Shown piece by piece: positions 1-64,000 of a stretch of DNA of 64,000 nt. How positions within the stretch are numbered: position 1 is the first letter of the stretch; each line of letters begins with the position of its first letter. The notes under the pieces were generated by a model that saw only the letters and a list, made by a program, of their open reading frames with translations, was not told where the DNA came from and made no database searches. Position numbers and translations under genes: made by a program. This DNA is from Paramacrobiotus metropolitanus (taxonomy: Eukaryota; Tardigrada; Eutardigrada; Parachela; Macrobiotidae): positions 62,001-126,000 of the forward strand of contig NW_026570317.1 of the NCBI RefSeq assembly GCF_019649055.1, read 5' to 3'.

Positions 1-74
1 TTTATTGTTTGTGTGATACCGTCTGTATGAGCGAAACTAGCTCTCGTTCATACGCTCGAGAACACCGACAATGA

Positions 75-1550
75 TTTTGTTCAAAGGGAAAAGCATCTCG
101 ACGCCGAACGACGTTGACGGAAGAGCAGAAACGGGAGATAACGGAGCTATTACACCAAGACGAACTCCCTCCATTACAAATAGCAAAACAGTTCAACATT
201 GGCGTGTCGACCGTCAAGCGAATGCAGCTGATGGCCGGCCTGACTGAAGACCAGAGGGCAACGATGATCCAACTGTTCCGCCGCGGTGACTCCAAAACGG
301 ATATTATGCGCCAAGTTAACGTCGACGATCTTACCGTCGAAGCGGTAGTCCAAAGCACCGGCGAAAGTTTTGCTGTGCGCGAGAAGGCGTCTGTCAGTCC
401 GGAGCGACAAGAAGAGATATTGCAGTGCTTCGATGAAGGACGCAACCGAGACTACATCATGGAGAAGTTCGATCTGTCCAGCCAGTCGATCAGGATGTTG
501 TTGCGACTGAACGGTCGATCCTTCCCGAAGCAAAGTACCTCGCACCGCCCAAGTAAAGTCCTGCAGCTCTGTGCCGAGGGATTGTCAGCGAACGCCATAG
601 CGAGGCAGCTGAAAATGCGGAAGGAGAAGGTAAAGGAAATAGTGAAAGTGGCCCGTCAGAACGGAGCAAGTGTTGCCACGCCGAAAGCGCATCTGAGTGC
701 GGAGCAACAACAAGAAGCACTGCAGTGCTTCGACGAAGGCCGTAGTCGCGGCTACATCGCGGAAAAGTTCGGTCGGTCCGGGGATTCCATTAGCAGGTTG
801 TTGCGACGGAATGGGAGAGCAACATTCCCGGAGCTCTCGCTTTTAAATAACTCGCACAAGCCAGGTGCCATTTTGCGACTTCGTGCCGAGGGATTGTCAT
901 ATCGAGCGATAGCGAAGCGGTTCAAAATGGGGCATAGGACGGTGATGGAAATAGTGAAAGCGGGCGCGAAGAAATCCACAATTCCCGAAGCGGGCTCTCT
1001 GGACACCGTGGAGACTGTCGAGCGATCCGGGCTGGAAGTTGATAGTGACGAAGAAAACCAAGTATTTCGGACTGCGCGAAAGCCGGAGGACGGCGGAGAG
1101 CTTTCAACAGTCAGCAGTCATGACGAGCCAAAGCTGGGTTCCTTCGATGATTTCTTCGGTGGAAAATATCATTTGGCCGAAATGGCCCAGGCAGCGGGTC
1201 TCCCGTCGGAGCGTGCCCGGAGTATTCTCATGTTCGGCCCACCGCGTCGGAAATGTGATACTCCAACAGCGTTCAACGTCTCTGCCACCACGCCACCCAA
1301 GGGTACATCGGGAACCAATGCGAACGGAGGCAGCGACTTAGTCCCTGAGTGTCGAAGGTCGGATCGCCTGGCGGCAGCGCAGCGTTATCGTCCAGCTTTA
1401 AGCGCACACATTCCGGTCATAAGCGCGAGAAAAGACCACATGCCAATAATATCATGGAGAAGGGTCGGAATATCACTGAGGAAACTCCCGGAATATCTAA
1501 CAGTTCCACATCTCAGCAGGCTACGCCCGGCAAACGCCAGTGCCATCTAA
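75..1550 (+). CDS. Multi-HTH repeat protein (partial or 5' undefined)
   Basis: The open frame runs from just after a TGA at 72-74 to a stop at 1548-1550. It contains several short helix-turn-helix-like units of the type LTEEQ..I..L, QIAKQFNIG.STV, and an A+B pair (CFDEGR..YI.EKF followed by LCAEGLS..AIA..LKM) that occurs twice, at about 400-650 and 690-960. The C-terminal third is low-complexity. The family resembles the DNA-binding half of transposase-like or Paired/homeodomain-like HTH proteins, but I see no catalytic DDE domain. A relative lies at 61,611-62,465, which has only one A+B pair, so this copy gained an internal duplication. No convincing ATG lies upstream, so the 5' end may be in an unseen exon or lost. 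In the last 200 bases another frame looks at least as protein-like, so a 3' frameshift is possible. Function unknown. Confidence 0.55.
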   Translation, partial: FCSKGKASRRRTTLTEEQKREITELLHQDELPPLQIAKQFNIGVSTVKRMQLMAGLTEDQRATMIQLFRRGDSKTDIMRQVNVDDLTVEAVVQSTGESFAVREKASVSPERQEEILQCFDEGRNRDYIMEKFDLSSQSIRMLLRLNGRSFPKQSTSHRPSKVLQLCAEGLSANAIARQLKMRKEKVKEIVKVARQNGASVATPKAHLSAEQQQEALQCFDEGRSRGYIAEKFGRSGDSISRLLRRNGRATFPELSLLNNSHKPGAILRLRAEGLSYRAIAKRFKMGHRTVMEIVKAGAKKSTIPEAGSLDTVETVERSGLEVDSDEENQVFRTARKPEDGGELSTVSSHDEPKLGSFDDFFGGKYHLAEMAQAAGLPSERARSILMFGPPRRKCDTPTAFNVSATTPPKGTSGTNANGGSDLVPECRRSDRLAAAQRYRPALSAHIPVISARKDHMPIISWRRVGISLRKLPEYLTVPHLSRLRPANASAI

Positions 1551-2240
1551 CAGAGAGCAGACGCGCGTTGATGGTTTTAAATTGTCGTCTCCACACAGTT
1601 GCATCAACTTATATACCACATCAATATGCATACTCGCATAACACGCTCGTATTCGCATACAGCCACAAAGCTATAAAAACACATGCACCAATCTGACCAC
1701 TGCACATCCGCTCCTGCAGGCCAGATTAGTCCTGCCTTCCTCTCATTCCCACTTGACCATCGGCCACAAACACTCATGCATATAAATGCATAACACCACA
1801 AAGACATAAATGTCCCGCACAAATATGATCATAAACCATACAGCTCAGACTCGGCACAAACAATACCATAAAGATACATGCAGCCATGCAATCCACGCTA
1901 TCCAGTGTCCATGGTCGTAAACCTCCATGATCGTAACAAAATCGCGAGAACTTCCTGAACCAACCCCATCGGGTTCCAGCGCCTTTCGTCAGTTAGCCGT
2001 AGTGAAACTGCAGTGGAATTGCATTCTCAGGAGACGGATGAGAACAGTCAGTATTTCTTAGCTTTATTATGACTTCCTACGTGTAATCTTGCAGCCTATA
2101 GAGCAGTAGAATCTGGGACTTACTCGCAAAAGTAACATTTCAGCCCTGATCTTACAATGGTTGCACAGTACTCGAGTGAATACCATGTTTCGGGATACTT
2201 GTTTCACCTGTTTTCTTTTCTAGTGATTCTAGGTACTGAA
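1551..2240. other. Intergenic, no gene seen
   Basis: AT-rich sequence with scattered CATAAA and ACACA runs. I see no coding signal, RNA gene or clear repeat. A possible splice acceptor (TTTCTTTTCTAG) at about 2,211-2,222 precedes the next ORF. Confidence 0.5.
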
Positions 2241-3304
2241 ATGGAGAATTCAGTGCAGCGGGAACCCGAAGACTCTTTGGCTGGTTCCCGGAACAACCAC
2301 ATTCTGAACCCCGTGGATCCTGGGCAGCCTCTGTCGCCGGATAAGGAAGCGCTTGGCATCGCTTCAACACTGAAGAAGATCGGAACATACAGTGGACCGC
2401 CCAGCACACCGATCGTTAGCGCGCCACCTGCCTCGCCGAACCAGATTGCGGATCTGGCTACGGACCGGAGCAGCAGTCCATACCTCGAATTTCAATCCGC
2501 CGTTGCGAGACTGCGCGAACAGGGATGCTCGTATAAAGTGATAAAGCAGCACCACGATGCTTGTTTCTTGTCCGGTGCCCCGCCATTGCACGACGCCACG
2601 GGCGGTACCGAGGGGACGGACAGCAGCTAAACTAAACGCCTTCCAGTTGGTCCGCCGGTTGGTGTAAGTTAGCCCGCTGTAGCTAGTTTTGTCCGGTTGT
2701 ACTCGTTCATGGTAAATCACTTTCTTCGCCAGGAGTAAAATCACAATGAAGATTACCAGCTTCTTGAATTGGTTGTTCCTTTCTTCTTTGTATGAATGGT
2801 TTTGGTTGTGTTGCAGTTTCACGAATGGCTCCCATCCTGCATGCTGACTGAGGACGAACATTTGGAGCTTGCACAGCAGCATCTTCGAGCAGCCCAAGTG
2901 ATCGACGACGTGCAGGGCGACCATCCCGGGTTCCCGCACCATTTCCACCGCAACCAGTCTTGCCTGCAAATGAGGAGCCACCCGTGCTGCCGTTAACATC
3001 TTCCTCCCAATCCTTGCGGGAAGTCCTGACGGATATCGTATCGGCCGTCCACGGTCCGCCGAATCCGGATCCAGCACCACCGTTCCTGGTTTATATATCG
3101 TCAATAATCGAACCCCAATCACTGCTAGCTGCCCACTACGAGCCAACCATGGATTCAGTCTTTCTTGACGAGCTGTTGGGTGGTGTGACGCATGGTGACA
3201 CAGCCGTGTCTGAAGATGATTTTAGCGAACAATTCTTCGTGTTGTCTGAAGACGACTTGCATGCGATGTTTGCAACATGGAAAATTTCTGTTTTGTTGCT
3301 CTGA
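2241..3304 (+). CDS. Unrecognised spliced gene, possibly frameshifted
   Basis: The first coding block starts at ATG 2241 and runs to about 2,600 (Ser/Pro-rich, then a short helical stretch LEFQSAVARLREQGC). A second block follows a good acceptor (TTGTGTTGCAG, ending about 2,816) and encodes an acidic helical stretch beginning FHEWLPSC. Near 2,920 the protein-like signal moves to another frame, which stays open to a stop at 3,302-3,304 and ends in a Pro-rich then acidic tail. I could not identify a donor that joins blocks one and two in phase. The shift near 2,920 suggests an indel or another small intron. No domain recognised. It may be a decaying gene. Confidence 0.35.
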
Positions 3305-3824
3305 ATGTCTGCAATCGCCCAGATACACGTTAGGATACGGCTGTTGGCATTAATTTTATTGTGTTTTCTATGTATACGAGTACCTCTAATACCTGTTTTA
3401 GGGTGCTGGGATCATTGTATTATTGAGAACAAAATCTAGTTCGCCCAAGGCAGTTGCATTTCTGCATACACGCACCCCGGGCCAGCAGTTACATTCGGTT
3501 TGAATGATTGACTTTTCTTGCAATCCGACCGTGACAGTTTTAGATACTATCGGCTGCAATTTACCAATGCATTGCAGTTAAATCTTAAGAATAATCTAAA
3601 ATCTTTTAAAGTTGCGACTTTCAATGATACTGCCAAACATGGCCAGGATTTAAATTTTCTCTTGCAATGTTCGCATTTATACGTTTACATTCCGAGAGAA
3701 TTTTGTGTACTGAAAGAGAAGACATCTGTATACTTAATACTTCTACAGAGATTCTGTGGATACCTCTAAAATCCCCAGTCGCCACCCATTTTTATACAAA
3801 CCGGTTCTGCTTGCTACATTCCCA
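3305..3824. other. Intergenic or 5' untranslated region
   Basis: AT-rich sequence with no supported gene. A possible splice acceptor (TTCTACAG at about 3,741-3,748) lies upstream of the next coding exon. Confidence 0.4.
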
Positions 3825-6591
3825 ATGAATTCGACATCATCATACTTTCGCAACTGGTTCTCGCGTGCGCGCGAGGTGAGCTATGAGAACACAGTGCTGG
3901 TGCGACGCGACACTGGCCATTGGTGGCTGGGATACGTTCAGGATATAGACGGCGATCAGTTCTTCGTCGACTTCGACGCCCCAACAGTCCCCGCTGAATT
4001 GATTCACACTAAGCAACTGTGGCCGCATCACCGTATCTACAACACGTTACGCAACGGCTACATCGTGCAGGTTGCCTTAAGGCTTGCCCAAGATCAGCCG
4101 ATGGTTTTCCGGCCGGCCGAGATCGTAGAGATGGAGGACTACCTGACACTTACCGTGTGTGTGGATGATGGGGATACTGTTCCGGATGTTCCTCACTCCA
4201 AAAACTGTTACACCGTACAACTGAGTCAGTGTGCAACGGAACTGCCGGCATCGGATGACTGCGAGAGTTTCTTCGGACGATCTGCCGGGTTTCTGTATGA
4301 AAAATTTGTCATCGGCTTCCCCGAAGCCCATTTATTGCCAGAGTTGCATTTCCTGCCCCTGTTTGTGTCCCGCAACGTTCTGACAGATTGTCCGCGTGGC
4401 CGTGTTGAGCCTGATGGACAGTGCTCGTTTGGTCGACCGGTTCAACCTGACGGGATAACCATCCCGTGTACCGGCAGGCATCGGCGGACGACAAAGACAG
4501 GCCACATTTTGATTTACCAAATGGGTTATCGCGTGTTCGCACGAGCCGGATTGGATTCGATCACTTTCGTTTGCGCTGTGTTGCGCGGTGACGCAGCGGG
4601 ATGCAACATGTTCTGGAATGAAGATGTTTTGAAGGAAATTTCCGCGGAGTACCTCCTCTGGAAACGAAGGGCTGAGCCTCAATGTACAGCGATGGCTCCA
4701 AGCCACGCGCTTGTTAATGGTCAGTGCCCGCAAATCGTGTTCGCTTCTTTCCAACTATCTTTTCGTACCTCGGTGCAATGTTTATTTTCTCTTTCTACAG
4801 TTACCATATTTGCACCTGTTTTTAAGGAATTACTGTTAAGTGTTAGTATTTAGCTCATTATTTTATATGGTACCAAAATTTTTGCTCGATCGATTTTGTG
4901 AGCAGTCTCAGAATTTTTTTTACTTTCGTCACCTAAAATCCCTCTTTATATCGTTTCGGGTCATTGCACAGCCAAATAATTCGTAGCCACAAATGCAGTA
5001 GTCGAAAATTGTTTGTGCACGCAACGATGCATTTAAAAGAACTGAGCATGGGTTGCTCTCACAAACTTAGAAATGGCATTTCGGACCGTCAAGTACTGGC
5101 CCGGAGTCATATGGCTTTATGACCGTTTGCAATAATACAAAAGAGATGTTTCGGGATGCGCGAATGTTTCAATGGATGTCGTTAGAATCGTTGCTCGTGA
5201 AATGCATTGGTGCATTTCATTTTAAGCTTCCAATATCCGGTAGGTCACGAAGGGATGTCCATCAGCGAACTTGCGCATCCGCTCCTGGCTTGTATGATAC
5301 AAAATCTTGAATTGGATTCTCGAATACAGACAACCCGGTAAGAAATCCCTTTAGTTTGAAAAACTGAAGCCAACCTAAACAAAGGTCCGTGCCCGTAATT
5401 GAAGCCCACCCCGTGAGGCTTTCGAAATATTTGCAATATATATTCGAAATACTTTTTATTTTCAATATTTATATATGGGGCTCTATTCGATTGTAGTCGG
5501 CCGAAAGGTGGACGGGTGGATGGTGGATGTTCAGTGAAATCACATCCACCAATCTACCATCCACCCGTCCACCTTTCGGCCGACTACATTCGATAATAAC
5601 GATATAATATGGTATTAACGATGATCCTATCTGACTGTTTATCAGGGTATGCGTTCTATGGCGGAGGGTTTGGCGAGAACATGTTGCCACCAAAGACATC
5701 CTCTTTGACCTCTGTACAACATGCAGAAGAGCTCCACGAGTTCGTTTACTAGGAGCGGAACATATTTCCTATCTCCGGTACAAATTGGTCGCCATGCTGG
5801 ACAGCATCCATCCGCAACGCACTCGTTCCATTGCACTGATGGAGGACGGAAACCACTCTCACATGGGGCTCAGTTTTCAAACGCGAATTGTGGCGGCACA
5901 ACGAGTTTTGGAAGCCAGGCGCCTCCGTCTGCCCATCATCGTCATAAAGAACGCCCCGGATCGGGGGATAGCGCCGCTGTTGACTATTCACCGCCATCCC
6001 AGGGATGGGACGATGGAATGTCCAGCGCTTGTTAAATGGATGTCCTTGTGTGAGAAGCTTGTGCTGATCAACTACGACGCGGTGGAAGCCATTCCGGCAT
6101 CAGCACGACAGATATTGCAGCAGGATCCAGGATCGGCTTTGCCGCCGTCCGAGCGGTCATTTATCCGCCCTGCCACTTATCACCCACCTGGCTACAAATT
6201 AATCCTTCCGTTTCTACGCTTTTCGTCCACGGAAACGCCATCCGAGCAAAGCCGAAACTTCTTAGCAGCAGCCAACAACCGTTGCCTAGCGGCTAGTCAG
6301 CCTGTCTATGACAAAGTATCACGAGTGCATGCGCGTTGGGTAAACATGTTGGTTTATCCGGATCAGTGGACCGGCATTCGGACATTCCTGCAACTGTGAG
6401 TAGCGTCACTAATTTTCCTGTGAGAGCTGTACTGTCGCATGAGTTCTAACAAGTTCTTGTTGATTAGTTTCAACAGTTTTCGCCAGGATTCCAATCCGCA
6501 TCGTTGGGACACGATGGATCTCCGACAACTGGACATAACTTCGTTAACCAGTGTGACCTTTGCTGCCCTTGATGGATGCTTCAAAGACTAA
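3825..6591 (+). CDS. Three-exon gene with Tudor-like N-terminus, unknown function
   Basis: Exon 1 opens at ATG 3825. Residues about 20-75 (VLVRRDTGHWWLGYV, DIDGDQFFVDFD) look like a Tudor/Agenet-type barrel, which in known families binds methylated arginine or lysine. Exon 2 begins after an acceptor at 5,645 and stays open to 6,395. Intron 2 is clear: donor CT|GTGAGT, acceptor TTGATTAG, 72 bp (6,396-6,467), phases compatible. Exon 3 ends at TAA 6,589-6,591. The first intron (about 4.7-5.65 kb) holds a strong hairpin. Its donor could not be fixed because exon 2 needs a phase-2 donor and the best-looking GT (4,720) is phase 1, so exon 1 may end elsewhere or carry an indel. No transposon proteins lie beside it. 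It may be a host gene or cargo of an older element. Confidence 0.5.
5493..5587. repeat. Inverted repeat (hairpin), 32-bp arms
   Basis: Arms 5,493-5,524 and 5,556-5,587 are exact reverse complements, with a 31-base loop that itself carries an extra GGTGGAT copy. The arm contains AAGGTGGACGGGTGGATGGT, the same word found at the end of the HTH gene near 62,440 and again near 63,690. It sits in the first intron of the Tudor-like gene. Confidence 0.85.
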
Positions 6592-7115
6592 TGGCAGTGG
6601 ATGTAAATCAAATAATTATCGACGAACCAAACATTATGATGGGTTATCTTGATTCGAAACCATATTTTCTTTCTTTAATTTTTGAAAGATTTTTTGAAAA
6701 AGCGAATGGAATGCGATTTTTTGTTTCCGAAAGTGAGAAAGCTTCCTAAATCATTTGCGGAAGTTCTAAGCAACGTTGGTATGTCTAATTTGCCGAAACG
6801 ATTCCAGTGGTTGACGGCATTTATGTTTTAGCTGCATCTTAATAAAATGATTTGGCAGGTTTATTAAACAGTTAACCTAAATTTTACTATGACAATTGGC
6901 GAACAATTTCTTTCAGGTGAGGGTTGAACGTCAAAAACATTTAGCGTAGCGCGAAGTAAAAAGTAGCATCAGCTCTGCTTGCTGATTTGCACGGAATTTG
7001 CGTAATTGAACTGCTTAGATGTCTGATGACAAGCCGTTTGGAATCAAGCGTTTCCGTAATTAGCAACCCTAGCTTTAGTGACGGCAATTCATTATTGACG
7101 GTACCAATAAAGTAC
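6592..7115. other. Intergenic, no gene seen
   Basis: AT-rich, with no open frame of note and no obvious repeat. Confidence 0.5.
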
Positions 7116-7118
7116 TTA

Positions 7119-7762
7119 CGAGGCGCATACCCGAACTCTTGATTCTCTGATCAACCTGTGCTTGGTGTCGTTAGATTCCTTAGAATTTTAGCAATCTTTC
7201 CAAAAATCAACTTTTCCCCAGCTAAAGAACTGGGATTTAGAGATCTCTGAGAAACCAACGCACACATGATGGTTGACTTCGCTCAGAACGTCAGCAGACG
7301 CTGTTCAGACCGCAATACGATCTACGGCGTCCATTTACGGATGCGTGCTTACGCAACCGTCTTTTATCGAGATTACAAAGCAGTGTTTGTCGATATCTAT
7401 CGCACCTTTTTACCCCATTGCGCGCACTAGCATTGACTGGCTGCATCGGCATCAATGCAACCGTGGACGATGGCGCGCGCGATAGGGCAAAAAGCTGAAA
7501 CATCTATCGAGAAACACAATACAGAATCAACAGATTTGTAGCGAGACTAGTCGCAGGTACTGCGCACAAATGCGTATGGCGTATGCTGACGTGATGATCG
7601 AAGTCAGCCATCATGTATGCGCTAGTTTCTCAGAGATCTCTAAATCCCACTTCTTTTGCTGGGGAAAAGTTGATTTTTGGAAAAGATTGCTTAATTTCTG
7701 CGGAGTCTAACGATACCAAGCACCTGTTGATCAGAGAATCAAGAGTTCGGGTATGCGCCTCG
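7119..7762. mobile_element. Foldback/MITE-like element, 644 bp, TTA target duplication
   Basis: The two ends (about 7,119-7,302 and 7,579-7,762) are imperfect inverted repeats of roughly 180 bp beginning CGAGGCGCATACCCGAACTC. The element is flanked on both sides by TTA (7,116-7,118 and 7,763-7,765). A 3-bp TTA/TAA duplication is typical of PIF/Harbinger elements, but the terminus CGAGG is not a standard Harbinger end, so the superfamily is an inference. No transposase inside: non-autonomous. Confidence 0.7.
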
Positions 7763-7765
7763 TTA

Positions 7766-8385
7766 AATCGTATGATGAAGAGAAACTTTTATTATGTTGA
7801 CACTTGCTGCAGCGTTCACTTTGGCCTGTTCGCAACAAATAATCGGGCTCACACCGGCAAATTTCAGAATTATACTAAACAGTATCTAAATATTCTAGGC
7901 AGGCGTTGCTATGCGTCACAGCTCCGCTGGTTGTGCAAATTTGTGCGCAAACGTAATAATTCCATTCAGGAAACCAAATAAGTTATTATATTTCATGTTT
8001 TCACCGAATTGTTTTACGCAAGTAATCGCGAGGAAGCTCACCATCAACCATCAAATGTCGGTGGTTGTCGACGGGACTTATCGAGGATATAAAGCGTACA
8101 AACTATCAGGCTCCGTGCGTCCGAACCCGCCAGATTGCTCCACACACAATGGCAGTGGCAAATTTGGGCGGAGAAGGGGAGCATTTTTTTATCTAAAGTG
8201 GGCACTTCGGAAAAGAAAAGACGTTCTGCTGTTAAACGTCAACCGACTTTACGCTTGCTGGCTCCGCACGGAAGTACCTCATGCAATTGTTTATTACATG
8301 AATTTAAAGTATTTGGATAAAATATATATTATAGCTTACCATAACCCACATCACTCACTCGTTTTTGCAGAGAAGTGATGCAATA
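7766..8385. other. Intergenic, no gene supported
   Basis: A 155-codon open stretch (7,911-8,378) exists but shows no domain or protein-like composition. Nothing else seen. Confidence 0.4.
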
Positions 8386-8389
8386 TGTT

Positions 8390-8560
8390 AACAGGGCTCC
8401 GCGACATTTCGCCGCAGATAACTAGCCGCAGGACATTCGGTCGCAGAAATTACGCCGCAACGACATCTGGCAGTGCGACGTTTCGCCGCGGGACATTTCC
8501 CAGGCAGGAAATCAAGCCGCAAAACACTCCATCTCATGGCTGTTTTGACGCAAGGACGTG
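8390..8560. repeat. GACATTTCGCCGC repeat, left half of interrupted element
   Basis: Degenerate tandem copies of a motif close to GCGACATTTCGCCGC. The same motif occurs in inverted orientation at 33,000-33,207, on the far side of the retrotransposon. Removing the 24-kb insertion leaves an ~800-bp unit with inverted ends, suggesting an older non-autonomous element that the retrotransposon entered. No target duplication of the older unit could be fixed. Confidence 0.55.
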
Positions 8561-8681
8561 TCGACGACGAGCAAATCGCCTTCCGGAGAAATGGCTTACT
8601 AGGGTAAATAAAAGATAAGAAAAACTGAAAATTCAAACAAAACTGACAAAATAATTTAAGAAATAACATACGCAAACCAGA

Positions 8682-9047
8682 TATAACGTGGTACTCAGAA
8701 TGAGTCCAGGACAGAGATCCCCACTGACAGGATCCTGCGTAATGTAATATGCTAAGAAATCTGGATAAATGCGCGACGCACGGCATCCACTAGCATAGGT
8801 ACACTTTATTGAGTGTGCAAAATCGACTTCACATCCACACTGACTGAACAACTGCCTGAACTCTGGCAAATCTGCCAAGCGAAGAGCTAAATCAACGCTC
8901 TTCGCATGCGCTCGTAGGCGCGCCCACACAAGGCAAACACAATGAACGGCTTTAGCCGTCAACCAATCAGAAGAGACACAACACAGACACGTCATCCGCT
9001 TAACGCCACAGGCGTGAGGGTGGACGTGAGTACAGCCATGGCTCACA
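8682..9047 (-). repeat. 3' LTR
   Basis: 366 bp, read as identical to the copy at 32,327-32,692. It carries AATAAA on the minus strand (8,810-8,805) as the likely poly(A) signal. Flanked outside by the target duplication CAGA at 8,678-8,681. Confidence 0.95.
8805..8810 (-). terminator. Poly(A) signal AATAAA in 3' LTR
   Basis: Canonical hexamer on the coding strand of the LTR, about 120 bases from its end. The same hexamer in the 5' LTR is at 32,455-32,450. Confidence 0.6.
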
Positions 9048-9872
9048 TGCCTCTGGGAGGGATGCCGAGCTCCGTTCGAGGCTGAATCCATCTCCGCGTT
9101 GAATCCGATCGTTTGGCGGACGGCCTGTGTGTGCTCATACTAATGCTAATAAAATATCGTCTCTCCTAGTCCATTTATCACATCAAGTCTATACATAGAC
9201 AATTTCAATTCCGCGATGTGAAAATAAAGAGATCTGTATCAAAATACTATATCAACAGTTAAAAACAGATCAACAGAAGTAATAATCAAAATCCGTAGAC
9301 TAGGATCCTCCACTCATCTGGTCACAGGTATCCTGTCCACCGTTAGGAACTTTGGCCCATTCCAGCTCCATTGAGCAACTTTGCTCCACTTGAGCATCTT
9401 TCATCACATGAGATCCGCTTTAGGAATTTGATGCGTATCAATCGTACGTCTTCCGAATACTGCTTCATCTTTGGAATATTGCGTATCTACTGTACGACTT
9501 CTGTCAGATGAGATTCCATATTGGTCATGGAGGGACGTCATGTAGACAAGCGCAGTTCGCTTCCTCCCTGGTGAGATCATCTATGAGATGATTCGGATGT
9601 GCGACATCGTAATAATTCATCTTCCATCTATGTCATGGAGGAACTTGAGTCGTTTTGATATCGACCTTCAAGCTCATTTCAGCTTGCCTCCCTGGTAAAG
9701 TTCATCTGTCGCACATCTCATCCTTATTACAGAGAGCCGGCAAGTTATACCGTAGCAACTCCGTTTAGAGATCCGGCTGATTACCGTCGATTCTCACACT
9801 TCTAAGATGAGCTGAGTTGATGGACTGAGAGAGCCGACTCTAAGCCGTAGCAACTCCTTTTTAACCATATCA
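9048..9872 (-). other. 3' untranslated region of the retrotransposon, with internal duplication
   Basis: No ORF. It holds two related ~90-bp segments (about 9,524-9,610 and 9,632-9,722), each with GTCATGGAGGRAC, a short stem and CCTCCCTGGTRA followed by a CATCT/GCGACA word. A GTAGCAACTCC word occurs twice (near 9,755 and 9,848). The sequence just upstream of the 3' LTR is not purine-rich enough to be an obvious polypurine tract. Confidence 0.5.
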
Positions 9873-12764
9873 TTATTCCATCATCTCATCTCCCTCGTCA
9901 CCATCACGCGGCTGACGTTTTTTCGTCGACTTCGGCTGATTTTGGTCGGAAGTTCGATCCACAGGTTCTGTCGATGCAACTTCTGCGGCTTGTTCTAGTT
10001 GAACAACTCGAACAGCTACATGACGTGGACCGCGTCCTTTTCCTTGGCGGCTTCGTTTTATCGCCTCAAGCCGATGTCGTGCATCATCTTCCTCCAGCTG
10101 TAAGTCCCGGTTTCGAGGATCAGCAGCCAATCGTTGTCGGACATCCTCGTAATGATCCCGGATCTGCTGATTCCTGGCAGCTCGTCTCCCGGGTGCGTTA
10201 GGGACTTGAGGTGGTGGCGGTTGTTTATGTCCGTGTAGATGCTCTTTGATATACGCATGGACATGATCTTTCGGTTCAACATATTGGGTGTCCATCGTCT
10301 CGCGGATTCGATCGAGCATCTCCTGATAGTGAGAATCGAATATTTGTCTGAGGTTGTCATATTCCAATCGTTTTTTAGCGTTCTTCAGGTCATCGTCCGC
10401 TTTCTTAGCTATCGCCTGATGTTTCGCGGCTGATCCCATTTTGGCGGCTTTATCCCGAAACACTAACGGAACTTTATTTTTCAACATATCCGAGCTCAAT
10501 TGATTGATCGACGAATAATGTGCTAATCGTGCAGCAAAGATCTTTTGACCCCACGTTCTTGCGTCATGGCTGGTAGGATCAACTACCAAGCCGATTGCTG
10601 CTCGTGCTGCCAGCATCTTAAATGCCGGGTTGACATGTCGTAGCACGAATTGAGCCACGTATTCCCGTCGTTCTTTTATCTCTTGGTATTCGAATTGGGT
10701 CCATCCCGTGGTATCGACGGTATCCAACGGAACTCCCAGTAGATTCAAGTCCAGCAGACTTGGCAGACCACACTGTCTGATGGGCGTATAATACGTATTC
10801 GCATCTTCGATTGTGATTTCCAATCGCCCCAGTCTGCTTTCTCGAATCTCCTCCGCGTAATTCGAATCGATAAGGAACTGTCGCAAATGCTGCAATTGAG
10901 TCAAGATGATTCCTGACTGTTCCGAATCCATGTCAAGTCCCAGATATCGGACTATTTCAGCTCGTTGATCTTCCAAGTCATCCATATTATACGTTTTTCG
11001 GATGAACTGAGGACGTCGCTGCGGGTTATTAAACCGAGACGGTTTATTGACTTCGCGACGATTTTCTGGTTCGCTTTGCGGTTCCGGTCCCCGTCGATTA
11101 TCTTGTTGTCGTCTTTCTTCGATTATCTGACGAACGTCTTGATCACGTCGCGGCGGTGCCTTACTCGCCGATGTCGACGGTTGAAGATCGCTGTCCAGAA
11201 TCACCTGTCTTTTATGAATCACGGTATCCTGTGGTGACGACGTCGATGTATCCATCGGTTCATCTCTCGGCAACGAGACGATAAGTGGATCCACCACATA
11301 AACCTCGGACTGCACACGATTATATTTTGGTGGGCTGTCCTCACGCTCTCCACTGGAAGATCGTTTAGTCGGTAATTCAAATGTGTTGAAGAATGCCACA
11401 TCTTCCTGCCACCTCTTATCATATGGATCCGGGCTTCTGTTTCGACGATCTCGTCGTTGATCTCGAGGTCGCTCCGGTGTGAGGCCTCTAACCTTCTGAT
11501 GAACAAACGCGCATCCCATCGGTTCCTGACGACGTTCCTTGTCAGGTTCCGGTTGTCGCGATTCTGATTGTCGCTCTGCGTTATTCGAAATCGTTTTGCG
11601 TCGGATGCCAACTTCCACGACTTCATCTCCGTGGCGCTCCCATCCTCTTGGGCCACGATGATCTCGTTCACGAGATCGTTCACGCGATCTATCGTCTCGT
11701 TCGTTCCGATAGTCCCGAGTCCGTTCACGAGAATATTCCCGCGATCTCTCATTCCGGAAGTCGTAGTTCCTTTCACGTGAGTATTCGCGTGATCTCTCAC
11801 TTCGTCTGGCAGGTGATCGAGGTCGTGTAAACCCTCCTTCATCTCGTTTATAACTTTGGAACGCCTTCATCACATCGGATTCTCGTTGACGTGACTTCCG
11901 TATTTCTTCTGTCTGTTTTTCAATCAGCAATTTCGTATTTGGATTTGGGGCTTCTCCTCTTTCAAGTCGAACTTTCTCGCGCAGAAAAACTTCGAACAGA
12001 TCCGCACGAATACCAGCTGGATCCTTCAGCAGCGCGTCAATCTGGATGATGAGAGATTGTACTCTGGCTCTTGCTTCATCCTCAATCAGCTTAGAAACGG
12101 GTATTGGCTCCTTTCCTTTTTGTGCCAACTTTGCCCGATGTTCACGCGCGACCTGCTCCTCTGCACGTTTTCGGCTCGCTAAAGCTTCAGCCTCCAATTC
12201 CTGACGTCGCTTATCTTGCATCATCATTTCCATGTCCGCATCGAACTTTCTTCGATAAGCATCGCATGTGTCGTCTTGAGGAGGTTCCAAAGTTGCGTCC
12301 CATCCAAGTTCGCTTTTCTGAATCGCTTGGCGGTAACGGTCTTCAATTAACATTTTCTCTTTTGGTGGGACATGCTGCCAGTTATCGGCATAGATGACGT
12401 TCCGAAACACGTCTTTGTTGCCCCTTGCGGCTTCCGTATATGCCACAAGACTTCGTTCAGCTGGTGGTAGCAGCATTAAACAGTTCCAACATGGAAATTT
12501 CCCATTGACAGCCTTGTTATTTCGGATACAGTCCGGACACTTAGGATTAAAGCCCGTAAACCGATCAATTTCCGAATCGATAAGACGTTGCGCTGGTGTC
12601 ATCGCAGTTGTCACCTGACTTGTTGAGGGTGCCGGTACTGCCTGATGTCTCGCCGGCGAAGGTGCTGCCTGACTTCGTACGGCCAGAGGTGCCGGTTGAG
12701 CTGACCTGCCTTGGATCTGCTTGGTCATCTGGATTTTCGGGTTGGCTTGACTTTTTTGAGCCAT
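9873..12764 (-). CDS. Retrotransposon ORF5: RS-rich protein, 963 aa
   Basis: ATG at 12,764. The N-terminal ~65 residues are Pro/Ala/Gln-rich. Residues about 75-100 carry a CxxC...CxxC cluster (CPDCIRNN, PCWNC) that could bind zinc. Residues about 305-390 form an SR/RE-dipeptide region (SREYSRER, SRERSRERD) like RS domains of splicing or RNA-binding proteins. The remainder is charged and largely helical (residues ~600-900), with a basic C-terminus. There is no signal peptide, membrane span or fusion peptide, so it is not an envelope protein. It follows ORF4 by 356 bases with no overlap, so it probably needs a spliced or internal-start mRNA. Function unknown. RNA binding or packaging is a guess from the RS region. 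Confidence 0.8.
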   Translation of the reverse strand: MAQKSQANPKIQMTKQIQGRSAQPAPLAVRSQAAPSPARHQAVPAPSTSQVTTAMTPAQRLIDSEIDRFTGFNPKCPDCIRNNKAVNGKFPCWNCLMLLPPAERSLVAYTEAARGNKDVFRNVIYADNWQHVPPKEKMLIEDRYRQAIQKSELGWDATLEPPQDDTCDAYRRKFDADMEMMMQDKRRQELEAEALASRKRAEEQVAREHRAKLAQKGKEPIPVSKLIEDEARARVQSLIIQIDALLKDPAGIRADLFEVFLREKVRLERGEAPNPNTKLLIEKQTEEIRKSRQRESDVMKAFQSYKRDEGGFTRPRSPARRSERSREYSRERNYDFRNERSREYSRERTRDYRNERDDRSRERSRERDHRGPRGWERHGDEVVEVGIRRKTISNNAERQSESRQPEPDKERRQEPMGCAFVHQKVRGLTPERPRDQRRDRRNRSPDPYDKRWQEDVAFFNTFELPTKRSSSGEREDSPPKYNRVQSEVYVVDPLIVSLPRDEPMDTSTSSPQDTVIHKRQVILDSDLQPSTSASKAPPRRDQDVRQIIEERRQQDNRRGPEPQSEPENRREVNKPSRFNNPQRRPQFIRKTYNMDDLEDQRAEIVRYLGLDMDSEQSGIILTQLQHLRQFLIDSNYAEEIRESRLGRLEITIEDANTYYTPIRQCGLPSLLDLNLLGVPLDTVDTTGWTQFEYQEIKERREYVAQFVLRHVNPAFKMLAARAAIGLVVDPTSHDARTWGQKIFAARLAHYSSINQLSSDMLKNKVPLVFRDKAAKMGSAAKHQAIAKKADDDLKNAKKRLEYDNLRQIFDSHYQEMLDRIRETMDTQYVEPKDHVHAYIKEHLHGHKQPPPPQVPNAPGRRAARNQQIRDHYEDVRQRLAADPRNRDLQLEEDDARHRLEAIKRSRQGKGRGPRHVAVRVVQLEQAAEVASTEPVDRTSDQNQPKSTKKRQPRDGDEGDEMME

Positions 12765-13120
12765 TTTTCCACTTTAATCTGTAATCAGAACATCTCAATT
12801 GACATCACCTCATCTCATCCATATTACATGAAATCCTTCTTATCATTTTACGCCTATTTTAGGCTATTCCTGTACTGAGCTGAGACCTTCCTAGCTCATA
12901 ACGCCCTTCTTATGCCTGCCAAGTCTTAAGCTCATTCGCCTAATCTGACTGACTTTTCGCATCTTGTTTCACATCTGTCTAGCACTTTCGCTAAGTTTTT
13001 CCAATTGTAACTTTTAACGTCTCATTCCCGTTATATCGCCTTCTTATTTTCTGAACTGATGGTGTTCTTCTGTGACATGCGGTGGACCTTCCTGACCGCA
13101 TATCACACATCTCTCAATCG
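12765..13120 (-). other. Spacer between ORF4 and ORF5
   Basis: 356 bases without a coding frame. It is pyrimidine-rich on the plus strand and could hold a splice acceptor or internal entry site for ORF5, but I cannot point to one. Confidence 0.3.
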
Positions 13121-16100
13121 CTATTCCTTTTGCGATGTGTCAGCTGAGTCAGCTGACACAGTCTCAGTTGACTTCAGTTCAGTTTCATCAGTTTTCGGAT
13201 CGTTCCGGTTAATTGTCGTTGACTTCGGATCAGGTTCAGCTGCTTTCGTCTCAGTTGGTGGCAGCTCCTGTGGAGTAATATCAATTATTCCGGATGTCGC
13301 CATTGGTGCGGATTGTTTTTCGTCTCCCTGCAGCGTTTCGTCTGAAGGATCCTCTGATCTGGAGTGGATTCTGTCATCTTTAATTTCCAACATGTTTTCA
13401 TCAACAAGGCTCTCAACCGCCTTTCTGATCCACTCTCGATCTTTTTCAATGTTGAATTCGCCTAACTCATAGTTGACGGCGAAAAAGTTTGACAGATCAT
13501 CCCATGTAACTCCGTTAGTTCCGCCGAGTCTTGGTATCGCCGCATCAGTCATAGCGATCTTCCAAAACTTAAGATCCATTTTTAGCCGGGGTGTTCGTGT
13601 CGGTTGTGGCGGCAGGTAATATACCCATTTGTTGGTTTCCGAATAACTGAAGCCTAATTTCCCTTCTTTGTAGGCTCGTTTTGTCATCCGGTCGAAGCTG
13701 TTTCCTGATAATTTCAGTACTCTATTGGTACACATGGCCGATTTGAGCTCCCTGTGACCCATCGTCTGGTCCGGTTGATTTCCAAGAAACCGTTTTAGTT
13801 CGCACCAGATTTGGTTGGCGTTATCCAACGGTATTCCTAGCATATATTCTCGGTCTTCTGATTTCGCTCCGGTATCCGAACCTTCTGTTGAGTCCGTCGC
13901 AGGTCCTTTCTCATCGATTGTGAGTTTCGCCATCGAACTTGACGATGATTTTGTCGACTTGGGTTCGATGCTCTGGGAGGGTGCCGAGTCCGCTTTGTCA
14001 TCTTTTGGCTTGCTACTGCCAGCTCCACTGGTCTTAGGTAGCGCAAGTCCAGACGTCTTTCGTCTTTCGCGCATGGCTGCCAGTTCAGCCTCAGCTTGTT
14101 GTGCCAATTTGTCGGTAGGGAGAACGACCTTCCGTTCATCCCCTTTTCGGCTCGTCGCCGCTTTCTCAACCGGTTTCGCGGGAGCTGCTGCTAAGTCATC
14201 ATCGTCATCTTCTTCGTCCGTATCAGAGTCTACATCCATGATGCCTCTGTCTTGTAAAGGCTTCTTTTTCAATTTATCTGCCGCGAGTTTCGCTTCCGCT
14301 GCTCTCAGCTGATCTCCCCTTTGATGGAGAACATTGAGTATAGGGGTTTCCGGGTTATCTCGCTTTTTAACATTGAGCAGCGTCGAATCTTCGCTTTCAG
14401 AGTAATGGTTTTCGTTCTCAATTTCCACTGGTATTAATCCTAATGTGGTATATCTAATTGGAGATCCCATATGGGCGTTCGTGGTGATGACTTTTCCTTC
14501 TTGAATCATCTCCGTTAACGTCCTGGCGTTTCCCGCTTCAAGTTCTGCAAAATTACCATTTCCGCCATGCCATAATCCGTTGATATACTGCGTGATGCGA
14601 TGTCGGGTTGAACCAGTTGGACTGCGCATCCCTGCTATGGCTAACTCGATCTGTCTTCTCTTATCAGCATGTTGATCAAACAACTGTTTATCAATTCCGC
14701 CTGTTCTGACCAACTTCGCTTTCGGTTTCCACTCCAGGTGCTTTTTCGTCAATTTCCCGACATTCATGGCATATTCCACCAGCGTATAAAACTTCCGAGC
14801 TGTGAAGGAATGACCTCGTGCTTCCATTTTTTCCTTCGCTTCCCTGCGGAATTTTAACGTGATCGATGTATCCCTGGTACGCATCCTATTTAGTATTTTC
14901 TTAGTGATCTCGATCATATCATCCTCCGTTAGGTCTTCGCCGTCGGGTTCATCAAACTCGGGAAATGGCCCGGAGTTTTCAGGTTCTGAATATTCGAGTT
15001 CGCTATCGCCTAGAATTCTGGCATATCCTGCCATGCCTGGGGCGTCGATCCTTCGGACTGCTGGAGGTTTTGATTTCTTTTCACCGCTTTTCTTCCCTCC
15101 TTTCTTTTGCTTTTCCAGGGCCAGCTGTTTCTGTTGTTCCAATGTCGACTCCAAACTCGGCGCCACCTTCGGTTCCGCCGTTTTGCCTCGTGTAGTTCGT
15201 CCTACCGAGATCGATTTTGACATGATTGTCGATGTACTTGGGCGACTACTTGCTTCGGATAATGCCGTCGACTCGCGAGATGATTCTCGCTTCTTTTTAT
15301 CAGCTTCAGCCTTTCCTTTCCTCTCTTTTTGAGTCGATGCCGACATGATCTGTCCGAGCGGAACTGCTTTTTTCACCGCGATCGGTTTCGGCTTAAATGC
15401 GGTCGATGTTGCTGATTCAATGACAATTTTCTTCGGTGTTGTGACCGTTGATGGGCTGTCGTCTGTAACAACAACGTCCTCATAATCGATCTCAACATCT
15501 ACGTCTGGTGAGGACTCCGCCTTTTTGTGTCCCCTCTTTTTCGTCTGTTGAGTTTCCATCTTTCCTTTCTTGGTGTCTCCTGTTGAAGTTTGGCCCGATT
15601 TTTGCCCAGTTGTACCAGCTCCCGTGAGCTTTGCAGCCGTTTTGGACGATCTTGTCTTCGGCTTCTCATCTTCCGAATCTTCTTCAGATGATTCGTCGTC
15701 GTCTTCGGTGTCGTCTGAGTCTTGCGGTGGAAAACAATGAGGACAATTCACATCATTGCACGGCTTATGTTTAGCTCCTTTGACGATCTCGAAAACTCTA
15801 GCCAATGATCGTTTAGGGTTATCTTCATCAATCGGTTCATCTTCTGATTCCTCTTCTTCATCTTCCGGATCATCATCTCCTCCTTCGGGAGCTCCGTCGT
15901 CTTCCGTTTGCTCATCAGCTTCTCCGGCAGGACCTTCCTGTGCCGCGAGCTGAGCTTGAGCGTGAGCTTGCTGCTGTTTGGCGAGCTGTTCCTGTGCAGC
16001 TTTGATATGTTCCGGAGGTGTAATGTCCCAGTACAATGGTGTTTTTCGATGATCATAGCAAGCTGTTCGGAGCGTACCATCATCGTGGTTGTAGGTCAGT

Positions 16101-18448
16101 CGAATGAATGCCTGATCTGCCTCCGCCCGCTGTTGCATAAGGCTGAGCACCGATGCTGTCAGCGCCACCGCGTTATTTTTCACCTCGGGTGGTAACATTT
16201 TATATAGTGCCTTGAGGGCTTTTCTTGATTCTTTGTCAGCGTGTTCTCTTTCCTCCTTCGATACACACATCGGTGCGAAGGGGATCGGATCTCCTGATAA
16301 CGGATCGACGATTTCCACTATCGCTATTCCCGGTATATCAACTGCGTATTCATATCCGATTGTGAACAGTCTGCAGACTGGCTCAGTATACAGGATAATT
16401 GTCTCGTAATCGGGTTTCCGTTTCTTCTTCCCACCTGTATCTTCTTCGTCTGGTTTTAACGTTTTTCTTTCAACCGCTAATATCCGCCCTTCGATTGTAT
16501 ACGTATATAACATGTGGTCCTCGTTCGTGCCCACACGTATATGGATCCAAGCGTCCTCTTCTTTCGCCTGTTTCGCTATCAACTCTTTCATCATCCGGAT
16601 GAGGATTCTGGGATTTCTACGATCCGCCTCATTCGGGATAGCCGCTAGGGCTGCTTCCGTTTGTTCCCGTGATGCCGTATTGATCATTTTCTTCAACTCC
16701 TTATTTCCCTTATCCCTGCATGACGGGATCTCTTGATTCGTCTTTTTATCCACGAGTCGAGCAGCAATCTTCTTCTCCTGCCCATCTGTTCCAGGGAAGG
16801 TTGCCAAGTATGCTCTGACTGGTGGGATCTCTGCTACAGGTATCGGTTGACTTGGTGCCACTGGTAGTGGTGGGATCGGCTGAGTTGGAGGTGGTACCGA
16901 TGGTTGATGAGCCTTCTTGGCCACCGGTGCGACTGGTACGGCCATTTCTTGTGCCTGCGGTGGTTCCTTACTCACCGTAGGCTTCTTCGCCTTCTGACCA
17001 GTTGCATCTCCTGATTTCGGACTTTTCGTCACCGATCTCGCGCGTTTTGATGTACCATGGCTAGACGACTCTGCTGTCGAGCTCGTCCGTGATCTCGTGC
17101 GCTGTTTTAAAGCTTCATCTAACTTCTTTTTTTCCGCCAATATCTCTTCATCTGTCATCTCCTCGACAGTTTTCATCAATGATGTCCCCGCTTTCTCTTT
17201 TGATGAGGTCGGTGCGGCATCTACCGATCGGGATCTTTCTTCTGGGTATTTTCTGATAAACCGGAGGATCTTTTCCACCATATCCGGCCATTCTCGATAT
17301 ATTAAGGCAGGATGACACTTTTTCATCGTTACAATTTGGATGCCAATCTCCTTTCTTTTCTGGATGAGGACCGCTGTCTTCTCTTTCAGTGCCTCATGTG
17401 TGGGATGTGACATCCCTGCCACCGACATCAATTTGCCGTAGAAGGCATGTTCATCATCGACGCGTTCGTGTATCCGGTAAAAATCGTGGCAGATTCGGTT
17501 AAAGTCATGTATGACTCTCCTGTGTTCCTGCGTAATTGTCTCGTGTTCATCCACGATTACATTCAGGCGGTCGTCGTCTTCTCGTATGTTGACCGTCAAT
17601 CGTGGAGAGTATTCCGAAACTGAGGGTTCGCCTGGGGGAGTTTTCGGTAATCCTTCCAATTGTGGCCCCCACGATGGCAACACTCCTCTCAACCGAGGTG
17701 ATTCAAATCGATTTCCTCGTCCGTATCTCCCTCCTCGTTTATGTGGGGATCTGCCGCCTCGATCAAATTGTCGATGAGGACGGGGTGGCACTGATATGCC
17801 AAATGGTCCTGGCGCCGTTGCGGTCCAGTCCGGGAATAATGGCGGTAAATTTAGACCTCCTTGGGACATAGATGGGGCAGGCGACGTTCCGCCATGTCCC
17901 CCGTATACTGATCTGGGTGAAGTTCCTCCGATACCTGGTGTTCGGATTGGGGACATGCCGCTAAATCCTCCGTGTCCGCCAGGTACTACCGGTATCCCAC
18001 CGAATCCGGGTAATCGTACGGGTGCCGGTGCCATCCCAATGGGGAAATTCGATGTCACCTGTTGCGGTGGTGGCATCAATAATGCCGGCGGTCCCATTGC
18101 AACTTGTGCTGAGCCGTATGCTGGGAACTGCTGTCCAGAAAAAGGGACATTTTGTCCTGGGAACTGGGGTGGTCCGACATTTGAGCCGTAGTGATCCGAC
18201 ACCCAGTTCTGCGTATTCTGGTAACTCGTTGGGTCCTGCTGGTGTGGGTAAAAGGCTGTGCCTCCCACATAGACTGGCTGATTTGGTATCCCTGGTTCGT
18301 TCTGCACCGTTCCTGCAGACGAATTCGATTCATCTCCAAAGTATGGGTTATAACCCTGATCACCTTCCATTCTTATCGGTGCTTTTAACGGATTTCCGAT
18401 ACTTTCAGAATCAGAATTATCTGAATTCTGCCGTTCCAATCGTTCCAT
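13121..18448 (-). CDS. Retrotransposon ORF4: large acidic/basic multidomain protein, ~1,775 aa
   Basis: ATG at 18,448, five bases after the Pol stop (18,454-18,456) and in the -1 frame relative to Pol. The N-terminal ~260 residues are Gly/Pro-rich with PGFGG and FSGM-type repeats, then an RGG-like patch. A helical region follows, then Pro-rich linkers, a strongly acidic stretch (residues ~850-940) and a compact Cys cluster (CNDVNCPHC, about residue 900). The C-terminal third has three or four compact helical segments. One (residues ~1,257-1,320, with GSTRHRITQYI) resembles a linker-histone-type winged helix, but this is tentative. No signal peptide, membrane span, protease or polymerase motif. 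It sits where an env gene would be. The 5-base gap suggests termination-reinitiation or a spliced message. Role unknown; chromatin or nucleic-acid binding is a guess. Confidence 0.8.
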   Translation of the reverse strand: MERLERQNSDNSDSESIGNPLKAPIRMEGDQGYNPYFGDESNSSAGTVQNEPGIPNQPVYVGGTAFYPHQQDPTSYQNTQNWVSDHYGSNVGPPQFPGQNVPFSGQQFPAYGSAQVAMGPPALLMPPPQQVTSNFPIGMAPAPVRLPGFGGIPVVPGGHGGFSGMSPIRTPGIGGTSPRSVYGGHGGTSPAPSMSQGGLNLPPLFPDWTATAPGPFGISVPPRPHRQFDRGGRSPHKRGGRYGRGNRFESPRLRGVLPSWGPQLEGLPKTPPGEPSVSEYSPRLTVNIREDDDRLNVIVDEHETITQEHRRVIHDFNRICHDFYRIHERVDDEHAFYGKLMSVAGMSHPTHEALKEKTAVLIQKRKEIGIQIVTMKKCHPALIYREWPDMVEKILRFIRKYPEERSRSVDAAPTSSKEKAGTSLMKTVEEMTDEEILAEKKKLDEALKQRTRSRTSSTAESSSHGTSKRARSVTKSPKSGDATGQKAKKPTVSKEPPQAQEMAVPVAPVAKKAHQPSVPPPTQPIPPLPVAPSQPIPVAEIPPVRAYLATFPGTDGQEKKIAARLVDKKTNQEIPSCRDKGNKELKKMINTASREQTEAALAAIPNEADRRNPRILIRMMKELIAKQAKEEDAWIHIRVGTNEDHMLYTYTIEGRILAVERKTLKPDEEDTGGKKKRKPDYETIILYTEPVCRLFTIGYEYAVDIPGIAIVEIVDPLSGDPIPFAPMCVSKEEREHADKESRKALKALYKMLPPEVKNNAVALTASVLSLMQQRAEADQAFIRLTYNHDDGTLRTACYDHRKTPLYWDITPPEHIKAAQEQLAKQQQAHAQAQLAAQEGPAGEADEQTEDDGAPEGGDDDPEDEEEESEDEPIDEDNPKRSLARVFEIVKGAKHKPCNDVNCPHCFPPQDSDDTEDDDESSEEDSEDEKPKTRSSKTAAKLTGAGTTGQKSGQTSTGDTKKGKMETQQTKKRGHKKAESSPDVDVEIDYEDVVVTDDSPSTVTTPKKIVIESATSTAFKPKPIAVKKAVPLGQIMSASTQKERKGKAEADKKKRESSRESTALSEASSRPSTSTIMSKSISVGRTTRGKTAEPKVAPSLESTLEQQKQLALEKQKKGGKKSGEKKSKPPAVRRIDAPGMAGYARILGDSELEYSEPENSGPFPEFDEPDGEDLTEDDMIEITKKILNRMRTRDTSITLKFRREAKEKMEARGHSFTARKFYTLVEYAMNVGKLTKKHLEWKPKAKLVRTGGIDKQLFDQHADKRRQIELAIAGMRSPTGSTRHRITQYINGLWHGGNGNFAELEAGNARTLTEMIQEGKVITTNAHMGSPIRYTTLGLIPVEIENENHYSESEDSTLLNVKKRDNPETPILNVLHQRGDQLRAAEAKLAADKLKKKPLQDRGIMDVDSDTDEEDDDDDLAAAPAKPVEKAATSRKGDERKVVLPTDKLAQQAEAELAAMRERRKTSGLALPKTSGAGSSKPKDDKADSAPSQSIEPKSTKSSSSSMAKLTIDEKGPATDSTEGSDTGAKSEDREYMLGIPLDNANQIWCELKRFLGNQPDQTMGHRELKSAMCTNRVLKLSGNSFDRMTKRAYKEGKLGFSYSETNKWVYYLPPQPTRTPRLKMDLKFWKIAMTDAAIPRLGGTNGVTWDDLSNFFAVNYELGEFNIEKDREWIRKAVESLVDENMLEIKDDRIHSRSEDPSDETLQGDEKQSAPMATSGIIDITPQELPPTETKAAEPDPKSTTINRNDPKTDETELKSTETVSADSADTSQKE

Positions 18449-18453
18449 CAACT

Positions 18454-21400
18454 TTAATACCTGTTATAACAATGAAAACGATATCTGTTAGCCGGCTTTC
18501 GACGAATCACTTTTACACCTTCCCAACTCCCGTTCATAATGTCGTAAACGCCCATAAGCCTTATTTTTGGGTTAATATCCCTGCGTCCTTTAGTTATCCG
18601 ATCAAAGAGTTCTTTGTCGGCGGCGTCTTCCTCTTCTCCTTTATTTGTGAGGATTTCCGTGGGAGTGGGTCGTGACTTCTTCTTTTTCACCTTTCTTAGC
18701 TCGATGGCAGCGGCAATATCACGCCCCAGTTGTGCGGCTGTTGCTTTCGCTGTCTCAAGCTGCTGTGCCCGCTGATCAGAAGCAGTGCGCGGTATCAAAG
18801 AAGCACGATCTGCTTCTGCAGCCACCTTCGGCTGATTTTCCTCGGTAGCAGTGCGTGGTTTGAAATAATCTTTCAAATTACGCTCTGTTTTTTCAGCAAC
18901 ATTCTGCTGATCGTTTTCGGTAGTAGTGCGTGGTTTGAAAAAGGACTGTTCCGAGTCTTTTTGAGAAGCACGCTCTGGTACTCCGCCCTCATTTGGGGGC
19001 TTTTCAGCCAGATTTCCGGCTTCCGCATTCAGCTTTAACGTAACTGCTGTTTCAAAGTCCTTATCTTCTTTCCGAGGTCTGCCTCTCTTCTTTTTAGGCT
19101 TTACTTCGTTCACATTTTGTAACGCTTCAGATCGTGGTTCACACTCTTGCTCAACGTTTTCCGTTTCAGGTAGCAGAGGTGGTTCGAAAAATGATTTATC
19201 ATGTAAATCCGAATTGTTTTGCGGATCGCGCTCTGGTTCCGAATTTCTTTGGAGATCCCGTTCCGATAACTTCTTCACCAATGGCGGATGCCAAGGCTTC
19301 AATCGGTCAATAGACACCACTTTTAGGTCTGCTTCCTTCGTCGGATTTTGTTCGATGACTTCGGCTTCATTTGTCCTCGGGAAGCTTAGAATTTTCCATA
19401 CTTTATCGTATTTGGCCTTGAAATCCGATTGGGTTTCCTTTTTCCCTTGTTTCGTGTCTTTGGGAAGTCGTATGAGTACCAAGTCGCCAACTTTGAAGTT
19501 CGGTTCGGATTTTTTCTTATTGTAGATCTCGGCGTTTTTCTCATACGCGTCTTTTATGTTGCATTTGGCAACTTCTTCAGCAAAAGTCAAGTTCTTTTTC
19601 ATGGTCTCCACCCATTCGTCTGGAGTACCATAATCATCTGGTAGATTCGTTCTGGTCACCACATCCTCAGGCATGGTCATTTCTCTTCCATGCAGCATGT
19701 AATATGCTGAATATCCGGTTGTGGCATGTACGGCTCTGTTCATCCCTGAGACCACGTATGGCAGGTACTTATTGAATTTCCGCTCATTTCCCGCCTTCAT
19801 ATACTGTGCCAAGCCATCTCCGATAATCTGCATCTGGCGTTCAACTTGGCCCTGGCCTTCAGGGTGATACGCCGTGCCAAACGTGTGTCTGATTTTAAAC
19901 ACGTTGGTGACTTTCGATAGGACTTCCGCTGTGAAGTGCCGTCCACGATCCGTGTGCAAGATGTGCGGTGCTCCGTGTACCAATATCACATGTTTCACGA
20001 AAACTTTGGCGAACTCCTTCGCTGTCGCCGTCTTCATTGGTACTGCTATCACATATTTCGTCAGCTGATCGATAAATACCGCTATGTATTTATATCCACG
20101 CTTCTTTGTCGGTAGTAAGGGTCCTTTCAGATCAGCGTATACGCGGAAGAAAGGATGTCCCACTTTTATCTCCTGCAGTTTTCCAGGTGGACACTTCCTT
20201 GGTGTCTTGTGGAACTGACATCCTTGACACGCGAGTATGTAATTTTTCACGTCCGTACTCATTCTGTCCCAATAATATCGCAGTCTGATAGCTGCCAGCG
20301 TCTTTTTAAATCCAAGATGACCTGCTGCTTTTTCATCATGCAGCGCATGGATGATCGCTCTTCTCATCGACAGTGGTACGACGTATGTCCTTTCGAGTCG
20401 GCCTTTATTGTCTTTAACCCGGTATAAGATCCCGTTCCATAACTGGTAATGGACTTCGAATTTTGATCTCGTTTCAGCATCCGGTAGGTGCTCCAGTTCA
20501 TCGATTATCATCGCAAGGTGAGGGTCTTTAAGCTGCTTGTTCCGGAGTTGTAGATTCGAATCATCTACCTCTTCCTCATCTCCTTGCAAGTTGACGATGC
20601 GCACAGTTGAAGTGCTGAGTTCATTCCAATCAGAGATGACTTTGCATCTTGGCAACGGTTTATGCCGATTAGTCATCTTTTTATGGAACTTCAGCAGCTT
20701 TATTGGGCACTCGTTTAGTGCTTGCGCTACTTTGTCTGGTTCCCAGAGATCGTCTCGATCTTTACTTCGCTCGCTAGGCTCAGCTCTCTGAGCTGCCGAG
20801 TCAGGTCCAACTTTACTTTTAAGCCGGTTAACGATGATCGATGTCTCAGCCGACTCTTTCGCCGTAACTGAGTTGATCATTACTCGCTTTTCCCTCTCGT
20901 CGGCCATCTGAACGAACAGTTGCCAGACTTCGATAGCTGGTTCTTTTATGTCGTATTCCTTTTTGATGTCCTCGAAGTTCGGAATTTCATCGAATTCTTC
21001 ATTGTGGCATGTCGGACCTTCGATAGGTGCTCTCGATAGAGCATCCGCGTTATCACAGTACTTTCCCGGTTTGTACTCAATCTTGAACTGGTGGCCTTGT
21101 AATGCCATAGCCCATCTCGTTAATCGCGGATTCATGCCAACTTTGTTCGTTTCTGATCTCAGCAAGTTCGTCAGCGCCTGGTGATCAGTTCGTACGGTGA
21201 ACTCGGAGTAGTCAATATACGGTTTAAACTTCCTGACGGCGAATACGACCGCCAGACACTCCCATTCAGTAACACCGTAGTTCCGTTCAGCTCCATGTAG
21301 GACGCGGCTCGCATAGGCAATTGGATGACCATCTTGTGATAGGACTGCTCCAATTCCTTCTTTGCTCGCGTCGCATTCAATTACTGTCGGTTTAGCTGGA

Positions 21401-24400
21401 TCAAACTTTGCCAGCACTGGACCTTCACATAGCAACTTTTTCAAGTTCTCAAATTCCTTCGTATGAACTTCTGTCCAGTCTTTTCTGACGTGTTTATCGT
21501 TTCGTAGCAGCTCATATAAATGACAAGTATGCTGTGCGTAGCCGGCTATGAACTTCCGATAGTAGTTCGCCAGTCCCAAAAATGATCTCAGCTGTCGTTC
21601 AGTCTGAGGTCGTTTGAACTCCGATACTGCGGTGATCTTTTCAGGATCCATTCGAACTCCATTTTCGCTGAGTATGTGACCCAGGAATCCCATCTCCCGC
21701 ATCCCAAATTCACATTTTGTCGGTTTAATGGTGAAACCTGCTTCAACCAAACTTTGAAGGACGTTCCTCATATTTTGCATGAAAATCTCCCAAGTTTTTC
21801 CAGCAAAAATAACATCATCGATGTATCCAAAGACGCAGCCCTTTCGCTTCGCCTTGGACAGAACTCTGTCCATACAGAGTTGGAACGTTGCAGGTCCATT
21901 ACAGACTCCAAACGGCATCCTTTTAAATCGATACATGCCATCTTGGGTCACGAATGTAGTCTTATTAATCGACTCCGGATCCATGGGAATCTGCCAAAAT
22001 CCACTTTGCAGGTCCATTTTCCCATAGTATTTGTTGCCTGCGCAAGCATCCAGCAACTCATCCGGGTTTGGCAACGGGTAGTTATTCTTTTTCGTTAACT
22101 TGTTCAGCATGATATAGTTGACGCAGAACCTGGTGCCCATTGTCCCGTCACCGTTCTTTTTCGCTGCCAGCACAACTGGAAAACTCCAGTCGGCATCTGA
22201 TGGCTCGATGACGTCCTGCGCCAACATCTCTTCAATATGTTTTGTTATGAACTCTCGACCTGTCCAGCTGGTTCTGGCGGGATTGCATTTCACCGGTTTC
22301 GCATCTCCCGTATCAATCACGTGGGTGATCCCCTTGACATCTCCATACGGTTTTTTAGATGTCGGGAGCACCTTCCAGAACTCCCAAAACGCATTATACA
22401 CATCATTCTTCTGTTCCTGTGTCAGATCAGGTCCGAGTTTCAGGTTCCCAATGATCTTTGTCAGCTCAGCTTTCGTTACATCATCGACTGTTGGGTCGGA
22501 GAGTACGTTCCTTACTGTGCCACTATTGACCTGGACGTTCTCCATGTGATCATAGGGCTCCACATAGCCGAGGAACTGTCCTTTTTTGACAACTTGCCGT
22601 TTAATGCTATGATTAGCAATAACCAGATCAAAGTGCTTTCCTTTATGATCTGTCACTCCGGCTAACGGTTGGACATCTGTTTCCACTTGGAAGACGGGTG
22701 TGAACATCAGCTTCTCGTTAGCTGGTACAAATCGTGCCATCTTCACTTTGACACGCGTGCAAACAGATGGTTTCAGGAAGATCCGTTGATCACTGTAGAC
22801 TCTGATGGTCTCTCGGTTTAATCTCATCCGTTGCACCTTCGTTCTTCTTACTTTGATCTCCTGCTCCTTTTCTTCATCGACCTCGTCATCTTCATCGAGA
22901 TCGAGCAGGTCCTCTTGTTCTGAGAGATCGTTTACTCCAGAATCTTCTGAGGTCGTTGAGTTGTCACTTGAACTCGTCCAGTCTGAATCTGAGTTGCTGC
23001 TCTCATCATCTTTTGCAGCTCTCTGTTCAAGTGGTCGCTCATCAGCTCCTTTTTCAGATGAGAGATCATCTTCGTCACCTCGTAAATCGCTAAGTTTTTT
23101 CGCTTTTACATTTTTGGGCAGAGGTTTGCCCGTTTCCATCGTTTTTCGTCCATATTTCGCTGTGATTCTCGGGTGGCTACGTGCTACACGTACTTTTGCC
23201 GATGACCTTCGTTCATCTGAGGCTAATTTCTCATTTTCTGGAGCTGCTCCTTCCAGCTCGTCGATCTCCTCGAGGCTCATTAATCGCCTTCTCTCGACCG
23301 GTGGACCTTCCTCACCGTTATCGAGTGTCCCTTCGTCCTCTTTTGCCTTTGTTACTGGGTCCTGTTGACCCTCGGAGATCTTTTGGAGCTCCTCGTTGAA
23401 CTTTTTCCACATTTTTCCTCTTTCCGTTAACATTTGTGCTATTTCGAAAGCATTTGGGGATCGTTCTTCGATTGTATTCGGTTCCTGTTCAGCTGTTTCA
23501 GTTGGCGATTCCTCCTTTTGCGCCTCTTTTGTAGGCTCTTCGTTTGTCTTATCTTTCTGAGCCGTTTCGTACCCTTTAGGTCGTTTCGGTCCAACAAAGA
23601 CGCAATTCGCCATCAGCTCTTCGGTGACCCAGTCATCACTCGGGATCGTTTCGTACATGCACCACGTATCACCACCCCGCTCCGGGTATTCGACTCCATC
23701 TGGGTCTGGTGCAAAAGTCACTTTCTTCTTTGTCATAAAACCCGCTTCCCTTCTTTTGCGAGTTACTTGTAACTCTCGCATTTCCTTAACGTCTAATTTG
23801 GGGATTTCGTCTTCGAACTTTTTCCAATACGTTTCAAATATTTCCGAGTCGTCGTGGTGAAGTGCCTTGCAGAATTGCTCGACTGACTCATAAACGGGTG
23901 TGCCAAGTCCTGATGGGAAGTTAATCGTTTTCCCTTGGCCTCTGTACATATGGTTAATGCGGAAGTCCCAGAATAATTCAATTCTCGCATTTTCCCATAA
24001 CTGGATCTCTTCGTTCATATCTTCAGTTTCAATTTCAAGTTTCCGTTTTGACAATATCACCTCATGAGGGTCTTGGATTCCATTATCCACACATCGTTGC
24101 CAGTATTGCAACCATTTTCCTCTTCCGTATATGAAGTTTTTGACGCATGATAACCACGTTCGGTATCTGTTCCAATGGTATCGTTCGATGTGTGGGTTAC
24201 ACATGCTCATGGTCCGTAAGATACTTCGCACTTCTTTCAGGGCGTGACTTTTAAGGTCTGCTATCGCTGCGTTACATTTAGGCCATCCTGAAAGATCGTC
24301 TTGAGATGCGATCCGGTTACACTCAGAGCATTCCCGCTGCGGTTGAATTCTGCGCGGATCTTCGTAATAACCATGGTGGCAACTCCCGGCTCTTTCTTCT

Positions 24401-27300
24401 GGGGTTAAAATTCTATCCGCTGGTTGTGTGACCGTTACATCATTTCGTTTTGTGGCGCTTTGCTCACATTCAATGAGTGTCACACTCCCTCCATCTGAGG
24501 ATATTTCAATGACCTCCGTTCCCGCTTTCGTCTGGTGGCCTTTTAATTGTTCAATTGCTTTGTCGCGGATTTCGCTCGCGAACATCTGTTCCTCTTCAGT
24601 TATTCGTTTTAATATCTCCATTGGGACTTCTATCTTTTTGCTTGTCCGGATTTTAACGCTTTTCACTCCCAGTGCCTCTGGTACTGGGATAGGCTTTGAC
24701 CACTCCAAGTCCGGTACAAGAGCTCGTTTCGCTTCGATTGCGGCTTCTTTTTGTGTAGCTGTGATCTGCTCCAGCGTCAAAGGAGTTTCATCTTTTGTTC
24801 CCAGTGCCTCTGGTACTGGGATAGCTCCTTTATCAGCTCCTTTTTGGTCATCTTTCGTCGTTTCCCGTGCCTCTGGTACTGGGATAACGACGTTAACCCG
24901 GTTTATCGATTTGTCTGATGATTTCCCCAACCTGGTAGAGATCTCCTGTTGGATAGCTGTCATCCGTTCGATTATTGACAGCTGGGCGGATGAACCTCCC
25001 CTTTTTATGTTCATCTTTTTTAATCCCAGTGCCTCTGGTACTGGGATAGCTTTTTGCTCCGTTTTAGCTTTAACTGCCCCTTTTAAAAGTTCCGCCACTT
25101 TTCCGGCTTGAACTTTGGCAGCTGGTCTCGGATCATCTTCGACTTCCTCCTCTCCATGATTGTCAATTAGGACGAACTTTGTCGCCAGGAAATCATGTCC
25201 CAATAGGACCTGGACGTCGTCCGTCTTTGGACGCACGTAGAAGGAGTGTTCGGTAGTTCGTTTTCTCAACGTTACAGGTGCCACGCAGTAGTGTGTAACG
25301 ACGAAGCCTGATGTGCCGCTGATCCCATTAATTTTCACCAACCTATCTGGTGGCAGCGGTAGGATGTGAAGTCCATTCTTTTCACAAAACGGTCGGCTGA
25401 TCAACGATGTCTCAGCTCCCGTGTCCAACATCGCTATCACTTTGATGTCCCCAACTTTGACTTCATGTGTATACGCTTCGATCCTTTTCGGTAAGTTCCC
25501 GTTCTGGACTTTTAACTTCCGGACCGTACATTTAACTGGTATCAGTGATACTGGTCCCGGATCCGTGTCAGATAGCACCTGCCCGTTCGCATAAGTGCTT
25601 TTCTTTTTCAGTATCGAGCTCAGATGATCAATACGATGTGGCACGTCAGTTCGAATGTCGTAGAATTCTCTTTTCTTCATCTCCTTAGAGCTTTTTAACT
25701 CCTCACATTCGTTTTTCGATGCGGTTTTTTTATCACTGGCGGTCTTTTTGACCTCGTCTAGTTGCCCCTTCGCAACTTCTGTGTGCCTCGTTGTCACTTC
25801 AGTGATGGTCTGATACAGCTTGGTCGCATCTCGGTTATCTGTCGGTTTATCGCGGAGCTGATCAATGACCTCCATTGTGATCTGCTCAGCCAGTGTGAGC
25901 TCATCTTCTTCGCTGTCTCGCAACTCCTCAGGTGACCGCTCATATACGACCATCTTATGTCCATTTTGATTCATCCATGAAGTCACTTTTTCCGATACTT
26001 CCTTGTTCGTTCGAGTTGGGTCAGTTTGCGAGGACATCCCATCTGATCTGGCTGGTGACCTGTTAGCGTCATCCTGAAGAGCTTGTAAGAAGTCCCGTGG
26101 CTTTTCCTTCTTTTTTATGGAAAATCCGCCGTTTGGCAACTTTTGTAAGGGGACTTTTTCTCCGTAGTTCGACGGTTTGTCAAGGGGTGGGGCGTTTCGA
26201 TTCAGCTTCTGGTCATCTAGTATCTTCTTGTATTCCATCTCGTTGAACACTGGGACTGGGTTCTTTGACCCTGGAACCGGTTTCCCGATAACCAACTCTT
26301 CGAGACGTTTTCTCGCAGCATTTGTTTGATGCTGTTTCATGTCCCAGTAATCTTCTTGTGACATCTGTCCCTTCTGTTTCGCCTTAGGCGTAACCGGTAT
26401 CCACATCCCATGATTCCCATTGGGTCGATATGCCACTTTTTGCCACGTCTGCTTTTGATTCAACGTGTTCGCGTCATCCAGCGAGTCATCGGAGACCTGT
26501 TGTGCTCGTTCGCTCTCGTTTAGCTGCACATTTCGCAGCGTCAGTTCCTTTGCCTGACCTGTTTGGACGACCTTTTTGTCGTCTTTTTCAGCGACTGCAC
26601 TTGCTCCTTTATTTCGCACTGGTGCGGCAGGTGGTGGGATGTCTTTTTCTCGGTTACGGAGGAACTCGCGGAATCTGGCGTGTTGATCATCCGTCTCCTT
26701 CTCTTCCTCTGCTTTCTTTTTCAGATTCGCTTTTCGGATGATGTCGTTACGCTGAGCCCGTCGTTCTTTCAGCTTTTCTTCGCTGCAGTAAGGTGATCTC
26801 GCCTTATTGTTCACCTGGTTGCTCGCAGTACCATTCTGCGGCAGTGGTTCTTTGCCCACTTGTGATGGCATCTTTAGGGCCATCTCACCTACAGTCTGAT
26901 TCTGAGGTGACTTCGCAGTACTATTCTGCGGCAGTGGTCCTTTGCCCACTTGTGATGGCATCTTTTGAGCCATATTATCTGCAGTCCGATTCTGCGGCAG
27001 TGGTCCTTTGCCCACTTGTGATGGCATCTTTTGAGCCATGTCATCTGCAGTCCGATTCTGCAGTGGTGGTCCTTTGCCCACTAACGATGGCATCTTTTGA
27101 GCCATCTCCTTCAGCTGCTGTGACGGCATCTTATAAGCCGTTTCGCCTGCAGTCCGATTCTGCGGCTGTGGTACTTTGCCCACGGGTGATGGCATCTTTT
27201 TAGCCATCTCGAACACAGTCCGATTCTGTGTTCCTCCTTTATCCGGTGGTTTCGGTTCGGGAGGATCAGTAGGCTCACCGGCGCCTACTGATCTTGCTCG
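18454..27300 (-). CDS. pol: Pol polyprotein: protease, reverse transcriptase, RNase H, integrase
   Basis: Open from the frameshift site at 27,300 to TAA 18,454-18,456, about 2,950 codons (Ty3 Pol is usually 1,000-1,300). Order: five ~22-residue repeats (MPSQVGKGPLPQN) at the N-terminus; a charged region; aspartic protease with LDTGAETS at about residue 597; four IPVPEA repeats (residues ~730-860); a long acidic, Ser-rich linker; reverse transcriptase with MDLQSGFWQIP and YIDDV (about residue 1,800); RNase H (CDASKEGIG, about residue 1,950); integrase with an HHCC zinc finger (H..H..CQGCQ, ~2,290-2,335) and DDE residues in YADLKG, HTDRGR and GQVERQ; then a tail with an AT-hook-like KKRGRPRK. 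All catalytic motifs are present. Integrase after RNase H makes it Ty3-type. Residue numbers count from codon 27,216. Confidence 0.95.
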   Translation of the reverse strand, partial: RARSVGAGEPTDPPEPKPPDKGGTQNRTVFEMAKKMPSPVGKVPQPQNRTAGETAYKMPSQQLKEMAQKMPSLVGKGPPLQNRTADDMAQKMPSQVGKGPLPQNRTADNMAQKMPSQVGKGPLPQNSTAKSPQNQTVGEMALKMPSQVGKEPLPQNGTASNQVNNKARSPYCSEEKLKERRAQRNDIIRKANLKKKAEEEKETDDQHARFREFLRNREKDIPPPAAPVRNKGASAVAEKDDKKVVQTGQAKELTLRNVQLNESERAQQVSDDSLDDANTLNQKQTWQKVAYRPNGNHGMWIPVTPKAKQKGQMSQEDYWDMKQHQTNAARKRLEELVIGKPVPGSKNPVPVFNEMEYKKILDDQKLNRNAPPLDKPSNYGEKVPLQKLPNGGFSIKKKEKPRDFLQALQDDANRSPARSDGMSSQTDPTRTNKEVSEKVTSWMNQNGHKMVVYERSPEELRDSEEDELTLAEQITMEVIDQLRDKPTDNRDATKLYQTITEVTTRHTEVAKGQLDEVKKTASDKKTASKNECEELKSSKEMKKREFYDIRTDVPHRIDHLSSILKKKSTYANGQVLSDTDPGPVSLIPVKCTVRKLKVQNGNLPKRIEAYTHEVKVGDIKVIAMLDTGAETSLISRPFCEKNGLHILPLPPDRLVKINGISGTSGFVVTHYCVAPVTLRKRTTEHSFYVRPKTDDVQVLLGHDFLATKFVLIDNHGEEEVEDDPRPAAKVQAGKVAELLKGAVKAKTEQKAIPVPEALGLKKMNIKRGGSSAQLSIIERMTAIQQEISTRLGKSSDKSINRVNVVIPVPEARETTKDDQKGADKGAIPVPEALGTKDETPLTLEQITATQKEAAIEAKRALVPDLEWSKPIPVPEALGVKSVKIRTSKKIEVPMEILKRITEEEQMFASEIRDKAIEQLKGHQTKAGTEVIEISSDGGSVTLIECEQSATKRNDVTVTQPADRILTPEERAGSCHHGYYEDPRRIQPQRECSECNRIASQDDLSGWPKCNAAIADLKSHALKEVRSILRTMSMCNPHIERYHWNRYRTWLSCVKNFIYGRGKWLQYWQRCVDNGIQDPHEVILSKRKLEIETEDMNEEIQLWENARIELFWDFRINHMYRGQGKTINFPSGLGTPVYESVEQFCKALHHDDSEIFETYWKKFEDEIPKLDVKEMRELQVTRKRREAGFMTKKKVTFAPDPDGVEYPERGGDTWCMYETIPSDDWVTEELMANCVFVGPKRPKGYETAQKDKTNEEPTKEAQKEESPTETAEQEPNTIEERSPNAFEIAQMLTERGKMWKKFNEELQKISEGQQDPVTKAKEDEGTLDNGEEGPPVERRRLMSLEEIDELEGAAPENEKLASDERRSSAKVRVARSHPRITAKYGRKTMETGKPLPKNVKAKKLSDLRGDEDDLSSEKGADERPLEQRAAKDDESSNSDSDWTSSSDNSTTSEDSGVNDLSEQEDLLDLDEDDEVDEEKEQEIKVRRTKVQRMRLNRETIRVYSDQRIFLKPSVCTRVKVKMARFVPANEKLMFTPVFQVETDVQPLAGVTDHKGKHFDLVIANHSIKRQVVKKGQFLGYVEPYDHMENVQVNSGTVRNVLSDPTVDDVTKAELTKIIGNLKLGPDLTQEQKNDVYNAFWEFWKVLPTSKKPYGDVKGITHVIDTGDAKPVKCNPARTSWTGREFITKHIEEMLAQDVIEPSDADWSFPVVLAAKKNGDGTMGTRFCVNYIMLNKLTKKNNYPLPNPDELLDACAGNKYYGKMDLQSGFWQIPMDPESINKTTFVTQDGMYRFKRMPFGVCNGPATFQLCMDRVLSKAKRKGCVFGYIDDVIFAGKTWEIFMQNMRNVLQSLVEAGFTIKPTKCEFGMREMGFLGHILSENGVRMDPEKITAVSEFKRPQTERQLRSFLGLANYYRKFIAGYAQHTCHLYELLRNDKHVRKDWTEVHTKEFENLKKLLCEGPVLAKFDPAKPTVIECDASKEGIGAVLSQDGHPIAYASRVLHGAERNYGVTEWECLAVVFAVRKFKPYIDYSEFTVRTDHQALTNLLRSETNKVGMNPRLTRWAMALQGHQFKIEYKPGKYCDNADALSRAPIEGPTCHNEEFDEIPNFEDIKKEYDIKEPAIEVWQLFVQMADEREKRVMINSVTAKESAETSIIVNRLKSKVGPDSAAQRAEPSERSKDRDDLWEPDKVAQALNECPIKLLKFHKKMTNRHKPLPRCKVISDWNELSTSTVRIVNLQGDEEEVDDSNLQLRNKQLKDPHLAMIIDELEHLPDAETRSKFEVHYQLWNGILYRVKDNKGRLERTYVVPLSMRRAIIHALHDEKAAGHLGFKKTLAAIRLRYYWDRMSTDVKNYILACQGCQFHKTPRKCPPGKLQEIKVGHPFFRVYADLKGPLLPTKKRGYKYIAVFIDQLTKYVIAVPMKTATAKEFAKVFVKHVILVHGAPHILHTDRGRHFTAEVLSKVTNVFKIRHTFGTAYHPEGQGQVERQMQIIGDGLAQYMKAGNERKFNKYLPYVVSGMNRAVHATTGYSAYYMLHGREMTMPEDVVTRTNLPDDYGTPDEWVETMKKNLTFAEEVAKCNIKDAYEKNAEIYNKKKSEPNFKVGDLVLIRLPKDTKQGKKETQSDFKAKYDKVWKILSFPRTNEAEVIEQNPTKEADLKVVSIDRLKPWHPPLVKKLSERDLQRNSEPERDPQNNSDLHDKSFFEPPLLPETENVEQECEPRSEALQNVNEVKPKKKRGRPRKEDKDFETAVTLKLNAEAGNLAEKPPNEGGVPERASQKDSEQSFFKPRTTTENDQQNVAEKTERNLKDYFKPRTATEENQPKVAAEADRASLIPRTASDQRAQQLETAKATAAQLGRDIAAAIELRKVKKKKSRPTPTEILTNKGEEEDAADKELFDRITKGRRDINPKIRLMGVYDIMNGSWEGVKVIRRKPANRYRFHCYNRY
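24660..25050 (-). repeat. Four IPVPEA-coding hairpin repeats inside pol
   Basis: A ~24-bp word with self-complementary ends (plus strand CCCAGTGCCTCTGGTACTGG) recurs near 24,670, 24,800, 24,868 and 25,025. Each copy encodes IPVPEA and can fold as TCCCAGT...ACTGGGA. The third copy has lost one stem base and encodes IPVPEAR. Confidence 0.85.
26830..27230 (-). repeat. Tandem 66-bp (22-aa) repeats at start of pol
   Basis: Five to six units with the core TTTGCCCACTTGTGATGGCA on the plus strand, encoding MPSQVGKGPLPQN with small changes. Unit starts are near 26,833, 26,918, 26,984, 27,050 and 27,152. Spacing is 66 bp where exact, with two longer intervals. Confidence 0.9.
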
Positions 27301-27306
27301 TTTCCC
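27243..27306 (-). promoter_or_regulatory. Programmed -1 frameshift signal: GGGAAAC plus H-type pseudoknot
   Basis: The slippery heptamer G GGA AAC lies at 27,306-27,300 in the Gag reading frame. After a 6-base spacer comes an 11-bp perfect stem (27,293-27,283 with 27,274-27,264, GATCAGTAGGC/GCCTACTGATC). Its 8-base loop contains CCGGTG (27,281-27,276), which pairs exactly with CACCGG at 27,248-27,243, giving stem 2 of a classical pseudoknot. The Gag stop (27,287-27,285) lies inside stem 1. The -1 frame is open into Pol with no stop. GGGAAAC is a known retroviral slip site. A Gag-Pol fusion is strongly predicted. Confidence 0.92.
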
Positions 27307-28718
27307 TGGTTCATTTCCTGCTGCGGGACTTGCTCGTTTCGCTGTCCCTGGCCAGCGCCGTTCGCGCCGCCACCACCGTTGTTCTGAGCGCCGCCACTCC
27401 CGTTATTGTTGGTGCGCCAATTCCGATTGCCGTATCCGCCGCGTCCATTGCCGCGACCTCGCCCGCGGAAGCCTCCTCTGCCACCGCCATTATAGCCGCC
27501 TTGGCCAGCTCCTTGGGCACCTCCTTGGCCGGCGCCGTTCTGCTGTTTGAACTGTCGCCATGCTGCAACCAGGTCGTAGCCGTTCGCTACTGCCTGTCGC
27601 CAGCCGCCTTGGGTGCGGAGTCGTTCCCACTCTTGGGTGGCGAACAAGTTCGGGTTCCGGTTCAACGGCATGTTGGCGAACGAGCAGTTCTGTGCATTGT
27701 GGTTTCCAAATCCACAATTCTGGCACAGCTGCACGCCCTGGGTGATCCAGTCGTCAATTTGGCCGAATTTCCATTCGGTTCGGGAACCCTGCTGCTGCTG
27801 GTAGTTACCGCGATTCTGCTGGTAGTTCCCTTGATTTCGGTTCTGGTTGAAATTACCATTTCCCTGGCCATTGTTCCAGTTGGCATTTCCGTTTCCGTAT
27901 TGATTTCCGTTGTTTGGCCTTCCTTGCTGAGGTGGCGCCCCTACGTTCAGGGGATTCGGCATCACATTTGCCGGGGCCACTGGTCTCGCCTGTGCCTGCG
28001 CTTGTATCGCAGCGACCATAGCATATGTGATCGGTTGTCCAGTCTGGCTGTCGATGAAAGTCACCTGGTTTTGGACCGGAGCTGGTGATCTCGGCCGATA
28101 TTCCGCTTGTTGAGCTGGTGCAGCTGCAAACTGTCTCGGTGCCATCTCAACCTGGCCCGAGCGGATGGTCACGATCTCAGGTTGATTTCGCTGACCTTCA
28201 ACCACCTTGTATTTTTCTTCGCCAGCTGCCCACACTCTGAAGAAGTCCTTTATCTCGGTTGGCGTCTTGAACCCCTTCGTTTTCAAGGCGTTGTAGAGGT
28301 TATTATCGACTCTACATCCATCAATGAGGAATGCGACCGCTTGTAATTCGGTGATTGCTTTCTTCGCTTTGAACTTCATAATCGCCTGATAAAATTGTTC
28401 CAATGTTTCTTTTCCGGGTTTAAATTTCCTGGCCATGGCTTCACGTAAGCCAAGGACTTCCTCATTGCGATCACCGTATTCATCCTTGAATTTATTGAGC
28501 CATTCGGTGACTGTGTAGACTTCTTCTTCAGCTTCTTCGATGTCCCTTTCACTGTCAAACCAGATCTTGGCTGGTCCCCTCACGGCACTGGCTATGTCGA
28601 TCATGATCTGCTCATCGGTCAGATCATATGTGCGCTGTGTCTCTTTCACGATGCGAATCCACCCGTTCACAGCATCTCGGTTACCGTCGAAGGTCGCAAG
28701 ATCTGTCTTTCGCCCCAT
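27285..28718 (-). CDS. gag: Gag: capsid domain, zinc knuckle, Gly-rich tail
   Basis: ATG at 28,718 in a strong context (AACATGG), inside the last 52 bases of the upstream ORF. Residues ~1-200 are a helical retrotransposon Gag/capsid domain (FDGNRDAVNGWI, then W.....FKDEYG and the LEQFYQAIMKFK region). Residues ~327-345 hold a CCHC zinc knuckle (CQNCGFGNHNAQNC, spacing C-x2-C-x4-H-x4-C). The C-terminus is Gly/Asn-rich with RGG-type motifs. Length 477 residues. The stop codon falls inside the frameshift pseudoknot, so a minority product should continue into Pol. Confidence 0.93.
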   Translation of the reverse strand: MGRKTDLATFDGNRDAVNGWIRIVKETQRTYDLTDEQIMIDIASAVRGPAKIWFDSERDIEEAEEEVYTVTEWLNKFKDEYGDRNEEVLGLREAMARKFKPGKETLEQFYQAIMKFKAKKAITELQAVAFLIDGCRVDNNLYNALKTKGFKTPTEIKDFFRVWAAGEEKYKVVEGQRNQPEIVTIRSGQVEMAPRQFAAAPAQQAEYRPRSPAPVQNQVTFIDSQTGQPITYAMVAAIQAQAQARPVAPANVMPNPLNVGAPPQQGRPNNGNQYGNGNANWNNGQGNGNFNQNRNQGNYQQNRGNYQQQQGSRTEWKFGQIDDWITQGVQLCQNCGFGNHNAQNCSFANMPLNRNPNLFATQEWERLRTQGGWRQAVANGYDLVAAWRQFKQQNGAGQGGAQGAGQGGYNGGGRGGFRGRGRGNGRGGYGNRNWRTNNNGSGGAQNNGGGGANGAGQGQRNEQVPQQEMNQGNEQDQ

Positions 28719-30949
28719 GTTTTTAATGGCTCTGTTGAATTCTCTTTGACCGCGATCTTCATTTCTCTCTTCTCGTTGATTGCGTTCATTTCGATATTCT
28801 CTGAAATATCTCCCATCATGTTCATGTCGCGGGAACGCGCATCTCGGTTTGCGTCATCTTTGACCGCTGTTTCAATCGGTTGCTGGTACTGCGATGGGTC
28901 TCCTGAACTCATATGTGGCTGGTGACTGCTCGACGGGTTCCGTTTATCAGGGACTTCGTCATCTTTTTCCGTTTTGACGTCACCTCTGCCGCCACCTGTT
29001 CGTAGCGGCATTTCGAAGTGCGCACTCCCGCCAGTCCCTTGTGCCTTACTGTAACTGGGCGGGGGTGTTACGTCGGTGACTTTCTTAGCACCGAACTGCA
29101 AAAGTTGTTCGTCTTTGTGCTTATTTGTGATCTGGAGGCCTTTATTTTCATCTTCCAGACGTCTATTCTTCAAGGAGAGCTCATTTCTCTCTTCCTTCAA
29201 TCGATCATTGTCCTGTTTGATCTTCAGCATGTCGTTCTGGAGTCTGATGGTTCGATTATCCATCTCTTTATGTGTCTCTTCCTTTAATGTGATCATTCGT
29301 TCGGCAAGCTGATTCACCTGCTGTTCCAGCTCGGTGTATGCTTGCCCTGCCGATATCAGCTGATTTCTCACCTCCGTAGCTTCATCTTCTCTCAACATTA
29401 CCGTAGTCGCCATTGCGGTTAGCTCCGTGTTGAGTCTGATGTTCTCTTCGAGCTGTTCATGGACTTTTCGTTGGTTTTCTTTGTCGGCTATCTCAAGAGC
29501 TGTAACCATTGTGTCCAGCCGGTATGCTTGAGCCTGCCACTTTTGATTTTCCTCTGTTAACTTCTTAATCTGTTCCGTTAAATTCACGTTTTCTTCGTTA
29601 ACTTCTTTAATTCCTGCCTTGAGTCGTTGACCTTCGGTCGCTCCCAATTCGGTGAGCTCCTTCGCCACCTGGAGCGCTTCATCAGCTCGTTTCTGATGAG
29701 CTTGCGATTCCTTCTGGAGGATACCGATATTCTCTTCCCGCAGCTTCAGATCGTTTCTGAGCTTCAGCATATCTGTTGACATCGTTGTCAATCGTTGTGT
29801 GGCCTCAGCTAACTTAGTTGCGTAATCATTACGTTTGATTTCAGCTTCGTTTGCTTTTTTGCGAAGCTCGTCGCATTGGTCTTTCAATTCTGCCAAATGT
29901 CTTGACTTTTCAGCTGTCTCTTCAGACATGCTCTCGTTGAGCTCATCTACCGCGATGAACTTTTCCACCTCTTTATCATCAGCCACCTTTTGAGCTTCCT
30001 CGGCGATCTCCTTTTGTCGCTCATATCTTATTTTCCATTCTGCGGCTGCGTTTTCCAATACGCCCTGCTGTTGCTCCATCTCATATACATGAGTTTCGAG
30101 TGAGCCTATCCTCTTCTGGTATTCCTGCTTCTTCAGGAGGAGCTGGCATTCTTTTGCCTCCAATGAAGCCTCCAGGTCCCTGATCTGTTTCTTCAAGTTC
30201 GAAGTGGGGCTATTCGGGGATGGTGAGCGCACATTGATAACTTTCCCCATCTGACTCCGTTCAATCAGTTTTTCGGGTATATCTTTGAATGGTGTGATCT
30301 CCTCTGCTCGATCGGCTTCCTTCATTGCCGTTCGAAATGACATGTTTAATGTTTCCTCGTCATCGGTGAAGTACGATTCATTTAGGTGGTTAAATTTCTG
30401 ATTTCTGATCATTTCATCGGATAACAATGGGGTTTCGAAAGGATCCTCATCTGTGACTTCATCATGTAGCGAGAGATCATCTAACTTCAGCTCGTTGAGG
30501 TTTTCGTCAGTGACTATTGATTGTCCGATGAGGTCCGTTTTAACCAGATTCACTTCCTTGTCCTGCTCCGATGTGGCGGGTTCAATTATGGCGTCTTTCT
30601 GTGCCGCTGCATCCATCTCCTTAGCTCGTTGTGAGCTCGTTCCTTCTTTGGTGACCTGCTGGTTCACCTCACTGCTTCCCGCCGCAGACGCGGGAGATCG
30701 TTGCCGCTCGTCACTGGAGCTCTCTTGGGCTGACACCGCTTCAAGTGCCTTCTGATAGGTGCTATCAGAGCCTCGTGAGTCCTTCCTCACAAAAGCTTTA
30801 GGTGCCCGTGTATTCCGCTCATGTTCAACTGGTCGTGTGAGAGGTTTAAAATCCTTCTTGTACGGATCAGGTGCACCTTGCTGTGATCCGCGGGAGCCTC
30901 GGCTTCCCTGACTGTTATTAGATGTTGGTTCGATGATCTCTTTGTCCAT
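28667..30949 (-). CDS. Retrotransposon ORF1: coiled-coil protein, 760 aa
   Basis: ATG at 30,949 (context CACAATGG). Residues 1-240 are Ser/Gln-rich and acidic. Residues ~240-650 are almost entirely heptad-like coiled coil (long runs of E, K, L and Q with no Pro or Gly). The tail is Ser/Pro-rich. It lies before Gag and overlaps it by 52 bases, with Gag in the -1 frame. I see no good slippery site in the overlap (TTA AAA ACA is not canonical), so Gag is probably started at its own ATG. Extra ORFs before gag are uncommon in Ty3 elements. A structural or matrix-like role is a guess. Confidence 0.85.
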   Translation of the reverse strand: MDKEIIEPTSNNSQGSRGSRGSQQGAPDPYKKDFKPLTRPVEHERNTRAPKAFVRKDSRGSDSTYQKALEAVSAQESSSDERQRSPASAAGSSEVNQQVTKEGTSSQRAKEMDAAAQKDAIIEPATSEQDKEVNLVKTDLIGQSIVTDENLNELKLDDLSLHDEVTDEDPFETPLLSDEMIRNQKFNHLNESYFTDDEETLNMSFRTAMKEADRAEEITPFKDIPEKLIERSQMGKVINVRSPSPNSPTSNLKKQIRDLEASLEAKECQLLLKKQEYQKRIGSLETHVYEMEQQQGVLENAAAEWKIRYERQKEIAEEAQKVADDKEVEKFIAVDELNESMSEETAEKSRHLAELKDQCDELRKKANEAEIKRNDYATKLAEATQRLTTMSTDMLKLRNDLKLREENIGILQKESQAHQKRADEALQVAKELTELGATEGQRLKAGIKEVNEENVNLTEQIKKLTEENQKWQAQAYRLDTMVTALEIADKENQRKVHEQLEENIRLNTELTAMATTVMLREDEATEVRNQLISAGQAYTELEQQVNQLAERMITLKEETHKEMDNRTIRLQNDMLKIKQDNDRLKEERNELSLKNRRLEDENKGLQITNKHKDEQLLQFGAKKVTDVTPPPSYSKAQGTGGSAHFEMPLRTGGGRGDVKTEKDDEVPDKRNPSSSHQPHMSSGDPSQYQQPIETAVKDDANRDARSRDMNMMGDISENIEMNAINEKREMKIAVKENSTEPLKTWGERQILRPSTVTEML

Positions 30950-32315
30950 TGTGATGATCGGATAACTGGACGCACCTGTCGGTTATGCTCACACACACGT
31001 TATAATACGATCGTTATGATCCCTATAGATCACTTATCAGCTCGGGAGATGAGCTCAGGTTCGTTTAAAAAGATCACTTTTTCAATTGGGAGTTCGATAA
31101 GCTCACTTCGGAGATGCTGATGAGCAGCTACGGATATCAGCTGAGCTGCCAAAAGTTCGTTTCGAGTTCGTTTTAGATCAGCTGATCGATTTCAGCTCAG
31201 CTCAGATCACCTTCTGCTCAGCTATTCAATTACAGTCAGCTCGTTTCAGCTTAGAATAGATTGATTTCGATGAAAGAGATCGTATATCGAATGAAGTTAG
31301 ATCATCTCAACTCATCTGTGGAGGTCGTTATCAGCTCAGCTCATGGTCAGAGATCGATCTCAGGTTCAACTGGTCAACTTTTCACTCAACTTGTTTTGGT
31401 CAAAAACAGCTCCTACTGGCTCATATCAGATCAATTATGCTGAGAAAAGATCAATTATGATGCTTATTAGCTCATTACGAGATCGTTTAGCCCAGTTTTA
31501 CCGGTAGAAATTTCGGCCAATCACAGCTCATATAATTGACCAATCACGTGAACCCACTAAGTTTTCTGACCTACGTGACGTCACAGATCGACGGCCAGAC
31601 TTGCGCGCCGAGTGCAAAAGTTCCGCCTACGTCTGTCTCAGCTCAGTGTCAACCAATGAAAATTGCGCTTTCTACGCGCTAACCAATCCAATAATTAATA
31701 ACTGGTTTTTACCTGGTTACCGATCCGATTTCCGCCAAAAATGATCCAGATGATCGCGTTTTCTTCTCCACGATCCGATCCCGCGCAGCCGTATTCCGCA
31801 CGGTTTTGGCGCCTTCCTAGTCCGACCTATTCAGCCTTCTGCTGGGCTTGTCAGGCCTATCAGCAGGTCGCTCTACAGCCTATTTTGGTGGAGCGCGTTA
31901 AAACTGATCCTGCACCTCCTTCGGTGCTGCCAGCTTGTGTGGCTTCTCGGCGCCTGTGCCCGACAGCCTCGTCCTCTACAGAGGATCTCGCTGCCTAGCA
32001 GTGGAAACAGCACAAGTTCTCCACAGGAGAGACCTGCACCGCGGCCAGCTGCCGTCTGACTCGATGAAAACACTAGACGAGTTCTCCACAGGAGATACTC
32101 GACTCAGTGTTGCTGCTCCTGCTGGCAATCCGTTGAGATGCGCCTTGCTGTCGGATGAGGAAGTACCAGTGCCTTACTGGTGCAGTCGATCAAAAGTGGA
32201 TCGATCCAGATTCCACGTGGCCGTTCGCCAAAACAGATCAATTGTGGCCGTTCGCCAAACAGATTATTATGGCCGTTCGCCAAACAGATCAATCGAGCAC
32301 CGCGGATTTCACGGG
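30950..32315 (-). other. Long 5' leader of retrotransposon
   Basis: About 1.37 kb between the primer site and the first ORF. The part at 31,010-31,490 is saturated with GATC and AGCT words (AGCTCAGATCA and similar). Near the primer site three ~26-bp tandem units (TGGCCGTTCGCCAAACAGAT) lie at 32,218-32,295. No coding frame on the element strand is supported. It probably holds packaging and translation signals. Confidence 0.6.
32218..32295 (-). repeat. Three ~26-bp tandem repeats beside primer site
   Basis: Units start at about 32,218, 32,245 and 32,270, each with GGCCGTTCGCCAAA followed by CAGAT. They lie within 110 bases of the primer-binding site. Confidence 0.85.
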
Positions 32316-32326
32316 CTCTGCTACCA
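32316..32326 (-). promoter_or_regulatory. Primer-binding site, initiator tRNA-Met type
   Basis: Immediately after the 5' LTR on the minus strand is TGGTAGCAGAG. These 11 bases are complementary to the conserved 3' end (CUCUGCUACCA) of eukaryotic initiator tRNA-Met, the primer of Ty1/Ty3/copia elements. It starts exactly at the LTR boundary, which also fixes that boundary. Confidence 0.85.
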
Positions 32327-32692
32327 TATAACGTGGTACTCAGAATGAGTCCAGGACAGAGATCCCCACTGACAGGATCCTGCGTAATGTAATATGCTAA
32401 GAAATCTGGATAAATGCGCGACGCACGGCATCCACTAGCATAGGTACACTTTATTGAGTGTGCAAAATCGACTTCACATCCACACTGACTGAACAACTGC
32501 CTGAACTCTGGCAAATCTGCCAAGCGAAGAGCTAAATCAACGCTCTTCGCATGCGCTCGTAGGCGCGCCCACACAAGGCAAACACAATGAACGGCTTTAG
32601 CCGTCAACCAATCAGAAGAGACACAACACAGACACGTCATCCGCTTAACGCCACAGGCGTGAGGGTGGACGTGAGTACAGCCATGGCTCACA
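32327..32692 (-). repeat. 5' LTR
   Basis: 366 bp, read as identical to 8,682-9,047. Target duplication CAGA follows at 32,693-32,696. AATAAA at 32,455-32,450. Confidence 0.95.
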
Positions 32693-32739
32693 CAGAGAAA
32701 GCCGAATAACCTAAGATGCTCATAGAACCCAAGAAAAAG

Positions 32740-32985
32740 TCATAAATTTTGAAAAAAGCTTACAAATGAGGAACTAAAACGAAGCCTAAGAACCCGAAGA
32801 AAACCTGAAGAAATCTAAGAAAACCTAAAAATCCTAAAAAAACATAAGGAACATAAGAAACCTAAGAAAATCTAAGAAAGCCTAAAAAACTTAAGAAAAC
32901 CTAACGAAACCTAAGAAAACCTATATAAGTTTAAGAAAGAATAAGAAAACGCATTGAAACCCTTAAAAACCCGTGAAAATTAGGC
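32740..32985. repeat. CCTAAGAAAA simple repeat
   Basis: About 20 degenerate copies of a ~10-bp unit close to CCTAAGAAAA, outside the LTR. No gene. Confidence 0.85.
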
Positions 32986-32999
32986 GCGTCATATTACTT

Positions 33000-33207
33000 T
33001 GCGGCCAGTTGTCGCATTGTTCGAAAAGTCCCAAGACGAACTGTCTGCAACCAGACGTCTTGCGTTAAAATGCCGCAAAGGTAAAATGTATCAAAGCAAG
33101 ATGTCCTAACCCGAAGTGTCCTAGCGTCCAGATGTCCAGCAGCGAAATGTCTTCGCGGCGAAAAGTCGCACGTCGAGTTTAAGTGCGGCGAAATGTCACA
33201 CTCCCAG
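33000..33207. repeat. GACATTTCGCCGC repeat, right half of interrupted element
   Basis: Inverted counterpart of 8,390-8,560 (GCGGCGAAATGTCAC at the outer end). With the simple repeat beside it, this looks like the rest of an older element split by the retrotransposon. Confidence 0.55.
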
Positions 33208-34850
33208 TTGTACGGGTACGGTTAATAGATACTGCTTTTTCCCAAAAGTGAGACACCCCGTTTTAAGTGTCGCGTGGGTGCCCAGCGGCCGCTGTCACCG
33301 AAAAAAAAGCACATGGCATCACTCAAGACGGAACAAACAGTGATTCGCCGATCATCCCCATTTTACGACACCCATCGCTTTGCAGAACCAGATAGTGCAA
33401 GAGCGGGATACGCCTACAAACCGGATATGTCTACTGCAGCCGGTTCCGGAAACGGCAGGGCGCTGTTGCGCGAATGGGGATGTTCGCACGAGGCAGTAAT
33501 GCAGCACGTTGACACTTCGATACTTCGTCCGTGTGACTTATAAGTACTATAAAAGTTGGTCGTGTCACCGGTTATGCAAGCATTCGAAAAGGAATTTCAA
33601 AAAGGAACGCACCCTTGTGGGTTTCCTTATTAAGCCAAAGTTTGATGCAGACACTAATTTGCCAAACACTTCGTTAATTTGTAGAGTGAGTGTTACCTCC
33701 GAAAATTGCAAAAAAATAAGATTCTGGTGAGTAATTGAATGAAGTTGATGTTTGTGCGGCGGCATCAATATCCCCGCAGTTTGATCGGGTGGTAAAACAG
33801 GACTCTTAACGAGAAGCGCCTTGCCGGAAGGTTCGTCGAATTTTCTTTGACGCAGTTGACTGCGTAGAGAAAATCGTGCTATGCAGTTTCTATTACGTTT
33901 CGATTTATACAATAGGTAGGTATTGTTTACCCTGATAGACCCCATCTTCAAAACTGCACTTTTTTGAAGTCGCACCTAGTGACGGCTCTTTAATTAGTTT
34001 ATAGGTACCTGCAGTGCGCAGGTGTGGTGTATGACATACGACCGGAAGTACGTACGGATATCTCGTGATTATTGCTGTTATTGTTGTGATCTTTTTCTAC
34101 GTAGCAACCGGACATGTTAAGCCTCGGTTACTACGTTAGTGTATTGAGTTGACCCTTTGAAATATTACAAAACGGTAATATTTCTAATAAAGTATTAGAT
34201 CGTAGACATTGCAGTAGGTATTAGCGACGATTTTCGTAGTGGTTGCCGCTTTGGCCGACTAGCCTGGTACAAATTCACTGATCAAATCGATATCAGGATA
34301 ACATTTCAAAACAAAAACTGTATTATGACCCATGTCCACGGCTAATGAGCCCATACAATTGTGAGAATTCATTGCCACAACAAGGTTTGCTTCAATCAGT
34401 CAATTCCAGCGTAATGACAATACAAGCAAATTTACCAATTTATGCGAGTTGGTGCTTCTGGGGGAAAAGATAGAATTGCAGATGTGATGTATAGACCATC
34501 TGCTGACTATTTTCTGGTCTTACTAGGTCACGGCGCTGATAATGAGGTCGGCCGTAAATGAAAAGCTTAAATGCTGATCCGGTTTGGTTGTCTCTACTGA
34601 CTAGTGCCTGGCCACGTCAAAACGGATTCGGGTAAGCAATCACCGCGCTGACCCTGTGCAAAAATATATTCCGTAGGGCCGTGATGTTCCGCAGATTAAT
34701 TCAGCTGGTTTGGCAGCAGGCCATGATATACAGGTAAACTGGAGCGACCGAAAAAACCAATTACATCGACATTGTTCAATCCGTTACATGAAAACCAAAA
34801 CCCCTCTAAGCAGGGCGCAATCCGAGGGAAACCGAGAAACGGCTGAAAAA

Positions 34851-34922
34851 GGCGCCGATGGGGGAATCGAACCCCGGCTACGTCGTTAGATCCGCGTAGG
34901 CAGTACCACTGCACCACGGCGC
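34851..34922 (-). tRNA. tRNA-like sequence, probably pseudogene or SINE remnant
   Basis: On the minus strand it shows a D-arm (GTGCAGTGGTACTGC), a TTCGATT T-loop with four GC pairs, and acceptor ends GCGCCG/CGGCGC. The anticodon arm is abnormal: the stem forms only with an extra base, and the loop GATCTAA lacks U33. If functional the anticodon would be TCT (Arg). More likely decayed. Confidence 0.4.
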
Positions 34923-35507
34923 AATACGTTGAAATCCTTTGAAAGACTTTATCGCTGTGCGTGAGCCGCTTCTCCGCTCACACCCCGAAGTATGCGTGTC
35001 ATAAGAAACCCAGATCAGTGTTTTATGTAATTTTCTTCGGCTACTTTTGAAAACGTTAATTTCTCCAAACATTGTGACATATTGCGGACGGCAGGTTGAC
35101 CATAATTTCACAAGTAGCTCAAAGTTACAGTGGGCATCGAGCTTCTACTATTGCTCAGATTTACTTGGGCGAAGCCTTCTTGTTTTGCTAATTGCAAGAC
35201 TTGATCCGAATTCACTGGCCGTCGGTTGCGGTAGAGATGGTACGTGGAAGAAATTGCTCGTGATCGGTAATTGTTATTGGTAAATACATAATTACGAAAC
35301 AGTTGTTTTAGTTATTGGTTGTAAATTTGTCTATGAGTCTACTGTTCTGTCTCATACAGACAATGCAGGTACGCTTTGCGCTTTGCCAATTGATTTGACT
35401 TATTTTCGAGTTAGCCAAGCCCGTAAACGGGCTGCATTTTAATCTCGAACATCCTAAGTATAACACTGTAAAAATCCATGAAAAAATGTGGCGAGCTTCG
35501 CTTTCGT

Positions 35508-35536
35508 TCGCTACGTTATGAGTGCGCTCATAACGT
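35508..35536. repeat. Short perfect palindrome
   Basis: CTACGTTATGAG and its exact complement CTCATAACGTAG flank a few bases of loop. A 12-bp stem in otherwise unremarkable DNA. Confidence 0.7.
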
Positions 35537-36266
35537 AGCCGATTGCGTTGCTGTTCTGCGTCTGGTTTCGAGTTTTCTACTCTTGGTTTTGCTTTACAGA
35601 AAGAACTATTTACGATCCGTATACGTATGTACCGTAGTTGATGATCTCAATTTCGTGCGAGGTGTTTTTAAAAATTCAAAAAAATTATTTGTATGAAGTT
35701 TTTCGTGTGTTTAGGAATTATTATGTACACGTACCGTAGCTGACCAGTTTCTGAAAAAAATGCTTCAAATATACTGTGGCGTACATATACGAAGCTTGTG
35801 GGCAAATGGTGCATGTTAAAATTCTCCGAGCCGGGAATGCTTCTCGTCAAAACAGGCAATTCTGGCAACTTTACTTAAACGGTTTCAAAAACCTAAAAAT
35901 GAGAAAAACCGAAAATATTGATGTTGTTTTTCAGTGATATTAAGTGTTGTTTTTCAGATCCGATAACACATAGTATATCCTGGACAATCGCAGATAAATT
36001 GCACGTTAAACAAACGGACTGCTTTTACTGCTCCAATACTTCAGTACTGCAATCAGCTGTTTCAACTTAAACGACGGACGAGTTAGGTCAATGGAAAACA
36101 GCCGGTTTCTTGCTTTACAAAAGATTCGTTACTGTTGACCCATAATTCTGATCCATAAGGAGCGATTTGCGAGGGATTATTTTAGCGCATCGGGTAGAGG
36201 CTTTGTCACTAAAGCATTACCGCTCAGCTAGAAGTGGAACGTATTTGAGCATATCCGGTTAAGACT

Positions 36267-36415
36267 AGAAGATATAGCGCTAGTTTAGCGTCAACTCGGT
36301 TTCGGTCCGGTTTTTGACCGGTCCGCGGTTCGGCTTGTGATCGGTTCGCTTTTCAGTCGGTTTGAACCGGACTGGAGCTGATTTCCCCTTTCTTTGGTTT
36401 ATTTTTCCCCACCCT
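36267..36415 (+). repeat. Polinton left TIR, 149 bp
   Basis: Exact reverse complement of 59,257-59,405. The inner end is ...TTTTTCCCCACCCT. It contains GC-rich GGTCCGG/CCGGTCCGCGG sub-palindromes. Confidence 0.97.
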
Positions 36416-36464
36416 ATTTTTTGTATGAACATGAATGAACATGAATGATACACACCGTTTCAAA

Positions 36465-37249
36465 CTAACAGAAAAAAGCCCAGCACTTACGGAAAATTAC
36501 ACCCCGACAAATTGGGCATAGCAGCAGTTTGCTTGAACATTTTGCACAACAAACTAAATGACCACATGGTCTGAACATGATTTCCGAATCATTTTCATAG
36601 CAGACTTTACAGCTTAATTTCTCTTTGGGGTCTTCAGAAGTTGTGGTTGGCGGAGCTTCTCGCGATAGTCCACAACATGTTGTTTCGGCTTCTTGGCGTT
36701 TTGTTCGAACATCGTTGATGAACGCTAAGCCCTTTGTTTGAACAAGATACGGAAATTTTGGGTAAGTCCAAGCGTGCTCTTCCCACGGAACATCATTTTA
36801 TCCCAAGCATAAAGTGCACCACCACAGTGAAAACAGCGTACACAATCATCTCGGCCTTCATAATAAAAGCCGGCTGCAGCCATATCTCTGGAATGTTGGT
36901 GTTTGTTGGCAGGCCATTCGGCATAAGTAGCAAAGCGTGTTCTGTAGTCTCTCATTGCCGGTGAGTGCTGAATATATTTTCCCGATCCGGATTCTTCCAT
37001 ACCCCTTACACAGTCTGGACGTGCTAAGCGGTGTCGGTAGTCTGGTTTATACTGTGAGTTCACCCAGTCACCCATAACATAGTCGCAGTATGCGCAGTGA
37101 ATTTCGTCATGCTGCCCTTGATAAAAGAACCCTTGGCTTGCCAGTTCTTCAGGGGTATAAAGCGACTGGTCGGGCCAGTTTTCAAAACTCTTGAAGCGAT
37201 TGCTCATCTGTGTCGTATCCATTTTGCAGATAAACTGAACAGTAGTCAT
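36465..37249 (-). pseudogene. IAP-like BIR-BIR-RING protein, one frameshift
   Basis: First ATG 37,249; a TATATAAA at 37,269-37,262 makes the ATG at 37,222 a more likely start. BIR 1 (RFKSFENWPD, then CAYC and H-x6-C) is complete. BIR 2 begins RFATYAEWP and has CFHC, then the frame breaks near 36,790 in a run of four A. The continuing frame carries the rest of BIR 2, where the expected last zinc Cys position reads Phe, and then a C3HC4 RING (CGH, CAKC, CPIC; about 36,480-36,610). It ends at TAG 36,465-36,467. IAP proteins of this plan block caspases or act as ubiquitin ligases; baculoviruses carry similar ones. The break may be decay or an assembly error. Confidence 0.85.
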
Positions 37250-37261
37250 GAAAGACCGCGG

Positions 37262-37269
37262 TTTATATA
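37262..37269 (-). promoter_or_regulatory. TATA box of BIR-RING gene
   Basis: TATATAAA on the minus strand, 13 bases before the first ATG and 40 before the second. The spacing favours the second ATG. Confidence 0.6.
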
Positions 37270-37423
37270 GTAGTTTAGTCCCGTGTCAGGTCAAGACAAA
37301 ACTCTGCACTGTGTGCTTGCGACCTATTGGATCATCAGTACTTCGCCCAACCCCCAGTTATACCGCAACGTTATCGTACTATTCAGATTGGAGGCTTTCA
37401 CGTACGTCATTATTTGGAGTTGT

Positions 37424-38586
37424 GGACATTAACTATTATTCACTGTCTTGTGTCTTTGTGGTACAGGTTGAGCCTGGAACTAATGTTGTGGTATGTTGTA
37501 CTATTGTTGTACTAATGTTGTAGTAGCCAACTGTGTTATGTTGTAGTAGGTAGCGATTAGTATTAAAGTGCGTTAAACAGAGTGTGCGGGTGGTGCCATG
37601 TAATAAACTATGCTGACCAGTTTGTTTCTAAGCACAAAGAAGCTCTGTCTAGCTTAATCATTAAATCAAGTTTTAGTCTGTCTATATCGGTAAAGTTGTA
37701 ACAGTAACAGGTCCGGCTGTATAGGTTAAGATAATATTACATTGTACCTATTCATTGAGTAATCGAATGTCATTAATAGCTCCGGTTAGCTTTCCATGCA
37801 AACGGAACTACCGTATTGTTCTATTAGATCAGTGGCCTCGTTCTTTTAATATAAAATGCTTTTAATTCGGGTTCAACGTGTTTGAAGTCGGGAGTTCATT
37901 GTATGTCGAACCATAAACTAGTCGTCTTTTGAGTCAACAAAACAAAACCATTTTATCAACAGAGCTTTCAATAGTATCCGTGTTAATAAGATAGCTGGTT
38001 ACGTAACTCAGTGGTCCGAGCGAAGCGAGGACCACGCGCGCCCTCTCGGTGTGTGCGCGAGAAGTCGACGCCCAATTTCAAGTCAATGTATAAGATACCT
38101 GATGTATCAAGTTGCTCGTATTAGTTTAGGTACGCCCACATGGGTTCTGTCTGATATTAGCGCGTTTCAGTCACTCATTGTTTTCAGAACGGTTTTTACT
38201 GGTTGATTCCAAACTGAAGTACGCCCACATGGGTTCTGTCTGATATTAGCGCGTTTCAGTCACTCATTGTTTTCAGAACGGTTTTTACTGGTTGATTCCA
38301 AACTGAAGTACGCCTACATGGGTTCTGTCTGATATTAGCGCGTTTCAGTCACTCATTGTTTTCAAAACGGTTTTTACTGGTTGATTCCAAACTGAAGTAC
38401 GTTGTACAAGTAACTAAAACAATAGTAAATCCGGTTTTGTAGATTTTGAGAGTTGAAACCTACACTTTTTTGAGTATAAAACCTCAGCGGCCAAGCAAAT
38501 TTTTTCATTCCAAAGTTTATTTTAATTTTATCCACCTACCTTGGAATACCTGCCTGGATCGCCTCGATATTTTCAGTTAGTTCAGT
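37424..38586 (+). repeat. Left arm of large inverted duplication in the Polinton
   Basis: Nearly exact reverse complement of 40,532-41,515. It is longer by 178 bp because an 89-bp unit is present three times instead of once. It includes a copy of the promoter (TATAAAA at 38,475-38,481) that drives the gene next to the right arm, but here the downstream gene is absent. Confidence 0.93.
38130..38396 (+). repeat. Three tandem copies of an 89-bp unit
   Basis: Units start at 38,130, 38,219 and 38,308 (GTACGCC.ACATGGGTTCTG). Only one or two bases differ between units. The opposite arm has one copy at about 40,720-40,816. Confidence 0.95.
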
Positions 38587-38815
38587 CAGTGGTCCGAGCG
38601 AAGCGAGGACCACGCGCGCCCTCTCGGTGTGTGCGCGAGAAGTCGACGCCCAATTTCAAGTCAATGTATAAGATACCTGATGTATCTTATACAGCAACGC
38701 CAAGTCTCCGCTTGGCCTCGCTACGCTCGGCCGCGGCTACGACTTGGCGCGCGCGCGCCTCGAGGGCGCTTTATAATGGAGCGCTGACGCGCTCCATTAT
38801 AAAGCACCCTCTTTT
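38587..38815. repeat. GC-rich palindromic segment replacing a gene
   Basis: It starts with a second copy of a ~100-bp unit also found at 38,009-38,108 and inverted at 40,828-40,929 (GGTCCGAGCGAAGCGAGGAC). It also holds three perfect or near-perfect hairpins: GTATAAGATAC/GTATCTTATAC (38,666-38,692), a CCAAGTC/GACTTGG stem, and GCTTTATAATGGAGCGC with its complement (about 38,770-38,807). Confidence 0.8.
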
Positions 38816-39035
38816 TTGGTTTTTTGTGACAAAGTCAATACTTGCATATTTTTTCTTCTTCGCTCTTTATTATAACAACAACAGTATTTTATTCCGAGTT
38901 ACCATCGCAGAGTGTTTGTTAGACATAAAAACAGGTTTTATTTTCATTATACCCTTCAACCACAAGTCACATCAAGCCACCATTAACATTATCATTTAGC
39001 TAAGTCAAACAGCATAACAAAAAGAGAACAATTCA
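38816..39035. other. Spacer, no gene
   Basis: AT-rich 3' side of the gene at 39,036. Nothing supported. Confidence 0.4.
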
Positions 39036-40517
39036 TCAATCTAAGTAATAGCCAAATGCATTCAACCAACCCTCCACTTCGGTCATACCAGCTGTGTCCT
39101 CCATGGCATTGTTGTCCAATGAATACTGAGTGGATGAGAATGGCGGTTCGAATTCATCTTCTGCAATGTCTCCTAAGAATCCGTCATCCATTTTATTATC
39201 TCCGTCTTCATCATTGTCCTCCATATCCGTATCTTGGCTTCCATCCAAAACGGTCGCTTTTCCAGCATTGCCCGATTCGAAGCACAGCGTCTTCATACCT
39301 TCGTCCGAACTAAAAAAATCATCCAGAGTAATGATGGGCGGCTCTTCTTTGTCTTCTTCGATGATAATAGGATTTCCGGCACTGCCAAGCGGATCATCTT
39401 TCACGGTGATAACGGTTTGAGTGTTAGGGAACGTGAACTTCTGCGGAACGAGGATCCAGTTGTTCAATGGCAATGGTTCCTTGAAATGTTGATCAGGACG
39501 GCCTTTGGTTGGAAACGGTGGGGTAGGAATAGTCGGAGGGACAGGCAAAGTATCTTCAATGGTCGAACCGTCAGCGAACGTTGCCTTGAAGGTAATATTA
39601 TCCGTGGCAATGGAGGCAGTTTGACTAACTGGAAGCATCAAAGGCACCATATGCGTAGTTGCCGGCTGGTCAGCAGTGACAGATACAGCAACTGGTGGAG
39701 TGGGCTGAGGTGGCTCGGTGTTGACAGCCGCCGACAATGGTGGAGTTTGTTGAGAAGGCATTGGCTGGGGGGTGGGCTCCCGCTGCCGGGTGAAATCATA
39801 CCCACCAAAGTCCGGTGTTGGAGAGCGGCTCGAAGGCGGAGATGGTGTTGGTGTCAAAGCCGGCTGTCGGATTACGCGCTTGGCTGGGTTCTGTTTCTTC
39901 TTCGGCTTGGCTTTGGAAGTAGATGGCTTTGACGATGAAGCTTTGGCCTTAAGCTTCTCCTTCTTCTTTCGATCACGCTCCACAATGCCCGCCATCATGA
40001 TGGGGTACGTATCAAGATGTAAGTTGGTACGACTCGGATTAGGAACAATCCGATTGTCTAGGAAGCTCACGAACCACTAAACAAAAATCATCTAGCTGTA
40101 ACGATAATTTTTATGAAAATTAAAATATAAAATTTACCTCCATGACATTGACCTCATGTAGCAGAGCGCCAACGACTTCTCCTGGTTTGCTCCACGTACA
40201 GCCATTCATGAACTTTTGATACTCGCACACAGATCTAATAAATTAACTTGCATTGTTAAAAGTATAAATTTTTTAACAAATAATAATGAAAACATACCGA
40301 TATTATACTGGGCACACTCCTGACGCTGTTGTTCCGAAAAATCTTCCCACTGGGCTTTCAACCCCCGCAAAATAGCTACGGAATAATTTTGCTTATAACA
40401 AGTATAAAAAATTATTAAGAATTTAGAAAAAATTTTGAGAATTAAGAATTGACAAGACTTACCCAATTGCTGGCGGGCCCACTCCTGATAATCCATAAGA
40501 TACTTGAAGGGAGCCAT
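39036..40517 (-). CDS. Spliced Polinton gene: Pro-rich nuclear-type protein
   Basis: Exon 1 is 40,463-40,517 (ATG at 40,517, donor GTAAGT). Exon 2 is 40,298-40,375 (acceptor CCGTAG, phase 1). The next exon encodes CEYQKFMNGCTW and ends at a GTAAAT donor near 40,137. The last exon starts with WFVSFLDNRI near 40,080 and runs to the stop at 39,036. The exon 2/3 phase does not fit with the strongest donor (GTATGT), so a weaker donor two codons later or an indel is involved. The last exon begins with a Lys-rich nuclear-localisation-like stretch (KKKEKLKAKA), then Pro/Ser/Thr-rich sequence and an acidic C-terminus with FSSDEGM. TATAAAA lies at 40,642-40,636. Its layout matches the gene at 41,578-43,043. 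Function unknown. Confidence 0.65.
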
Positions 40518-40531
40518 GGAAGATAAGATAA

Positions 40532-41515
40532 ACTGAACTAACTGAAAATATCGAGGCGATCCAGGCAGGTATTCCAAGGTAGGTGGATAAAATTAAAAAA
40601 AACTTTGGAATGAAAAATTTGCTTGGCCGCTGAGGTTTTATACTCAAAAAAGTGTAGGTTTCAACTCTCAAAATCTACAAAACCGGATTTACTATTGTTT
40701 TAGTTACTTGTACAACGTACTTCAGTTTGGAATCAACCAGTAAAAACCGTTTTGAAAACAATGAGTGACTGAAACGCGCTAATATCAGACAGAACCCATG
40801 TGGGCGTACCTAAACTAATACGAGCAACTTGATACATCAGGTATCTTATACATTGACTTAAAATTGGGCGTCGACTTCTCGCGCACACACCGAGAGGGCG
40901 CGCGTGGTCCTCGCTTCGCTCGGACCACTGAGTTACGTAACCAGCTATCTTATTAACACGGATACTATTGAAAGCTCTGTTGATAAAATGGTTTTGTTTT
41001 GTTGACTCAAAAGACGACTAGTTTATGGTTCGACATACAATGAACTCCCGACTTCAAACACGTTGAACCCGAATTAAAAGCATTTTATATTAAAAGAACG
41101 AGGCCACTGATCTAATAGAACAATACGGTAGTTCCGTTTGCATGGAAAGCTAACCGGAGCTATTAATGACATTCGATTACTCAATGAATAGGTACAATGT
41201 AATATTATCTTAACCTATACAGCCGGACCTGTTACTGTTACAACTTTACCGATATAGACAGACTAAAACTTGATTTAATGATTAAGCTAGACAGAGCTTC
41301 TTTGTGCTTAGAAACAAACTGGTCAGCATAGTTTATTACATGGCACCACCCGCACACTCTGTTTAACGCACTTTAATACTAATCGCTACCTACTACAACA
41401 TAACACAGTTGGCTACTACAACATTAGTACAACAATAGTACAACATACCACAACATTAGTTCCAGGCTCAACCTGTACCACAAAGACACAAGACAGTGAA
41501 TAATAGTTAAAGTCC
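40532..41515 (-). repeat. Right arm of large inverted duplication
   Basis: 984 bp, reverse complement of the left arm apart from two missing 89-bp units and a few base changes. It ends 15 bases before the ATG of the spliced Pro-rich gene, so the arm is that gene's upstream region. Confidence 0.93.
40636..40642 (-). promoter_or_regulatory. TATA box of Pro-rich gene
   Basis: GAGTATAAAACCTC on the minus strand, about 120 bases before the ATG. An identical copy in the left arm is at 38,475-38,481. Confidence 0.65.
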
Positions 41516-41577
41516 AAAAAAAAAGCGAAAACAAATTTTTAAAAATTGAGTAATTTAAAAATTACGCAGACTGCTGG

Positions 41578-43043
41578 CTAGTTATGGCGGCGGCGGCGAG
41601 CGTCAGAATTGTTTGGCGAGTCGGCAGAGCGCTTGCGCGTAGCCGAGTGTCCGTATATTTCCTCCGGATAATGGTCTCTGGGCGAGTTAGCGATGCGGTT
41701 AATTTGGTCGCGGATAAAAGGCTGGGAAAGAAGGCTATTGATTCTGTCAACGGTGGTTTGGTCCTCTGGTGAAAAGTCCGACACTGGTGTAAATGTGCGC
41801 GAAGCGGTGGAACGGAATGGTGTTGGCGGGCGGCGGCGGCGTTGGGGCGCATTCAGAAAGCGTAGTCGGCATTGATTGCGAGTCGGAGTAGTAAAGGCGT
41901 TAGAAGTGGAAGGCATTCCGGGTGACGGCGGAGTTGAAGAGCGGCGTCTACCTCGTGGCGCATCCAAAAGGCGTGAGCGGTATGGGCTGCGTGCAGGTGA
42001 GGGTGAAGTCAAACGAGTTAAGTTGAAAGACTGCGATTGAGGCGGTGATGGCATACGCTCTCGTGCAACGCGAGAAACATTCCAACGAGAGGTATGTGCT
42101 GGCTGCGTAAGGTAACGGCTCAAAACTGACATGTCAGGAGAAGCGGGACTGTACTCCACAGCCACCAGCGGTGTGATCGTCGGTTCGGGTGTGCGTGAAC
42201 GTTGTGGTAGGGAAAATGCTAGTTCTCGCTCGGTGTCGTCAGGTAACGGAGAGTAGACGTCGTAGGCGGGAGTATAGACTTCGCCGTCGTTAATTGGAGT
42301 GTAGTAAAGGGCGTTGGCTGGAGCGGGATAGTCGTTTGCTGGAGTGTAAACGCCTGGAAACTGCGGACTTGGCGGTGCGTAATGCCCAGGCTGGGAGTCG
42401 GGTAAGGGATTCCCGCCAATGGACGGAACGGTACCCGTTACGCCAAACTGGTAGACTGAGTTGTAGGCGTGGCAAGGACCATACGGTCCAACAAAAGAAA
42501 TGAGACGGGCGTCATGAAAAAACTGCAAGTCACCCTATAAATAGTAGAAAACTATAATAAATAAAAAATACGGCTTACAATTTTACTAACAAAAATATAT
42601 CGCTTTAAAACGAAGCAAAAAATAAAATAAATCTATCGTTGAATTTACCAGAATCATATCTGCCAAATGGATAGCGTGCACCCAATCGTCGGGAAGATTA
42701 TTCATTGCGCTCCCGTTTGGACGTCGAGCCAGCATATCACAGCGTATACGAGTAGCAATTTTTGTTTAATACAATTTTGTTGCAGCATTAGACAAAAAAT
42801 TATTTGGAAAATTCTCTTACCGAATGCTCTGTTGGAAATGGCAGCCAGCTCTGAAGTCGTTGGAGTGCGAGTGAAAACATGAAAGAACTGGTCGATCTCC
42901 AGACAAGCGTTAGCAAACGGACCCGCAGGATCAACCAGATTGTATGGTCGATACACGCCATCGGAGGAAGTTGATGATGCGTAGGACAATGAGGATGAAG
43001 AAGATGATGATGAGGATGCTACTGAATCTGCTCGGGAAGACAT
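41578..43043 (-). CDS. Spliced Polinton gene: Ser-rich N-terminus, Pro/Arg-rich tail
   Basis: Exon 1 is 42,821-43,043: a poly-Ser/acidic start, then YRPYNLVDPAGPFANACLEI, ending phase 1 at GTAAGA. A middle exon encodes MNNLPDDWVHAIHLADMIL and ends at 42,649 (GTAAAT). The last exon is 41,578-42,534 (acceptor TTTATAG, phase 0): GDLQFFHDARLISF, then Pro/Tyr-rich, and a C-terminus with RRRRH. The first junction does not fit in phase: the only AG nearby (ending 42,711) gives a stop. The middle and last exons alone make a coherent product from ATG 42,705. Exon layout and the W.HA.H / F..FLD..RI-type motif match the neighbour at 39,036-40,517. TATAAA at 43,189-43,184. Function unknown. Confidence 0.6.
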
Positions 43044-43183
43044 TATGAAAAGGTCACTAGCTAACTCAAGCTTACTAAAGGAACAGTCTACAGTGTTGGT
43101 ATAAGGTAACGGTATAAGATCCAAGAAGCGTCCAAAAACTGCTGTTCGAGCAACTGATGAATTTTCACTGTGGCTGCAGTTGG

Positions 43184-43189
43184 TTTATA
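43184..43189 (-). promoter_or_regulatory. TATA box of Ser-rich gene
   Basis: TATAAA on the minus strand, 141 bases before ATG 43,043. Confidence 0.45.
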
Positions 43190-43249
43190 TCAGCAAAAAT
43201 TTGGTTTCCAGATTTTTCACCGTACAGGTCTCTTTGTTTCCTTACCTGC

Positions 43250-44154
43250 GGTCTGGTTAAGGTTGTTTTCCCTTCGTAAGACTAAGCCTAACTGTTTCCG
43301 TACATACATGTAGGATCAAAGTTTTAACCAACAAGGCCAAAAACGTACGGTTGAGTTTCTCAGTACAAGTGTTAAGAGAAAAGGCAAGTTTCTGTGGAAT
43401 TTTGATATGTGTTAAAGTTAGGAAAGTTGAGAGGAGCCCTATGAAAAGACACTGGAGGGCAAGCAATGAACAGTAATCCGTCTCAAGACCCGGATAAGAG
43501 TCATTATGTTCTTGTTTTTTTGGGTCAAGCGACATTCTGATATACCCTGCGTCCGTATTTCAGATCCTGAATAAGTCGCGTCAGCGGTCTGGTTTCTATT
43601 GTTTAAAAATTTTGACATAATGGCTGCCGTTCTCCTGTCGTTTTGCCCTGTTGCCTAGCTAATATCCCGGATTCGTCGCGACACTGACTAAGATTGCATT
43701 GTTTTACTAGCGACACAATCCTGTTTATCTGGGTTACATGTTCTTTTGATTTGGTCTGGTACCTGGATATCTACGAGTCGGATTCCAACGCGACTGTGAC
43801 TTGCTTTCTATTGTTTCAAAAACGGTTTTTCCGGAGTCTCACAATGGTTCTCCCTAGAGCCTTTCCACGGAATGGGTCAGAAGGAATTTTCCTTCTTAGC
43901 TCCACGTATGATACAGCCCAACCCACGTCGTAAGAGAACCAGTGTCCATCAGACCAAGAACTCGCTGTTTCGGTGCAAATCAGTCTGGTCAAGGGTAGTG
44001 GGTGTTTACAAATCACCTTCAGCCAATGGCCGTGCACCAGAAAAAATTTCGAGTTCCAACTCAGATGATATAAGACAATGTCTCTAACACAAAATCAAAT
44101 CATTTGGACAGTTTTCGTTTACTCACCACTGCAACTCGATCTTCAGTATCTTCA
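43250..44154. other. Divergent spacer, no firm gene
   Basis: Lies between the minus-strand and plus-strand halves of the left region. A 71-codon basic ORF (43,872-44,087) is possible but unsupported. TATAAG near 44,070 could serve the next gene. Confidence 0.4.
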
Positions 44155-45465
44155 ATGGCTATTCCCGATTTTCCTGACGAGTTTCCACTGCTTGAAGAGT
44201 ATACTGGTAAGTGCACACAGTATCTGCTGCTAGCTTATTATTTTAAGAAACTGTTAAATTTAGTTTTCTAACATTAGTAAAAGGTGACCTTTCCCAATTC
44301 GATTGAAGCTCTTAATAACATAGTTGTTACTCTGTTGCCTAAAGAAAACCTCGGCTTCTTTTTAGAAATCGCAAATGAATTGTTTTCGGACTGGTTGGCT
44401 CTCAGCCACTGTCGCAGGATCCGGCGTTATTCTGGCTACTTCAACTTGGCCTTCGCATTGTGGACGGACCTTGCTTACTACATCCGCCATTTTGATGCCC
44501 TGATCCTGTTTCCCCACGTTGCTGAATTTCTGGTATGCTTCCACTGTATTTCAGCTGAAAATTTTTTTTGCCTTAAGTTTCACTTCGTAGTTGTCCTTTC
44601 ATTTTGGTTTATGATTTATCGCTAATTTCGAAATTTCCTATGTAGAAGCAGTTGCATGATTTCTACTATCGGCTCATTGTTCCCACGCCGGATCTACCAG
44701 ACGAATTTCCGCTACTTGCACAGTACACTGGTAAGCCACTAAATTTTTTGATGCGGTTTAAATATTTTTGTGTTTTTCAATTCCAATATTTATAATGTAC
44801 TTATCCTTTCAGAACAAGTAACCGTCTTGATTACGGAATGGGCTTCACGTATCGAGTATGAGCAGATCCACACCTACTACACGTACTACTCGCGGGCCAA
44901 AAATATGTGGTTTGATCTTCAGCGTTACACTCGCAATGCTGGCGTGCTCCTCCTGTTTCTCCGTCTAATTGATTTTATGGTAAGAACCCTCGCCGTTTCT
45001 GCTAATTTATTTTTTCAGTGTATAATTCAATTTCTATTCAATATTCGGTTTTTGTAGAAACAGCTGCACGATTTCTACTACGAACGTGTTGCTGGCGCTC
45101 CGGATAACTCGCTTGACTCGGGTTTCTTTGAGGGCGATCCGTCGGACGAAGCTGAAAGCGACGTGGGGGACGAAAACGAAGAAGAAGGTGGACACGTTCT
45201 CGCGGACGATACTTTGGAGTGTGAGCCGGCGACTGACGCTGAAGAAGGGGAAATCAACGCGGTTCCGGAGACCGAAGAGGAGGGGGAACTGGAGGACACT
45301 ATCCTGGTTGGAGACCTTGACTTGGACGAGTATCTCAACGGCACTGAGCGCGTGGACTCTGTCGGCAACAAACGCAAGCATTCGGAGGAGGACGACGACA
45401 ACAACGGTCCTACTGATGAACCACCGGCGAAGAAGCAAGAGACTGAGGTGAACATGCAAAAATAA
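44155..45465 (+). CDS. Five-exon Polinton gene made of duplicated exon pairs, acidic tail
   Basis: Exons 44,155-44,206, 44,309-44,532, 44,646-44,730, 44,813-44,979 and 45,058-45,465. All introns are GT-AG (102, 113, 82 and 78 bp) and all phases fit (1, 0, 1, 0), giving 311 residues. The module FPDEFPLL..YT, a helical block, then KQLHDFYY is present twice: exons 1-2-3 and 3-4-5. The C-terminal exon is strongly acidic (EDEE-type runs) and ends in a Lys-rich motif (PPAKKQE). The repeated helical blocks are diverged. No known domain recognised. The gene is intact while its neighbour PolB is shredded. Transcribed away from the Ser-rich gene. Confidence 0.85.
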
Positions 45466-45871
45466 ACTGTCGTAGTGCTTTTTTTTCGATGGCTTTGTTT
45501 TTATATACCATTGGATAACATCAGTACACTTTAACCGCTTCTGATAACTCTCATTTAAAACCGCATGCCTTGGGGTGGTGGTTGCAGTAATAGTGGAATT
45601 ACAGTGTTATGGTAATGGTTGTGGTTGTTTTTGATGATGGAGATTGTTGTTTGAAATAATACAACGTGGAGCGTTTTCGTTAGTTATTTTCACGTTAAAA
45701 CATGTCGAAAAAAAGGCCGAGCGGTTACTTACCGGCGCTGCTAGCGCCGGTAAGTATCCACTCGCGCCCACTGAGACGCCCAAAGGTGTGGCTAAAACAC
45801 TGTTGACCAATTGCATCGCATTACAGAAAACATCAGACCAATAAGCACATGCTACAGTAATTGAGCTCGTC

Positions 45872-45879
45872 TATAAAAG
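45872..45879 (+). promoter_or_regulatory. TATA box of DNA polymerase gene
   Basis: CTATAAAAGT, 58 bases before ATG 45,930, at a good distance for a short 5' leader. Confidence 0.75.
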
Positions 45880-45929
45880 TTGCGCGGCACAAGATTTTTC
45901 TTCATTTTAATCTTTCACGTCTGGCGAAA

Positions 45930-48900
45930 ATGACTTATCAGCTGTCTGCTTCTGATCATGCGGCTATTGCGGCCATACTCAGTGAGCCGTGGATGGATGT
46001 TGATGAAGAGCAGCAGCAGCAGCAGCAGCAGGTTAATGATGCGTACCAGTTAACAGTCGAGGATCAAGCAGCCTTTGATCACATGCTAGCTAATCCCAAT
46101 GAGTTCAATGAACATGATGAACAGACTCTGGCAACGGCTTTGCTGCACCTGGATCAGGTTGGTCAGCTAAGCCCGGGATCTTTGGCTGCCGCTCTTGCTC
46201 TAGCGCAACTAGGCGACTGGCAGTATGAAGATCCTTTAGCGCCGCAAGCTGGTGGAAATGTGGCTCGAGATGAGTCGCTACCCGATTTCTCAGGTCTCTT
46301 TCAACTGATCAAAGAATCGTTTTCAAAACCTTCAACAGCACTGAACAGAAATACCGTGTCCAAATAGCGTCGCTGCCGCGAATTTTTGCAAAAGAAGAAA
46401 CCATGCTCATTATGCCAGAAATTTTACGCGTCATAATGGATTTATGTTTTAAAGAATTCGCCCCGACGGACTGAGTTGTTGTGGCTCTCAAATCGGATGG
46501 TCTTGAAAGAGCGTTCTACTTAACCATGCGAAAGCTTTCCGACTTCAGCATACCGGCTTTTATGCACCGTAATAAGCTTCTGAACTCCGGTCAGAAGTTG
46601 GTGATTGACGATTCATTCACCATACGGATCTGGCGTTCTATCATGCCGGCTGGTGGATCCTGGTTCCTCAGACATCAGCACGTCAAGCATGACAGAAACC
46701 GTTTCAAGAAATCCATTGTATCCGTTCGCGTGAAGAATAACCTATGCTTACCCGCCGCGCTGTTTCTGGGATAATTTCGCCTGACGCATGATTTCGAAGT
46801 ACCACAGCATAAGTATAAATGGAGCAACTATATACGCGCAAACCGCACCGAGAATTTGGAGGACGAAGCAGTAAAGATAATGGAAGAGTGCCTCTTGCCG
46901 CCTGGTCGTTACTGCGATCTTGATGACCTGGAAGTTCTGCAGAAGGAAGCCTTCCCAGAGTTCCAAATCAAAGTCATTTCGGCCAATCAAGGTGATATGA
47001 TTATTGCGCGGGTGCCAGAACGCAAGACGACCGACATGCAAGAGATTTTCTTGTTGTTGGATAATGAGCATTTTGACCTTGTCACCACTTCTGCAACGAT
47101 TGCGATCGGCCATATCATCACAAAGAACGTCATCGTTGCGAGGGGAAGTGTAGGTTCTGTTACCGCAACAAGAGCGACTGTCTGGTGGAGAATCCTATTA
47201 CCTGCAGTGAATGCAGCCGTCGATTCCACAACCAACAGTGTTTTGAGATCCATAAAAGAAAAGGAAAAATGGAAAGAATTATTGTGAGCAAATGTTCATT
47301 TGCCAGACATGCGGTGTTTTCGTGAATCTTTCCAGTCGTGGCAAAAACGTAAGACACCAGTGTGGCGAAATTTACTGCAACACGTGCAACGGCTTCTTCC
47401 TCCAAGCCACGCATTTGTGCTACATAAAACCACTCAAGCCATCACCAGAATGGCAGCATGATGAAATGAAATACATTTTCTTCGATTACGAAACCTACAA
47501 CGATCCAGTAAATGGGCACGTGCCCACGTGCATCGTTGCGCAATACGCTGATGGTTCGGAAGTACGTTTTCCGGAAGATGGTCAACCAATGAATACGGAA
47601 GTTGACGAAGCATTTGGGCGCTGGTTGTTTCAAGAAAAGCATCGGGGATTTACTATCATAGCGCACAATTTTCGGGGTTATGATGGACATTTTGTCCTGA
47701 AGTACATGTTGGACAATGGTTTAAAAGGAGTGGAGGTCATAAAACGCGGTACGCAGCTGTTGGAATTACGGTATCGTAAACTGGGGATCCGGTCGCGTGA
47801 TACACTCAACTTTCTGGCTTTGAAGTTGAGCCAGTTACCAAAAGCGGTTGGCTTGGAAATCGAAGTGCAGAAAGGCGACTTTCCACACCGATTTCAACAA
47901 ACCGGAAAATTGGGACAAAACTGATTTGCCCTGGCCAGAACCGAATCAGTACATGATTGATGGAATGCGAAAAAAGCAAAAAGAAGAATTCCTGAAGTGG
48001 CACTCTGAAGCCAAAACGGCTGCCAATGGGGTGTTCGAATTTTCGCGAGCAGATGATGACATACTGCTCGAACGATGTGACGGTTTTGCGCGTTTGTGCG
48101 CTAAAGTTTATCAGCGATTACCAAGCTCTGACTTCGCTGAATCCTATGGAAAGTATGACCATGCCTTCGGCCTGTTACCGGTACTGGAGAATGTTTCACC
48201 TTCAGGAAACCAAAGTTGCAGCTTTATCCAGTCACGGACCGCACAGAAACCGACGGACTAGTATTCAAGCCACGCAATGGCTGGAGTGGGAGAACATGAG
48301 TGCAAATGGCCGTATACAACATGGTCGGAACGGAAAAGAAGTTAAAATTGGGCGATACTTCGTGGACGGATTTGACGAGGACACACAAACCGTTTACGAG
48401 TACAACGGCTGCGTCTTCCATGGACACCCATTCTGCACCGAAGAGAACGATGTTGTACCATACTCCAAGAAGAAAATGCGTGAAGTCTACGAAGAGTTCC
48501 AGGAACGCGAACGCTTCCTCGAAAGTCAGGGGTACAATGTGGAAGTGAAATGGAGCTGTGAATGGCTTAAGGAACGACAAGATCCCGATATTGCCGCATT
48601 TCTATTGAATATGAACATTCGTGAGCCAATGAATCCTCGTGACGCTTTCAAAGGAGGCAGAACGAATGCGAGTCGATTGTATTACCAAGTGAAGGACAAT
48701 GAAGAAATTAGACACTATGACGTTGTCAGTCTATACCATTCGTGAATAAGACCAAGGCGTATCCGGTTGGCCATCCTGAAGTAATCGTATCCAATTTCAA
48801 GGATGCCAAAGAATATTTTGGCCTTGTCTTCTGTAAAGTAGCGGCTCCGGATCAATGCCTGTATCCAGTCTTGCCGGCCACGATAAACGGCAAACTCATG

Positions 48901-50009
48901 TTTGTTCTGTGCAAAAAATGCGCCATGGAAAAAGCGGCAAGTCGCTGTAAGCATACAGACGATGAGCGCTGTTTCGAAGGGGTTTGGGCTACACCAGAAC
49001 TTCATCATGCGATCGATGTGGGGTATCGCGTTGTGGAAATGTATGAAGTGTGGCACTGGACGCAGTCTGACACCAAACTTTTTGCGGCATACATGGACAA
49101 GTTTTTGAAAGTGAAAATGGAAGCCAGTGGTTGGCCTGCGTGGTGCGATACCGAAGAAAAGAAAGCCAATTTTATTCGGATGGTTAAAGAGCGCGAAGGC
49201 ATCTCCTTGGATCCTGATGCTATGGTTTTCGATGCTGGAAAGAAGAGCACTACCAAGGTTGTGGTGAATAGTCTTTGGGGTAAAACCGGTCAGAGTTGCG
49301 ATATGAACTCAACGGAGTTTGTCTACGACCCCAAACGGTACTCTGATCTGTGTCGTTCAAAAGCTATTGAAATACATGATGTCTATGGCGTAAGCCCAAC
49401 GTGTCTGATGGTAACACACTCCGAAAGTGGACGATTTCAATGAAGGTAGCAATGGCACGAATGTTGTCATTGCCGCTTTCACCACCAGTCATGCGCGACT
49501 CATTCTACTATCCCTTATGGAAAAATTGGGCGAACGCCTCTTGTACTACGACACGGATTCCGTGATATTCATTCACCGACCTGGCGACTGGCTTCCTGAT
49601 ACCGGCAGTATTCTTGGTGATTGGGATAACCAGCTAGAAGCAGGCGAGAATCATATCGTCAAATTCGTGTCCTGCGGTCCAAAAGTGTACAGCTACGAAA
49701 CCGATACGGGGCGTATTGAGTTGAAAGTAAAAGGTATGATGCAGAACGGATTCACGGAAGATATTCTGGACTGGGACTCTGTCACGAAGGAGTTGACGCG
49801 GACTGGAAAAAGCCTTGGATTTCAACCAGCTGAAGCGACTACTGGATGGCGTGGATGGACATGTGCAGGTTGTATACCCAGAATACATCAAACGGAATGG
49901 AAAAACCCAAGAAATTGATACTGTTCAGCTGGCTAAAAAATTGAATCTTGTTTACGATAAACGCATCATGTTGGATGATTTTACAACGCTGCCTTTTGGC
50001 ACGCGATAA
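45930..50009 (+). pseudogene. PolB: Protein-primed DNA polymerase B, multiply broken
   Basis: Starts at ATG 45,930 with an acidic N-terminus containing poly-Gln (CAG run at ~46,009-46,030). Coding signal continues through many frames: a Cys-rich region (~47,290-47,420), exonuclease motifs FFDYET (47,482) and HNFRGYDGHF (47,667), polymerase motif A (DVVSLY, ~48,720), motif B (KVVVNSLWGKTG, ~49,256) and motif C (YYDTDSV, ~49,545). Breaks seen: frame change near 46,330, TGA at 46,472-46,474, stop at 46,772-46,774, and frame changes near 47,100, 47,910, 48,030, 48,735, 49,435 and 49,830. Polinton PolB copies the element by protein priming. This copy cannot make full-length enzyme unless the breaks are assembly errors. 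Total span of about 1,360 codons fits the family. Confidence 0.9.
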
Positions 50010-50049
50010 AAAAGAGGGTGGGGAAAAATAAATAAAAGAAAGGGGAAAA
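50009..50049 (+). repeat. Internal copy of the TIR inner edge
   Basis: AAAAAGAGGGTGGGGAAAAATAAA, then AAAGAAAGGGGAAA, matches the inner ~38 bases of the right TIR (59,251-59,290) with a few changes. It sits just after the PolB stop, between convergent genes. Confidence 0.75.
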
Positions 50050-50050
50050 C

Positions 50051-50251
50051 CTACTCTGTTTGCATCGCTTCGTCACCGACCATTACATCCAACACCTCTT
50101 TCGTAATTTTTCTCGATTCCTCCAGCTGCGTACGATTGTTGGGCTTGACAAAATAGGAAACAATTTCTAGAGTATTAAAAACTACTAGCAGCATGGTAGC
50201 TAGTACTGCAAGGAATACCGATGCTGCTTTTTTTGCTGTTGGCTTAACCAT
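50051..50251 (-). CDS. Small single-pass membrane protein, 66 aa
   Basis: ATG at 50,251. A basic N-terminus (KPTAKKAAS) precedes a ~20-residue hydrophobic span (FLAVLATMLLVVFN), then a charged tail. It lies at the end of the minus-strand virion gene cluster, just downstream of the protease. Small membrane proteins are found in some Polinton-like viruses. No specific family recognised. Confidence 0.55.
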   Translation of the reverse strand: MVKPTAKKAASVFLAVLATMLLVVFNTLEIVSYFVKPNNRTQLEESRKITKEVLDVMVGDEAMQTE

Positions 50252-50744
50252 TTCTTATAAGGTGGTGTATAAATGTTGCGTCACGGACTACAGTCCTCAA
50301 TCGAAAAAACTTGTTGATGAATTTGCATACAAATTTATCGTTAACCCCTTTATGCTTAGTGAGAGCTGACATAACATCTTTGAATGAGAACCCACAGCAG
50401 CGTAGTAAGACGAAGAACATACAATATTGGCCGCATACGGTGCTATCATTGTTTTGTCGCTCAGTGTTCGACATTATGACAAAGTCATTGTCTATCCATT
50501 TTTTAATGTCATCTGAATAATCACCGGGATTTTTCCCGTACGAATCAAAAACCTCCATCGTTTCTGGTTTTATACAGAAAAATGCTACCCAGTGTTCACC
50601 CGCCGCACCTGACGGTTGAGTGTTTGATATGTATGCACCTGGAAATTCTTTTACTGGTAGTGTATCGCTTGCGAATACTCCGACAAAAATGTCGCGAACG
50701 TTAGGATCTTGTTTGAGCGCTGATTCTATTTGTAGGCTGTTCAT
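50244..50744 (-). CDS. PRO: Adenain-like cysteine protease, intact
   Basis: 166 residues, ATG at 50,744 overlapping the capsid stop as ATGA. Catalytic triad positions visible: His in GEHWVAFF (about residue 51), Asp in VFDSYGKNPGD (about 68) and Cys in VCGQYCMFF (about 103), in the order His-Asp-Cys of adenovirus protease and Ulp1. It would mature virion proteins. Length is normal for Polinton PRO. No break seen. Confidence 0.88.
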   Translation of the reverse strand: MNSLQIESALKQDPNVRDIFVGVFASDTLPVKEFPGAYISNTQPSGAAGEHWVAFFCIKPETMEVFDSYGKNPGDYSDDIKKWIDNDFVIMSNTERQNNDSTVCGQYCMFFVLLRCCGFSFKDVMSALTKHKGVNDKFVCKFINKFFRLRTVVRDATFIHHLIRNG

Positions 50745-52088
50745 GGCGCAAAGTCGAAAAGTACTTGGCGATTGTTGTTAATGTCGATAATGTTATCGAA
50801 GACCATCATAGCTACGCAAACTATACCTTCGGGTAGTGGTTTTGCAAATTTAACATTGATATTTAAATTACCCTGCCTTATCAACGACACAGCTCCTCTA
50901 CCCGTGTGGCCGCGAGTGAAGTCAAACCCAAAAATATTAAAACCGCCCTTGTTAAATACGGATCTGTCAAATGGTAGTTCACCGTGGCCTTCATGCAGCC
51001 GCTCTAGAGTATCTAACAACCCTTCATACCCCTCAATTGACGCACCGTTTTGGAAAACTAGGTTATACCCACGCGTATGAAAAAGCTGTCCATCAATTTC
51101 TGCACTTAAGCTAGATATGTGGAAATGATGAAAATTGAACGGTGTCGATTTAAATTCGCCCACAAACGAGCGATTGGGTGACATCGCAAAGAACATAACC
51201 TTGGGTAGCTGTCCAATGACAATATTCGCCCAGGATAGTTGCTGCTGACCTGTTTGCATTGTGGTCTGTCTTAAAGCGACCCGTTCAATATGGTATTTTG
51301 CATTAGTTGTGACTAGTTGCTTCGTCATAGCTGCTAAAAAGTCTGGAGCAGGCTCATACTTTCGAACTTTTAGCTTAAGGTTTCGAATAGCAAAATTTTT
51401 TGGAGCCGCTAGATCACTATCAGCAAGAAAACAAAGATTTGCTCTGTTTCGTATCAGTTTAATGCTCAACTCGACACCGGGAATTAGCGGTCGGTCTTGC
51501 TGGAACAAATCGCAGTGCAGTTTACCAGACAACTGCAACGGACGACAAGTCTGCAGCCATGTTCTACGCGTTTCAGTTCCCTTACTATGAAACGTTGTTG
51601 CTCCAGTTATTTCATTCATGTATAACGAAGTCCTTTTCAAGGTCAGTGTCTAACGCAAATCCGCAGAGGGTCAACTGACTGTTCTGAGCCTGAACAGTGA
51701 AACCCAAGAGGGATTCAATGTACGCTCGAATATGATACAAAGGGCTGTTATCGGTTATATTGCGCCCTCCCAATGAAACCGTTACTGACTGGAACAAACT
51801 ATGCAAAATATTGTTAATCGGGGCAAGACAGTCTTTTTCTGTCGGGTGAGCACCAGAAGAGTTAGTAACGTATAAATCACATGAAAATCTAATATCAGCT
51901 AAACTGATAAGCTCGGTTTGACACGGTGAAATTGTGAATACAATATCGTTTGAATCGTCGGTCACGGCTTGAGAAGGCCCCAAGTCATAGTCATGTGTAT
52001 TCCACCTTTCCGCAAGTGTAGCTGGAAGATAAAACAAATGACTTTCCAACAGCATGGAGGGTTCTGAGCCAGCTTCAATAAGAGCCAT
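50741..52088 (-). pseudogene. MCP: Major capsid protein, double jelly-roll type, one frameshift
   Basis: N-terminal part starts at ATG 52,088 (LLESHLFYLP, VTVSLGGRNI) and stays open to 51,612. The C-terminal part (open 51,640-50,741) contains FNIFGFDFTRG and a Phe-Asp-Asn motif near the end (MVFDNIIDI), typical of Polinton capsid proteins. The two parts are in different frames and overlap by 29 bases, so one small indel lies between 51,612 and 51,640. Capsid stop TGA overlaps the protease ATG. Neighbouring protease and virion genes are intact. Confidence 0.85.
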
Positions 52089-52138
52089 CGTTACAGTTTG
52101 TCTTTTATAGCGTCTATCGCGCGTTGACGTTTCGTGGT

Positions 52139-52474
52139 TTAGATCATTCTCTTTCGACGACGACCCTTAATACCCGACCCCTGTTGTTGAGCTGTGTTGC
52201 GTAATTTCTCGCTAACACGCTCAACAGCTTTATCGATCACTGATTCCACAGCCTTGCTGGCCATTGTTTTCATGTGAGGTTGTGCAGTTGCAATTAAATT
52301 GTTTATATGCGGTGCAGCTTTGCTGAACAAACCCTTTGCAGAGCCAATCACGCGACCCCAGAAATTACCACCTTTCATGGGCGCGCCACGATAATATGGC
52401 ATACCGTACCCATGCTGCTTGGTAAAGATCTGGGTGTAGCGGTGCTCGTCAAATTTTAACTCCTGTAGAACCAT
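52139..52474 (-). CDS. Small basic virion-type protein, 111 aa
   Basis: ATG at 52,474, one base after the penton-like stop. A Gly-rich segment (MKGGNFWGRVIGSAKGLF) precedes an amphipathic helix and an Arg/Lys-rich end (KGRRRKRM). This plan resembles adenovirus pVI/pX-type membrane-lytic or core proteins, and similar small proteins occur beside the capsid gene in Polintons. Family assignment tentative. Confidence 0.6.
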   Translation of the reverse strand: MVLQELKFDEHRYTQIFTKQHGYGMPYYRGAPMKGGNFWGRVIGSAKGLFSKAAPHINNLIATAQPHMKTMASKAVESVIDKAVERVSEKLRNTAQQQGSGIKGRRRKRMI

Positions 52475-52475
52475 T

Positions 52476-53256
52476 TTAATGCTTCTTCGGTCGAAAGTGA
52501 AGTTTAATTACTGATGTACCTGGATGAAAGAGTACTTCCTTCCCTAAATCATCGCGCAGGGCTATTTCTATAGTTTGAAATGTATGGTAGGCTAGCGGCA
52601 TATAATGTGGATTCTCAAAACGGATTACTGTCTCTCTAAATGAGTGAGCTTGAGTTGATATGGTACGTAGTAAGGGCACCATCGAATCACCCACCAACCC
52701 ATGTGTAATCACATCACAATACACATGCACGAGACGATTATGCTGTCACGGATATAAAGTATGAGTCAGACTATGTGCACTGTTATATGAGTATTGCTGC
52801 AGTATGCCTAGTGCGCGCACGTATTCGATGCCTGTAAAATTCAAAGCAACGCCGGGCGTGATGTGTAACTGAGCTGCTTGACCACTTACCATTATTTGGC
52901 CGAAGGTTTTGAGTCCCTATCGTTCTCGTCTATCCTCAACAGTTTGTTAACCGTATAAAGTAAATGATTTTCATCCTCAAACACATGTTTATCGATAAAT
53001 CTAGAAATTGTACGTGGCATACCATCCTTCGAAATCATAATAGATAATCCAGTACTAAACTTTATCCGCATAGCATAATTTCTTTAGTACTAAACTTTAT
53101 CCGCATAAACGAGGTAGCATAATTTCTTGACAGACCTACTTCCCACGCACCGTCCAAGTCTACAGGTCTAGCGAGAAGTGTTGTAAACTTGCCAGGACAG
53201 TTATCAGGGTATAACCCCTCTGACGCCGAAGACGGTAAAGTCATGTAAAAACTCAT
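52476..53256 (-). pseudogene. Penton-like minor capsid protein, broken
   Basis: ATG at 53,256 overlaps the integrase stop as ATGA. The N-terminus (MSFYMTLPSS, FTTLLARPVDLDGAWEVGL) matches the opening of Polinton minor capsid (penton) proteins. The C-terminal part (52,730-52,476: HVYCDVI, GDSMVPLLR) also fits. The middle changes frame more than once, and near 53,050-53,110 a ~40-bp segment (CTAAACTTTATCCGCATA...GCATAATTTCTT) is duplicated in tandem, which destroys the frame. Confidence 0.75.
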
Positions 53257-54323
53257 TCTAAATCTTCTTTGTTTTCCCAAGAGTCATAAGCTGGACCGTA
53301 TCCATACAAACGTACTAAGTATTGGACTTTTCCTTTATGTTTTCTTTCCCTTAATATCCTGGAGATCCTGTGATATGGCTTTTCTTTCATTGTAACTTTA
53401 GATAACTCTTCCGGATAAAACGTACCATCCACGGGCTCGCCGGCTAAATCTTCGACAGTGTAAAGGTAATGGCTCCCACTCCGTGTAGTGTGGGTTATTT
53501 TAAAGATTTCTTCTGTGAAACGAGTCTCATACCCTTTTTCAAAAGTTTGTTTCTTTTTGGCCAAACGTACATGATCGCCAACAGCAAATTCTGGTTTTGA
53601 ATTTTTCATATCTTTCTGTTCATCAACCATCTTCTGGAGAATTTGCTCAGCTTCCTCAGGACCTACGTCTTTCGGGGCTACACCTGTAGCCGAATGTTTT
53701 GTAGAATTGTATGCGGATAAAACCTTAGGAAGGACATCTATGAATCGGTATGTGTTGTTTTCGGTCATGAACACGTATAACCGCTCTTCAATTGTACGAT
53801 TTAAACGTTCCACCATTGCACACTTCACGTCATCGTTTTTTGTTGTAAAAAAAGTAACGTTACACTCTTCAAAAAACTTACGCATGTCTTTACCAACAAA
53901 TTCCTTACCATTATCGCTTTGAACACGTAATGGAGGATAATCACTCTTGTAAATTTTCAAAAGCGCTTCGCGGATATCAGTAGGCCGTTTTGATTTAACC
54001 GGCTCAGCCCATGCATAACGAGAAAAGCCGTCGATGCACATAAGAATGTATTTAAAGCCATCGTTGTAACTAGCAAATTTTTGAAAATCCACAAGACCAA
54101 TTTGATGTTGGTCGCCAACATTAACGGAAATAATTTTTCGGCGTTTGAACTTGGAGCGAAAAGGTTTGTGTTGTGTATATGCGTCTTTGGTTTCTAAGGA
54201 AGCTTCAACTTGCTTTCGTGTATATCCATGCTTCCGGGCTTCTTTGTACAAGCGGTCTATATCACCTAAACTCCCCTGAGAAGTAGGATTTAAATACAGA
54301 TCATCTAATGTGGGCTTCATCAT
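53253..54323 (-). CDS. INT: Retroviral-type integrase with chromodomain, intact
   Basis: 356 residues, ATG at 54,323. DDE residues lie in GLVDFQ (about residue 76), RVQSDNGKEF (about 136) and CAMVERLNR (about 172). A C-terminal chromodomain follows (YHRISRILRER...YLVRLYGYG..YDSWENKEDL, residues ~310-356). This is the Polinton c-integrase, which cuts and joins element ends and makes 6-bp duplications. Start overlaps the stop of the upstream ORF, and its stop overlaps the penton start. Confidence 0.93.
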   Translation of the reverse strand: MMKPTLDDLYLNPTSQGSLGDIDRLYKEARKHGYTRKQVEASLETKDAYTQHKPFRSKFKRRKIISVNVGDQHQIGLVDFQKFASYNDGFKYILMCIDGFSRYAWAEPVKSKRPTDIREALLKIYKSDYPPLRVQSDNGKEFVGKDMRKFFEECNVTFFTTKNDDVKCAMVERLNRTIEERLYVFMTENNTYRFIDVLPKVLSAYNSTKHSATGVAPKDVGPEEAEQILQKMVDEQKDMKNSKPEFAVGDHVRLAKKKQTFEKGYETRFTEEIFKITHTTRSGSHYLYTVEDLAGEPVDGTFYPEELSKVTMKEKPYHRISRILRERKHKGKVQYLVRLYGYGPAYDSWENKEDLE

Positions 54324-55417
54324 GTGTAGGACAGCCAGCCACCTCTTTGTATGCCACCTTTATGTCTTTTAGCGGGAGGACCTGTCGGTTTATTACGTTT
54401 TCTCAACTGGATTTTTTCTTGACCGGAACTTTCAGCTTTATTTGATTGTACATATGTTAATGCTTTTAGCGGCGCTGCGTCGGTAATAGCTGCCTGCTCT
54501 TTCCCACGGGCTTCGATTGCTAATTTTTGAGAACTATTGGCAATTGCAGTCCTTTGCTTAGGTTTAGGTGAGGCTTTTTGAAGCTTGTTAGAAGTTTTTG
54601 GCTTAATTGCCACGGTTTTAGGTCCTTCGATAGCAAGTTGCTGATCTTTTTCCTTTCGACGGAGCGTGTTCGACGTTTTCGGTTTAACAACCACCTCTTT
54701 CATTCCTTCAATGGCTAGTTGGTTATTTTCCAAAGCCGGAACAGATGCAATGTCAGGTACTTGATATTCTAACACACCATCGGCAGGAAATTCTACTATC
54801 GGAATACTAGGTGGAGTAGGAGCGTATTCTATTGCAGCTTTTAAAGTGCTATCGGATTTTGGAATGCGTCTAACATGGACTTTTTTAACCAAAGGTGGTT
54901 TTTTTGGCTTTCGATAAACGTGTTTGACCACCGGTTTGCTTGGAACAACTTGTATTTGCGGCTCACCAGGCACTTGTACATATTGTACAATTGGTTGTGA
55001 TGGAACTTCGACATACTTGTATTCAACTAACGGTGGGGCTGTTCCTTGATTACCCTGTTCCTGAAATGTTGGAACAGCCTGCACAGCTTGATGGGTAACG
55101 TTTGGACTTGCCTGACTATATTGATCATTAAGAACACCTGTAGAATGAGCTTGTATACTTTTGTCAATCATTATGGGTGATATATTGGGAGCGGTAGTCT
55201 CAACTTGTACTGTTTCCAACAACGGAGTTGCGGCTGGAGCGTTACCTGCATTGTTTAAGCGTTGGTAATCAAAAGCGGCCTTCGCCATGAGCTGCTGTGT
55301 AATTTCATGACCGATCTCTTGAGCCTTTTTCCAAGCAGTCGGCGCGGGAACACCTTCCCGAGCATGCTTCAGTTTTAGAAACTCGGTTTCGCTGGGAACT
55401 AAAACGTACGTTTTCAT
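54320..55417 (-). CDS. Pro/Val-rich Polinton protein, 365 aa
   Basis: ATG at 55,417 overlapping the previous stop. N-terminal ~60 residues are helical (MKTYVLVPSETEFLKL). The middle has Val/Pro/Gln repeats (VEVPSQPIVQYVQVPGEPQ), then a basic stretch and three LAIEG/LAIEA repeats separated by KPKTSN. The end is basic with Gly-Gly (KGGIQRGG). Proteins with a similar opening occur between ATPase and integrase in other Polintons, with no known role. Intact. Confidence 0.7.
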   Translation of the reverse strand: MKTYVLVPSETEFLKLKHAREGVPAPTAWKKAQEIGHEITQQLMAKAAFDYQRLNNAGNAPAATPLLETVQVETTAPNISPIMIDKSIQAHSTGVLNDQYSQASPNVTHQAVQAVPTFQEQGNQGTAPPLVEYKYVEVPSQPIVQYVQVPGEPQIQVVPSKPVVKHVYRKPKKPPLVKKVHVRRIPKSDSTLKAAIEYAPTPPSIPIVEFPADGVLEYQVPDIASVPALENNQLAIEGMKEVVVKPKTSNTLRRKEKDQQLAIEGPKTVAIKPKTSNKLQKASPKPKQRTAIANSSQKLAIEARGKEQAAITDAAPLKALTYVQSNKAESSGQEKIQLRKRNKPTGPPAKRHKGGIQRGGWLSYT

Positions 55418-55734
55418 TTTGTTAGAAAAGATGAGACTAATGTACCTAACACTGGTAGCAAAACGTTGAGAAATCCGCCTTTTTGTTGTAATATTTTACG
55501 TTTCTTTAAACGGTCTGTACTGCGGTCAGCTAGACGCTTGATTGTTGAAGAATGTTTTCGAGCCCGAGCTAAATCAACTTTGCTAAGACCAGTGGTTTGC
55601 TTAACTAGGTTCAAGCAGGCTTCTTCGATTGCGCTTATTTGTTGTTAAGTTGCCAGCTGAAAAAAGCTTCTTCTCTGGCGTGGTGTCAGAAGCTTTAACG
55701 CTTCAATAAGTCGAAAAATATCTTCTGGTCTCAT
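55414..55734 (-). pseudogene. Small basic protein with hydrophobic end, in-frame stop
   Basis: ATG 55,734 overlaps the ATPase stop as ATGA. The frame is open except for a TAA at 55,645-55,647. The downstream part has a Lys/Arg-rich region (RSTDRLKKRKILQQK), then GG and a hydrophobic tail (FLNVLLPVLGTLVSSFL), a plan seen in small Polinton virion proteins. Function unknown. Confidence 0.6.
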
Positions 55735-56364
55735 TTTTCTACATTTATTCGTCTATACTCAAACACGTGCGACTGAAGGCGAACATCGTCTGGAGCTTCG
55801 GGTCTAAGATTATCAGTAAATATCCAAAAGGTTCCTTTATAGCCTTTCAGTAGGCTTCCAGCATGTGTGGCATACCTAACTGACGTGAAAGTGTTTTAAC
55901 TTGCTGAACGTCGCGAACTGATTTAAAAATTACCAAATACTGCGAATTCAAAGCAATATCACGCATGCTTCTTCCTTGCTTGTATAAATTTTGAGATATG
56001 AAAATTACAGAAACATTTTTATGATGAACGTCGCGAGTAAAAATCGTAGAACACTTGGGTTTCCAGCAATTTCTTCCAATAAATCATCTAAAACTAGCAG
56101 GCTGGGAACGTCTTTGTCAAAGAAGTTCTCATCTTCCAAGATGGGTCTAAGACCTTGGATAAGTTCAATATTTTTTTCAAAATCCTGGAATGCATTTTGC
56201 CACGTACCATAAGCATACACTATCCTAACAGGTGGTGGATTAAAACTCTCCGTAAGACTTTGCAAAAGTTTCATTGTAAAAGTTGATTTTCCTGACATAG
56301 TCGGGCCAGAAATATAAATCGTACACGGAGTTTTGAAGCGAAAATCAAAACTCAGTTTTTCCAT
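55731..56364 (-). pseudogene. ATP: FtsK/HerA-type packaging ATPase, one frameshift
   Basis: ATG at 56,364. Walker A GPTMSGKST (about residue 20) and Walker B LLVLDDLL (about residue 88) are present. The frame breaks near 56,010-56,040 and coding continues in another frame to a TGA at 55,731-55,733, with an ISQN sensor-type motif. Total ~211 codons, normal for the A32-like ATPases that load DNA into capsids. Break type: single-base indel. Confidence 0.85.
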
Positions 56365-56504
56365 TTCAAATTTCTTCTGGTTGATCTTGCTAGCTGTCGG
56401 TCACTTCACAATATACTCAAACACAAAAACTCTCAAATGGTGGTTCTGAAATGTTCAGATTTCTCGCTTTTTATTGCCGTAGTGGTATACTTTTCAAGGA
56501 GGTT

Positions 56505-57038
56505 TTAAATTTGTTCAATTGTGCGTTGAATCTGCAACAGTGATCTCGCTCCGAGAACTACACACTTTCCAGTATGGAAAACGTTAACGGTAGTTTTCAA
56601 TAACGGAAACCGTAGTTTGATCGCTGGAAAAAACTCAGGTTCATAGAAGAATGCGACACTTGTTGGCTTTTGTTTTAAAATTTGGCTATACAGCTTGTTT
56701 AAATTTATCATTTCACTGTAAGCGTACGTACAGACTATATTTGCCACAAAGCGCTCCTTAATAGTCACGTCGATACAATTTAGTGTCAGCATTCTCAAAT
56801 ACTCTTCTAATAGCCCATTCGATTCTTCTATGGACTTACCACCTATTACGATTGCCTTGCCATTCTGGAATATCTGGCAGAATGTATGTGACTGGTCTAT
56901 AAGTCTGATGTTAACTGCGTTAAAATTTTTCACCTTCGTAGCATGTTGCCCAAAAACTTGTAAAACTTGCTGAAGATCAACTTCCTTGTTGAACTGCACC
57001 GCCAGAATAACGTTGTGGATCTCCATGACTGAACGCAT
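56505..57038 (-). CDS. TATA-binding protein (TBP) homologue, core size, intact
   Basis: ATG at 57,038 gives 177 residues, the size of the TBP core (~180). Two direct repeats are visible. Repeat 1 has IHNVILAVQF, then FNAVNIRL, and IFQNGKAIVIGGKS. Repeat 2 has NIVCTYAY, FFYEPEFFPAIKLRF, then VFHTGKCVVLGARS. These match the TBP landmarks (SYEPELFPG; F.SGK.V.TGAK) in the right places. The Pro of the second-repeat stirrup is kept; several DNA-contacting Phe positions are altered. It sits upstream of the ATPase gene in the same direction. It would bind TATA elements or basal factors and could direct the element's own promoters. The open frame extends upstream to 57,221, but that part is hydrophobic and unlike TBP. 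Confidence 0.85.
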   Translation of the reverse strand: MRSVMEIHNVILAVQFNKEVDLQQVLQVFGQHATKVKNFNAVNIRLIDQSHTFCQIFQNGKAIVIGGKSIEESNGLLEEYLRMLTLNCIDVTIKERFVANIVCTYAYSEMINLNKLYSQILKQKPTSVAFFYEPEFFPAIKLRFPLLKTTVNVFHTGKCVVLGARSLLQIQRTIEQI

Positions 57039-57213
57039 TACTTGCAACAGTGTCAGCAAGAAGACTTTATATACTTCACTGCTGAGACTGTCGCAAATAA
57101 TGGCGTTTTCAGCCTTTTTTTGCTTAACAAAGAAGAGAATAAGAAACAAATAAGAATAATAGCAACAAAAACAACAAACAATTTTAATGTGTTTAGAAAT
57201 TTGAGAAGTGCGA

Positions 57214-57660
57214 TTAAACAATTAGAGCTTGCGCTTTAAAGCTATCGTCCAAGATTCGGGCCACATCAATGAATCCCATGTATGGTAGTTGAACAGAGCG
57301 CCCTGGCTGAGAAAACCTGATCGTACGCCCGTACTTCTCGTGCACCTTCAGAGTCAACTCCAGGCAAGCGGGGCCATCGAATTTCATTTTTTCCTGTTTG
57401 CCTTCGGATGCTGCGTGATCCAACGTGTCTTTCAAATGGCCACTCTTCAAGATCTCCAGCAATTCGGTAATTTCATTGTATCCGAATCAAATCCCCTTAT
57501 TCCATGCTTTACGCAAGCCCTCAGCATCCGCATTCGCTTCGAACACTAGAAATGCCCGTACTTCTTTGGAATTCCAGAACAGACTTACCACACTATTGAC
57601 TTTGTATACAGTGTAGCCGTCATGATCCCCAACAACATCCAGAATGCGTGCGAAATCCAT
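57214..57660 (-). pseudogene. Unrecognised Polinton protein, in-frame TGA
   Basis: ATG 57,660 with a clean TATA box 81 bases upstream. The frame is open to 57,214 except for a TGA at about 57,484-57,486. Both parts are protein-like (MDFARILDVVGDHDG; LLEILKSGHLKDTL; a later FIDVARILDDSF echoes the N-terminus). About 148 codons. No domain recognised. Confidence 0.5.
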
Positions 57661-57740
57661 TTTTGCTCTCGTGATGTTATGATAATAGAACTTGCTCTCA
57701 ACTTTTTGCAGAATGATTTAGAAAAGCTCAGCCGCGTCGC

Positions 57741-57747
57741 TTTTATA
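57741..57747 (-). promoter_or_regulatory. TATA box GAGTATAAAA
   Basis: Same 10-base word as in the Pro-rich gene promoter, 81 bases before ATG 57,660. Confidence 0.7.
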
Positions 57748-57759
57748 CTCTCAGATTGT

Positions 57760-58076
57760 TTCTGAGGAAACCAACCTCTCACCCCATTGGCCGTAAAATC
57801 TCGCATCACTCCGCCTTTTTCACACTTACGTCACTGGAATACTGAGAACGGTTGTACTATGTCGGTGATTGGCTGAAAAATGGACAAAGAAGCACACCCT
57901 CATACACTGTGTACCTTACTGATTGGTCAAACAACCTGTGACGTATCACAGAATATCAAAAATTTTTTGAAAATGAGCACTGTGATTGGCTAGAAATACA
58001 CTGGGTGCTAACCGCTGTTTTCCTGATCATATTTAAGAACTGGGGTTGAATCAGACAATTATTATTTGCAAAGAAA
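57760..58076. other. Divergent promoter region
   Basis: Lies between leftward and rightward genes. It contains three GATTGG/CCAAT-type words (near 57,793, 57,868 and 57,980) and a TATTTAAG (about 58,030) upstream of ATG 58,077. No gene. Confidence 0.5.
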
Positions 58077-59212
58077 ATGGAGAAAGATCAATTTCGCGGT
58101 TGCTTAGTCGGCGGTTTGCTTGGGGAATGCTTGTGCACCCCTACGAAGGCATACCATGGTATTGTGCATAAGGTCGCGCAGATGTTTGTTGATACCCGAG
58201 ATTACCGCACTCACCGTGAAAAAACCGTATTAACAAACGCGCTTGGTAATGCATTGTTGAATGACGGTGGTTATGATAAAACTTGTGCCGCTCATGCATG
58301 CGTTGACGCATATTACAATGCGCATCCCGTCATACGTTCGGCTTTTGGAAAACTAAAGGATATAATACATCACTGGAAGTGGAGCAATTATAAATCTCTT
58401 GACACATTACCCATTAAAATCGTACCACGTGTATACCAGAAAGGATACGGTCCTGCTGCGTGGATTTCAACGTATCCCCTGTACTTCAAGCATCAGACAG
58501 AAGTAATGATACGTAACGTACGTGACGTCGCCGAACTTACGCATCCTACGATGGAAGCTTACGGGGCATGTGAGCTTCAAGCCTACGCTATTGCCGTAGC
58601 ATTACAATATCCCAACTTTACTCCCGCACAGTTTCTGGACATGCTAATTACTCTGTGTGAAACAGGCGTTAGCCTTCACCAATATCAATTAAAATTAGTA
58701 CAAATAAAAACATTGCTGTCTCAAGAGACAAGTCTTGTGGTGAAAGCCCTTGGCAATGATTCCGCCGGACACTACGTGTTGGTTGATGTACGGACGGAAT
58801 AGCAACCCTGGCGGGTGCTATTGCCGGAGCTTGGCACGGTCTCAAAAGCATACCGTCAGTGTGGTTTGAACTGTGCGATGGATATAAGAGCAGTATTACC
58901 CTAGCCGACAAACTTGCCGAACATGCTAGCACCACCTTAACCAATCGCGAAATAGATGCGATCGGCAGCTACGGCACTTTAGGATCACGTTTGGAGTCGT
59001 TCAAAGGATGGCCACATCTCAAACCTTCACCCTGGGAATTAGCTGGAAATGGATTTTTTTATTTCGGCTTACTAGACTGTGTTCAGTGTTATTACTGCGG
59101 TTGTGAACTTAGAAATTTTGAGCTTGACTCAGATCCGCGTTGGGATCATTTATGTAAAACTAGCAATTGTCCTGCTACCAAGGGTTCTGATACTTTATAT
59201 TTTCACTTGTAA
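58077..59212 (+). pseudogene. ADP-ribosylglycohydrolase-like domain fused to BIR domain, one frameshift
   Basis: ATG 58,077. Residues 1-240: RGCLVGGLLGECL start, GYGPAAWISTYPL, and ELTHPTMEAYGACE match the ADP-ribosylhydrolase (DraG/ARH) fold. The metal-binding TDDT-type motif is replaced by REKTVLT, and the late GGDTDT motif is reduced to CTDG, so activity is doubtful. The first frame stops at 58,800-58,802. Another frame, open from 58,787, holds the ARH C-terminal helix (ATLAGAIAGAWHGL) and, without interruption, a BIR domain (RLESFKGWP, CYYC, H-x6-C) to 59,212. So the ARH tail and BIR share one frame and only one indel near 58,785 separates the halves. ARHs remove ADP-ribose marks; BIR binds caspases or related partners. 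Confidence 0.8.
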
Positions 59213-59256
59213 ATATCATGAGATAAAAATGTCATGAATAAACAAAATACAAAAAG

Positions 59257-59405
59257 AGGGTGGGGAAAAATAAACCAAAGAAAGGGGAAATCAGCTCCAG
59301 TCCGGTTCAAACCGACTGAAAAGCGAACCGATCACAAGCCGAACCGCGGACCGGTCAAAAACCGGACCGAAACCGAGTTGACGCTAAACTAGCGCTATAT
59401 CTTCT
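59257..59405 (-). repeat. Polinton right TIR, 149 bp
   Basis: Exact reverse complement of 36,267-36,415. Followed by target duplication AAGACT at 59,406-59,411. Confidence 0.97.
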
Positions 59406-59411
59406 AAGACT

Positions 59412-61610
59412 TGTCACGAAATCAGTAGCATAACGGTCAGCTAGATACGGAATGACAACGATCCGTAATAAATACGCTAGGACATAACAACAGCGATCTT
59501 TTAGAACAACAGTTGCTACGCAATAATTAGAACAGTGACAATCGTGCGCACCTTTACTACGTTGTGTACACAAAAGTACATTATTATTACGCAAAACTCA
59601 TGAAACCTTTAACTTGAACTTATTATTATTCTAGTGCCTTATTATTATTCTAGTGCAATAAAAGTCATGACGATTAGCAAACGCTGTTACGGACAATGGA
59701 AATCTGAACACACGACCTAACCTGTTAAAGTTACTGATAAGCGATAAATATGCCACAGACTGTATTTTTCTGAATGGCCGAAAAACAGTCCCAGTAAATG
59801 CATTGATAATCCTCTGGATTATCTAATTTAATCTTTTGCCACTTCAGTCCATCGAAGACGTAATGCAAAAAATCAACAAAATTTTCGCGGCAACTGGGGT
59901 TCGGGTACGTACAGTAAGTCATCTTTTAATCTGGTGAATGTTCGAAATCTGCCTCCGAACGGGTGACATTTCCCTGTCGACACCACCGCCACGGTGTCGC
60001 TGTTGTTGGAAACCTCGTTATTTCCGACCGGTGTCGGAGTTTCGACCAACCATTTGTGGATGTTCTTCAAATGCACTAGGCATTTTTGCGCAATATCCCC
60101 GTTGTACTGCATCTTTACCGCGTTCCTGTGAGTGATCGGACACGCCTCCCCCATCACGAGCATGATATTTCTACCGGCATACCGGAAGCTAATGGGTGGG
60201 GCGTCTTTTCTGCCGGATCATATTCATCTTATTTAAAGTTTAGCGCACGCTGTTGGTCGCAGTGGATCAAACTGACCTTCATCACCGGAGAGGCTCCGGC
60301 TGTTACTGAAAAGCGTACGTAGTTGTCTTTCAGTGTCTCCATGGATCTTTGCAAAAAATGCGTGAGGATGCCAGACTGACTACCTGGCGTGATGACGTGA
60401 TCACGGTGGTGACTACCAGGCGCCACATTCAAATGATTCAGTTAGTGACCCTCTACGCTTTAGAAGCCCACCCCGAAATAAAGACCCCACTGAAATGACG
60501 TTTTCACAGTACTCCCTTATTTGAAAAAATCTTTCCCCGAAATAAAGACGCCATCCAAGACCTTAACGAAAAAACAATAAGGCTCGGACACTCATCAAAA
60601 CAATACGGTGCTTGTATGTTGCGCTGGGACCCACTGACAACAAAATACAGTAGTCTCTTGTACATATACCCACCGGCGGCAGCTAAGTGTCCGGCTTCAG
60701 GTGGTGACACACTCAGTCATTTACGCGCTCCGTAATAAACACAGAGTGGGGACGGAAGCACTCTCTACGCCATACTTATTCGTACACAATGCTCTGTGGT
60801 CTAATTTATGCCGGCGCCTGTAGCAAATCCTTCCGCGATAGCAGTAAGATTGGATAGCGATTGTGAAATCCGTATCGACTTATTAATTCGGAAGTGTTCG
60901 CAGTGAATGTCTAAAAAATCTTCGAACTTCGGTATTGCGGATGAAAGCTTCGCCTAAAAATTTGTTGCACGGGCCGGATTTGACCGCAATCAGGTTTGTT
61001 TAGACAGTGGACTTCCGGATTTATAATCGGGTATGCAGTCAATAACGCTTAAAGGTCGCTACGTATTTTCAACACTTCGATTTGAATCATATTTGGCCAC
61101 TTCTGCGGATAAGTTCTCTTGACCGGTCACCATCCATCTGGCGAGATACATAAATAAGCTGCCGATCATGTTGCTGTCCTGCGTCTGCTCGCGAGTTTCT
61201 TACTTTTCAATGTACTTTTCAGCTAAACCTTAAACCGTGAAGACTCCGCATAGTTTATAAGTTGAATTAGCGTTTAATGCAGCAAAAACAATCGTTTGCG
61301 AATATTTTGTTGTTTTTGGAAATTCGTATACAGATTCGTATACAGCTGCCCGATTTGCAAAAGGAATTTTGGCAAAGAAAATGTACGAATATGAAAAATC
61401 ATACAGACAAAAGATAAATTGCGTGGTAAAACGCTATGAGCCGGTAAGAAACACGAGCGCTTCTATCCAGATGAGGAAACTGTCAATCCTTTGTGAAACT
61501 GAATTACAAGAAGAACTGAAGTATTACTGATCTTCAAATTGATGGGAAAAATCTATTAGATCCATTTGCTAGCGATGTTGACTCGCACAACTTCTTGAAA
61601 CAAGGAAGAA
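59412..61610. other. Interval right of the Polinton, possible decayed coding stretch
   Basis: Minus-strand segments at 59,731-59,922, 59,873-60,163 and 60,229-60,432 read as protein-like pieces in different frames (KLDNPEDYQCIYWDCF; CLVHLKNIHKWLVETP; ILTHFLQRSMETLKDNYV), perhaps exons or a broken gene of unknown family. The rest shows no gene. Confidence 0.3.
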
Positions 61611-62465
61611 ATGCATGGAAAATTAAGACCGTTGCTCCCCGGGCCGAAACATGGTGGCTGCACCGGACAGCAGATCGCCGAACGTGCGGGTGTTGATATC
61701 CATACAGTGGAAAATTATCTTCAAAAAAAGCCCGTTTGTCGACGAGGACCGAAGCTGACTGAAGAGCAGAAAAAGGAGATAGTAAGGCTCGTACGCCAAC
61801 GAGTCTGTGGATCACAAATTGCGAAACAGTTAAACATTGGCAAGACGGTTGTGAATCAATTTCGGCGAATGATGGGCCTTACGGAAGAGAAAAGGCAGAA
61901 GATCCTCCAACTATTCTATCGCGGCCTCTCTGAAACTGACATTATGCGCGAAATGAACGTAGAAAGGGATGCACTCAAGGCTGCACTTCAAAGCTTCGGC
62001 CAAAGTTTTGCCTTGCGGGGCAAAACCAGAGCGGTTGTCAGTCCGGAGCGCGAGCTAGAAATACTGAAGTGCTTCGATGAAGGCCACAGTAGGAACCATA
62101 TCATGGAGAAGTTCGGTCTGCCAGAGCGGTCCCTTAGAATTTTGATACATCAGAATGGGAAGACATTCGCGAAACGTTCCCAACAAAAATTCCAGCAGGT
62201 CCGAACTGATGTTCTGAAGCTCCGTGCCGTAGGACTGTCAGTGAGTGCCATAGCAGAACAGGTTCAAGTGAGCAGAGGAACAGTCAAGAACACGCTGAAA
62301 CAGGCCTGCCCAAAGTCGATCATACCGGAAGAACGACCGTTCAGCACCGTCGTGACTGCCCAGCAGTCTGGGATGGAGCTGCACAGTGGCGGAAGAGGGC
62401 AGGTCGTTCAGACAACGGGTGTAGCCGGCAGGAAGGTGGACGGGTGGATGGTGGATCTTCAATGA
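61611..62465 (+). CDS. Multi-HTH repeat protein, 284 aa
   Basis: ATG at 61,611 with a TGA upstream in frame. Successive HTH-like units: GQQIAERAGVDIHTVENYL, then LTEEQKKEI..GSQIAKQLNIGKTVV, KILQLFYRGLSETDIM, ILKCFDEGHSRNHIMEKFG, and LKLRAVGLSVSAIAEQVQVS. It is a relative of the left-edge gene (shared LTEEQK, CFDEG, IMEKF and KS.IPE) with one A+B pair instead of two. The last ~15 codons (GRKVDGWMVDLQ) are read from the minisatellite word that starts at 62,430, so the C-terminus was made by repeat invasion. No catalytic domain. Function unknown. Confidence 0.65.
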   Translation: MHGKLRPLLPGPKHGGCTGQQIAERAGVDIHTVENYLQKKPVCRRGPKLTEEQKKEIVRLVRQRVCGSQIAKQLNIGKTVVNQFRRMMGLTEEKRQKILQLFYRGLSETDIMREMNVERDALKAALQSFGQSFALRGKTRAVVSPERELEILKCFDEGHSRNHIMEKFGLPERSLRILIHQNGKTFAKRSQQKFQQVRTDVLKLRAVGLSVSAIAEQVQVSRGTVKNTLKQACPKSIIPEERPFSTVVTAQQSGMELHSGGRGQVVQTTGVAGRKVDGWMVDLQ

Positions 62466-62580
62466 AGGTCATCCACCTTCTGCAAAGGTCATCCACCTTT
62501 CTCATCCACCTTTCTGCAAAGGTCATCCACCTTTCTCGTCCACCTTTTTGTAAAGGTTATCCACCTTTCTGCCGAAGGTA
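62430..62580. repeat. Minisatellite block 1, AAGGTCATCCACCTTTCTGC
   Basis: Begins with AAGGTGGACGGGTGGATGGT, then 5-6 units of a ~20-bp repeat. The unit contains AAAGGT and ACCTTT, so adjacent units can pair. Confidence 0.9.
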
Positions 62581-63175
62581 ACCCTCCTTTTATCGAACAT
62601 GTTAACTTTCTGCTTTCTGATAATCTGTATAAAGGTTACTTATCACAATCGATTTTCCAGTCATTTCTATTCTTTCTGTTAAAAACTTGTAACTATCGTA
62701 CCAATTTGATTTAATCTTTCTATCGATCGTATACACCTTTTCTGCCAAGCGGTTTATGGTATCCGCGGATGACTAATCCAACGTCGGCGTCATGTTGTGC
62801 TTTTGGAGTCATTCATATGGTCTATGGATACCAATTCCTGCCATAATATGCTGGGAGCGACCGTAGCCATACTGTAGGCTCTGTCTTGTAGTAGAATTAT
62901 ATTCTGTAAATTAGTGCTGTTGCACCTATCCAGAATATACCCCTAATTGTGCACTAGTAGAACGGAGCGCAGCTTCACGAGTTCAAGGCGAAAATATAGC
63001 AACGTCTTCGTTTTGGTTGCCGTGGTCGCGCTACTATTGCAGTTTGTCAGTAATAGTTTTGCAACTTTTGTACACTAGGATTAATTTTACTAGTATCAAG
63101 AACAGTGCAGTTCTGGAGTACGGACAGCAAGGCAAACTCATGTGCGGAAGTTGTACAACTTAAATCGAGCGTTGT
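62581..63175. other. Spacer between minisatellite blocks, no gene
   Basis: No ORF, RNA gene or clear repeat seen. Confidence 0.45.
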
Positions 63176-63179
63176 TATG

Positions 63180-63340
63180 GTAGTCCACCTATCTTTAAAG
63201 TTCATCCACCTTTCTCCAAAGGTCATCCACCTTTCTGCAAAGGTCATCCACCTTTCTGTAAAGGTCATCCACCTTTATGTAAAGGTCATCAACCTTTCTG
63301 AAAGGTCATCCACCTTTCTGTGAAGGTAAACCTTTCTGTC
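63180..63340. repeat. Minisatellite block 2
   Basis: About eight units of the same ~20-bp repeat (AAAGGTCATCCACCTTTCTG), with variants TTCATCC and GTCATCA. Confidence 0.9.
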
Positions 63341-63675
63341 ATAAGTTATTTTTGTTCGATACAGCTGCATTTACTTTATACTTCGACCAGCAACCACTAA
63401 ATGCGCAGAAATGTGAGTGTTGCTGTCATCTAACGCTGTTGCGAGTCGATCACTTATTGATAAAATCTTTAAAAAGATACTGATTATTTTGAAAATTATT
63501 AGCTTCTTCACTGAATCAGACAGATTCGTTAAAATGTCGCCGAATTTTTTTATAAAAAATTGTTGAAGAAAAAGTGTTGGATACGGTTTAAGTAACGAAG
63601 CACAGCGAGATTACGTTACAGAGGTAACCGAAGGAATAGCAGGCAAAAAAAAACGAATTTGGCAGTCATCAGTTG
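63341..63675. other. Spacer, no gene
   Basis: AT-rich; nothing supported. Confidence 0.4.
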
Positions 63676-63785
63676 TAGCCGGCAGGAAGGTGGACGGTGG
63701 ATCTTCAATGAAGGTCATCCACCTTTCTGCAAAGGTCATCCACCTTTCTCACCCACCTTTCGGGAAAGGTCATCCACATTTTCGC
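63676..63785. repeat. Minisatellite block 3
   Basis: Opens with TAGCCGGCAGGAAGGTGGAC, the same word as at the 3' end of the HTH gene (about 62,420), followed by TGGATCTTCAATGA and about four ~20-bp units. Confidence 0.9.
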
Positions 63786-64000
63786 AGTTGCTGTTCACTG
63801 TTACATTCAACAATTAATCATAATCAAAACATAATCGACAACAGATTAATTACATAAAATAACTAAGCTAAAGTTCTTAAAAACCCAAGAAAGCCAGTTT
63901 GGCGAATGTTTGGCGAATGGCTACAGCTGCATTGGTCGTTTTCAACATCCCATGTTATGCCAAAAATCATCCACCTTCCTTCAAATCTCATCCAAGTTTT

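Follow-up and report, generated by a model that had tools for sequence, protein, structure and literature searches.

The TATA-binding protein (TBP) gene is, with high confidence, a regular component of most of the Polinton loci sampled in the genome of the tardigrade Paramacrobiotus metropolitanus. The best explanation of its features is that the element protein is used in a promoter-specific manner together with host TFIIB and RNA polymerase II, a reading to which we give, from sequence analysis, a probability of about 0.62. The gene was found in a window of 64,000 nucleotides (the whole stretch of DNA analyzed here; contig NW_026570317.1, positions 62,001 to 126,000), in which an earlier note had described a Polinton-encoded TBP. 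Its coordinates and its length of 177 residues were confirmed, and its strand is minus:

56505..57038, minus strand: TBP gene, 177 codons plus stop; start conserved across families, ATG at 57026

The plus-strand frame over these positions is full of stops. Comparison with Pfam PF00352 yielded a match (E 2.7e-24, 85.2 bits, cut-off 22.9) in two stretches that correspond to two tandem TBP repeats, both of which the note had recognized along with the motif YEPEFFPAI, which is present. Matches to the TBPs of the PDB were significant both with the single sequence (E 5.9e-9) and with a profile of 29 sequences (E 5.6e-40). Folding from the single sequence reached a pLDDT of only 35.5, and an alignment-based AlphaFold2 model was used instead (pLDDT 96). 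The 38 best structural matches to this predicted fold, in which the saddle is present, were all TBPs, and the best BFVD matches with names were giant-virus TBPs. The profile search and the saddle comparison proposed in the note thus agree, and on profile, structure and residue evidence the open reading frame (ORF) almost certainly encodes a TBP that belongs to the element. The second ATG (57026; MEIHNV..., 173 aa) was taken as the conserved start because the first is mostly absent outside the window family. An N-terminally extended TBP was rejected, since the upstream frame is without a conserved ATG and a stop lies shortly upstream in L033, L035, and L038.

The gene lies within an element that shares with Polintons (Mavericks) and adintovirus-like animal elements a family-B DNA polymerase, an rve integrase with chromodomain, and a length of about 13.6 kb, along with a putative adenain-like protease, a putative P-loop ATPase, and a putative capsid block. 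The elements described here differ from these in their near-regular TBP gene and, in some cases, a PC4 gene. In addition, no terminal inverted repeat was found between the two end pieces of the window copy, the ends of which are placed approximately. Besides the TBP gene, the following features were recognized:

45712..59294, no strand: element, extent of alignment with a second copy on contig C151 (85-89% DNA identity), about 13.6 kb
46475..49918, plus strand: Polinton-type DNA polymerase B, in pieces, frame broken (DNA_pol_B_2, E 2e-10 and 3.3e-10, two pieces)
50244..50744, minus strand: adenain-type cysteine protease (39% to L041:2308-2817)
50741..52088, minus strand: putative major capsid protein, two frames here (43-45% to parts of L041:975-1778)
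52139..52474, minus strand: conserved basic ORF, putative virion block (homologue of L041:574-969, 31% over 107 aa)
52476..52730, minus strand: conserved ORF, putative virion block (homologue of L041:20-568, 35% over 86 aa)
53253..54323, minus strand: retroviral-type integrase with chromodomain (rve E 3.6e-12, Chromo E 2e-6)
54320..55417, minus strand: 365-aa ORF, open frame, no assignment
56005..56364, minus strand: packaging-type ATPase, first part, frame broken here (P-loop GPTMSGKST)
57214..57660, minus strand: 148-codon ORF preceding TBP, interrupted here, uninterrupted in L011
58077..58802, plus strand: ADP-ribosylglycohydrolase-like cargo (PF03747, E 7e-11)
58859..59212, plus strand: BIR (inhibitor-of-apoptosis domain) cargo (PF00653, E 7.3e-15)

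The counterpart of the protease in L041 (2308-2817) matches Peptidase_C5 just under the cut-off (E 8.7e-4, 19.4 bits versus 21.3), and the ATPase is named from its P-loop and context because its Pfam match is sub-threshold. The putative major capsid protein, which in L039 forms one frame of 474 codons, gave no Pfam match and no convincing PDB match; its position and conservation point to a capsid protein. No Pfam match was obtained for the 148-codon ORF either. The TBP frame had been described as intact among many broken neighbors, which holds for the polymerase, the putative capsid protein, the ATPase, and the ORF just upstream, but the integrase, the protease, and the 365-aa ORF are also open.

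Other observations concern the ends of the element and the rest of the window. The ADP-ribosylglycohydrolase-like and BIR genes at the right end are plausible host-defense cargo, and BIR domains were also found in L003 and L042. The left end bears a 31-bp palindrome (45726-45756, 90% self-complementary) that is present in the C151 copy too. A second Polinton remnant, in inverted orientation, is marked at about 36267-37249 by right-end sequence and by an ORF that by eye is BIR-like. Inspection by eye further pointed to a long Gypsy-type retroelement (18454-28718) with a 2920-aa open frame (protease, reverse-transcriptase and integrase-like) and a 477-aa gag-like ORF. Clustered repeats of ~21 bp (ATCCACCTTTCTGCAAAGGTC type) occupy 62443-63804, in blocks directly after an ORF that by eye contains helix-turn-helix-like repeats.

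The genome (169.8 Mb, 533 contigs) was searched with PolB_2, for which 79 of 507 candidates were scored; the matches listed merge into 79 loci, and the polymerase of the window is absent from them. A TBP lies within 15 kb of 67 of these 79 loci when four TBP searches are combined (65 with two), while random uniform placement gave a mean of 3.24 such loci and a maximum of 10 in 2000 runs. The other 12 loci are without a listed TBP. Four arrangements recur: TBP on the opposite strand at 0.9-1.6 kb from PolB (24 loci), on the same strand at 2.3-5.5 kb (8 loci), on the opposite strand at 6-8 kb (14 loci; the window has this arrangement), and at 9-13.6 kb (19 loci, 17 of them same strand). The protease, the putative capsid protein, and the two small ORFs of the block are common to the window, the C151 copy (L039/L040), L041, and L042, the last two being elements of two TBP families other than that of the window. 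The polymerase is common to the window, L039, and L041, and the sequence of L042 ends before it. The attribution of the gene to Polintons, for which the note had suggested a search in other elements, is borne out by these linked and repeatedly oriented loci.

Four merged searches detected at least 227 TBP loci in the genome, counts that are lower bounds and include fragments, since each search scores at most about 150 candidates. One of them is the host TBP (contig C4, locus L001), which is 336 kb away from the closest listed PolB locus and shares 85-89% identity with the 120 best-listed database TBPs; at least 226 are non-host. The window copy belongs to a set of 17 near-full-length relatives, itself included (identity of at least 89% over at least 176 of 177 residues), of which 16 have no internal stop. 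DNA was examined for 142 loci, 38 of them search-derived and 104 taken by coordinates (100 of the 160 remaining TBP loci and four stretches of 9-10 kb), and in 111 of them an open frame covered 140 or more of the 176 model positions. Subtracting two duplicates and the host gene left 108 Polinton TBPs, which fall into 15 families by single linkage at 60% identity and share 21-34% identity with the host TBP. The numbers of loci and families do not agree with a single captured host fragment, which the note had named as a possible outcome. Family-median dN/dS ranged from 0.059 to 0.284 in all ten families with at least three members; the restriction to open copies favors low values, and silent sites are close to saturation in some pairs. 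Judged by these ratios, the Polinton TBPs are kept intact under purifying selection. One of them (L082) agrees in 130 of 131 residues with P0171, a P. metropolitanus protein filed as TATA-box-binding protein-like, and this public gene model omits 45 residues present in L082.

Positions were assigned through alignment with Hydra and host TBP in 29 representatives, and the yeast correspondences follow, where listed, the KSHV ORF24 table in the accessible part of PMC12529657. The DNA-kinking aromatic residues F99 (29 of 29), F207 (29), and F190 (28) are kept, as are the base-contacting N69 (27) and N159 (28), and the window protein itself has F99, F116, F190, F207, N69, and N159. The TFIIB-facing E188 is kept in 27 of the 29 representatives; E186 is kept in 14 and P191 in 13. 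The retention of E188 would be compatible with a protein that binds TATA DNA and recruits TFIIB. DNA-facing residues are changed in a uniform manner: L114Q in 29/29, T215L in 28/29, and T124N in 27/29, position 124 being Ile, not Asn, in both window-family sequences. Position 116 is F in nine representatives and Y in 20; the window clade (10 representatives) mostly has F116 and V213, and the other 19 have Y116 and N213. The nearly universal L114Q and T215L, together with the low identity to the host protein, separate the Polinton TBPs from cellular TBP, and the uniform changes suggest that the preferred site differs from that of host TBP.

Conserved TBP phenylalanines and a more polar DNA surface are likewise features of KSHV ORF24 and the late-gene TBP mimics of beta- and gammaherpesviruses, according to the accessible part of PMC12529657; T124 is changed to N in both groups (Ile in the window family), and L114 to S there and to Q here. 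In that same part, the herpesvirus late-gene TBP is described as working with host Pol II, and ORF24 as a protein of four domains and some 750 residues without the TFIIB-contacting glutamates (PMC12529657). The Polinton proteins, in contrast, consist of the TBP domain only (about 165-180 aa). In this polar change most of them thus resemble a viral TBP by which host Pol II is redirected, yet they keep E188, and because of this residue and the lack of large extra domains we do not count them as ORF24-type mimics. Nucleocytoplasmic large DNA viruses and mirusviruses also encode the TBP fold; their genomes are much larger, and many of them bring an RNA polymerase of their own. Poxviruses, too, use their own polymerase. 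Their TBP-like transcription factors are far more distant, as far as described in the accessible part of PMC12917281.

Candidate promoter elements were found at the following positions of the window:

57065..57073, minus strand: TATATAAAG box, 39-47 nt ahead of the conserved TBP start codon
57042..57096, minus strand: inverted repeat (17-nt arms, 21-nt spacer) centred on this TATA box; arms covary between families
57740..57747, minus strand: TATAAAAG box upstream of the 148-codon ORF
45872..45879, plus strand: TATAAAAG box, left end of the element

A third TATAAAAG box at 52102 lies close before the putative capsid ORF, inside the preceding reading frame. Among distinct upstream sequences, TATAWA occurs at a distance of 25-100 nt from the TBP start in 42 of the 45 from the five window-clade families (shuffled 12%) and in 1 of the 45 from the other ten (shuffled 5%), a split that amounts to about one contrast between clades, not 90 independent cases, because the families are related. 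In nine of the 15 families the TBP gene is preceded by no TATA box, and in F15, a tenth family with a single sequence, by TATATA at -91 only. A late-promoter motif was rejected, as a de novo search before 14 putative late-gene starts performed no better than shuffles.

In families F2, F3, and F8 the box, at about -47, forms the center of the inverted repeat, the predicted RNA stem of which extends to about 57036-57102 in the window. F4 and F12, also of the window clade, have the TATA box without the palindrome. In 25 aligned upstreams, 16 pairs form in 91.8% of 400 cells versus 85.3% in shuffles. Two-sided changes occur in seven of the 16 pairs, with a covariation score of 0.294; neither value was reached by any of 500 shuffles, which leave the relatedness of the 25 sequences in place; further pair types were not exceptional (131/500 shuffles). 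Pairing fell to 26-43% when the arms were slid, and one pair is unpaired in 24 of 25 sequences (C.C in 19). A genome-wide search with a pattern derived from F2 and F3 gave 44 occurrences (reversed control 0), 42 of which precede a listed same-strand TBP by at most 300 bp. The palindrome could instead act as RNA, forming a hairpin in a transcript that reads through from the ORF upstream (a processing site, translation control, or small-RNA precursor), with the TATA in the loop being secondary, an alternative that we regard as possible though doubtful and that is compatible with the main explanation. On the one hand, the stretch folds far better than shuffles in all five of the 25 sequences that were folded (z -4.3 to -8.1), the two-sided changes suit a paired stem, and the excess of G.T over A.C (38 to 3 cells, 8 to 3 by column pairs) is as expected for pairing of sense-strand RNA. 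On the other hand, this excess derives from few independent events, TATAAA is constant in 24 of 25 sequences while the stem letters vary, F4 and F12 have the box alone, and Rfam returned only one chance-level hit for the stretch (E 0.54, far below the gathering score).

Further genes were found beside the TBPs of other elements:

L041:3358-4077; L003:2520-3230: PC4-type coactivator or single-strand-binding domain beside Polinton TBP
L041:4424-4924; L007:1682-2233; L003:1743-2255: ~167-aa partner gene directly upstream of TBP

The PC4 coactivator domain (E 3.7e-8 and 1.9e-8 in L041 and L003, respectively) is encoded by the gene divergent to the TBP pair. Ten PC4 matches were obtained genome-wide, one of them strong (81 bits) and taken as the host gene and nine weak (27-33 bits, cut-off 25); all nine non-host matches lie 1.07-1.54 kb from a TBP locus. 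In families F1 and F7 the TBP gene follows and overlaps or abuts the ~167-aa gene (VLDADWF...ARHSHGLVW...), and by eye the upstreams of F5, F10, F11, and F14 resemble this arrangement. The partner gene gave no credible Pfam match, and none of the three loci checked has a TATA box upstream of it. TFIIB-family matches occurred at three places only, on contigs without a listed TBP or PolB locus, so that no TFIIB gene was detected near the elements, and no RNA polymerase gene was seen among the element ORFs scanned. The Polinton TBP would for these reasons need host factors.

Under promoter-specific use with host TFIIB and Pol II, the TBP gene would first be expressed from a TATA promoter readable by host TBP. 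The element TBP would then bind element promoters, probably including its own, and recruit host TFIIB and RNA polymerase II, which would favor transcription of the element over that of host genes. The TATA-centered palindrome before the TBP gene may act as a regulatory switch, plausibly through autoregulation. The earlier suggestion, that promoter recognition is rewired or supplied by the element itself, agrees with the retention of TFIIB-facing and intercalating residues, with the changes at DNA-facing positions, and with the TATA boxes, and at present has the standing of a proposal. Several findings count against it: the absence of a shared motif at the 14 putative late-gene starts, the 12 PolB loci without a listed TBP, the nine TATA-less families, and the variation at P191, E186, position 116 (Tyr in 20/29), and, in the window family, T124. 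Host TBP might also serve all element TATA boxes, because such boxes are ordinary in animals. Taken jointly, the data allow a broader picture that we put forward tentatively. Tardigrade Polintons might carry a minimal portable system of promoter recognition (their own TBP, in some lineages with PC4, and borrowed host TFIIB and Pol II). Coevolution of this system with the element's promoters would have led to two or more regimes, and the polar DNA surface would have arisen convergently with that of herpesvirus late-gene TBPs. In three families the system would regulate itself by means of the TATA-centered palindrome. One regime would be the window clade, with TATA and mostly F116/V213; the other would comprise the other 19 representatives, mostly TATA-less, with Y116/N213 and often behind an overlapping partner gene.

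A different role, which we consider rather unlikely, would be sabotage of transcription. Instead of activating the promoters of the element, its TBP would act as a decoy or dominant negative, sequestering host TFIIB or TFIIA or occupying promoters, and would thereby reduce host or antiviral transcription. Changed DNA-facing residues combined with a kept E188 would suit TFIIB binding without productive promoter binding, and the neighboring BIR and ADP-ribosylglycohydrolase genes look host-directed. However, the intercalating aromatics and both base-contacting Asn residues are nearly always kept, which would be needless in a TFIIB sponge, and both PC4 beside TBP and the TATA boxes on element genes point to use in cis. 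Less probable still is a part in targeting or replication, in which TBP would guide integration towards promoters or would aid replication with the PC4-like single-strand binder. TFIIIB guides the integration of Ty elements, PC4 domains also bind single-stranded DNA, and the chromodomain of the integrase suggests that target choice may matter to the element; yet in the window the TBP gene is not adjacent to the integrase and has a TATA box of its own.

Relatives of these proteins outside the genome were sought with the 29-sequence profile, which retrieved 87 proteins, P0171 being the only one listed with an organism name; P0001 alone as query retrieved none. Scans of IMG/VR with the TBPs, their metagenome relatives, the putative capsid protein, the polymerase, and cellular TBPs yielded no confirmed match, an absence that says little because the scan with cellular TBPs was also empty. 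A tree was computed from 116 rows (29 Paramacrobiotus representatives, 77 metagenome proteins of at least 140 aa, and 10 animal TBPs including that of the host). A branch of 1.19 changes per site (support 100/99) sets the animal TBPs, together with 22 longer metagenome TBPs that group tightly and are seemingly cellular, apart from the remaining 84 rows, in a tree with a long-branch warning, an unsettled bootstrap, and an untested root. The phylogeny proposed in the note therefore separates the host TBP; the giant-virus TBPs that it was also to include lie outside this tree. Paramacrobiotus sequences are scattered among the metagenome ones, and branches with good support require at least three changes, so that the trait probably extends beyond P. 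metropolitanus; the related metagenome proteins suggest a wider viral lineage with its own TBP. Animals do have TBP paralogues (accessible part of PMC3142196), but a host paralogue family merely near Polintons, or a recently captured host gene, is very improbable and was rejected on the divergence of the 108 open copies from a host TBP that is itself so conserved, the long branch, and the recurrent position and orientation relative to PolB.

No report of a Polinton-encoded TBP was found among the papers listed in the open literature on Polintons, Mavericks, virophages, adintoviruses, and tardigrades, a scope outside which subscription papers mostly fall, which accords with the view of the note that TBP is not known as standard Polinton cargo. 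Word searches of the accessible parts of PMC11071308 and PMC12220804 returned no mention of TBP. In the corresponding part of PMC10675990, TATA-binding proteins are sporadic on algal elements of putative mirusvirus origin, and in that of PMC10132985 a mirusvirus TBP gene cluster is present in 59% of genomes versus 0% of Nucleocytoviricota in that comparison. TBPs were thus already known in giant viruses and mirusviruses, and mimics in herpes- and poxviruses; for TBP as a regular Polinton gene, no report was found within this scope. The 15 natural families, 21-34% identical to the host protein and divided between TATA-bearing and TATA-less gene starts, constitute a test set for the evolution of TBP specificity. 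Polintons are commonly assigned a position close to the root of many eukaryotic DNA viruses, and given this position, a small element with its own promoter recognition and no detected TFIIB bears on the origin of transcription control in DNA viruses. Our results suggest that these elements steer the transcription machinery of the cell to their own genes.
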